Origin: a virus
Length of the DNA stretch: 36,998 nucleotides
Virus record (IMG/VR): IMGVR_UViG_3300030419_002920
Location: 1 to 36,998 of that record
Strand: one strand, 5' to 3'
Below are positions 1-36,998 of the stretch, piece after piece. The first letter of the stretch is position 1, and each line of letters begins with the position of its first letter. A program made the translations under genes and the position numbers. The notes below the pieces were generated by a model. It saw only the letters and a program-made list of their open reading frames with translations. It searched no databases and was not told the DNA's origin.

Positions 1-120
1 CATGTTGTGATTGGTAAAGGAGAAGGTTGGACTCCATTTGTGAGTTCTTGTTGTGTTTCTGAGTATGAAAGTTGGGTCGTGAGAAAGGTCGTGAGGAAAA
101 TAGAGGTGATTGTAGAATGA
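1..120 (+). CDS. 5'-truncated small ORF, unknown function
   Basis: Frame 1 is open from the window edge to a TGA at 118-120 and gives 39 codons, so this is probably the C-terminal end of a gene that starts upstream. It ends in KIEVIVE, nearly the same tail as the following gene (QIEVIVE), because both ends are encoded by one 26-bp repeated sequence. The stop overlaps the next start as ATGA. No domain is recognised. It could be a chance open frame, but the matching end and coupling argue for a real gene. Confidence 0.45.
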   Translation, partial: HVVIGKGEGWTPFVSSCCVSEYESWVVRKVVRKIEVIVE

Positions 121-123
121 CTA
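98..123 (+). repeat. 26-bp direct repeat, copy 1 (gene junction)
   Basis: This is identical to 253-278. Each copy holds the last codons of the upstream gene, a strong Shine-Dalgarno sequence (GAGGTGAT), the overlapping stop/start ATGA and the first codon of the next gene. Confidence 0.9.
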
Positions 124-275
124 CAAAAGACCAACTTGAAGCGTTAGTAGAACAAATAGAGACCACACTTGAGTATGAGAGGAAGAACCCTAGTAAAGCA
201 TTCGATATGTTACAGTTAGGTTGGATTGAGGCACTAGAATATGTGCTAAGACAAATAGAGGTGATTGTAGAATGA
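117..275 (+). CDS. Small acidic protein, unknown function (52 aa)
   Basis: The start ATG at 117 sits behind a near-perfect Shine-Dalgarno GAGGTGAT. A longer reading from a TTG at 72 has no such signal and is not preferred. The protein begins MTTKDQLEALVEQIETTLEYE, is mostly charged and predicted helical, and ends QIEVIVE. It overlaps both neighbours by ATGA (117-120 and 272-275), so the three are probably translated in series. No family is recognised. The repeated junctions suggest it is a cassette that was duplicated or swapped as a unit. Confidence 0.65.
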   Translation: MTTKDQLEALVEQIETTLEYERKNPSKAFDMLQLGWIEALEYVLRQIEVIVE

Positions 276-278
276 CTA
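253..278 (+). repeat. 26-bp direct repeat, copy 2 (gene junction)
   Basis: Second exact copy of the 98-123 sequence, offset by 155 bp. It carries the Shine-Dalgarno sequence and ATGA overlap for the gene at 272. The offset is not a multiple of three, so this is not an in-frame protein repeat but a repeated translation-coupling unit. Confidence 0.9.
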
Positions 279-577
279 AGCCGAGATATAGTAACAAGAG
301 ATACACACCGCGAGTCTATATCGCGGATGCCCTGTCCGCAAATCCTAGATGGCTAACCGCGCAACAAATCGCTGATATCCTATGTGAAAGGCGCAGAAGC
401 AGACGGATTCTCAATGGACCGAACAGTATATCCAATCTACTCCGCGGGGCCCGTGGGGTAGAACGAGATGATAGCGGGAGAGTTATGAGATACCGCATGA
501 ATGACCGCGATGCTTTTATTACATGGGCGCGTGGCGAGAAGCATATCCGAGACAATAAGTGGCATGGGAGAGTATAG
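272..577 (+). CDS. Putative winged-helix DNA-binding protein (101 aa)
   Basis: A basic 101-aa protein. After a basic N-terminus comes a helix (VYIADALSANPRW), then LTAQQIADIL typical of the second helix of an HTH, a basic stretch, SISNLLRG as a likely recognition helix, and a VMRYRMND strand as the wing. The same order occurs in the proteins at 2162, 6321 and 7147. It probably acts as a small transcription regulator or DNA-architectural protein. The start is the ATG of the ATGA overlap behind GAGGTGAT. The fold is inferred from pattern only. Confidence 0.6.
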   Translation: MTKPRYSNKRYTPRVYIADALSANPRWLTAQQIADILCERRRSRRILNGPNSISNLLRGARGVERDDSGRVMRYRMNDRDAFITWARGEKHIRDNKWHGRV

Positions 578-579
578 TT

Positions 580-729
580 ATGGGAAGTATCTATCGTGCA
601 ATTATTGAAGAGCATGGGGCCTGTGGTTTAGCGGTGGCCGAAAAAGACTCAAAGAATTTCAATTGTGTCGCAATCACCCCCGATGACGAATTGCTTTGTA
701 CTCAATGCGGAAAAATAATCAAGGTGTGA
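580..729 (+). CDS. Small protein with zinc-knuckle-like Cys pair (49 aa)
   Basis: A 49-codon ORF that begins 2 nt after the preceding stop (MGSIYRAIIEEHG) and ends 3 nt before the next start. It contains Cys15, Cys29 and a C-terminal LCTQCGK pair (Cys40, Cys43), which resembles half or all of a small zinc ribbon. It fits tightly between two coding genes on the same strand, which supports it being real. The function is unknown. Confidence 0.6.
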   Translation: MGSIYRAIIEEHGACGLAVAEKDSKNFNCVAITPDDELLCTQCGKIIKV

Positions 730-732
730 AGA

Positions 733-1044
733 ATGAAAGAAGAAGAAGCAATATACGATGTGTTTTTTCCCATCGAGATGACTCACACAGATGAGAGCGG
801 GGAAGTTAAGGTACAAGTTACCGAGATGGAGCGCCAGCAATTATCCGCAGAATATGTTGAAAAAGGGATGCAGAATTTATCGAATACAGACAAGGCCAAA
901 TTCAATGCTCTCCGTGAGTCAGAAAACGGAGGGTGGATTCTTGTTAATCATGGTACCGTTCTAATCGTTAGTGTAGAAAAAGGATTTCAGAATTTTCCTA
1001 GTGATGTACGCGGATTTAACAATATAAACTCCGAAGAAGAATAA
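733..1044 (+). CDS. Hypothetical acidic protein (103 aa)
   Basis: The ATG at 733 is preceded by AAGGTG, partly inside the end of the upstream gene. The protein is acidic (start MKEEEAIYDVFFPIEM, end NNINSEEE). Its middle looks like a helix with the sequence TEMERQQLSAEYVEKGMQNL. A C-terminal part, GWILVNHGTVLIVSVEKG, is predicted strand-rich. No known family is recognised. It lies in a same-strand run of small early genes between the zinc-knuckle protein and the 298-aa protein, so co-expression with them is likely. Confidence 0.65.
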   Translation: MKEEEAIYDVFFPIEMTHTDESGEVKVQVTEMERQQLSAEYVEKGMQNLSNTDKAKFNALRESENGGWILVNHGTVLIVSVEKGFQNFPSDVRGFNNINSEEE

Positions 1045-1057
1045 TGGAGGAAAAAAT

Positions 1058-1954
1058 TTGACTGAGGATACACACTTTCTAAATTCTCTCATTGAAAAAA
1101 GTGGAAAGAACAAGAAAGTCAATGAGAACAAGCCGTGGGTTGCCTTTGAGTTTAATGCACAGGATATCAAGTTACTATACGCAGACGCTTACCGAAAGGT
1201 CGAGCGCTCGGACAGAACAGGGGAAAAGGTGACTCGCTTTCAACCGATTGTGGTTATCCAAGCCGGGAAAGACCGACTCTCCTTTTTGAATCTGAATGTC
1301 TTATGGAGTTTCACCAATGCTCTGATTTATCCCGAGCGATTTTCATTCAAGGATTTCAAAGGAATAATCTCATCATTTTTACCCTTTGATTTTTTCAATG
1401 AAATAATATCAGATTGTGACCACAGTATTTTTGTTCGCGCACGGGAGAATTCAGCAGGAGAATGGGTTGCTTCAAGTGTTGATAAGTACACAGAGATTCT
1501 AGCCAACTATGATGAAATAAGAGCAATGATTCAAGAGACGCTTTTGTTGTCAGCGGATACTCCATATGTAGAACCTGCTTTAGTGACAGCGCGATATGTC
1601 AATAACGACACTATGTTATTTTCATGGGATAATAGAGAGATAGAAATTAAAGAGTACAAGACGAAATTTGTAGTCGTTTCTAGACTTTTTCATCTCCGAT
1701 TTATCATACAACCAATAGAAGCAACAGAAGTTAAGGGGAGGCTAGCATCTGTCGTGGCTTCCGATTTACTTTCAATCCTAGAAAGTGCAATAATCGCATT
1801 AGAAGATGCTTCCTCTATGATTTGGGGCGCACACGATAGTAACCCGGTTCATCATGTAGAGTATGTTCGCAACAGCGGGAAATTACCATTCCACGATAGA
1901 AATTTACTGGAATACGAAAGGTGGACCGAACTGAGGGAATTTCTTCGTTATTGA
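1058..1954 (+). CDS. Unrecognised 298-aa protein with TTG start
   Basis: The frame begins with TTG at 1058, 7 nt after a strong GGAGG (1046-1050). No ATG lies near the N-terminus, so the TTG is likely the true start. The protein seems two-part: residues 25-110 with alternating strands (PWVAFEFNA, FQPIVVIQAG) and residues 150-260 with a second strand-rich region (FVVVSRLFHLRFIIQPIEA), then a helix. No catalytic motif, signal peptide or membrane helix is seen. It is the last gene before the largest gap of the window, so it probably ends the first early transcription unit. Confidence 0.7.
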   Translation: MTEDTHFLNSLIEKSGKNKKVNENKPWVAFEFNAQDIKLLYADAYRKVERSDRTGEKVTRFQPIVVIQAGKDRLSFLNLNVLWSFTNALIYPERFSFKDFKGIISSFLPFDFFNEIISDCDHSIFVRARENSAGEWVASSVDKYTEILANYDEIRAMIQETLLLSADTPYVEPALVTARYVNNDTMLFSWDNREIEIKEYKTKFVVVSRLFHLRFIIQPIEATEVKGRLASVVASDLLSILESAIIALEDASSMIWGAHDSNPVHHVEYVRNSGKLPFHDRNLLEYERWTELREFLRY

Positions 1955-2161
1955 CGGGTCCCCCCAAAATAATTGATAGGCTCGCAGTACCACACTTTTC
2001 GTAATTTGTGAATTAATTCAATAGTATGTATTAGTAACCGAAATCTTATATCTCTTTGAAGGAATTAACGAAATAGAAAACAGGCTAGCAGTACAACGGT
2101 TATTTAATTTCCAAAATTACAGAATCAATCGAATTAAATACTCATGCGTGGAGGGAATGGT
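1955..2161 (+). promoter_or_regulatory. Intergenic region with direct repeat and TATA-like box
   Basis: This is the largest non-coding gap. It contains an imperfect direct repeat AGGCTCGCAGTAC (1978-1990) and AGGCTAGCAGTAC (2082-2094), 104 bp apart, each followed by AT-rich sequence. A TATA-like element TCTTATATCT lies at 2044-2053, and the second repeat copy falls around or just after the expected transcription start. The region may be the promoter and operator for the 2162-6285 gene run. The repeat is seen directly; the regulatory role is inference. Confidence 0.45.
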
Positions 2162-2554
2162 ATGGCGGCGCGTACAGGTAACCGTGTGGTAACTAAGGTA
2201 GCATGGGAAGCCATCAATGAACACGGTCCAATGACAGTACCTGATTTGTTGGAATTTATCAACAATAGAAAAACGAGGTACGGCTCTCCCCTCAAGAATA
2301 AATACACATCAGCCCAAGTAACACAGTTTCTTATCAGAAGCCCTCTCTTTTACCCCGACCCCGAAACCCCACTTACGCTATCGAAGGATGGGAGGATGAG
2401 ACGCGCTGACAGACCACTATGGTTTGTGTATGACATAGATGAAGTAGTCCGAAGATTAGTTAGTAAGACACACATGAGAACCCCTTTGAAAAGCCACCCC
2501 AAATTTTTAAGGGATGCAATTATGGAGAAGATGGAAGATGAAAAAGAGAATTGA
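2162..2554 (+). CDS. Putative winged-helix DNA-binding protein (130 aa)
   Basis: The start at ATG 2162 is chosen because GGAGGG (2150-2155) lies at the right distance; an ATG at 2144 would overlap that site. The order matches the other winged-helix proteins here: a helix (VVTKVAWEAINEHGP), MTVPDLLEFI, a basic loop, TSAQVTQFLIRSPLF as recognition helix, then a wing ending in the aromatic strand LWFVYDID. It is the first gene after the gap with the repeated AGGCT-GCAGTAC element and could bind it, which is inference. It overlaps the next gene by 17 nt. Confidence 0.6.
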   Translation: MAARTGNRVVTKVAWEAINEHGPMTVPDLLEFINNRKTRYGSPLKNKYTSAQVTQFLIRSPLFYPDPETPLTLSKDGRMRRADRPLWFVYDIDEVVRRLVSKTHMRTPLKSHPKFLRDAIMEKMEDEKEN

Positions 2555-3380
2555 ATGTGTTGGAGATACTGAGATAATTTGGCTAGAAGGAAAGCCCGAA
2601 TCAGAGCCTACTCATATTATCGTATTCAACCAAGAAGAACAGGGTTTCGCTTCTTTCGGCGTGGGTATGGGTTTGATAGGAGATGAAAAACCCATCGCTA
2701 AAATCTTCTCTAAACTATTTTCCATCCCAGCATTTAATGAAATTCCTGACCCCCTATTCCCTGAATGGCGTCTGTATGAGAAACGCGCAGATAATGGAGA
2801 TAGATTTTTCATTCTTAGGATTATTCATTTCCATCCAACAATGTTAGGAGCAGACGCGGGTGCTAACAATTATGTTTGGCTCTACTCTTACCCTATTATC
2901 CGTGATATCATTACTTCTCTGAATGATTGCGGAGTTAATCAATCCACTTTCTTAACCAGCGATACAATGTCAATTTTCACTCCCCATCAAGGTAATGACT
3001 TAAATTCTATTGCTGTTTTTGATTACATGAATTCAACAGAGGAACCAATGAGTAAGGGTGTACCAGTAGAGGGGGATATCGTATGTACTCCCCCCGCGTG
3101 GATGTGGTCGTGTATTTTCAAAAACTTCTGTACTCTAGATGATGTGGGGTGTTGGATTGTATTTAGTAAGGCACCCGATACTTTCCTTGACCGTGATGGT
3201 GTGGATTTACTCCTAGAATATGTGGGTGATGTACTAGGACTGTCATATAATGAATCTGAGTTATTCTCAGCCATTGATACTCTCGCAACGATGGAGTCTT
3301 TTACTGATGGAATTACATTAGATAGATTTATGGCTTCGGGTTTCTTTGAGAATGACAGCAACGGGGGAATGTTCGGTTGA
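2538..3380 (+). CDS. PAC2-family-like protein (possible proteasome assembly chaperone homologue)
   Basis: 280 aa from ATG 2538 (MKKRIECVGD). The layout recalls the archaeal PAC2 family. An early glycine loop reads VGMGLIG (PAC2: PGMGLVG-type). About 20 residues later comes EIPDPLFPEW (PAC2: EI-DSPLFPP-type). A helix with SLNDCGV precedes strand FLTSD. The C-terminal part runs GDIVCTPPAWMW, then a strand, then PDTFLDRDGVDLLLEYVGDVLGL (PAC2 typically has hxhPD-xAAxxLLExLxxLLGh). PAC2 proteins help proteasome core assembly or bind related partners; a viral copy might alter host protein turnover. The family match is by eye, and the function in a virus is speculation. It is coupled to the MCM-like gene by a TTGA overlap. 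Confidence 0.5.
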   Translation: MKKRIECVGDTEIIWLEGKPESEPTHIIVFNQEEQGFASFGVGMGLIGDEKPIAKIFSKLFSIPAFNEIPDPLFPEWRLYEKRADNGDRFFILRIIHFHPTMLGADAGANNYVWLYSYPIIRDIITSLNDCGVNQSTFLTSDTMSIFTPHQGNDLNSIAVFDYMNSTEEPMSKGVPVEGDIVCTPPAWMWSCIFKNFCTLDDVGCWIVFSKAPDTFLDRDGVDLLLEYVGDVLGLSYNESELFSAIDTLATMESFTDGITLDRFMASGFFENDSNGGMFG

Positions 3381-4705
3381 GTATGAATATCTTCGATGAA
3401 ATTTTAGAATTTACTACACGAAGTCACTTTGTAGATGTACAAGACAAGATTGATATTTTCGTGTGTAGCGTCGGGGGTCATTTATTCAATACTCTCAACA
3501 AGTGTTCTAGGTGTGACTTCGACCCGAACAGTCCCTTTGTTAGCGAAGAAGATGGGGATTTCGTAATCCCTAACTGTCCTCTTAGGCACCCGAACCCTCC
3601 CTTCTACACACCGATGATGCAGTTACCTGATACCCGCATTCATATTCTACTACGCGGACCGAAGGGAAGCGGTAAATCAATTCTCATTCTCATGTTCCTC
3701 GCAGAAGGCACCGGATTTCTCTACAATCAGAATGCAGATATGGGAGATGGATTTCTTACCATGATGGGACCCAACAGTATAACAGAAGCAGGTATGTTTG
3801 GTTCTGTTGATGAATTCGGAGATATCATGGGAAGACCTCTTATCAGAGAAGTCTGTGGTGGATTTTTAGGGTTTGAAGAATTTTCCTCTATGTCCGATGC
3901 TTCCAAGAAAGACCACAGCCTTGATATGAAAAACCAATTACTCACGGCTCTTGATAATGGGAGAGTACAGAAGGCAATGAAGGCGGGATGGGTGAAGTAC
4001 ACTACGCGCTCGACTCTATGGGCTGGTACCCAACCCGCTAGATTTGAATTGGACTCAGGACTTGACAGGCGATTTTTCATTATTGACATTGAGATGACCC
4101 CTGAAAAAGAAGCACAGTATAAACAAGCCCAACACTCTCAAGCCAACATGTCTAGGGAAGAACGAATCTACTTAGCAGACAAGAGCATAGGTATCAAGAA
4201 TTGGTTCACCAAGAGGATGAAGGAAGCAGTAAGAAATCCTCCGACTGGTGTAATCTTTGATGATGAGGTCGCTGAATGGATTAATCAACCCGGGGTTCGC
4301 TCATACGAGGCTGACCTGTTTCGTCGCCTCTGTATAGGATACCACATGATGATGGAAGAATACAACGGTGGCGGTCCTCTCATAATTACCCTTGATGATA
4401 GACTCAGGAAATTACTCAACGATTCTTTAGCCATGAGACGACGCGTTATGGATGCCGACCTTGAATTAATCAGGAGTACATTTTGGATGCGTGACCTTCC
4501 TAAGTCTCAATTGGTTAAGGAAGTATCTCGCATGATAACGAATGGTGATTATCAGACAGCGAAAAGATGGATTATCGAAAACCTTGAAGGTCAGGATTTT
4601 TACGAGGAATATGAACCCGAAGTAACTAGAAGGGGCCGTAAGGGTGTGGTTTGTCGTATAGGATTACAGAACAACAAGAAGGAATTTAAGAGGTGGGGAA
4701 CATGA
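3377..4705 (+). CDS. MCM-like AAA+ ATPase, putative replicative helicase
   Basis: 442 aa. The N-terminal 90 residues carry a likely zinc site: Cys30, His35, Cys43, Cys46, Cys67 and His71. The AAA+ core follows: Walker A GPKGSGKS (94-101), Walker B-like GGFLGFEEF (161-169, with EE in place of DE), a helix LLTALDNGRVQKAMKAGW matching the MCM stretch around LxEAMEQxxVSIAKAG, sensor 1 in RSTLWAGTQPARF (211-223), and an arginine finger in LDRRFF (229-234) equivalent to MCM LLSRFD. The spacing fits MCM rather than RecA or terminase. The N-terminal region is much shorter than that of cellular MCM, so an OB fold seems missing or reduced. The start is TTG 3377 (TTGA overlap, GGGGGA upstream) or ATG 3383. 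Confidence 0.7.
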   Translation: MSMNIFDEILEFTTRSHFVDVQDKIDIFVCSVGGHLFNTLNKCSRCDFDPNSPFVSEEDGDFVIPNCPLRHPNPPFYTPMMQLPDTRIHILLRGPKGSGKSILILMFLAEGTGFLYNQNADMGDGFLTMMGPNSITEAGMFGSVDEFGDIMGRPLIREVCGGFLGFEEFSSMSDASKKDHSLDMKNQLLTALDNGRVQKAMKAGWVKYTTRSTLWAGTQPARFELDSGLDRRFFIIDIEMTPEKEAQYKQAQHSQANMSREERIYLADKSIGIKNWFTKRMKEAVRNPPTGVIFDDEVAEWINQPGVRSYEADLFRRLCIGYHMMMEEYNGGGPLIITLDDRLRKLLNDSLAMRRRVMDADLELIRSTFWMRDLPKSQLVKEVSRMITNGDYQTAKRWIIENLEGQDFYEEYEPEVTRRGRKGVVCRIGLQNNKKEFKRWGT

Positions 4706-5322
4706 AAACCAAGACTGAAATTCAGAAGCGTTTGGCTACCGAAAATGATGCTTTCGCCATAGAAGTTTTACGGTGGGTTTTAGATGGCGGTTGTCTCTTT
4801 TGTGACCACAAGAAATGTAAGGAGTATGAAATCGGTATCAGAAATGAAGAATATAGTCCTGTCTATCTAGACAATAAGCATGGATGGTCTGATGGTACAG
4901 CAATGCATCACATGGAGAATCACATTGAGTATAACCCCGAAGAAGCACAACATGTCGAGGAATTGAGAATTCAGTCTGTTGATACTCTCGACCTAGCGTA
5001 TAATCTGTTTGAGAGATTGACCGTATGGATGGATGAGTTAGAGGAAATGAAACAGGCTCAAGGTGGGATTACATCTGAATGGGTTGCTGATGTGACTAAA
5101 CTCATGGGTCAGGCTAACACTTCCCTTCGGATGATTGGTCAATTGAAGAAGGAGATTGGCGTCGAAAGTCAATTGATGTTACAAGAGGCTCGCATGGCTG
5201 ATATGAGTCGCCTATTAGTAGAGGTACTGAGACCACATCCTGAATTATTGGATGAAGTAGAATTAAGAATGGCCGCATTACGCGCCCCAATTATTGACGC
5301 TGAATTTAAGGAGAGTAATTGA
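4702..5322 (+). CDS. Zinc-binding HTH-like protein with helical C-terminus
   Basis: The ATG at 4702 overlaps the ATPase stop (ATGA) behind GAGGTG; the GTG at 4693 is less likely. Near residues 31-36 is CLFCDH, followed about 35 residues later by MHHMENH. This is the pattern (CxxCxH ... HxxxH) of small phage proteins in which a zinc-bound N-terminal segment packs with an HTH; some are found as terminase small-subunit or regulator candidates. The rest (about 90-200) is a long predicted helical region ending in VELRMAALRAP. Coupling to the MCM-like ATPase suggests it works with it, for instance as a loader or DNA adaptor; this is inference. Confidence 0.6.
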   Translation: MKTKTEIQKRLATENDAFAIEVLRWVLDGGCLFCDHKKCKEYEIGIRNEEYSPVYLDNKHGWSDGTAMHHMENHIEYNPEEAQHVEELRIQSVDTLDLAYNLFERLTVWMDELEEMKQAQGGITSEWVADVTKLMGQANTSLRMIGQLKKEIGVESQLMLQEARMADMSRLLVEVLRPHPELLDEVELRMAALRAPIIDAEFKESN

Positions 5323-5559
5323 ATGAAGAAATGGAGAAAAAGGAGTCGTGGAATTTATACCCAACCAATTTATGAGAAGGATTTACCCGTTCTTTTTCAA
5401 GCCATGATTGATGATGGTTTGGGGGTCGTCCTTGAGTCGTCAGGAGTCGCTTGGTTTCTAGGAGAATATCGAATAGCCCCGAAGGTTATCCGTGATGTAT
5501 GGGGTTTAACGCCTCATCAATACCGTAGATTAGTTGATTATGTGGTGGTGAATTGTTAA
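5323..5559 (+). CDS. Hypothetical basic protein (78 aa)
   Basis: ATG 5323 directly follows the previous TGA with GGAGAG upstream. The N-terminus is strongly basic (MKKWRKRSRG). The middle IYEKDLPVLFQAMIDDGLG is helix-like, and the C-terminal IAPKVIRDVWGLTPHQYRRLVDYV resembles a helix-turn-helix. The basic character suggests nucleic-acid contact. No family is recognised. It shares the TAATG junction with the next small membrane protein. Confidence 0.6.
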   Translation: MKKWRKRSRGIYTQPIYEKDLPVLFQAMIDDGLGVVLESSGVAWFLGEYRIAPKVIRDVWGLTPHQYRRLVDYVVVNC

Positions 5560-5690
5560 TGAATGGAGAAGAAATAGATATGTGGTGCGATAAGCACGGT
5601 GGGAGCCTAGCACTAACACGGACTATTCTTGGTTTCGTAAATGTGTTGCTAAGTATCATAGTAGTAGGAAAATTGTTTGGGTGGATTTAA
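5559..5690 (+). CDS. Small single-span membrane protein (43 aa)
   Basis: A 43-codon ORF whose ATG overlaps the previous stop (TAATG) and whose stop overlaps the next start (TAATG). After a short polar N-terminus (MNGEEIDMWCDKHGG) comes one hydrophobic helix, TILGFVNVLLSIIVVGKLFG (about residues 22-41). Perfect coupling on both sides supports it as a gene. Its role is unknown; small early viral membrane proteins can act in superinfection exclusion or membrane remodelling, but nothing here shows which. Confidence 0.65.
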   Translation: MNGEEIDMWCDKHGGSLALTRTILGFVNVLLSIIVVGKLFGWI

Positions 5691-6094
5691 TGAAGTATGC
5701 TCAATCATTGAAGTCTGTTTTCCTGTGGAAAGATAGGCAGCGGGTATTCCATCAAATTTCCGAAGTACCAATTCCATTGCTGATTTCTTCTGTTCAACAG
5801 AACCGACCTGAAAGTGTTCAATTACTACGGTTAATTTTAGACAAGTTGTATAATTTGCCCGTTGATTTTGTTCATGCTGCTATTGCATTTGGTGTAGAGC
5901 CCTCTCAGAAAGAAGTAGTATTCCGAAAGAAATCTACCGAAGAAAAACCTCCGGCTCCATTTGAACATAGGGATTTGTACTGGAAGGATATTGCTATGAA
6001 TGACCCTCGCGTTGCTAATGATATTAGGGAATACTCAGAAGATATACCGAAGGGTCTCAAGAAGAAAAAGGAGGCGGTGTCGGAATGGATATGA
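5690..6094 (+). CDS. Hypothetical protein (134 aa)
   Basis: Start ATG 5690 is part of TAATG and is preceded by GGGTGGAT; the GTG at 5681 would overlap further and is not preferred. The first 75 residues are helical in character (SLLLISSVQQ-type segments, RLILDKLYNLPVDFVHAAIAF). A proline- and lysine-rich linker (KKSTEEKPPAP) and a charged tail with GLKKKKEAVSEWI follow. No motif is recognised. Its end overlaps the next membrane-protein gene by 10 nt, and the AAAAAGGAGG that encodes KKKE doubles as that gene's ribosome-binding site. Confidence 0.6.
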   Translation: MKYAQSLKSVFLWKDRQRVFHQISEVPIPLLISSVQQNRPESVQLLRLILDKLYNLPVDFVHAAIAFGVEPSQKEVVFRKKSTEEKPPAPFEHRDLYWKDIAMNDPRVANDIREYSEDIPKGLKKKKEAVSEWI

Positions 6095-6285
6095 TGGATT
6101 CTATGACTGTGGCTTTTCTATCGCTGTTATGTTTGGCTGCTCCCTTTGTGATTATTTGGTTCATTGTAAGATATATCGAGGGAGAGTCGCAACCACCGAT
6201 AATCGCTATGCGAACAGGGACTAGAAGCGGTAAATCACATGACTTCATTGATTCTGCTATGTTTTTGTCACTAGAGGATGATTGA
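6085..6285 (+). CDS. Small single-span membrane protein (66 aa)
   Basis: ATG 6085 (or 6091) lies behind AAAGGAGG, one of the strongest Shine-Dalgarno sequences in the window. Residues 7-29 form a hydrophobic helix (MTVAFLSLLCLAAPFVIIWF), followed by a 35-residue polar tail rich in Arg/Gly/Ser (MRTGTRSGKSHDF), probably cytoplasmic. Translation is coupled to the preceding gene by a 10-nt overlap. The tail contains GTRSGKS, which looks superficially like a P-loop but lacks any ATPase context. The function is unknown. Confidence 0.6.
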   Translation: MDMMDSMTVAFLSLLCLAAPFVIIWFIVRYIEGESQPPIIAMRTGTRSGKSHDFIDSAMFLSLEDD

Positions 6286-6320
6286 AACATTTCATAACGA
6301 AACTTGATTACTGAAAAGTA

Positions 6321-6719
6321 ATGAGCGCTAACAATACGAGGGTTAGAAGAATCATCGTAGAAATTTTGTGGGAACATGGTCCTCTAACAAAAGAAGGCGT
6401 AGCACAGATTTTAGGGAGCGAAAAATCAATTAGAACCGTTCCTTCACCACACAGTCTTTCTTCCCTACTTTGTAAGAATACTCAAATAATCTCTGTTGGG
6501 TCAGAAATAGTGGAAAGTATAGGGGGAAATAAGTCGAAGCATCTACTGTATGATGTTGATAGAAATTTAGTACAGAATCTCGATGAAGTAGTTTATAGTC
6601 GCTCGCCAACTATCATGACTCCGAAGCAGAAGCGAGAGGCGAGGAAGTGTGACTGTGGAAGAATCAGAGTTTTCCGTCGTGGAGATTCTAAATGCATTCA
6701 TTGTGTTAGAAGTGGATAA
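6321..6719 (+). CDS. Winged-helix protein with C-terminal zinc ribbon (132 aa)
   Basis: The first 75 residues have the winged-helix order seen at 272, 2162 and 7147: helix VRRIIVEILWEHGPL, TKEGVAQILG, then SLSSLLCKNTQI as recognition helix and a wing ending in KHLLYDVD. Residues 111-129 add a compact treble-clef-like zinc site with CDCGR and CIHC. A DNA-binding regulator is likely. The start ATG 6321 has no strong ribosome-binding site, unlike most neighbours, and 35 nt separate it from the previous gene, so it may begin a short transcript. Confidence 0.6.
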   Translation: MSANNTRVRRIIVEILWEHGPLTKEGVAQILGSEKSIRTVPSPHSLSSLLCKNTQIISVGSEIVESIGGNKSKHLLYDVDRNLVQNLDEVVYSRSPTIMTPKQKREARKCDCGRIRVFRRGDSKCIHCVRSG

Positions 6720-6735
6720 ACGGCCCAACGGCATG

Positions 6736-6743
6736 TTTATATG
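6736..6743 (+). promoter_or_regulatory. Candidate archaeal TATA box (TTTATATG)
   Basis: It lies in the 60-bp gap before the gene at 6780. A start about 26 nt downstream would give a leader of roughly 15 nt that still contains AGGAGC (6765-6770), a Shine-Dalgarno sequence at suitable spacing. Confidence 0.45.
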
Positions 6744-6779
6744 CGCTTGCAATAAGGAGAGTTTAGGAGCGGTGGCAAC

Positions 6780-7007
6780 ATGAGTAGAGCGAAGACTGTG
6801 ATTCATGCAGAGTATGAGATACTTCAATTGATTACTGATTGTATAGATTTAGAGGCGTTAAGAGATAGAATGGTCCCGGATGGAGATGCCGTGGCCGCAA
6901 AACGATTTGATGGTGGAGCAGAAAATGTTGCTAATCTAATCAACAACCTAGCGTCAAGAAGGCGTCATCGTTTGCCGAAAGACCACTTAGATTATCAAGC
7001 GAAGTAG
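6780..7007 (+). CDS. Hypothetical helical protein (75 aa)
   Basis: ATG 6780 follows AGGAGC and a TATA-like box, so it probably begins a transcription unit. The protein is mostly helical by composition (YEILQLITDCIDLEALRDRM, then AENVANLINNLASRRRHRLP) with a basic C-terminal segment. No family is recognised. It is followed at 24 nt by a tiny membrane-protein gene. Confidence 0.6.
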   Translation: MSRAKTVIHAEYEILQLITDCIDLEALRDRMVPDGDAVAAKRFDGGAENVANLINNLASRRRHRLPKDHLDYQAK

Positions 7008-7031
7008 TGATAGATTGGGGGTAATAGTATT

Positions 7032-7157
7032 ATGAATCCACCAGTAAGTCACGACTTCTATGTTCTTACTAGACAGAAAATGCGTTGGTGGAGAACAACC
7101 GCTTTATTCCTTTTGCTTTGTAATGTAATTAGTTGGGGTGTGGTTTATGGGTTATAG
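7032..7157 (+). CDS. Small single-span membrane protein (41 aa)
   Basis: A 41-codon ORF behind GGGGGT (7017-7022). After MNPPVSHDFYVLTRQKMRWW comes a hydrophobic helix, TTALFLLLCNVISWGVVYG. Basic residues before the helix and few after it predict that the N-terminus stays in the cytoplasm. Its end overlaps the start of the next gene by 11 nt. It is the third mini membrane protein of the early region, after 5559 and 6085. The function is unknown. Confidence 0.55.
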   Translation: MNPPVSHDFYVLTRQKMRWWRTTALFLLLCNVISWGVVYGL

Positions 7158-7425
7158 GACTAGGAAACTCAAGACTTCTAATGTCTTGAAATCTATGCGA
7201 AGGTACTTGGAAGAAAACGAGCCGTGTTCCACACACGAAATAGTAGAGAATATGACATTCACAAATGGTCGCTTGGTTAGATTAACCACAATGAGTTTGA
7301 CTGTTCACCAAGCCGCGGCCATTCTTTCCAAATCTAGATGGGCTAAGGTACATGAGGCGAGAGGGAAATTAGGAAATACATGGACTCTCAGGAGAGATGA
7401 TGAAGGGGTGGTTATTAGTGAGTGA
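7147..7425 (+). CDS. Putative winged-helix DNA-binding protein (92 aa)
   Basis: The ATG at 7147 has GGGGTG six bases upstream; the GTG at 7138 is a weaker choice. Order: basic N-terminus (MGYRTRKLKT), helix VLKSMRRYLEENEP, STHEIVENMTF, a loop, MSLTVHQAAAILSKS as recognition helix, and a wing with LGNTWTLRRDD. This is the fourth member of the small winged-helix set in the window (with 272, 2162, 6321). It probably regulates viral or host genes; the target is unknown. Confidence 0.6.
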   Translation: MGYRTRKLKTSNVLKSMRRYLEENEPCSTHEIVENMTFTNGRLVRLTTMSLTVHQAAAILSKSRWAKVHEARGKLGNTWTLRRDDEGVVISE

Positions 7426-7780
7426 TTTTTGTTCTCCCGAAAAAGTACAAGAAGTACAGGCCGAGGCCCGTCGCTTAGTATTTCCAAAAGCCGCCGAAGA
7501 AGTACCGTGCAGACTCTGTAAATCAATGATGCCAAATCCTGTAATTCATTATGGGGCATTTAGTAATTGGTGTCTTTCTTGTTTGAGGTCCAAATTATCG
7601 AAGCGCTCAATCACTAGGATGCAAAATAGAATGAAGGGAAAATCAGAAGTAGAAAATAAGATGGGGGGTGTTGAATTTACGGGGACTGGCTCACACGATA
7701 CCATCTCTAATTCTTCTAGAATCGAAGATTCTATGGGAAAACCTCAATTAACGCTGCGGCAATACTTGAAGCGTGGATGA
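7418..7780 (+). CDS. Zinc-ribbon protein with disordered tail
   Basis: The start is uncertain. GTG 7418 (MSDFCSPEK) has AAGGGGTGG upstream and overlaps the previous gene by only 8 nt; ATG 7397 or 7400 would overlap more. A zinc ribbon is formed by CRLC and CLSC, 21 residues apart, with a basic stretch RSKLSKRSITRMQNRMKG after it. The last 45 residues are rich in Gly, Ser, Thr and Asn and look disordered. The arrangement suits a nucleic-acid-binding protein. It overlaps neighbours on both sides. Confidence 0.55.
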   Translation: MSDFCSPEKVQEVQAEARRLVFPKAAEEVPCRLCKSMMPNPVIHYGAFSNWCLSCLRSKLSKRSITRMQNRMKGKSEVENKMGGVEFTGTGSHDTISNSSRIEDSMGKPQLTLRQYLKRG

Positions 7781-7796
7781 AAGGTGGCTAGAGATT

Positions 7797-8162
7797 ATGA
7801 TGAGCGCGGTAGGCTCCCACATGGAACAGGATACTATTACATATCAAGCGCTATCGCGTATCATGTCAGACGATAACCTTCTATTCATTCATGATACGAG
7901 AAATCGTGTGGCTTTGCAAACCGACCCTGATATAGTCGAAGAAAATATCTTTGGTGAAATTTTTGATTTGGTTCCTGACCCAATTGAAGAAGAAGAATTA
8001 CCGACAGATTTTTTGAGAGGGTTAGCGTTAGGCATAGCAACCTGCCTTGAATCTGACATCAGGGGTTTTACCGCTCCCCCTCTTTCAAGGATGCATCGAG
8101 AGATGGTGGCAATGTACGATGCTATACAGGCTATTTTGATTGAGCGGAGCGTAGATACATGA
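7797..8162 (+). CDS. Hypothetical acidic protein (121 aa)
   Basis: ATG 7797 follows AGGTGG (7782-7787) at good spacing. A GTG at 7773 in the same frame would overlap the upstream stop and has no clear site. The protein is acidic and helical, with EENIFGEIFDLVPDPIEEEELP in the middle and HREMVAMYDAIQAILIERS at the end. No family is recognised. Its stop overlaps the clamp-loader start (ATGA at 8159), which suggests co-translation with the replication genes. Confidence 0.55.
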   Translation: MMSAVGSHMEQDTITYQALSRIMSDDNLLFIHDTRNRVALQTDPDIVEENIFGEIFDLVPDPIEEEELPTDFLRGLALGIATCLESDIRGFTAPPLSRMHREMVAMYDAIQAILIERSVDT

Positions 8163-9040
8163 AAAGTATTTGGTCACAAGTGTACAGACCTTCGCTGTCT
8201 GAAATTGTGGGTCAGCCCCACTTGAAAGTAGAAGATGGAATGAACCCTGAATTGCAGCATTCCCTTCTGTATTCTGAGACTCCGGGCGTGGGTAAAACGA
8301 GTTACGCTCTAGCCGTCGCTGACGCTCTTGGGTGGCCTATCCATATCTTCAATGCCAGCACTAAGAGAGAGCGCGGGATTGACTTCGTACAGGATGACTT
8401 ACTTCCTCTTACCACCATTGGAAATCAGAATCAGATTATCCTGTTAGATGAAGCAGACCAATTGACTCCAGCCGCACAAGCGGCCTTGAAGGGAGTCATA
8501 GAAAACGCTCAAGGATATTTCATTCTGACCTGTAACAATCTCGGAAAAATCAGCGACTATTTAATTTCGCGTTGTCGTCTTATAGAATTCCTTCCCATCA
8601 ATGATGAGGATATGTATGAGCGATTATCCTATATCGCCGGACGAGAGGGAGTTGAAATTACAGACTCACATCTCGCCGCTATTATATCTCACCACGCAGG
8701 GGACCTCCGCAATGCGATTAACGCCCTTCAATACTACTCGGTCTGTCCTGACCCAGCCGGGTTCATCGCTTCCTTTGTTTCTGCCGTTCCTGACGCAGCG
8801 ACTTTCCTTCGTCTATGCTTCAAAGACAAAGACTTCGATTCATCTTTGGCTCTCCTTACTCCTTACTCTACACAGGAAGCAATTCGCACGGTGTTTAATT
8901 ACGCGGTAGAAGAAAAGGGTAATTGGAATTCAAAAATGCGAGTCGTTGAGGCCGCAATTACTTCTGAGAGGGACTTACAAATCGGTCTTTCATCTGAAAT
9001 CGTGAAAGCAAACTTCGTTAGAATGTGTTTAACCATCTAG
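8159..9040 (+). CDS. rfcS: Clamp loader small subunit (RFC-S)
   Basis: 293 aa AAA+ ATPase that opens and loads the sliding clamp on primed DNA. Visible motifs: RFC-type N-terminus WSQVYRPSLSEIVGQ (box II), Walker A ETPGVGKT (40-47), Walker B IILLDEAD (93-100), sensor 1 around TCNN (124-127), the RFC signature SRC (137-139) supplying the arginine finger, and sensor 2 GDLRNAINALQ (181-191). The C-terminal collar region is slightly shorter than that of cellular RfcS (about 315-330 aa). No large subunit is seen, so it may form a homomeric loader or use the host RfcL. It starts in an ATGA overlap. Confidence 0.92.
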   Translation: MKSIWSQVYRPSLSEIVGQPHLKVEDGMNPELQHSLLYSETPGVGKTSYALAVADALGWPIHIFNASTKRERGIDFVQDDLLPLTTIGNQNQIILLDEADQLTPAAQAALKGVIENAQGYFILTCNNLGKISDYLISRCRLIEFLPINDEDMYERLSYIAGREGVEITDSHLAAIISHHAGDLRNAINALQYYSVCPDPAGFIASFVSAVPDAATFLRLCFKDKDFDSSLALLTPYSTQEAIRTVFNYAVEEKGNWNSKMRVVEAAITSERDLQIGLSSEIVKANFVRMCLTI

Positions 9041-9041
9041 G

Positions 9042-9080
9042 TTAAATACCCTTGAAGGTACGGCATGTTACCCAAAGGGG
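9042..9080 (+). promoter_or_regulatory. Candidate promoter and RBS before the OB-fold gene
   Basis: TTAAATAC (9042-9049) resembles an archaeal TATA box in the 49-bp gap after the clamp-loader gene. A start about 26 nt downstream leaves the strong AAAGGGG (9074-9080) in a short leader, nine bases before ATG 9090. Confidence 0.35.
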
Positions 9081-9089
9081 ACTACTAAG

Positions 9090-10307
9090 ATGACTGAGCA
9101 GATGATTAATAACCTCGCTAAGAGCCTGAATACCACACCTGAGAACCTGACCGAAACAGCGGCCCAAATTCTCACCGAGAAGGGACCTGACTGGCAGAGA
9201 GCAGGGCACGACGAGAATGCATGTAACATACTATCCGTACGCGTAGCAGCACAGATGATAGGCCGTGAGAATGCCCAAATGTCCCGTAGTGGTGCAACCC
9301 GTTTTGAGGGTATGTTCATTAGTGTACCGAGGGCTAAGGAATGGGGTAAGATTCTATACAACAAGATGAAGAATCAGTTGGAGACTTTACCTCCCGAAGC
9401 CGCAGATAATTTCATCCGTGACGGAAATGTTGTGATGTTTCATTCTAATGGAGACGGGACTTACCAGCGCCGCGGTAAGGCTGCGTTTTTCAATGGTGGA
9501 AATGGTGATGATATAGATGAGACTACTGTATCAGAATTGCCTCGCCATACTGTTACCATGAGCGACGGTACAACCGCTTTCTATGTTGTTTGGGATAAGA
9601 ACAACCCTACCTATCCATCCGGTGACCCTAACTTCAAGTATGGTAAGCCTAGACCCCAAGACGAGAGAGAAAGGACCTGTCTATTCCTAGGTCGAAAGGA
9701 GGGCACTAACGACGAGCCATCTTTAATCACCGTGAAAGCAGAAGGTAAGGCGGCAGACAATCTCTATCCTCCTACTTTCGTTGCAGGTACAATTGCACTT
9801 AAGACTGGTAGAAATCCTGCCGTGGCTTATGCTGTTAAGAATGGACTATCTGTGTTTAATTCAGATGTTACCAAGCAGGGTGTTTTCACTAACGAACCAA
9901 TAGGTATCGTTCAGTCAATGCTAGAGGGAGATTTCCTCCCTAACTTCGATACTTTGGAGACCTTTATTAATGAGAATGAAGGTACCGATGGATGGTATGA
10001 CCGCAATGTCGCAGTAATCGGTGAGGTTATCCACATGGACCCTCGGGATAACGGCGGCTGTGTGCTGATTGTGAGCGATTTAGATATTACTTCGCTAGCG
10101 CCACCGCAGGAGGTGTTCGTGTCGGGTGTTCATTCAGAAAAGGTGGACTTCGCAATTGGTACCAAAGTCATGCTGTTTGGTCAGGTATGGAGAACCCGAG
10201 AGGGAGATATCCGTCTAACCGTAAATGGTTGGTACCCCCATGACATTATCGCCGCGGCAAACGGTGACGATGTAAGCCTAGATGCAGATGAGGGGTGGGA
10301 TGCTTGA
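9090..10307 (+). CDS. Putative OB-fold single-stranded-DNA-binding protein (RPA-like)
   Basis: 405 aa. The C-terminal third has the look of an OB fold: VAVIGEVIHMDPRDNGGCVLIVSDLD, then KVMLFGQVWRTREGDIRLTVNGWYP, the strand pattern of RPA-type domains (about 305-385). The middle (165-280) also reads as a strand-rich domain with HTVTMSDGTTAFYVVWD and ERTCLFLGRKEG. The N-terminal 60 residues are helical. The acidic C-terminus DVSLDADEGWDA resembles the acidic tails of ssDNA-binding proteins that recruit partners. Position between clamp loader and recombinase supports an RPA role. The gene has its own strong ribosome-binding site, suiting an abundant product. Confidence 0.55.
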   Translation: MTEQMINNLAKSLNTTPENLTETAAQILTEKGPDWQRAGHDENACNILSVRVAAQMIGRENAQMSRSGATRFEGMFISVPRAKEWGKILYNKMKNQLETLPPEAADNFIRDGNVVMFHSNGDGTYQRRGKAAFFNGGNGDDIDETTVSELPRHTVTMSDGTTAFYVVWDKNNPTYPSGDPNFKYGKPRPQDERERTCLFLGRKEGTNDEPSLITVKAEGKAADNLYPPTFVAGTIALKTGRNPAVAYAVKNGLSVFNSDVTKQGVFTNEPIGIVQSMLEGDFLPNFDTLETFINENEGTDGWYDRNVAVIGEVIHMDPRDNGGCVLIVSDLDITSLAPPQEVFVSGVHSEKVDFAIGTKVMLFGQVWRTREGDIRLTVNGWYPHDIIAAANGDDVSLDADEGWDA

Positions 10308-11305
10308 CTTGGGGACAAGGACAGACAAGTCAGCCTACTGTGGCAAAAAGCACTAGTGCTGCGCCACCTGCGCCTGTCTATGATGGTTCATATTATCGCA
10401 ATCTCTTTGAGAATACTAGGGCCCAATCTGTTCCTGTTCGTTGCGCTCTAGTTGGTCGGGAGAATACCGCCAAGACAGGGCTCGCTTTAGACTTAGCAGA
10501 TGCGGATATACAGGCCGGAAAGAAGGTCGTAATTTTTGACATTGATAATAGCGCAAAAGCCACCGTAGATTTTGTCTATCCTAATGCCGACAACATTTCT
10601 GTTCTTCCCATCTTTGATGAGACGGATGATTCTATCTTCAATGAGGATAACACCACTAACTATGTCGCACTTGTTGATAAGGTAAATTGGTTCGTGAATA
10701 TCCTAGCAGAAAAAATCAAGGAGAATCCCGATGAGTACGGGGCTCTAGTATTTGATGGTGGTTCTACTTTCCTAAAGTGGTGCGAACATGCAATGACTTA
10801 TGTTTTACAGAACAGGAGTAAGAACCCGGTTAATCCCGAAGATGGTGATAAATTCAATCAGGCTGAATGGAGAATTCGTAATCAGTTATTCCGTGATACC
10901 GTTAATCGAATCCACGGTTTGCCTATCGAGAAGGTATTTTTCACCTTCCACTTGAAGGAAATCAAGGAGTTTATGAATGACGGTACAGGAAAGAAGGTAC
11001 TCATGACAATCGGTGAGCGCCCTGAATGGGAGAAGGGAACCATGCGGTTATTTAGTCAGCAAATTTTCCTAACTCGCTACATGAAGAACCCTGACCCTGC
11101 TGCGGGTGTCAAGCCCGATAAATCATTGGCCGACGGTGAATGGGTCGTCAAGGCTGAGATTGAGGAAATGAAGGGTAAAAATATGGAGTTACTTGGTACA
11201 ACCCACACAATCCTTTCTGTCAATAAAGGAAAGGTCAAGTGGACTGGTATCCCTGCGCTTACATGGGATGAAGTACAGCCCGAAAAGGGTGATGCAGATG
11301 CCTGA
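10304..11305 (+). CDS. RecA/RadA-superfamily ATPase, Sak4-like
   Basis: 333 aa from TTG 10304, which overlaps the previous stop as TTGA and lies behind GAGGGGTGG. After a Pro/Ala/Ser linker comes a P-loop region CALVGRENTAKTGLALDLA (Walker A as GxxxxAKT, residues 51-58), then GKKVVIFDID, and a Walker B strand YGALVFDGG (146-153). Further on, VFFTFHLKEI and KGTMRLFSQQIFLTRY fit the core strands of RecA-fold ATPases such as phage Sak4, which help single-strand annealing with an SSB partner. The gene's position directly after the OB-fold protein is the usual Sak4/SSB pairing. The P-loop is unusual (N-T-A-K-T rather than GKT), so activity is not certain. Confidence 0.6.
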   Translation: MTWGQGQTSQPTVAKSTSAAPPAPVYDGSYYRNLFENTRAQSVPVRCALVGRENTAKTGLALDLADADIQAGKKVVIFDIDNSAKATVDFVYPNADNISVLPIFDETDDSIFNEDNTTNYVALVDKVNWFVNILAEKIKENPDEYGALVFDGGSTFLKWCEHAMTYVLQNRSKNPVNPEDGDKFNQAEWRIRNQLFRDTVNRIHGLPIEKVFFTFHLKEIKEFMNDGTGKKVLMTIGERPEWEKGTMRLFSQQIFLTRYMKNPDPAAGVKPDKSLADGEWVVKAEIEEMKGKNMELLGTTHTILSVNKGKVKWTGIPALTWDEVQPEKGDADA

Positions 11306-11528
11306 GTCATACGACGATATTACTACTCTTGGTGGTATCTTACAAGCCTTCATGTGCTTTAGCGCCGAAGAATTACAACGCTTCTATGAGAAGCCGTGGC
11401 AATGGAAGAACGAATGGAATTGTTATCTTCATATTGTTGAAAAGTATGGCTCCTTTGAAGTCGAGGATTCTGAAACCCAAGAGAAGATTATAACGCTCAT
11501 GAATGTTTGTCTTTTACCAACAGAATAG
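11298..11528 (+). CDS. Hypothetical small protein (76 aa)
   Basis: ATG 11298 lies behind AAGGGTG and overlaps the preceding gene by 8 nt. The frame is open further upstream but only inside that gene, so the longer version is rejected. The protein has TTLGGILQAFMCFSAEELQRFYEKPWQWKN in the first half, with many aromatic residues, and an acidic helical end (SETQEKIITLMNV). No family is recognised. Placement between the Sak4-like ATPase and the clamp suggests a small replication accessory factor; this is inference. Confidence 0.55.
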   Translation: MPESYDDITTLGGILQAFMCFSAEELQRFYEKPWQWKNEWNCYLHIVEKYGSFEVEDSETQEKIITLMNVCLLPTE

Positions 11529-11533
11529 ATACT

Positions 11534-12355
11534 ATGAAGATTCAAACGACTGATTTGATACGCTTATTGGATAAGGTTCAGCGTAAGCATTCTGTTGCTG
11601 GTTCTACCCAGCCCCAAGTATCAGCGTGTATGCTTAGAGGCGATGGTACTGATAAGGTCTCTGTGACTTCTCTTGTCAAGGACGGTGTTACTTCTGTATT
11701 TCGATTTAGTGCATCAACGCGTCCACAGACCGAGATGGAAGAAATTCCTATACCCGACATTGATAGAATCAAAGGTGTTCTCAAATATCATGGTGGAATT
11801 CTTGATATCAAGTATGTGGAAGGAAAACTAAGACTGAAATCCGGTAAGAAATCAACTACTATTTTGGCTAGTGGTAATGCTAGAGCATTTCCTCATAGCC
11901 CACACACTATCGCTGAATGGGAACAAAGGTCTCTTGAGCGTGCTAGAGCGATTGATTCTGAAAGTCATATCTACACTACACGGGACGGGTCTCAAATAAC
12001 TCCCGTACTAACTGTTTCATTAGACTCCGTTGAATTGTTTGAGGCTCTAAGATGCGCGTCAATGAATTCTCAGAAGGACGGTATTTTCACTTTCATTCTT
12101 GATGAGAATGTTTTGAGCGTTCGTGTCGGAGAGGATTTGAAAGGGAGTACAACCACGGTGCTTTGGGATGATGTTCCATTAAATCGTAATAAATGGGAAG
12201 CGAAATTTAAGGGTGGTCTTGACCATCTAATGAAGCATATCAATGGTCAAATTTTTGTTAGTTTCTTCGATTTTCGCAATTTCAATCAAGGTATAGCAAT
12301 GCTTATAACACATGGGAAACAGGATTTTAATTACCAAGCGGGGGCACTAGAATGA
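11534..12355 (+). CDS. Probable sliding clamp (PCNA/gp45-like)
   Basis: 273 aa from ATG 11534; the frame extends to 11507 but only through a TTG inside the previous gene. The N-terminus MKIQTTDLIRLLDKVQRK is like the first helix of DNA clamps. Strand-rich repeats follow, with IPIPDIDRIKGVLKYHGG-ILDIKYVEGKLRLKS resembling the domain-1 end of clamps. A second domain begins near TPVLTVSLDSVELFEAL and ends GQIFVSFFDF. Length fits a two-domain PCNA-type subunit that trimerises around DNA. The sequence is divergent and the assignment relies partly on its place between clamp-loader and polymerase genes. No strong Shine-Dalgarno sequence is visible. Confidence 0.6.
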   Translation: MKIQTTDLIRLLDKVQRKHSVAGSTQPQVSACMLRGDGTDKVSVTSLVKDGVTSVFRFSASTRPQTEMEEIPIPDIDRIKGVLKYHGGILDIKYVEGKLRLKSGKKSTTILASGNARAFPHSPHTIAEWEQRSLERARAIDSESHIYTTRDGSQITPVLTVSLDSVELFEALRCASMNSQKDGIFTFILDENVLSVRVGEDLKGSTTTVLWDDVPLNRNKWEAKFKGGLDHLMKHINGQIFVSFFDFRNFNQGIAMLITHGKQDFNYQAGALE

Positions 12356-12681
12356 GCGCAATTAAACACATAACGATGGACCCATCAATAGAAAGAACAG
12401 ATGAAGGATGGAATCTAGACATACGAGTTTCTAGATTTGGGAAAACACAATTCAAATGGAGAGATGAGAACGGCGATTTGATTTCTGCCGATGTAATAGT
12501 CCGTATCAAACCACCTACTCCTGCATATAGGAAGAAGGAGTATCTTGTGGAAGAATACATTGAGAAGAAAAGGTCTTGTCAAGATATAGGAGATGAGAAC
12601 GGAGTTAGTGCAATGAGCATTCATAACTGGCTCAGGAAACATGACATACCAACCCGACCACGCGGACGGTTTAGTAACTAG
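12352..12681 (+). CDS. Helix-turn-helix protein (109 aa)
   Basis: ATG 12352 overlaps the clamp stop (ATGA). The N-terminal 60 residues are strand-rich (GWNLDIRVSRFGKTQFKW). The C-terminal half holds a clear HTH: KKEYLVEEYIEKKRSCQDIG, ENGVSAMSIHNWLRKHDIPTR, which resembles the resolvase/NUMOD-type HTH found in viral regulators and homing-endonuclease accessory domains. It ends in a basic tail (RPRGRF). No nuclease motif accompanies it. Its last 41 nt overlap the polymerase gene, so it is probably co-translated with PolB. Confidence 0.65.
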   Translation: MSAIKHITMDPSIERTDEGWNLDIRVSRFGKTQFKWRDENGDLISADVIVRIKPPTPAYRKKEYLVEEYIEKKRSCQDIGDENGVSAMSIHNWLRKHDIPTRPRGRFSN

Positions 12682-14917
12682 TCGTGATAATATGATTGTT
12701 GAACGCGGCAGAGGCCGTGATGTATTAATTAGGTACCGCGATGAACAGCGGCAACGACAAACATTAACGATAAATAATTATTTCCCGTATTGTTTCGTCC
12801 CCGATATAGGGGAGGACAAATACCTTTTCAAGTCAGAAGGTGGGTATCTCTATGCTTCGCACAATGACTACGGTGTTCTCAAAACCGAACGCGGCTATAC
12901 AGGTCTTTATGGCGAACCATTAGTTAAGGTGATAACTAGCCAGCCATATCATATTGGGGAGATTTCAAAGGCCGGACCAACATGGGAAGCAAACATTCCG
13001 TATGTCAATCGTGTCCTAAGTGATAGATTCAAAGATACTGGTCGTTCTATCGCAAATTATGACCATAGAATTTGGTATCTAGATTGCGAATGGAACCCTG
13101 ATACCAACGCGATGCGATTAATCTGTGTTTATGATAATTTCACCGGGGAAAAATACGCTTGGGGTTTGCACAAAGATTACGAAGGAGGTAGTACCTTAGA
13201 ACAGGATGACTATACGGCTCGCTTCTTTGATTCAGAAAGGGAAATGCTCGGTGATTTTATTACTTTAATGAAAGAACATGACCCTGATATTCTAACTGGC
13301 TGGTATGTCACCCAAGCAGATGTGAAAACAATTATCGAAAGGTGTCGCGTTAATGAACTCAATGCTACCCACATGTCGCCTTTGAGAAGGCTTCGTTACG
13401 AATATGGGGATTGGCAACAACCCATAGTCGGGAGACTTTGTATTGATTTGATGCTAGCGTTCTCAAAATTATGGGAGTTGAAAAATGGGAAGTTACCCGG
13501 ATACAGCCTCAACGATGTTGCGAAGTTTTGTCTAGGTGATGAAAAGGTCGAATTGAAAGATGGTCACGATACATACTACACAGACCTTCCTTTGTATCTT
13601 TCTTACTGTATGCAGGATACTATGTTACTTTCTCGTCTAGATGAGTTAGTAAATTCTATTGAATACTACTTGGCTGTACAGCATTTGGTGCAATGTGATT
13701 TCAGAGCAACACCCTTTGTCACTAAGGTATTCTCAATTCTTTGTCTGAGAGATGAGAACTTTACTCTCAGAATTCCAACGAAACCTCAGTTTGATAAGGT
13801 GGATTATGAAGGAGCAGAGATTATGGAACCCGTTGTCGGGGTACACGATTCTATCGGTATTTTTGATATTAAGGCCATGTATCACAGTAATGCCGCCAAG
13901 CATAACATTTGTTGGACTACTCTAGACCCCGAGGGAGAAGATTGTGGGAACGGTACTAAATTTTCACAGGAGAATAAAGGTTTGTTAGTCCGTCAAATGG
14001 ACCGGATGACAGCGCTGCGTAACCACTACAAGAAATTAATGAAGGATGACCCATCTAATAGTGATAGGTGGGATACCATGCAATATGCGTGCAAATCATT
14101 AGTAGCATCAATGTATGGTGTAGCAGGTGATGCAAAATACTCATTCTACCATCCCGAAGTCGCTGCCGCTATCACCTTTACCAGCAGACGCACGCTAAAT
14201 TCTCTGAAAGAAATTGCCGAAGAAAAGGGTTCTAAGGTCATTTACGGCCACACAGACAGCGTGTTTTGTTCTGTTAGTAGTCCCGAAGTCGGACAGCGTT
14301 TGGTGGCCTCTATCAACGCGGAAATGGCTCCTATTGAGGTAGAATTTGAGAAGTGGTGTAGTAGATTACTTCTCAAAGAGAAAAACAGGTATGCTGCTTC
14401 GGTTTCATGGCCTGAATCTCAGGTCTATATCAAAGGAATAGAATTGCGTCAATCTAGAATGCCTGAAATTATGAAAAGTGTCATGAAGATGGTGATAGAA
14501 TCAGCATTAAACGGTGAAGAGGAAGAAAAAGTCACAGGTGAAATTTGTACTCTAATAGAATCAGTAATGAACGGAGATATACCCATAGAATCTCTCTGTA
14601 TTAAGGGACAATTAAAGCGCGACATTGATAAGTACAAGGTTCTTTCAGGTCCGAGTGCTGGCGCGGCTTGGGCTAATGAATTCTTAGGTAAAGGATACCG
14701 AAAAGGCTCATTCTTTTTGACTACTATCAACGATAATGGGAAATACATAGCATTCGATTCCCCTTCTGAAATCAAAGGCATTCAGAATATAGGATATCGA
14801 ATACTCGCTGAGAGATTTATTGTGAAAAAGATTGAACCCTACTATGATATGATGGGTTGGTCAAAACAACCTATTGAGAATGCTTTGAACGGTCTTGGTG
14901 GTACCGTGTGGATATAG
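12641..14917 (+). CDS. polB: Family B DNA polymerase
   Basis: 758 aa replicative polymerase. Exonuclease: Exo I YLDCEWN (D148, E150), Exo II GWYVTQAD (220-227, Asp kept, the usual Asn replaced), Exo III YCMQD (322-326). Polymerase: motif A FDIKAMYHSNAAKHNI (catalytic D409), motif B K485 to SMYG (490-493), motif C YGHTDS (535-540, His for the first Asp of DTDS), and the KxY region KEKNRY (579-584). Length suits a compact archaeal or viral PolB. ATG 12641 has AGGA upstream and lies inside the preceding HTH gene. The changes in motifs A and C are typical of divergent viral enzymes; the metal-binding Asp residues remain, so activity is expected. Confidence 0.95.
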   Translation: MTYQPDHADGLVTSRDNMIVERGRGRDVLIRYRDEQRQRQTLTINNYFPYCFVPDIGEDKYLFKSEGGYLYASHNDYGVLKTERGYTGLYGEPLVKVITSQPYHIGEISKAGPTWEANIPYVNRVLSDRFKDTGRSIANYDHRIWYLDCEWNPDTNAMRLICVYDNFTGEKYAWGLHKDYEGGSTLEQDDYTARFFDSEREMLGDFITLMKEHDPDILTGWYVTQADVKTIIERCRVNELNATHMSPLRRLRYEYGDWQQPIVGRLCIDLMLAFSKLWELKNGKLPGYSLNDVAKFCLGDEKVELKDGHDTYYTDLPLYLSYCMQDTMLLSRLDELVNSIEYYLAVQHLVQCDFRATPFVTKVFSILCLRDENFTLRIPTKPQFDKVDYEGAEIMEPVVGVHDSIGIFDIKAMYHSNAAKHNICWTTLDPEGEDCGNGTKFSQENKGLLVRQMDRMTALRNHYKKLMKDDPSNSDRWDTMQYACKSLVASMYGVAGDAKYSFYHPEVAAAITFTSRRTLNSLKEIAEEKGSKVIYGHTDSVFCSVSSPEVGQRLVASINAEMAPIEVEFEKWCSRLLLKEKNRYAASVSWPESQVYIKGIELRQSRMPEIMKSVMKMVIESALNGEEEEKVTGEICTLIESVMNGDIPIESLCIKGQLKRDIDKYKVLSGPSAGAAWANEFLGKGYRKGSFFLTTINDNGKYIAFDSPSEIKGIQNIGYRILAERFIVKKIEPYYDMMGWSKQPIENALNGLGGTVWI

Positions 14918-14923
14918 TAAGGG

Positions 14924-14930
14924 TTATATG
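14924..14930 (+). promoter_or_regulatory. Candidate TATA box (TTATATG)
   Basis: It lies in the 34-bp gap after PolB, centred 25 nt before ATG 14952. That spacing suits a leaderless or nearly leaderless transcript, although a GAGGGG sequence also precedes the ATG. Confidence 0.35.
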
Positions 14931-14951
14931 CCAATGTTTAGAGGGGAAACT

Positions 14952-15272
14952 ATGGCAGAGACAGACCCGTTTCAAGAGCCTCCGGCTATTAAGACAATGT
15001 ATGCTGAATTTATGGACCATAGAAAGCAAACCATTCAAGCAATAAGTCATATGATGGCTCAGATAAATCGTCTAAACACAATTATATTCGCTACTCTACA
15101 AGACCTCGATTTAGTGGAAGAGTTAATTTGCCCTAAATGCGGACCGGAAGACGGTCCTATTCTAAGACCAATGTTGAATAACCTACCAAGCGACAGAAAC
15201 GATTGTCCTATGTGTGGTTATGATTTTAATGAAGACCAAACTGGTTTGGATGATTTTTCAGAACAGGAATAG
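14952..15272 (+). CDS. Coiled-coil protein with zinc ribbon (106 aa)
   Basis: ATG 14952 with GAGGGGAAACT upstream is preferred to 14895, which overlaps PolB. A helical region (FMDHRKQTIQAISHMMAQINRL...) of about 50 residues may form a coiled coil. It is followed by a zinc ribbon with CPKCG and CPMCG about 26 residues apart, and an acidic end. The layout suggests an oligomeric adaptor protein. Its job is unknown. It lies between the polymerase and the RecB/Cas4-like nuclease group. Confidence 0.65.
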   Translation: MAETDPFQEPPAIKTMYAEFMDHRKQTIQAISHMMAQINRLNTIIFATLQDLDLVEELICPKCGPEDGPILRPMLNNLPSDRNDCPMCGYDFNEDQTGLDDFSEQE

Positions 15273-15273
15273 A

Positions 15274-15281
15274 TTTATTAA
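15274..15281 (+). promoter_or_regulatory. Candidate TATA box (TTTATTAA)
   Basis: An AT-rich element in the 30-bp gap before ATG 15303, centred about 25 nt upstream of it, the same spacing as at 14924 and 17709. A purine-rich GAGGGAGAG follows, so a short leader is also possible. Confidence 0.3.
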
Positions 15282-15302
15282 ACGAGGGAGAGATTAGGGA
15301 CT

Positions 15303-15560
15303 ATGCGTATCTTAGTAGATAGTGAGGATATCGCGGTACTTTCTGCCGCTCTAGGTATCCACGACCCCGAAGAAGTATGGTGGTACACTTCCTTTACCCG
15401 AGAAAAGGAAGGAATTAACCACGGTCTCTTGAGGGGGAGAGTAATTCCTAAGCACCAAGTCGGAGAAGAAGTATTCGACATGGGTTGGGATAAGGTGAGA
15501 AAGGCAATGCCTCGCTCTATGAAACCCTCAAATGAGGGTGGAAGCGATGAAAGCGAGTAA
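15303..15560 (+). CDS. Hypothetical small protein (85 aa)
   Basis: The protein starts MRILVDSEDIAVLSAALGIHD. It contains EVWWYTSFTREKEGINHGLL and a strand RVIPKHQVGEEVF, and it ends in an acidic, probably flexible tail. No known family is recognised. Its end overlaps the nuclease gene start by 14 nt, which suggests coupled translation with that nuclease. Confidence 0.6.
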   Translation: MRILVDSEDIAVLSAALGIHDPEEVWWYTSFTREKEGINHGLLRGRVIPKHQVGEEVFDMGWDKVRKAMPRSMKPSNEGGSDESE

Positions 15561-16410
15561 AGAACAGGCAGAGAATTCTTCCTATGCCCCGGGAGAGGGC
15601 ATCTTACGCGTTAGTAAATCTTCTTTCATGACCATGTTGATGTGTCCGAGACAGTTTTGGTGGAGATATGTCAGCGGTTTGCCTAGACCCCCTCCATCGG
15701 AAGCCATGTTGAGAGGGACAGCAATTCACACAGTACATGAAGTTGCCCTTCTAAAAGGCCCCGAAGCGGTACTAGGGGCCGCTGAAAAAGAAGGTGTCGA
15801 AGATGACCCCGGTGTGGGCTCTATGGTATCTCTAATTCATCAAATAGCAGACCATTTGGGCGGCTTAGATGTTGTAGAATCAGAAGTAAAACATGAAGAT
15901 TATGAAACCCTTTCCACGGAAGAAGGGGATATAGAAATAGTGTGGGTTGGAATGATAGACGGAATACTCAGGCATCCCGATGGTGGATTAATACTGGTTG
16001 AATTGAAAACTGGTAACATGAATATGGGTAAGTTAGGTCGCACTAGAAAAGAATTAACTTTCTATCGTAGAATGCTTAAGAATTTAGGGTATGATGAAAT
16101 TACACATTATCTATACATTACCCCGGATTATGAGATTGATTCTTCGGGAACAACCGACAAATTATTGTTAGAAGGTACGAAAAGCGGTAAGCATGTGTGG
16201 CTCGGAGAGGACTCGGGTATTGCGATATTGGAGCCCGTTACCGTGCGTTCTATCAATGCTTTGGAGAAATCCTTATCAGCCACTATTGCTTCGATAATTT
16301 CCCAAGACTGGCCTATGAATTGGAATGAGTATTTCTGCCCCCAATGGTGCGACTTCTCATCCTCTTGTGAGGCAGAATTGACAGGACTAGGACCGGAGAT
16401 ATTTTCATGA
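15547..16410 (+). CDS. RecB/Cas4-like PD-(D/E)XK nuclease with Cys cluster
   Basis: 287 aa from ATG 15547 (GAGGGTG upstream; the ATG at 15532 lacks such a site). Motifs in order: first cysteine in CPRQFWWRYVSG, the RecB-family histidine motif RGTAIHTVHE, the catalytic GMIDGI ... ILVELKTGN (D, ExK), a tyrosine in ELTFYRRMLKN (QxxxY-like), and a C-terminal CPQWCDFSSSC. The lone N-terminal and three C-terminal cysteines match the [4Fe-4S] arrangement of Cas4 and AddB-type nucleases. It may process DNA ends during replication, recombination or packaging. No CRISPR genes are nearby, so an adaptation role is not suggested. Confidence 0.85.
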   Translation: MKASKEQAENSSYAPGEGILRVSKSSFMTMLMCPRQFWWRYVSGLPRPPPSEAMLRGTAIHTVHEVALLKGPEAVLGAAEKEGVEDDPGVGSMVSLIHQIADHLGGLDVVESEVKHEDYETLSTEEGDIEIVWVGMIDGILRHPDGGLILVELKTGNMNMGKLGRTRKELTFYRRMLKNLGYDEITHYLYITPDYEIDSSGTTDKLLLEGTKSGKHVWLGEDSGIAILEPVTVRSINALEKSLSATIASIISQDWPMNWNEYFCPQWCDFSSSCEAELTGLGPEIFS

Positions 16411-16562
16411 GCGAAAAGACCACAGTATGTGCTGAATGCGGCTCTTCCGAATGGTCGGACTTTGAGAATATGATGAGAGTTACTGGTCAGGAAGGGACAA
16501 GTCCCGAAGAAATTGTGGTAGCCAAGTGTGAATGCTGTGGCTCCCGCCAAGAAGTGAAGTGA
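16407..16562 (+). CDS. Small zinc-ribbon protein (51 aa)
   Basis: A 51-codon ORF starting in an ATGA overlap with the nuclease gene and ending 4 nt before the primase start. It has CAEC near residues 8-11 and CECCGS near 41-46, a plain two-knuckle zinc ribbon, separated by about 30 mostly polar residues. The tight fit between two enzymes supports it. It may assist the nuclease or the primase; this is inference. Confidence 0.7.
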   Translation: MSEKTTVCAECGSSEWSDFENMMRVTGQEGTSPEEIVVAKCECCGSRQEVK

Positions 16563-16566
16563 TTGT

Positions 16567-17577
16567 ATGACCCTTCTTTCATTCCCCCGTGAGATTGGCC
16601 TTCGGCGTAATCTCTGTAACAATCGAGAAGATTTTAACCGCTATATTTCTACACTAAATGGGAAGGCTTCGTGTTATACTTCACTTTATTCGTTCAATAG
16701 AACCGACCCCATCAAACCGTGGAAAACAGACCCTGATTCCGTAGTCATTGACCGTGCATGGTGGGATTTTGATACTACATCTGATACTACTATGGATGAT
16801 GTAAGGAAAGATGTACATACTCTAATTTCTCGTCTTAGTGGTGATATCAGAGTTGTTGCCACGGGAAGGGGATTTCATGTGCATGAGTTATTTGCAGAAC
16901 CAGTTTTGGGTTTAGCAATTGCAAAGCACATAGATAGATATGAGCGAAAAATGGGAAGGAATTTGAAAACATTAGATGGTGTAGGTCACCCACAGAAACT
17001 GACTCGTATCCCTGATACTTTCAATCCGACCCGAGGAAGATGGGCTGTGAACATTGATGTAGAGGCTTTCATGGAGGATTACTTGGGATATGAGATACCC
17101 ACATTACCATCTCCAACATTACTTTCCCGAGACCCATTCAGAGGGGAGCCAGTAACTGAGGGTTTGAATATCGTGAATTGGATAGCCAATAACCCCGTTC
17201 AACAACACCAGTTTTCCCCCGTTAAGGAATTAGAAGTAGGTGACGCGCTAAATGTCCCTCTACCCAATTGTCTTGAAAAGGCAATCAAGACTAGTAATCC
17301 ACGCCATGAAATTCGTGTGGCTTTAGTACAACATCTCTCGGAACATCTACGGTTGTTTTCCCCTCTAGATTCTGTAAGCAGGGAGAATCGAGAAGAAATT
17401 GTATCGCAGATTTCCGAGTACATTGGAACACTAAATTGGCGAGATTATGTTCCCAATATCACCAATACACAGGTTCGTCATATAGTAAATCGTTACGACC
17501 ATTCTCCGTCCCCCCATTGGTACATGTCCCGAGGGTATTGTGACGGCTCTTGTTGGTTTTGTGGGGGATTTAGATGA
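16567..17577 (+). CDS. Archaeo-eukaryotic primase with fused PriL-like Fe-S domain
   Basis: 336 aa. The first half is a PriS-type (AEP) core: motif I AWWDFD (catalytic D67, D69), motif II GRGFHVH (100-106), motif III LTRIPDTFNPTRGRW (145-159). The second half matches the PriL C-terminal domain: LPNC (Cys235) opening a helix, RHEIRVALVQHL, a further helix, WRDYVPNITNTQVRHIVNRY, then PSPHWYMSRGYCDGSCWFC (Cys325, 329, 332). The four cysteines probably bind [4Fe-4S]. Cellular archaea keep PriS and PriL as separate proteins; fused forms are known from plasmids such as pTN2. It would make primers for PolB. The usual second PriL cysteine (SC before GYC) is replaced and an extra one appears downstream. 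Confidence 0.8.
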   Translation: MTLLSFPREIGLRRNLCNNREDFNRYISTLNGKASCYTSLYSFNRTDPIKPWKTDPDSVVIDRAWWDFDTTSDTTMDDVRKDVHTLISRLSGDIRVVATGRGFHVHELFAEPVLGLAIAKHIDRYERKMGRNLKTLDGVGHPQKLTRIPDTFNPTRGRWAVNIDVEAFMEDYLGYEIPTLPSPTLLSRDPFRGEPVTEGLNIVNWIANNPVQQHQFSPVKELEVGDALNVPLPNCLEKAIKTSNPRHEIRVALVQHLSEHLRLFSPLDSVSRENREEIVSQISEYIGTLNWRDYVPNITNTQVRHIVNRYDHSPSPHWYMSRGYCDGSCWFCGGFR

Positions 17578-17702
17578 CAGACTCTAGGTGTCCTTTCTGC
17601 GGAAGCCTTAATTCTATGATGGAATTACACGGCTCTTTGACATGCATGACCTGTAAAAACAAAGTAGCATCTTGTTGTGGCGATAGTACCTGTGATATCT
17701 AG
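17574..17702 (+). CDS. Tiny cysteine-rich zinc-ribbon protein (42 aa)
   Basis: A 42-codon ORF in an ATGA overlap with the primase. It has CPFCGS (Cys6, Cys9) and CMTCK (Cys24, Cys27), a minimal zinc ribbon, then a CC and a last Cys40. Four of the seven cysteines are enough for one zinc. Coupling suggests it is made with the primase. The role is unknown. Confidence 0.65.
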   Translation: MTDSRCPFCGSLNSMMELHGSLTCMTCKNKVASCCGDSTCDI

Positions 17703-17708
17703 CAACGC

Positions 17709-17718
17709 TTCATATATT
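17709..17718 (+). promoter_or_regulatory. Candidate TATA box for a leaderless gene
   Basis: TTCATATATT lies 24 nt (centre) upstream of ATG 17738, and no Shine-Dalgarno sequence is present between them (TTAGCCCCGTCT). Transcription from the usual archaeal distance would start at or next to the ATG. Confidence 0.5.
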
Positions 17719-17737
17719 CTCATACTTAGCCCCGTCT

Positions 17738-18436
17738 ATGCTCGTCATTGATGATAGGGAAAATGACAAAGTAATTGACAGACTCAAACGCAGACTTGGC
17801 TCTGATGCCGCGGTGAAAAGATTATCTGTGGGTGATTATGTTATCGGTTCTTGTGGTGTAGAGGCTAAAGAAATCAATGACCTTTATCGTTCTATTATGG
17901 GTTTCGGGAGAAGCCGTACAATTATTTCACAGTTAGTTGATTTACAGGAGTCATTTGAAGAACCTATGTTGGTTGTCTATGGTACTGTACTGAAACCATA
18001 TCTAAAGGGAAGAAATGACCCCCACAGTCTCGCTAGAGAGCGAGAAAGAATGGAAGGGGTGATACGCCATTTCAAACATACTTTCTACCACCGATTTCCT
18101 AAGATTAGATACATGGAAGTAAAAACAATGGACGAATTTGTAGATTGGTTAGTGACTAATCACACGCAAATGAATATCGTCGGGATGGCTAAAGAAAATG
18201 AACAGACCGCCAACCTGAAACCAATGGGCGAATTGGACCCTAGAATTGCTGTGTTATCGAGCATACAAGGGATTACCCCCACTACCGCAGAATTACTTCT
18301 AGAAAAATTTGGCAGTATCCCAAAACTACTTTCACGAAAAACTACGCAAAAATCTCTGATGGAAATTGCTGGTATAGGACGAAAAAGAGCGAAAGAAATC
18401 CTAAGTTTAAGGGACTCTATGAACTTCGGGGAGTAA
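17738..18436 (+). CDS. XPF/ERCC4-family structure-specific nuclease
   Basis: 232 aa. The ERCC4 nuclease domain (1-135) shows DDRE (5-8), VGDYVI (31-36) and VEAKEIND (41-48), which corresponds to GDxnERKx3D with the Arg changed to Ala. A tandem helix-hairpin-helix domain follows (IQGITPTTAELLLEKFGSI and LMEIAGIGRKRAKEIL). This is the arrangement of short archaeal XPF and Mus81-type nucleases that cut branched or flapped DNA; host XPF normally binds PCNA, and no clear PIP box is visible here. It probably resolves replication or recombination intermediates. The gene is the last rightward one and overlaps the end of the hub gene by 20 nt on the opposite strand. Confidence 0.9.
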   Translation: MLVIDDRENDKVIDRLKRRLGSDAAVKRLSVGDYVIGSCGVEAKEINDLYRSIMGFGRSRTIISQLVDLQESFEEPMLVVYGTVLKPYLKGRNDPHSLARERERMEGVIRHFKHTFYHRFPKIRYMEVKTMDEFVDWLVTNHTQMNIVGMAKENEQTANLKPMGELDPRIAVLSSIQGITPTTAELLLEKFGSIPKLLSRKTTQKSLMEIAGIGRKRAKEILSLRDSMNFGE

Positions 18437-21400
18437 ATTGTTCCGAAGTAGAAGTACCACTAACACCACCCCTGCGGATATTTACAGATACATCGTGGAT
18501 AATAATTGAATTGGGGGCGTCGTCTCCACCAAAACCTGCTTCTCTGTAAATCTGAACTTGGATAGTATTACCCGGTGTTTCTACACCATCTAGATTACTT
18601 AGAGGGAGAACCTCGGTTAATCTTCTACGGTATGGAGCGTCAATAGGACAGAAACCTTGAACAGATGCATTGGTTTCTAGACAAGTTGCTTCTACTCTAA
18701 TTACTCCCCTTCCACTAGGAGAAGAGGGGTTAGATTCTAGAGTAATAGTAGATGATACTGAGATATCATTTCCGACAATATCTCTTGGTACACTAATTTG
18801 TCCCGACAAAACAGATGTTACAGCGCTAGTATCGGTAAATCCTTCACCACTAGTAGAACCAACAGGAAGTATCATACCATTTCCACCAGCGAATGCTGCT
18901 CCACCAACAGGTCTAATATCAACATTGGAACTTACTGGAGCGCCCCTAATAGTAGAGGGTGCCATACTTGGCTTCTTTTGGCCTAAGACATTAAAACCAC
19001 CTTCTATTGTCAAATTATCTAAAGACATTTTTCCTTTTACTCTAGCCATTGTTGCATCAGAAATGCGATTACTGGTAAATGAAGAACCGATAGATGCCCC
19101 GCCGCCTCCATCTCCTAACTGTCTTCCACCACCTCCCGGGATTTGTGGTGACGGGTCTTGTCCTACTACACCAAACCCATACGCAGACTCGGGTTGATAT
19201 GGTATGGGTTGGTCTTGACTATCTTCCGCTCCATTGAGAATGTTTGAAGCAGTTTGTCTTCCGGGTTGAGTAATCGGGAAAAGATAAGAAACAATACCAC
19301 CAGCCGCCAAAGACTCGTCTCTTTCAAGTCTTAAACGAACATCTTCGGTATGTCTATCGTTAACACTCCAATTCACCTGCTGAATTACTAAGGTTTCATT
19401 CGATAAATCTAAACCAGCATCTGTGTATTTCACATAGGTCGCTGGGATATAACTTAAATCATCAGTAACATAGATTCTAGGTGCATACCATTCGCTCCTA
19501 TCGTCTGCAAAGGATGACATTTCTGTGTACTTCCTTAATCCTAGAGGAAAAATACTCTCTGTATTATATGAAGGGAAAGAAGATATTCCGGTTATATCAT
19601 GAGCATTCCTTAGAATATCTGCGGCAGTATAATCACCGCACCTATGACGCAATAATGCTCTGCAATACTCTGCGTTAAAAGAGATTACAAATTTAGCACC
19701 CGACGAATTTAGAGATGAAGAATAAGAACTGGGCACCAAGATTTCATAGAAACCGCTATCTTTCACATCAACAGTAGAACTCCCCGAAGAAGTTGCGGCT
19801 AATGTGGGGCACCCTCCACCCTTTGCACTAGAAGTACCAGTTTCAAATGTATAGTCTATGAAACCGATGGTGAATTCTGCATTATCAATATCTGTTCCTG
19901 TTTGTCCGGTTTTTAGCCAAACACCTACTCTCATTTCTTGTAAAGAAGTTGCACTTGTAGTTGGACATTTTGCTGGTACATGGACTAGTTGTACTGCATA
20001 ATTAATGCTATTAGCCCCATACCAATAATAATTTTCTTCCCAATCAATATCAGCAGAAGAAGTATCTATCTGTTCGCTTTTACCCCATCTCTGATAAATG
20101 TCAGGATTACCGTCTGCACCAGTAGCGGCTGAATACATATTACCATCCATTCCATTTACCATACCCGGGAATAAAACTCCACCTGTTCCCAAATAGGTCC
20201 AATTTTTTGCTTGGTATGTATTAGCATTGTAACCTTGAATTGCTCTTTGTACATCTGCAATATATCCAAACTTACCATGTGATAACATCTTATCTTCCGT
20301 AGTAGTATCTTTGATTGGTTCTGCTGAAATTTGCATTCTAGAATTTTTCAAAGAGTTATATTCCTTCTTAGCCATAGAAAGTGCTTCTTCATCTGAATAC
20401 AAATTGGGATGCTCTACTATTTTCCATCTAGTAGTATCTGACATTTCAGGTGTAGGATAATCTATGAAGTCTTGTCCGTTTCGATAATAAACCCGAACAT
20501 TTGTAATTCTATCAGAAACATCAGTTTTCAAATCACTAACCATTAGATTACTTCTTGAAAAATCGTGACCGCTATTGTACTTAGGTCTGAACTCCATTCT
20601 TCCATCTCTACCCATTAGATAAGAAAAATTAGTAGTATGTCCGTTTGTCGTACCTATACCTGATGAGTTTTGGATTCTACTTATTGTTTCCCATATTGTT
20701 TTCGACCTTGAATCAACAACACTCCCATATGAGTCATTGGTAGAAGTAGTATTGTATGTAGTCATTGTTCTAGTATTTGGGATATTATTAATATCGAATA
20801 CACATGACAAACGAGTTTGAGGTAGCCAAGTATCCATTACTGCTCCATTCCATAATGCCCTGAATTTATCGCTATCGAAAAATGTACCGCTGTTTTCATT
20901 ACGAGTAAATCCTTCTAAATGCATCATTAATCGAAGGATATATGATGGTGCGAGACTATTTGAAATTTGAATAGTATCATATGTAGTTGTTGATAAGTCC
21001 CCATTAAAATACTGAAACCTATCTCCTGCCTGATGCATAGCCCTATCTACTTTTCTTTTGTTCGTATTAGCATTATTGGTAATAGCGCCACTTATATTAG
21101 TGGTACTTGTTCCGAATACATCGCACAGTTGCTCGGGAATACTATATGCATCGCTTAATCTCCAAAGTCTTAGAAAATCAGGTATTGAAAAGACGGGTTG
21201 TAATCCCCATTGACTACCATATAGATTTTCTGTTTCTATTTGACGCATAGTAATTATATTTCCATCATAGATATATCCCATCAAAGAAACCTGTAATTCT
21301 GTTTCAGACTGGACTTTATTAATTTTCCAATAATATGTCGCCCCTTCAACTTCCAAAGCACTAGCACTAATTGGATTAGTTGTATTGCGAATTATCATCC

Positions 21401-24400
21401 CCTTTTCAATCCCCCATGTTTGAAAAGTAGCAGAAGAATCTACCAAAGATACATATGCTGCACCAGCGGTCCAGTCTTGTCCCTGTCTTACTGTTACTCC
21501 ACCTGCATGAGAAGATGTAACACCAGTAACACCAGTTAATTGATTTCCACTCTTACCAGTCCATGAAAAATCATCATCTACTGTATCATCAATTTTTCCA
21601 GTCCCGCTATCTGCAAATTTAGAAGCATTAAGTAAAGTAATTGTTGATGTACCACTACTAATGGAGCCATCAAGTGCGCTTAAAGCGCCTCCATTATATG
21701 CTGGTTGTGTAGTAATTGTTCCTGTTCTTGCTGTACTATTTTTTCCTTTCCATGCAAAAAAGAATTCAGAAAGTGTAGGGGTAGTATTGCTTCCTTCCGC
21801 TTCCTTTATTGCTGTTACTTTTCCATAACCTGAATTATCAAAAATAGTAATATCTGTCGGGAGCAAATAATCACTTCCTCTTTTGATAGATTCTGTGCTA
21901 GTTGTATGAGAAGTAACTAATGATGATTCATTAACATGTGTATCATATGGAGAACCTACATTTAGGAATGAAGCAGGTGCCTCTCTCCAATAAGCATCTA
22001 TTAATACTGGTTCACCAGCAACAGTAATAATAAAATCATCTAAAGTTGTACTTCCTCCTGCTGTCTGTCCGCTTTTTCCTCCATTAATAGTAGTATTTAA
22101 GTTGAAGAATTTCGCTGCATCAATTACAAGGAATGCTCCCGCTTTATCTTCCCAATCTTGATATTGAGATAATTCAATTTCGCAGCCACCAGCAGGTGCT
22201 ACATGTGTACCTCCTGTTTCAGCAGTATCTGCACTATACGCTACATCCAAATCAATACCGTCTGTTCCAGTATTAGTGGCTATTACCTTGTATGTACCAT
22301 TGTGTACTTGACTATTGTATATGGTTGCATAATCATTTACAACAAAGTTTGTTGTTCCATTAAATCCAGTTAGTCTTAATTTTCCTGACCCGTTATTGAC
22401 AACACTAGAAACTAATTGTCCTTTAGTATAATCAGGTGGTTTGGAAAATGCCCCGCTAGTAGATGGGTCATTTGTAGAATCAATATCCCACATATCAATA
22501 TCTTCATTGAGTTTAAGGTCGGTGAATTTATCCATAATACCGTCTGAATTTTCATCTTGGTCTATGTAAGAAAGACTTATATCATAATTTTCAGAAGTAG
22601 GATACATCAAACCAAATTTCTTTTTTCGATATCCTCCAGCAGCATCTGCTCTCCCATTATTTCTCATATCTGACCATAATAACCACACATGTTTGTAATC
22701 ATCGCTAATGTCTAAAATGTTAATTTTCGGGCATCCGCTGGGGTCACTTAGAGGATTTGTACCAGTATGCTTTTTACTAATATAATCAACACCAATTAAA
22801 TAATAATTTCCACCGGAAGAAACTCTACCTTTCCAAATAAATGTATCCGTGGAACCATTAGCACTTTCGATTTCCCCTAACCCACTATAAACACTAGAAA
22901 GTGCAGAATAGGTCGCTGAATTAATTTGGATAGTTTTACTACTAGGATTAACCACAACAGTATTTGCAATTTGGTAAGAAACTAAAGGCGTTTTCTTAAT
23001 CTTTCCGAAATGATATTGGAACCATAAAGACAAAGGTAAGTCTCTCATAATTCTAGCATGAATTGCTTTTGAGGAAATGTTTTTATCAACAGCAGTAGGA
23101 ATTGGAATAATTTGTCCTCGGGCTGTACTAACATTAACTCTTGATGTACCACTTAATAATCGTGTATCTGAACCATGCAAACCCTGATACATTACGGTAC
23201 CACTTGGATAAGTATAAGAATGTCTAGCATCTCTATCAAAATAGATTCCTATTTCTGTTCCTTGTTTGACAATATAGTCTTCGGGGCTATTATTAGTTAA
23301 ATCAATTACTTGAGGAAGTCCATACAAATAACTTTCATTATCGGGTGGAGTATGACTTAAACCATCGTTTATTTCAGCATATCCTAAAACACCTTCCATA
23401 TTTGAACCATCAATTTCTTTGTAGATAATTGGAGTACCATTAATACTAGCAGTTTGTACCCATAATTCTCCAAAGTAAGTACCACTTCTAAATCCAGTAG
23501 TAGAAGTAATAGTAATATCATTTGAATCAGCAGTTGTTGCTCCACCGGAAGCCTGTGTAGCAAGAGTTGTTTCAGCATTAATATGATAAGGTGTATCTGT
23601 TGTTACGACCCAATAATATGTGGGACTTCCACCACTAAATTCATAATCTTCGGTTGTACTATTCCAAGTCCTGTCGGGTTGTCCGTAATGATAATTCAAA
23701 CACTTTTCTACGGAAACACATGAATGTTGTCCTGCTATTGTAGTATGTGAATCTCCAGCATCGGTACTTCTGATAGGTATTGTGAATACATCACCGGGAA
23801 CTAAACCCGGGTCTCCATCAAACCAAAAAGTGTAAAATGCTTCATTTACTGGGTCATTGATATTTGGATGACCATACTTAAAATCCGACCATGTTTTTCC
23901 GTACAAGAAATGGGCTCTACTATGCCATATTCCTGTATTTCTTGCATATGCTCCATCGAATTCATCCTCTTGTAATCTAAGGTTAGTATATTTTCCTGCA
24001 TATGCAATTTTTGTTGCAGCATCGGGGGTATATGTTAAGTCAGATGTAGCAAAATGTAATCTTTGATTTCCATTGGATAATGTAGTTACCTGAATTGGTT
24101 GTTTATCAACAATGTTATTCGCAGGAACCGAAACTCCTGCAATAGTTTTGGAATTAATAATACTAAGAGTTGATGAAGTAGTAAATCCGGGATTACCTAT
24201 TACATCAACATAAGTATAATCTGCGGTTGTACTACTAATAGTAGTATTCTCCTGACCAAAAGCAACAATACCTACCCCTTCATAGTTTTCTTCTATTGAA
24301 TTAGGTCCATATTCTAATTCTTCATCATTATACATCTGAATTGGATTACCAGCATTTAATTGCGTTCGTTGGTCAATTCTTTCTAAGTAACTATCATCTA

Positions 24401-26210
24401 CATCTAATCCTACTGTTGGTTTAAGATTTAAGAGGGGGGAAGCACCTAGATACATTAATGTATTGAATCCTTGTGCATCGTAAAGCCAATATGGAGTATT
24501 AGATTCATTAGTATTCAATCCTTTTTGTCCGACTTCCCATAGAGGTACCTGTCTATCTAGCAAAGATAACATATCTTCTGCTTTAAGTTCAATAGAACGA
24601 CTTCTTCTACGCTGACTAACTCTCATGCTACTACAAATCCCTTTCCAAATAGGTCTATCAATCCTATTTGTTGTTTCCCTAAAACCGCCAGTAGAATTCC
24701 CAAAGACAATTAGAAGCCAATCTTTGATTGCATTATCGCTAAATAACTTAGTCAATTCAGTATTATAGTCAGTTGTAGCAGTACCAATAGAGCCTCCCGA
24801 ACTAGCAGGGTCATCTGTAAGAGATAGCGAAACTTGACTAAATCCATTTACAACACTTTTCATGCTGAAATCACTTATTTCGGGAAGCGCATTACCTGCT
24901 GGATGGTCTGTAAGAGGGCGATAAAGTGCCATTCTATCTAGCATTAAAGTAACAGATGTATGGTCATTACCAGTAAGAGGGTATGCCTGTATATCCCACC
25001 CGTACATGTCGCTTGCTGTTACACCTGCTCCACTAGCCATATTATATCCACTACTGTATGCTCCGCCACTATCGTTTGTAGCAGTAATCTCTGTACCATC
25101 ATGATAGACTTTGAATTTTCCATTAGTATAATCCATTACAAAGTCAAGGTCAATCCATGCTTCATATTTCGTATAACTATCTGCCGTAGTAGAATTATCA
25201 TACCATGCACCGTAGTAATCATAGTTAGAGTCTTTCAACCCATTCCCTGTACTAAAATTCATAGACCATACAATTTCAGGGGTTCCAGTCAAACCACCAT
25301 CTAGCGCGGTTCCAGTTGGTGCGCTATCATATCCAATACTAATTTTTACTACTGGTGGGACCTTTCCGTTATTTGCAGAAGCACCATTGAATGAACGAAT
25401 AGCAAACCTAACCGTAAAAACATCATCATCTTTAACAGAATTCAAAGAACCGTCATAAATAATTGCTGATTTAGTACCATGAGATGTAGGACTATCATGG
25501 TATGATTGACTACATAGAAAAGGTTTCCCCGAAGGAGACCTTACAGGCTGAAAAACTACACGGGGACTTTCTATGGTTCCTCCGTCTTTATGAGCAAATT
25601 CTGTCATCTCTCCTAACCAAACACCAGCCAAATGAGCCCTTTGTACAAAGTCGCCAGTCAAATCTGATGCTTTCCCACCAGCGATTTTATTATTGTAATT
25701 TGCTACTGTGAAATTTTTTGAATCGGTTCTTCCAAATGTAGCATCATTATCTCCCAATGGAACAATATATCTTCCTAATGTATCATTACCATTAATAAAT
25801 AATTGGTAAGCAGTAGTACCCGCACCATTATATTTGTAGATATTTCCAATGTGACCATCAGGATATTGTAACTGTGCTTTTCCTTCCCAATCACTAGGAT
25901 TCTGTCTAATTACATCGCAACCTAACCAATTAAATGAACCTGTATTGGAGAGTTTCTGTTCTGCGTCGTCTGAACCTATCAAAGTGGAATCATAGTTATT
26001 CCCTTTTGTTCTTTCTACATACGACCAACGATAACGAGGATTCAATGTTGCCTCCCCATTCATAGGATTTCCATAGTGAGATAGCGCATGATTGTAACTA
26101 GCGGTAGCAGAAGGCTCATTAGTATCTGTCGCAATACTTCTAGCACCGCCAAAATCATCATAAAGGCCAGCGAGCCAAAACCCGTACTTACTCTTTACTG
26201 TGCGTACCAT
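18417..26210 (-). CDS. Giant tail hub/tip protein (2597 aa)
   Basis: ATG 26210 has GGGGGATGAG upstream and follows the tape measure gene by 1 nt, the normal place for distal-tail and hub proteins. Residues 1-430 include concanavalin/LamG-like strands (for example KYEAWIDLDF, GKFKVYHDGTEI). A central module at about 1507-1580 reads SALDGSISSGTSTITL ... WTGKSGNQLTG and recurs in the adaptor protein. Residues about 1830-1960 resemble the hub domains of gp27/gpD type (YLMGRDGRMEF, ITNVRVYYRNGQ, DEEALSMAKKEYNSL). A glycine-rich linker at about 2350 precedes the C-terminal strand domain. It probably forms the tail tip and contacts the host surface. Domain borders are approximate, and the role is inferred from position and the hub motif. 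Confidence 0.75.
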   Translation of the reverse strand: MVRTVKSKYGFWLAGLYDDFGGARSIATDTNEPSATASYNHALSHYGNPMNGEATLNPRYRWSYVERTKGNNYDSTLIGSDDAEQKLSNTGSFNWLGCDVIRQNPSDWEGKAQLQYPDGHIGNIYKYNGAGTTAYQLFINGNDTLGRYIVPLGDNDATFGRTDSKNFTVANYNNKIAGGKASDLTGDFVQRAHLAGVWLGEMTEFAHKDGGTIESPRVVFQPVRSPSGKPFLCSQSYHDSPTSHGTKSAIIYDGSLNSVKDDDVFTVRFAIRSFNGASANNGKVPPVVKISIGYDSAPTGTALDGGLTGTPEIVWSMNFSTGNGLKDSNYDYYGAWYDNSTTADSYTKYEAWIDLDFVMDYTNGKFKVYHDGTEITATNDSGGAYSSGYNMASGAGVTASDMYGWDIQAYPLTGNDHTSVTLMLDRMALYRPLTDHPAGNALPEISDFSMKSVVNGFSQVSLSLTDDPASSGGSIGTATTDYNTELTKLFSDNAIKDWLLIVFGNSTGGFRETTNRIDRPIWKGICSSMRVSQRRRSRSIELKAEDMLSLLDRQVPLWEVGQKGLNTNESNTPYWLYDAQGFNTLMYLGASPLLNLKPTVGLDVDDSYLERIDQRTQLNAGNPIQMYNDEELEYGPNSIEENYEGVGIVAFGQENTTISSTTADYTYVDVIGNPGFTTSSTLSIINSKTIAGVSVPANNIVDKQPIQVTTLSNGNQRLHFATSDLTYTPDAATKIAYAGKYTNLRLQEDEFDGAYARNTGIWHSRAHFLYGKTWSDFKYGHPNINDPVNEAFYTFWFDGDPGLVPGDVFTIPIRSTDAGDSHTTIAGQHSCVSVEKCLNYHYGQPDRTWNSTTEDYEFSGGSPTYYWVVTTDTPYHINAETTLATQASGGATTADSNDITITSTTGFRSGTYFGELWVQTASINGTPIIYKEIDGSNMEGVLGYAEINDGLSHTPPDNESYLYGLPQVIDLTNNSPEDYIVKQGTEIGIYFDRDARHSYTYPSGTVMYQGLHGSDTRLLSGTSRVNVSTARGQIIPIPTAVDKNISSKAIHARIMRDLPLSLWFQYHFGKIKKTPLVSYQIANTVVVNPSSKTIQINSATYSALSSVYSGLGEIESANGSTDTFIWKGRVSSGGNYYLIGVDYISKKHTGTNPLSDPSGCPKINILDISDDYKHVWLLWSDMRNNGRADAAGGYRKKKFGLMYPTSENYDISLSYIDQDENSDGIMDKFTDLKLNEDIDMWDIDSTNDPSTSGAFSKPPDYTKGQLVSSVVNNGSGKLRLTGFNGTTNFVVNDYATIYNSQVHNGTYKVIATNTGTDGIDLDVAYSADTAETGGTHVAPAGGCEIELSQYQDWEDKAGAFLVIDAAKFFNLNTTINGGKSGQTAGGSTTLDDFIITVAGEPVLIDAYWREAPASFLNVGSPYDTHVNESSLVTSHTTSTESIKRGSDYLLPTDITIFDNSGYGKVTAIKEAEGSNTTPTLSEFFFAWKGKNSTARTGTITTQPAYNGGALSALDGSISSGTSTITLLNASKFADSGTGKIDDTVDDDFSWTGKSGNQLTGVTGVTSSHAGGVTVRQGQDWTAGAAYVSLVDSSATFQTWGIEKGMIIRNTTNPISASALEVEGATYYWKINKVQSETELQVSLMGYIYDGNIITMRQIETENLYGSQWGLQPVFSIPDFLRLWRLSDAYSIPEQLCDVFGTSTTNISGAITNNANTNKRKVDRAMHQAGDRFQYFNGDLSTTTYDTIQISNSLAPSYILRLMMHLEGFTRNENSGTFFDSDKFRALWNGAVMDTWLPQTRLSCVFDINNIPNTRTMTTYNTTSTNDSYGSVVDSRSKTIWETISRIQNSSGIGTTNGHTTNFSYLMGRDGRMEFRPKYNSGHDFSRSNLMVSDLKTDVSDRITNVRVYYRNGQDFIDYPTPEMSDTTRWKIVEHPNLYSDEEALSMAKKEYNSLKNSRMQISAEPIKDTTTEDKMLSHGKFGYIADVQRAIQGYNANTYQAKNWTYLGTGGVLFPGMVNGMDGNMYSAATGADGNPDIYQRWGKSEQIDTSSADIDWEENYYWYGANSINYAVQLVHVPAKCPTTSATSLQEMRVGVWLKTGQTGTDIDNAEFTIGFIDYTFETGTSSAKGGGCPTLAATSSGSSTVDVKDSGFYEILVPSSYSSSLNSSGAKFVISFNAEYCRALLRHRCGDYTAADILRNAHDITGISSFPSYNTESIFPLGLRKYTEMSSFADDRSEWYAPRIYVTDDLSYIPATYVKYTDAGLDLSNETLVIQQVNWSVNDRHTEDVRLRLERDESLAAGGIVSYLFPITQPGRQTASNILNGAEDSQDQPIPYQPESAYGFGVVGQDPSPQIPGGGGRQLGDGGGGASIGSSFTSNRISDATMARVKGKMSLDNLTIEGGFNVLGQKKPSMAPSTIRGAPVSSNVDIRPVGGAAFAGGNGMILPVGSTSGEGFTDTSAVTSVLSGQISVPRDIVGNDISVSSTITLESNPSSPSGRGVIRVEATCLETNASVQGFCPIDAPYRRRLTEVLPLSNLDGVETPGNTIQVQIYREAGFGGDDAPNSIIIHDVSVNIRRGGVSGTSTSEQFTPRSS

Positions 26211-26211
26211 T

Positions 26212-29061
26212 TCAGAAACTCATCCCCCGTGAAATACCTTCTTCTTCAATAGCGTCTAGAATTACATTGGCTACTTGGTCAGTAGTTAGGCCATTGAAAT
26301 GATTATGCTGAATAACTTCTGTATTAGCAACGAAATTTTCAATTCCCTTTTGTTCTATTTGTTTAATCAAATCTCCAGTAATGTTCCCTGCTTTGAAACC
26401 AAAGAATAATTCTTCACGGGTATTATTAAAATCTTGTACTTGGTCCGCAGCATTTTTAACAGAATTGCTCCACATATCTATATTTGCAGCGTCATTAACC
26501 CACGGGTTATCTGCTGAATTTGGGTTATAGACATAAGGAGATAATGCTGCATCTTCCGCATCTGCATCACCCCATACACCTAACCATCCTAACACCTTCT
26601 CAAGAGCCCAAGAGATAGCAATAATTCCACCAGCCCATTTCAATACACTACCAATACTACCAGCAACACCTTTTGATGCACCAGCCACAGCACCACCAGC
26701 CGAAGCAGCAGCGCCACCAAGCGCTCTATATGAGTTAGCGGCACTATAATTTGCACTTGCTAATCTACCTGATGTTATCGCTGCGCTGCTCATTGCTTTC
26801 ATTGAATGAATCATTTGTGCCATCATCGTTCCGCTAGCAATTGTCATTGCTATCATTTGAATTCTAGCAGCCTGTGCCCCCTTTTCTCCTTTGAAAAATA
26901 CATCACCCAGTAAAGAAATCGCACCAGTAGCGAGCATAGCACCCATAGTAGCACCCATCATATTTTGTTGCATTTCGGATAATTGCCAGTTCATATCACT
27001 CCCCGCGCCACTACCAACTTCCATTTCATCGCCTAGATATATCATCTCTCCTGCTGCGTCATCTATGATAACATTAAGGTTTGATAATTGACTCATTCGG
27101 GCTCTTTCTGCTTGGTAAAGACGATTGACTTTTTGTAATTCCTTATCTAGTTTTGTTAGGTTCAAATCGTTTAGTCTGTTCCTTTCTGCTATTAGTTTAT
27201 TGTATTCATATTGCCTTTGCCTTCTACTCGCCCTATAACGGCTTCTTGACTTTTGGTCTTCTGCATCCTTTATTCGTTGTTGAGCCCTTTGGAGTTGCCT
27301 TTTCTTATTGGTAATATCCATATCCAGCCGTTCCATGTAAGCATAACTTTGAGCATTCCTTGCTTCCGTATCTCTGTCTGCTATTCTTTGAAGAATTGCT
27401 GCTCTTTCTTCTCTTAATGCCATCCATCTATCTCTATGGGTTCTAGCATTAGCCATCGCTATTCCTTCTTCAACCTCTATCATAGTTTGCTTTAAGGAAA
27501 TAGTATTCCATAATTCTGAGTTATAGATACCAAGTTCGGTATTGAGAGAATACTGACCATTAAGAGCGAGGCCATATCCTCTCGCTTCATTTTCAAAATA
27601 TGCTATTCTTTCTCCAGTAACTGCTCTCTGAATAGCATTGAATGTCATTACTGCTACTTGTAGTTGTTTGATATTCAAAAGTGCAGACAAAAATGGAGCA
27701 TACATCTGCTCTGCCATTTGTTGCATTGCCATTAAACGACCAACTATGTCATCTAAGAATGGAATAGATTCACTTAATTGTTGGCTAGTTAGTACAACCT
27801 GTTGGTAGAAGTCTGCTTGTCTTTCTGTGGCTAAGGTGGTAGCAGGAATGAAACCTTCACCGAGGGCACCCTGCCATTTATCCAATTCTGCTCTCGCAAC
27901 CTGTAATTTATGGTGGTGGGTATCTAAACGGTCTGAAAGATAATTAATTGCTTGTCCTGATTCATCCATAACAGCCTTTGATTGCGTGTATCCTTCGTTA
28001 GCCAATTGATTAACTCTGTTTAAGTCTTCCATTAGGAAAACTATTCTAGCGTAATGTCTGTTACCAGCAATGGCCTGTGCTAATGCCATACGCTGACCTT
28101 CTGATAGGCTTCTGTAAGTAGGGGCCAACTCATTCAAAATAACTTCAAGTCCGCGCATATTGCCTTCGGAATCCTTTACTTGTACTCCATATGCTTCTAC
28201 TGCATCAGCGGCGCCATTGATATTAGCACCAAGTCTAGCATATGCCATTCTAAGAGATGTACCTGACTTTTGTGCAGATACACCCCTTTCAATAAGCATT
28301 GCTGACATAGCAGCCATAAATTCTAGAGAGTCACCAGCCAAAGTAGCGGCACCAGCATACTCATTCATTGAATTTACCATTTGTGGCATAATAGCAGCGC
28401 TGTTATCCTCAATACTGTTTAAGGCGTTAAGTGTATTCGCCATTTCTTTAGTAACATGAAGCCTTTGTTGTTCTGCATTCATTAGTGCATATTCTTCTCT
28501 TGTTACTTCTCTAAATATGAATTGTGTTTGTTGCATAAGAGAAATCATCTTCTCTTGTGCATCTCTCGCTTCCATTTCACCAATAAGACCGAAAGCGAGG
28601 CTAGCCTCGACAGCAGCAGGTAAAGCGGCTTCTCCCATTACTGTCGCTAATTGCGCCATACGAGCCCCTGCTTGGAATGACTGTTCGGCTGTATATCCGA
28701 AAGCATTTCCTATCTCTGTAATCTCATCTCCTAATGCTGCTTGAGTAGTTTCATTAACGAATTTTTCAAACTCAATTCTAGCCAACTCAACATCTTCTGC
28801 AATTGGCATAGTAGCATTTCTAAGTTCATTAAATGGCCTAAACACCTCTAAAACTGCTTCTTCTACATTACTTAATCCATCTAACATAAGACCTTCAAAA
28901 GCGGTCATTGCCGCTCCTGTATCCTTAATCAATCGTCCGGCTTGGAATGTACCAACAATGTCGAAAAAGACCATTGAGGCGCCAGCACGCAATACAATCA
29001 TTGCTACCGCACAGGAAATGAAAATTAATGGTGTGAAGGAAGGAAATAGTATCTCAATCAT
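26212..29061 (-). CDS. Tail tape measure protein
   Basis: 949 aa from ATG 29061, which overlaps the upstream gene and has GGAG at good spacing; the GTG at 29085 is rejected. The N-terminus is strongly hydrophobic (FPSFTPLIFISCAVAMIVL). Residues about 150-340 match the TP901-type tape measure core, including AATLAGDSLEFMAAMSAMLIERG, KSGTSLRMAYARLGANINGA and GLEVILNELAP. A long charged coiled coil spans about 545-665, and hydrophobic Ala/Gly segments occur at about 700-724 and 780-834. Tape measures set tail length and may enter the membrane at DNA delivery. By length, a tail of about 140 nm would be expected if each residue spans about 0.15 nm. Confidence 0.9.
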   Translation of the reverse strand: MIEILFPSFTPLIFISCAVAMIVLRAGASMVFFDIVGTFQAGRLIKDTGAAMTAFEGLMLDGLSNVEEAVLEVFRPFNELRNATMPIAEDVELARIEFEKFVNETTQAALGDEITEIGNAFGYTAEQSFQAGARMAQLATVMGEAALPAAVEASLAFGLIGEMEARDAQEKMISLMQQTQFIFREVTREEYALMNAEQQRLHVTKEMANTLNALNSIEDNSAAIMPQMVNSMNEYAGAATLAGDSLEFMAAMSAMLIERGVSAQKSGTSLRMAYARLGANINGAADAVEAYGVQVKDSEGNMRGLEVILNELAPTYRSLSEGQRMALAQAIAGNRHYARIVFLMEDLNRVNQLANEGYTQSKAVMDESGQAINYLSDRLDTHHHKLQVARAELDKWQGALGEGFIPATTLATERQADFYQQVVLTSQQLSESIPFLDDIVGRLMAMQQMAEQMYAPFLSALLNIKQLQVAVMTFNAIQRAVTGERIAYFENEARGYGLALNGQYSLNTELGIYNSELWNTISLKQTMIEVEEGIAMANARTHRDRWMALREERAAILQRIADRDTEARNAQSYAYMERLDMDITNKKRQLQRAQQRIKDAEDQKSRSRYRASRRQRQYEYNKLIAERNRLNDLNLTKLDKELQKVNRLYQAERARMSQLSNLNVIIDDAAGEMIYLGDEMEVGSGAGSDMNWQLSEMQQNMMGATMGAMLATGAISLLGDVFFKGEKGAQAARIQMIAMTIASGTMMAQMIHSMKAMSSAAITSGRLASANYSAANSYRALGGAAASAGGAVAGASKGVAGSIGSVLKWAGGIIAISWALEKVLGWLGVWGDADAEDAALSPYVYNPNSADNPWVNDAANIDMWSNSVKNAADQVQDFNNTREELFFGFKAGNITGDLIKQIEQKGIENFVANTEVIQHNHFNGLTTDQVANVILDAIEEEGISRGMSF

Positions 29062-29341
29062 CCATATTCTCTCCACTATTGGCACTCCGTATGGGTACCC
29101 CGCTATCTCTCAATGCCTCAAAGAAATTATTGCTGTTGTTTGAATGTTGCTTTCGGTGCGCTCTCGCTTGGTCACGACGAGCAACAGCGCGTTTTGCGTT
29201 AGTTTGGGCTTCATTACTACTTTCGGCAACACGCTCTGCTATTTCTCCAGCAACCAATAAATCCATTTCTAAATTCCATTGACCGCCTTCTACTGCATAT
29301 CTTTCATATAATTCGCCGGGCGAAATTCCTTTGAAAGACAT
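29054..29341 (-). CDS. Tail assembly chaperone, frameshift extension (gpT-like)
   Basis: A charged 95-aa frame directly before the tape measure gene. Its apparent ATG (29341) has no Shine-Dalgarno sequence (CCGTCCCTTTGC before it). The frame is open upstream through the end of the 29356-29715 gene, in the -1 register, back past the slippery site at 29374-29380. It is therefore probably made mainly as the C-terminal half of a fusion, joined through GAFFRVAPSLC to the first 114 residues of the upstream protein (about 220 aa in all). This is the lambda G/GT arrangement, in which the long form helps load the tape measure during tail assembly. Confidence 0.75.
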   Translation of the reverse strand: MSFKGISPGELYERYAVEGGQWNLEMDLLVAGEIAERVAESSNEAQTNAKRAVARRDQARAHRKQHSNNSNNFFEALRDSGVPIRSANSGENMDD

Positions 29342-29355
29342 GCAAAGGGACGGCG

Positions 29356-29715
29356 CTACTCGGAAGAATGCTCCAAAGGGATTGCACCCTCCGGGTCTTC
29401 ATCACCACGAACAAAGCGAAGAATTTCATACATTTCTTCGCTAGTTAATGTATCTATATCGAATCCTTCTGTTAGAATACACTTATGGAGCCAAGACTGA
29501 ATTTGTGCTTCTACACCTGCGCCTTCTTCATCAACGGCTTGAGCAAATTCTTCATTCTGTTCTACCGTCCATTCTAGCGGGTCACCAAAATGTCTAAATC
29601 TACGAAAGATTCTAGCCTGTTTAGTTTCAATGGCTACTCTTTCGACACCGGAGGCTTGCCTCACTAGTACCTTAGTCCCATCGTCTAATTCAATTTCCCT
29701 TTTTAGAACTGGCAC
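29356..29715 (-). CDS. Tail assembly chaperone, short form (gpG-like)
   Basis: 119 aa from GTG 29715, with AAAGGGGGC upstream. The sequence begins as a strand pair (VLKREIELDDGTKVLVRQAS) and becomes helical, with WLHKCILTEGFDIDTLTSEEMYEILRFVRGDE, typical of phage tail chaperones. It lies between tail tube and tape measure genes, the usual site. Near its 3' end a slippery heptamer allows a -1 shift into the 29054-29341 frame. It overlaps the small lysine-rich gene upstream by 26 nt in another frame. Confidence 0.75.
   Translation of the reverse strand: MPVLKREIELDDGTKVLVRQASGVERVAIETKQARIFRRFRHFGDPLEWTVEQNEEFAQAVDEEGAGVEAQIQSWLHKCILTEGFDIDTLTSEEMYEILRFVRGDEDPEGAIPLEHSSE
29374..29380 (-). other. 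-1 programmed frameshift site (CCCTTTG)
   Basis: On the minus strand the sequence C CCT TTG is in phase with codons 113-114 of the short chaperone, matching X XXY YYZ. A GGAGGG (29387-29392) lies 6-7 nt upstream, where Shine-Dalgarno-like elements stimulate -1 shifting in dnaX. A small AGGG/CCCT pairing could also form. After the shift, reading continues GGA GCA TTC into the downstream frame without a stop. Confidence 0.8.
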
Positions 29716-29857
29716 CCTTTTTGCCCCCTTTCTTCGCTTCTTTCTTCGCGGCTGGCTTAGGTTTTTCCTTCGGTTGGATTAGAACCATTGTGGTCCTTCC
29801 CCCTTCCTCTCGTACTTCCCATACTCCATGCTCGTCCTCGTATGTATCACTACTCAT
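29690..29857 (-). CDS. Small lysine-rich protein (55 aa)
   Basis: A 55-codon ORF from ATG 29857, 1 nt after the preceding stop, with GGGAGG nine bases upstream inside that gene's end. The first half is acidic (MSSDTYEDEHGVWEVREEGG). The second half is Lys/Ala/Gly-rich (KPKPAAKKEAKKGGKKG), like a histone tail. It overlaps the next gene by 26 nt in a different frame. Position among tail genes suggests a minor structural or assembly factor; the basic tail could also bind nucleic acid. Confidence 0.65.
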   Translation of the reverse strand: MSSDTYEDEHGVWEVREEGGRTTMVLIQPKEKPKPAAKKEAKKGGKKGASSKKGN

Positions 29858-29858
29858 T

Positions 29859-30050
29859 CTACTGGTCCTCCCAAATTATGTTCACGACAATGTCGTTTGA
29901 ATCTTTCTGTCTCTCATAGATAATCTCTATTATCTTATCTCCTGCGGCTAGTGTTCTAAGAGAAGTTTGTACTGCTGCATCCATTCCTGCTAAATCTGTA
30001 CTAATTTCAGTTACAGTTAATTTTGAAGGGTCCGTTATTGTATGTGCCAT
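29859..30050 (-). CDS. Hypothetical small protein (63 aa)
   Basis: ATG 30050 follows the near-perfect AGGTGAT. The protein is predicted to be strand-helix-strand: LTVTEISTDLAGMDAAVQTSL, then KIIEIIYERQKDSNDIVVNIIWE. It sits between the tail tube and chaperone genes. Proteins of similar size and place in other phages are unassigned tail factors. No domain is recognised. Confidence 0.65.
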   Translation of the reverse strand: MAHTITDPSKLTVTEISTDLAGMDAAVQTSLRTLAAGDKIIEIIYERQKDSNDIVVNIIWEDQ

Positions 30051-30058
30051 CTAATCAC

Positions 30059-31090
30059 CTAGTATGAAGAAGACTTAAGCCCATTACTTCGTAATACAAC
30101 TGTCATCGCTTTATCTGCGGTTCCTGCATCATAAAGTCCGGTAAAGTTACATGACATGGTGTTAGTTTCACGACCACTTACATTGGCTTCGGGAGCCTCA
30201 AAGAATACATGGTATAGTTTTATTTCCATATATTCATCTACACTATCTTGTGAAGAAAATTTGAGAACAAGAGCGCCATTAGTACCATCTGTAACATCGT
30301 CACCATCTGCTGCAATTAGGTCATCATAACTTGGCTCATTGGCTGGACCACCGCTTCCATAAATGACTTCGTTGAATTCTATTGAACCAGTTATCTCTCT
30401 GCGCTGTGCTGGTGGCATTCTAACACAAGTGCTACTTCCTAGAGCATATGAATTATCAACATCTCTATTCAAATTAACATCTAGAGAAATTGATTTCACA
30501 GTAGCAGAAGCAGCACCCAAAGAAGAACCGGATGAAAATTTAACTACACCATCTGAGAAGTATAGAGCATCTAGAGCATCCCCATCAAATGTAGGGGTAA
30601 TTAGTGCTGCTGTTGCGCCTTCTGCCTTCCCAACGAAACTGACTGATAGCATTACATATTCTCCGACAGACGCGGATAAATTGAAACTTTGTGTACACAT
30701 TCCGGTATAAGTATGCATCTTTTCTTCTCGTCCTACCTTAATAGTCCATGAAGGCCATTCATCAGATGTAGTAGTTGGCTCTTGTAGAGTATGCTTGTAA
30801 ATTGGAGCATCGCTAGTCTGCACGGTATCGTTTGGGAAGAATGAATACATTAGATTTCCGACGAAATCATCAACCTGAACGGCCATGCTAACATCACCTT
30901 CGGAATACTCCTTTCCAGTAACAGCCTTAGAAGCAACAGGACGGCTCATATCATTACGAACCATCAAATCAAATCTATGTTGAAGGGATTCATCATCTAC
31001 CTCACCGTAGGTATAACCACTTCCGGGGTCTGTCCCATAAGTAGTTTCTTTCACAATTCCGACATACCGATTGAGGAAATCATCAGCCAT
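30059..31090 (-). CDS. Major tail tube protein
   Basis: 343 aa from ATG 31090 (TTAGGAG upstream; the GTG at 31117 is less likely). The N-terminus DDFLNRYVGIVKETTYGTDP is the hallmark of the Phage_tube_2-type tail tube family, followed by strand-rich sequence with YSEGDVSMAVQVDDF and VGNLMYSFF. Later parts contain KSISLDVNLNRDVDNSYALG and ISGSIEFNE-like strands, typical of the tube fold with an extra decoration. It would polymerise into the tube through which DNA passes. Its place between tail terminator and chaperone genes agrees. Confidence 0.8.
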   Translation of the reverse strand: MADDFLNRYVGIVKETTYGTDPGSGYTYGEVDDESLQHRFDLMVRNDMSRPVASKAVTGKEYSEGDVSMAVQVDDFVGNLMYSFFPNDTVQTSDAPIYKHTLQEPTTTSDEWPSWTIKVGREEKMHTYTGMCTQSFNLSASVGEYVMLSVSFVGKAEGATAALITPTFDGDALDALYFSDGVVKFSSGSSLGAASATVKSISLDVNLNRDVDNSYALGSSTCVRMPPAQRREITGSIEFNEVIYGSGGPANEPSYDDLIAADGDDVTDGTNGALVLKFSSQDSVDEYMEIKLYHVFFEAPEANVSGRETNTMSCNFTGLYDAGTADKAMTVVLRSNGLKSSSY

Positions 31091-31148
31091 TCCTAACGCT
31101 CCTAATGTTTCCACCACGACTAACGCGTCACTTAAAGGTATTGATACC

Positions 31149-32228
31149 CTATCTATGCCTCATATCAATTAATCTCTCATAAGTCATACGCAATCTATGC
31201 GTACAAACAGTATCTCCTGCATCTAATTTGATATCTAATTCTGCTTCATAAGAAATAATACTATCAGTAGTACCTTGTAATCCAGTAGTAGTGTACAATT
31301 CATCGAAAACTTCACCAGCGATATTTAAGCAATCACGATACGCACTTTCATATTGAGTACCCCGCGTAGTAACGAAAATCATTGCATCATATTCTTGTCT
31401 CACCTTTGCCCCACCTAATGATTCAAAGCCCGGTGACCGTAATCCTTCCATTAACACATGAATTGTCGGTGGATTTATTCTATTCAGCATATCAGAAGAA
31501 AGGTCATACCCATACATTATTGAAGAATCACTAACTTGTGTTTTTAGATACAACCTTTTACTATTTTTCAGATTTTCTACGATAGAAAGACCCATTCTAG
31601 CCAATACATCTTGAGCAAAACCCGAAGTCATTAATTCTGTTGGCGAAAAAGCACCAAATTTAGAGAAATATACAGAGCCCCATTTTACAGTACCTGTTGT
31701 ATTCCCCCAAATTACCTTCTTTGATACACTACTAGACCCATTTACAGACAAATAATGCTGAGTTCCGTTATCATCTTCTATTAATTCTCGCATATAGAGA
31801 TTTGCTTTCCCCGTTGCACTTAGAGTAAGTCGTAAAACTATTGGTACGGCAAATTCTTCGTTTTCGTCTAAGTCTAAATCATGAGTAGTAGCAGTTGATG
31901 AGCCTACCAAATCTAACTTTGAAGTATTCCCCTTTGACTGTACTTCTACATGATATGAACCATTATCTAGACTCATTAGTGTTGTTCCAGCGGAAGGAAT
32001 ATCGCCTGTATCGCTGAAAGTAAATGAAGCAACCATAGTATAATCATTTTCTGTTGCTGTTGGTACAATAGAATACTGAGCATTGTTGTCTATTACCCAA
32101 TAATCACCGCTCGCTGCACCAGTATTACCAGTAAGGGTAAAATCAGCATTAAATGAACCACTTAGAGATGTGGGATTTCCCCCATTCATTCTAGATGACC
32201 AATACTGAGTCATTGTTGCTATTGCCAT
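31149..32228 (-). CDS. Tail terminator with N-terminal LamG-like domain
   Basis: 359 aa; ATG 32228 is in a TAATG overlap with GGAAGTGAG upstream. Residues 1-190 look like a concanavalin/LamG jelly roll (YTMVASFTFSDTGDIP, SLDNGSYHVEVQSKG, AVPIVLRLTLSATGKANLYM, VKWGSVYFSKFGAFSPTEL). The C-terminal half resembles tail terminator/completion proteins: INPPTIHVLMEGLRSPGFE, YDAMIFVTTRGTQYESAYRDCLNIAGEVFDELY, and a final strand pair. Typical terminators have 130-160 residues, so the N-terminal part is an addition, perhaps a surface decoration that binds sugars or stabilises the neck. Both domain calls are by eye. Confidence 0.6.
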   Translation of the reverse strand: MAIATMTQYWSSRMNGGNPTSLSGSFNADFTLTGNTGAASGDYWVIDNNAQYSIVPTATENDYTMVASFTFSDTGDIPSAGTTLMSLDNGSYHVEVQSKGNTSKLDLVGSSTATTHDLDLDENEEFAVPIVLRLTLSATGKANLYMRELIEDDNGTQHYLSVNGSSSVSKKVIWGNTTGTVKWGSVYFSKFGAFSPTELMTSGFAQDVLARMGLSIVENLKNSKRLYLKTQVSDSSIMYGYDLSSDMLNRINPPTIHVLMEGLRSPGFESLGGAKVRQEYDAMIFVTTRGTQYESAYRDCLNIAGEVFDELYTTTGLQGTTDSIISYEAELDIKLDAGDTVCTHRLRMTYERLIDMRHR

Positions 32229-32935
32229 TATCTCACTTCCTTCATTGCACTACTACCCGGTATTTCAACCACCGGACCTATCTTATTTGTGTATGCTATC
32301 TCAAGTTCCCTTAAAATCCTTGCTGGAATTCTTTCTTCTAGGTTTTGTTGTGCCTTTTCTAAGAATTGCGGTCTTCCTTCCATTGCTGGGCTCTGCCATC
32401 CAGCCAACAATTTGATTTTTCGCTTACTAGTGTGAGAAAATCCTGCTGACCACTCATTACCAAAATAGTGAGTAGCACCCGCTTGTCCCTTTACGAATAT
32501 ATCACCTTTGAGTTTCTTTCCCTTTTTCTTTCCAAAATGGAATATAGCAGCAATGTTTTCTCCTTTTTCGCCTCTTGATTCTGACATAAATCCTTCAAAA
32601 TCAGGACCATAACCAAATCTTAATGCATGTGAGTTTTCAGAAGAAGTACCAGCATTCTCATAAACTGCCCAATTGATATTATCCTTTACCCTAGAAAATA
32701 TATCATCAGCATAATTCGATGCTCTATCTAGTCTTTCCCCCAACCTCTTTTTTTCTGCTTGTCCTTCTTCTGCTAAGACTGTCGCAATTATTTCATCCGC
32801 TTCTTTACCAAGTTCCCTAGCCATAAATTGAGCCAATTCATTCATATTTGAAGGTACAAAGAAATTCATTCCAACCTTAGCAGTACGCGCACTCTTTGGT
32901 GGCTCTCTCGGCCTTCTTTTCTCTATCCACTTCAT
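32228..32935 (-). CDS. Neck/head-closure-type protein (HK97 gp10-like)
   Basis: 235 aa from ATG 32935 (GAGGGAT upstream); a TTG at 32947 would overlap the preceding stop as TTGA. The helical N-terminus (MNELAQFMARELGKEADEI) leads to a middle with NWAVYENAGTSSENSHALRFGYG and GATHYFGNEWSAGF, and a C-terminal helix with EGRPQFLEKAQQNLEERIPARILRELE, typical of gp10-like neck proteins, which link the portal/adaptor to the tail terminator. The position between adaptor and terminator supports this. Assignment is from order and pattern. Confidence 0.65.
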   Translation of the reverse strand: MKWIEKRRPREPPKSARTAKVGMNFFVPSNMNELAQFMARELGKEADEIIATVLAEEGQAEKKRLGERLDRASNYADDIFSRVKDNINWAVYENAGTSSENSHALRFGYGPDFEGFMSESRGEKGENIAAIFHFGKKKGKKLKGDIFVKGQAGATHYFGNEWSAGFSHTSKRKIKLLAGWQSPAMEGRPQFLEKAQQNLEERIPARILRELEIAYTNKIGPVVEIPGSSAMKEVR

Positions 32936-32943
32936 ACTATCCC

Positions 32944-33480
32944 TCAATCAACCGAGCCTAGATGGGCCAATCGAAGGAGATGTTGCATTCCTTTATCACG
33001 AAGCATTGTACCCCTCATTCCCCCCACAGGAACCCCTGTTTGGAATGTGGATTCATCCTCATAGTAAATTGCCGCGGCTAAATCAGCACAAATTTGTCGT
33101 AGAATATGTGCCATTTCTCCTTCTGAAACTGTTACTCCCGAAGCATGGTCTCCACTAATTCCAGTACAACCTGTAAGGTCATTACTAGACTTACCAGTCC
33201 ATGCGAACGAATCACCGTCTATATCACCATTTCCGGCTGTACTGAAGCCCGTTGAAGAAGTTAGGGTAACCGTGGTAGCCCCGGCAGAAATGGCGCCGTT
33301 CAGCGTCGTTTCTTTGATACTTTTTGAGGGTGTGTTTCTTCCGTAATCTCGGAAAGTTTGGTCAATCTCAATTGTAGCACGCAAAATCGCTGATGAAAGT
33401 CTTGTAGAAGCAGCATCTCGCTGGGCACTATTTAAGCCCAACCTCATTCCAACATCAGCCGAAGAACAGTAGTATGTCAT
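32944..33480 (-). CDS. Head-tail adaptor with inserted beta module
   Basis: 178 aa from ATG 33480 (GGTGATTAAGG upstream). The N-terminus MTYYCSSADVGMRLGLN and helices LSSAILRATIEIDQTFRDYG, then QICADLAAAIYYEDESTF, match head-tail connector adaptors, which have a helical bundle. Between them, at about residues 55-120, is a strand-rich module (TTLNGAISAGATTVTL ... WTGKSSNDLTGCTG) that interrupts the helical fold and is also present in the giant hub protein. The adaptor would sit under the portal. Confidence 0.75.
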   Translation of the reverse strand: MTYYCSSADVGMRLGLNSAQRDAASTRLSSAILRATIEIDQTFRDYGRNTPSKSIKETTLNGAISAGATTVTLTSSTGFSTAGNGDIDGDSFAWTGKSSNDLTGCTGISGDHASGVTVSEGEMAHILRQICADLAAAIYYEDESTFQTGVPVGGMRGTMLRDKGMQHLLRLAHLGSVD

Positions 33481-33664
33481 CCTTAATCACCATTGCTAAA
33501 GTTACTAAAATTATTAATAGCATCCGCTCCTGTTGTTTCTTAAACAACTTGAGCGTCTTTTCAAGGTTAGCACCTTGTACTGCATTATTACCTGCCTTTA
33601 ATTCAATACGATATAAGCGTTGCTGAATATCATATATTGTATCATTAGGAATACGAGTACCCAT
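33455..33664 (-). CDS. Small protein with coiled coil and C-terminal membrane helix
   Basis: 69 aa. A helical N-terminal part (IYDIQQRLYRIELKAGNN) and lysine-rich helix (LEKTLKLFKKQQERM) precede a hydrophobic segment LLIILVTLAMVI near residues 49-60, ending KDDILLFFG. It overlaps the adaptor gene by 26 nt and follows another membrane protein by 2 nt. Tail-anchored proteins of this kind are often holins or spanin-like lysis factors in bacteriophages, but for an archaeal host that is speculation. Confidence 0.6.
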   Translation of the reverse strand: MGTRIPNDTIYDIQQRLYRIELKAGNNAVQGANLEKTLKLFKKQQERMLLIILVTLAMVIKDDILLFFG

Positions 33665-33666
33665 TT

Positions 33667-33918
33667 TCAGCCAACCACATAATTAGCCCCCACTACAACA
33701 GCACCAACCAATCCAATTAATGCCATCATGATTTTTTGCTGTGAAGTCATAAATTGCTCTAGCAATTCATTTGTCATACGGACTTCCGTAGCAACCTCTG
33801 CGATACCAACCTGCATTTCGTTATGCTGGTCAGTTAATCGTTGAAGAATTTCTTCGTGTTTATCCACTTTAGACTCTACGCTATCAAGTCTAATTTGGAC
33901 TACCGCCAAATCGCTCAT
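33667..33918 (-). CDS. Coiled-coil protein with C-terminal membrane helix
   Basis: 83 aa, ATG 33918 in an ATGA overlap. Residues 5-55 form a heptad-rich coiled coil (VQIRLDSVESKVDKHEEILQRL). A hydrophobic C-terminal helix MMALIGLVGAVVVGANYVVG follows (about 64-83). This resembles the hemolysin XhlA-like holin family in layout (coiled coil plus C-terminal helix). It pairs with the next gene of the same layout. A role in cell lysis or membrane anchoring is inference. Confidence 0.65.
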   Translation of the reverse strand: MSDLAVVQIRLDSVESKVDKHEEILQRLTDQHNEMQVGIAEVATEVRMTNELLEQFMTSQQKIMMALIGLVGAVVVGANYVVG

Positions 33919-34226
33919 TCTGAGGACACTTCCGCGGCTGCTAATCTTTCGATGAGTTCAGCCTTAGTTCCCGATATAGGAAGCCCCTTCTCTTTGCAAA
34001 GTTCAATCAATTCTGACTTTTTCTTGGCTTCCATAACTGTTTCAACTGCGTCTGCAACATCGTCAATCTTACTCTCACTTTCTGTTAGGGTATCAATTAC
34101 TTCATCAAGGCTCACTTTACCATCCGCCATAATAGCCTTATATTTCTTCAATCCCCAAACAACAAGTGCGAGAATAGCAGCGATTGCCGCAATCCAAAGT
34201 TCCATTTCTACTCCCATTATTTCCAT
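33915..34226 (-). CDS. Membrane protein with C-terminal SAP-like motif
   Basis: 103 aa from ATG 34226 behind GGGAGGT. Residues 8-25 are a membrane helix (ELWIAAIAAILALVVWGL), followed by a basic turn and a helix (KVSLDEVIDTLTESESKIDD). The C-terminus KKSELIELCKEKGLPISGTKAELIERL matches the SAP helix-extended-helix motif, which binds DNA. A DNA-binding motif on a membrane anchor is unusual. It could tether viral DNA or replication complexes to the membrane. The gene heads a chain of small membrane proteins. Confidence 0.7.
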   Translation of the reverse strand: MEIMGVEMELWIAAIAAILALVVWGLKKYKAIMADGKVSLDEVIDTLTESESKIDDVADAVETVMEAKKKSELIELCKEKGLPISGTKAELIERLAAAEVSSE

Positions 34227-34227
34227 T

Positions 34228-34398
34228 TTAACTTACCTCCCTGTCATATATGACTTGCTTCATTGAACTGTGTGGTATTACCGTAAATGGTCTATCAGCG
34301 CCTTTTCGGTAAATCTTGAATCCGTGGGGTGTTTCTTCAATGTTCACATTAGTATAGGATTTTTCAGGTGGTTGATATACAATTTTACCTGCTCTCAC
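34228..34398 (-). CDS. Hypothetical small protein (56 aa)
   Basis: A 56-codon ORF from GTG 34398 in a GTGA overlap with the preceding gene, behind GAGGGGAT. The stop at 34228 lies just before the next ATG, and its last codons (AGG GAG GTA AGT) also form that gene's ribosome-binding site. It contains ETPHGFKIYRKGADRPFTVIPHSS, likely strand-rich. The function is unknown. Confidence 0.65.
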   Translation of the reverse strand: MRAGKIVYQPPEKSYTNVNIEETPHGFKIYRKGADRPFTVIPHSSMKQVIYDREVS

Positions 34399-34745
34399 CC
34401 TATCCCCTCTAATAACCCTGCCTCTGCTAAACTATTAATGATTTCCCCTATTTCCTCATATTCCAGTAAATCACATGTAGTTTCTGTATAAGAATAACCT
34501 ACTTCATAGTCTTCATAAATTGCTGGACTTACAAAAACTCGATATCCATGTACTTCATCTTTGTAATCTAATTCTACCCATAGAACGAATCCTTCTGTAT
34601 TGTCTTTGGCTATAACCGTACCAACTGTTTCACGACAAGAGAATGGATTGACTACACCATGATTAATTGAGGGTCCTGTGATACTTACTACTATTATTAT
34701 TGAAAGAGAAATTGCAATTATAGCATCTACCAAATCTACTCTCAT
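34395..34745 (-). CDS. Membrane-anchored hypothetical protein (116 aa)
   Basis: A hydrophobic N-terminal helix (VDAIIAISLSIIIVVSITG, residues 5-23) precedes a strand-rich, acidic part with TVGTVIAKDNTEGFVLWVELDYKD. Two cysteines (about 37 and 91) could pair outside the cell, if the domain is extracellular. The C-terminus IGEIINSLAEAGLLEGIG is helical. No strong Shine-Dalgarno sequence precedes ATG 34745. The family is not recognised. Confidence 0.6.
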   Translation of the reverse strand: MRVDLVDAIIAISLSIIIVVSITGPSINHGVVNPFSCRETVGTVIAKDNTEGFVLWVELDYKDEVHGYRVFVSPAIYEDYEVGYSYTETTCDLLEYEEIGEIINSLAEAGLLEGIG

Positions 34746-34776
34746 ATATTCATAGAGATACAGAGTGATGCTTCAA

Positions 34777-35358
34777 TTATCGCCAATTCGGGCCTTCAAA
34801 CCAACCTACAAGAGAGGTTCTTGAACCACTTGTAATTGGCATTACTGCATGTTCTTGATAGGGCATAAATAACAATACGGTTCCTTGTTTTCTAACTGCA
34901 TCAGAACTAGGGCTAATATGATGCTTAAAAGCAAAATCCCCCCCTTCATATTCTTCGGGGTCTGTTAACTGAATGACTATTGACATTTTTCTATTTCTAC
35001 CATCTTGTCTATTCCAATCAATATCATGATGGAAGTCATAATGGTAACCCGGTTCTAAATACTCAGTAAATTGGATAGGAGGTAATGTATCGTAATCTAC
35101 ATTAAATTTCTCATTGGCTTCTGCTGCTAATTTGTAACATAAGTCATAGATTTCTTGGAATGTATCATCATGAGGAAGCCAACGAATTTGTGTTTTTCGT
35201 GCCCCATCATTTTCCCCATCGTCTTCCTGACCAGTACGAAAAGTCTTTGCCTCCTGTGCTGGCATTGTTTTACCTAATTCAAGCCATCTTTCACATGTTT
35301 CCTTTGGTATGTATTCTTCATACATTAACCATTGAGGATGCTTAAGAAGCATTGCCAT
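34777..35358 (-). CDS. 2-oxoglutarate/Fe(II)-dependent oxygenase
   Basis: 193 aa, prolyl-4-hydroxylase-like. Iron ligands are seen in YDFHHDIDW (H110, D112) and HAVMPITSGSRTSLVGW (H170), with R180 for 2-oxoglutarate; the end LVGWFEGPNWR is typical of phage members. ATG 35358 has AGGGAAGGG upstream. Such enzymes are common in marine viruses. Its place among tail-fibre and neck genes suggests it hydroxylates a virion protein or the host surface, rather than repairing DNA; the substrate cannot be told from sequence. Confidence 0.88.
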   Translation of the reverse strand: MAMLLKHPQWLMYEEYIPKETCERWLELGKTMPAQEAKTFRTGQEDDGENDGARKTQIRWLPHDDTFQEIYDLCYKLAAEANEKFNVDYDTLPPIQFTEYLEPGYHYDFHHDIDWNRQDGRNRKMSIVIQLTDPEEYEGGDFAFKHHISPSSDAVRKQGTVLLFMPYQEHAVMPITSGSRTSLVGWFEGPNWR

Positions 35359-35396
35359 ACCCTTCCCTAATTCCTATGGTACATAAGGATGACTAT

Positions 35397-35726
35397 TTAA
35401 CAATCGGTACCGTCGGTAAAACCATCCATTGTTTTCAAATGAAGATAGGCCTGTTTAATTAGGTTGTATTGATTCTTAGACGCAGCCGTGTCTAACTCAA
35501 ACCTACCATTGAAGCCACCTACGGCAGAGGCTTCATCCTCGTAGGCTGATACTGATGCGAAAATCTTACCGTTGTAATACACATCGAAAGTCGTAGTGCT
35601 AATTTCATCACCGTTCTCATCTTCCGTGATTTCCACTTTCTTATCTACCCTTGCATCTCTAATGATACAATGTGCCTGTTCACAAGTTATTCCAAAGTTA
35701 GTCTCATATTCTATTCTTAATGCCAT
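35397..35726 (-). CDS. Hypothetical protein near tail-fibre genes (109 aa)
   Basis: ATG 35726 is one base after the upstream stop (TAAA ATG). The protein is strand-rich with GNEDEISTTTF-like and VYYNGKIFASVSAYED segments, and ends with a helix NQYNLIKQAYLHLKTM. Small proteins of this type commonly follow tail-fibre genes of marine phages, but their job is not known. Two cysteines occur in TCEQAHC. Confidence 0.65.
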   Translation of the reverse strand: MALRIEYETNFGITCEQAHCIIRDARVDKKVEITEDENGDEISTTTFDVYYNGKIFASVSAYEDEASAVGGFNGRFELDTAASKNQYNLIKQAYLHLKTMDGFTDGTDC

Positions 35727-35727
35727 T

Positions 35728-35940
35728 TTAGTTCACCATCCATTCAGGTTTTGTTGGTATGTTATCATACGCTTCCTGTGGAGTTTCATAATCTTGTGGC
35801 AAGTCTAGTAAATCTTGCCTGTATTGTTGTAATTCTGTTTTCTGTGTATCAGTCAAACCGTCATAAATAATTGAGAGTTGGTACATATCCATCTTCTTTA
35901 GTAGTTGTTGTCTTATCCCTCTAAATTCATCCCATTCCAT
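35728..35940 (-). CDS. XkdW-like tail fibre assembly protein (70 aa)
   Basis: 70 aa from ATG 35940, with GGTGAT upstream overlapping the fibre stop. The C-terminal half DGLTDTQKTELQQYRQDLLDLPQDYE followed by IPTKPEWM is the characteristic pattern of XkdW-like tail assembly/chaperone proteins found immediately after fibre genes. It probably helps fold or attach the fibre. The N-terminus MEWDEFRGIRQQLLKKM is helical. Confidence 0.7.
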   Translation of the reverse strand: MEWDEFRGIRQQLLKKMDMYQLSIIYDGLTDTQKTELQQYRQDLLDLPQDYETPQEAYDNIPTKPEWMVN

Positions 35941-35944
35941 TATA

Positions 35945-36998
35945 TCACCATAGATTATACTTCACCCAAAGCACCATTTGTGCGTTTTGTAAATTAGTTG
36001 TTCCAGCAGTTCTTTTACATTGTAGAATATCTCCCGCATCAAAAGCAAAGTCTGCTTTACTGCGCCATGTATAATTAGTACCATTAGTATTACGCCAACC
36101 GGAATCACCAATAGTCATTGTTAAATCTTCAATATCGCTTCCACTTGAACCACCATTCCTTCTTACTCTCAAAGTATTAGCGGCAGTTCCTGTAATACTA
36201 CCACCACTAAAGAGACATGTCACATAAAGGACAGTTCCAGCAAATGGCATTGGGAATGCATTAGGGGAGGCATCATCAGCCGCAGTTGGGGCGCGGAAAT
36301 CCCAAGTATTTGTACCTAAACTTCCTCTTTCAAAGAATATAGGAACCAAGTTTCCTACTGATACCCCATCCGAGTTACCTTGCATCCAAATAGAGTTACC
36401 ATCTCCCGAAGAAATTGAGAGTTGGCTGTCGTCTGTTGCACTTGTTACATCAGCCGCACCTATGACGACATTGTTAGAACCAGTAGTGATGTTATTCCCT
36501 GCATCGTGTCCTATGGCTATATTGGTTGAACCCGTAGTAAGGATTTCCAATGACGCCATCCCAATTGCGGTGTTATCTGACCCACTAGCAGAAGCACCTC
36601 CTTTCATAGCGTCTGTTCCAACTGCGGTATTGTAATTTCCATCTATCCCATCTCCGGCTCTATATCCAAAGAAAGCATTGTAAGAAGCATTAGCCCCACA
36701 ACTCTTACCAGCAGTATGTCCTACGACAGTATTACCAATACCTGCTGTTGAAGTTTGAAATGCCTGAGAACCAACGGCGACATTGAAATGATTGTTGATG
36801 TTCTCTAACGCTTCATTTCCTACTGCAACATTTTGAGAGCCATATTCGTTAGTTTTCAATGCTTCATGTCCTATTCCAACAGTAGCAAATGCAGTTGTAG
36901 TTGCAGTTCCGGCATCATAACCAATCAATACTGATTTATCAGCAGAAGTAATCGCATCTCCGGCATAACTTCCAATAGCGATATTCTTTTCTCCACCG
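35945..36998 (-). CDS. Tail fibre with YadA-head-like repeats (5'-truncated)
   Basis: The frame is open to the window edge; the TTG at 36928 is internal, since repeat units (for example NIAIGSYAGDAITSADKSV) continue upstream. At least eight units of about 20-28 residues with the pattern N-xAVGxxAG/AL occur: VAVGNEAL, VAVGSQAF, TVVGHTAG, AFFGYRAG, TAVGTDAM, TAIGMASL, IAIGHDAG. This is the left-handed beta-roll of YadA heads and many phage fibres. A C-terminal domain of about 130 residues (from LVPIFFERGS) is likely a trimeric beta head. It probably binds the host surface. Confidence 0.85.
   Translation of the reverse strand, partial: GGEKNIAIGSYAGDAITSADKSVLIGYDAGTATTTAFATVGIGHEALKTNEYGSQNVAVGNEALENINNHFNVAVGSQAFQTSTAGIGNTVVGHTAGKSCGANASYNAFFGYRAGDGIDGNYNTAVGTDAMKGGASASGSDNTAIGMASLEILTTGSTNIAIGHDAGNNITTGSNNVVIGAADVTSATDDSQLSISSGDGNSIWMQGNSDGVSVGNLVPIFFERGSLGTNTWDFRAPTAADDASPNAFPMPFAGTVLYVTCLFSGGSITGTAANTLRVRRNGGSSGSDIEDLTMTIGDSGWRNTNGTNYTWRSKADFAFDAGDILQCKRTAGTTNLQNAQMVLWVKYNLW

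Follow-up and report, generated by a model that had tools for sequence, protein, structure and literature searches.

Programmed -1 ribosomal frameshifting in lambda-type G/GT tail-assembly-chaperone pairs is already known (PMC5009743). Comparable -1 G–T frameshifts have been predicted, as two reviews describe (PMC5009743, PMC8211752), for the haloarchaeal siphoviruses HVTV-1, HCTV-1, -2 and -5, while HF1-group haloviruses may use a +1 frameshift (PMC7230728). According to a 2021 review of archaeal recoding (PMC8211752), only one cellular -1 frameshift has been reported from archaea, with further cases predicted for a few haloviruses. The locus described here shares with HVTV-1 and the HCTV viruses an apparent tail-chaperone -1 frameshift in archaeal tailed viruses, and differs from phage lambda gpG/gpGT in its slip site, which is C_CCT_TTN instead of G_GGA_AAG. 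A sequence-only reading of the locus had considered examples with a CCCTTTG site plus a Shine-Dalgarno-like element scarce among presumed archaeal viruses. No report of CCCTTTG/CCCUUUG as a tail-chaperone slip site was found in the literature searched, although one may exist elsewhere.

The window, meaning the whole stretch of DNA analyzed, is a 36,998-base virus record, and the frameshift locus lies on its minus strand. The relevant features are as follows.

26212..29061, minus strand: tape measure protein (TP901 / PhageMin_Tail; TIGR01760, E 4.7e-22; PF10145 PhageMin_Tail, E 6.3e-21)
29054..29377, minus strand: T-like extension of 107 codons, counted from the shifted TTT codon and lying in the post-slip -1 frame
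29054..29715, minus strand: full G–T fusion coding region, a predicted 220 aa, deduced from conservation of the heptamer and of the -1 frame
29339..29341, minus strand: ATG inside the T frame, without a ribosome-binding site and probably not a start
29356..29715, minus strand: zero-frame ORF for a G-like tail assembly chaperone; GTG start, 119 aa
29374..29380, minus strand: slippery heptamer C_CCT_TTG, in phase with the G ORF (codons 113-114 out of 119)
29387..29392, minus strand: GGAGGG, resembling a Shine-Dalgarno sequence, 6 nt ahead of the heptamer
30059..31117, minus strand: tail tube protein (Pfam PF18906 Phage_tube_2, E 2.1e-21; PHROG 290, minor tail protein)

This arrangement, with the tail tube gene upstream, the G/T pair, and the tape measure gene immediately downstream, is the classic G/GT position. 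We conclude from sequence evidence that the pair is very probably of the lambda G/GT type and expressed by programmed -1 ribosomal frameshifting, as the sequence-only reading had proposed. The details of that proposal are borne out by the minus strand. Codons 112, 113 and 114 of G are ATC, CCT (29379-29377) and TTG (29376-29374), placing C CCT TTG in phase, and G ends at a TAG (29358-29356). The T ORF lies in the -1 frame, overlaps the end of G, and lacks a start signal of its own. This frame is bounded upstream by a TGA at 29401-29399 and closed by a TGA at 29056-29054, so that it is open from 29398, before the heptamer, through 29054. The fusion is predicted to comprise 114 + 106 = 220 aa with the junction ...AIPL|GAFFR..., matching the length and junction peptide (AIPLGAFFR) put forward earlier.

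Because the -1 frame is limited by its upstream TGA and G by its TAG, the heptamer-containing overlap in which both frames are open spans only ~40 nt. Across the ~11,600 codons of the window's ORFs there are 34 in-phase X_XXY_YYZ heptamers, and just 2 of these are C_CCT_TTG, making a chance occurrence within the overlap unlikely. Comparison of related sequences settles the question: the heptamer is conserved across 90 clusters of homologues, and its presence at codons 113-114 is not chance.

The motif also occurs elsewhere in the window. A second CCCTTTG lies just 3' of the G stop (29343-29349, minus strand), where it reads TCC CTT TGC in the T frame; being out of phase with that frame, it is probably a chance occurrence. 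The other in-phase C_CCT_TTG (2482-2488, plus strand) falls near the 3' end of the ORF at 2144-2554. It does not resemble a -1 site, since the ORF that follows (2514-3380) is shifted +1 instead of -1.

A single-sequence search recovered six relatives, and alignment searches yielded many more, on marine IMG/VR contigs. After deduplication, the set held 122 distinct G/T pairs, forming 90 clusters at 90% nucleotide identity and 54 at 80%. Final heptamer counts were made on the 90 clusters, and some others (SD-like motifs, ATG positions) on 77. C_CCT_TTN is in phase in 79 of the 90 (CCCTTTG 54, CCCTTTA 13, CCCTTTT 12, others 11), and the long -1 frame is open in all of them, with an early stop in 0/90. 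Of the 83 clusters with [VI]P[LF] at this position, 75 use CCCTTT, whereas the codon usage of these genes would predict 2.0. Any of V, I, L, T, C and P can precede the CCT codon, yet in 79/79 canonical clusters the codon for that residue has C as its third base. These comparisons across ~90 relatives show that the slip site is kept under strong selection. Homologue alignment had been suggested earlier as a check on the heptamer, the open -1 frame and an upstream GGAGG; the first two proved conserved, while the third, discussed below, is found in a minority.

The same data bear on whether a single ORF was split by a sequencing or assembly error or by gene decay. One single-base change would yield the same two-ORF pattern in any one genome, but here the same split, with a slip site in the same place, recurs across 122 distinct sequences that come from many independent assemblies. 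Moreover, the G stop moves among clusters, from 0 to 15 nt past the heptamer (directly after it, as CCC TTT A/G TAG, in nine), while the T frame stays intact. The comparison refutes such an error, and we regard its probability as practically nil.

A second possibility is that RNA polymerase, not the ribosome, slips at the C/T-rich run and so makes the -1 transition, and a CCCTTT(T) run is indeed present. Polymerase slippage usually requires longer A or T runs, however, and the homopolymer runs in most relatives are only 3-4 nt. In all canonical clusters, moreover, the heptamer keeps one fixed phase with respect to the zero frame, a constancy that tRNA slippage requires and polymerase slippage does not. 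We therefore consider transcriptional slippage extremely improbable at this locus, although it generates fusion products in some other systems (PMC5009743).

A further alternative is that G and T are translated independently, with ATG 29341 as the start of T, perhaps reached through translational coupling once G has terminated. An ATG is available for this purpose: the window has one 12 codons into the T frame, and 62/77 clusters have one among the first 20 codons of T. Yet the region between the G stop and the T ATG is evidently translated in the T frame, because codon pairs with a single difference are synonymous there in 94% of cases, compared with 10% and 2% for zero-frame and +1-frame readings. 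Such protein-level selection ahead of ATG 29341 is not anticipated for an independent start. The ATG also lacks the signals that mark neighboring starts: SD-like motifs accompany 2/62 T ATGs, as opposed to 59/77 G starts and 54/65 tape-measure starts, and anti-SD pairing energy at the T ATG equals that of random windows. The sequence-only reading's statement that this ATG has no ribosome-binding site thus holds for the window and for 60/62 clusters. Many relatives encode Ser at the ATG position (APSLCSAFKG), among them L003 and L004, and in L004 the first ATG appears only at T codon 75. The frozen synonymous positions of the heptamer likewise argue against independent initiation. In the predicted structure of T, a helix (residues 2-14) begins at the shift point and spans the ATG, with pLDDT of ~83-91 in this region. 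A separate start for T is, in our view, highly improbable.

Under the favored frameshifting model, the majority of ribosomes would read through to the TAG and produce the 119-aa G protein. A minority would slip by -1 on C_CCU_UUG, with P-site CCU re-pairing as CCC and A-site UUG as UUU, the two tRNAs presumably moving simultaneously, and would continue to 29054 to yield the 220-aa G–T fusion. By analogy with lambda, G would coat the tape measure protein, whose gene is adjacent, and the T portion would recruit the tail tube protein, whose gene lies just upstream. Since G would coat the tape measure and T recruit the tube, the slip rate may set the G:GT ratio needed for tail assembly.

Many known -1 frameshift sites have downstream structure. 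In the marine family, single-sequence folding gave z-scores near 0 for a downstream stem-loop or pseudoknot over the whole set, and RNAalifold on the gapless alignment, together with per-group tests, found no consensus downstream stem across that set. A short GTTCC/GGAAC stem considered for the subclade with TTT as second codon gained no support from shuffles. Upstream, the GGAGGG that had been likened to the dnaX stimulator does lie 6 nt before the heptamer in the window. Among relatives this element is not universal: an exact GGAGG occurs in 23/77 clusters, which is enriched over the synonymous expectation, and GAGG in 47/77. At codon -4, GAG and GAA are used 36:20, against 33% GAG across G genes, and within the 20 nt that precede CCT, the strongest anti-SD pairing exceeds that of synonymously shuffled sequences (z = -4.4, uncorrected for relatedness). 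Selection for an SD-like element is thus plausible, because GAG is preferred and pairing exceeds that of shuffles, but the element is not obligatory, with GGAGG in only 23/77. A modest Shine-Dalgarno-like stimulator upstream of the heptamer is plausible on these grounds, and GGAGGG may give a mild boost to slipping in the window. The dnaX site combines an internal Shine-Dalgarno with a stable downstream hairpin; the former may have a counterpart in GGAGGG, and for the latter the marine family gave no signal.

The clusters that depart from the canonical heptamer constitute a natural experiment. Eleven of the 90 lack a strict X_XXY_YYZ at this position, and all 11 have TTT as the second codon. 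Where the second codon is TTG or TTA, the CCC triplet is kept in 67/67 clusters; where it is TTT, 12/23 keep the triplet and 11/23 have lost it. In a tree of G and T from which the slip codons were excluded, the TTT group and its immediate neighbors hold all the non-canonical sites, with six changes of state. After the second codon became UUU, the CCC triplet was lost several times, giving N_CCU_UUU, N_CAU_UUU or a neighboring U_UUU_UUG. The deviant forms are A/G/U_CCT_TTT, A/G_CAT_TTT and, in L149, T_TTT_TTG one codon later; all keep T_TTT. First-triplet tolerance is known from other systems, with U_CC in some flaviviruses and G_GU in T7 gene 10 (PMC5009743), and the deviants would fit either such tolerance or single-tRNA slippage on U_UUU. 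We speculate that selection is shifting the slip mechanism away from strict two-tRNA slippage and toward tRNA-Phe slippage on U_UUU (or on a relaxed N_CCU_UUU), possibly with SD-like help in archaeal ribosomes; we hold the balance even on this point.

The chaperone identity of G draws mainly on gene position and frameshift architecture, to which predicted structure adds weak support from fold. Profile searches assigned G to none of the chaperone families of Pfam, NCBIfam or PHROG, and neither G nor T has detectable sequence similarity to profiled chaperone families. An AlphaFold2 model of G built from 48 homologues has a pLDDT of 88. In a Foldseek search of this model against the PDB, the top two places go to the two chains of 2OB9, the HK97 tail assembly chaperone, a weak match (E 0.27 and 0.59, probability 0.63, TM 0.39-0.45, 10-12% identity). 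Searching a viral library with the model gave a single strong match, a protein of unknown name (46% identity). Among the weak matches are several proteins annotated as tail chaperones, as well as proteins from Methanobacterium viruses psiM2 and Drs3.

Other genes near the pair add to the description of the locus. The tape measure protein likely starts at ATG 29061, overlapping the end of T, while its listed ORF opens at GTG 29085. Downstream of it is a 2597-aa ORF (18417-26210, minus strand) with no PHROGs match at E up to 1. A Lys-rich 55-aa ORF (29690-29857, minus strand) sits between a small ORF (29859-30050) and G, overlapping the G start by 26 nt. A 193-aa protein (34777-35358, minus strand) resembles, by eye, 2-oxoglutarate/Fe(II)-dependent oxygenases (HHDID...GGDF...RTSLVGW). 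The protein encoded at 35945-36928 (minus strand), just past which the contig ends, carries many imperfect repeats of the NVAVGNEAL/NTAIGMASL type, like repeat-rich fibre or adhesin proteins.

The window combines tailed-virus structural genes with an archaeal-type replisome (RFC-S, Hef/XPF, PolB). The best PDB matches of the RFC small subunit are archaeal RFC-S, the replication genes also include a Hef/XPF-type nuclease, and among the coverage-ranked matches listed for the family B polymerase, all are haloarchaeal tailed viruses at 22-24% identity. These matches indirectly support the archaeal-virus label given earlier and make an archaeal host likely. Two scans of GTDB genomes returned no related locus and no host link, and neither G nor the tail tube protein had a match among annotated phage records. 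By eye, the product of 10295-11305 (plus strand) looks like a RecA/Sak4-like P-loop ATPase (GRENTAKTGLALDLA). A guess that 11507-12355 encodes PCNA was unsupported by searches.

Annotation pipelines will split or drop the second gene of such pairs, and the tail-chaperone fusion should therefore be annotated group-wide. The ~90 natural variants of one site, from uncultured marine viruses, also form a ready mutational series for the slip requirements of archaeal ribosomes.

The C_CCT_TTT of the marine family's TTT subclade shares U-rich slippery codons with SPP1 gp17.5/17.5*, which uses U_UUU_UUC (PMC6316719, PMC5009743). Loss of the first triplet in this family recalls flavivirus NS1', where some viruses of the Japanese encephalitis group accept U_CC as first triplet (PMC6316719, PMC5009743). 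NS1' nevertheless involves a different gene and different hosts, and a pseudoknot is predicted for it (PMC2657137), whereas the marine family has no detected downstream structure. Relative to HVTV-1 and HCTV-1, -2 and -5, the present system differs in its C_CCU_UUN site, in belonging to a marine group, and in that conservation was tested over 90 clusters, providing comparative evidence far stronger than any single genome gives. What is new, within the literature searched, is the C_CCT_TTN tail-chaperone slip site, together with a large family of marine viruses that has lost the first triplet repeatedly, and only where the second codon is TTT.
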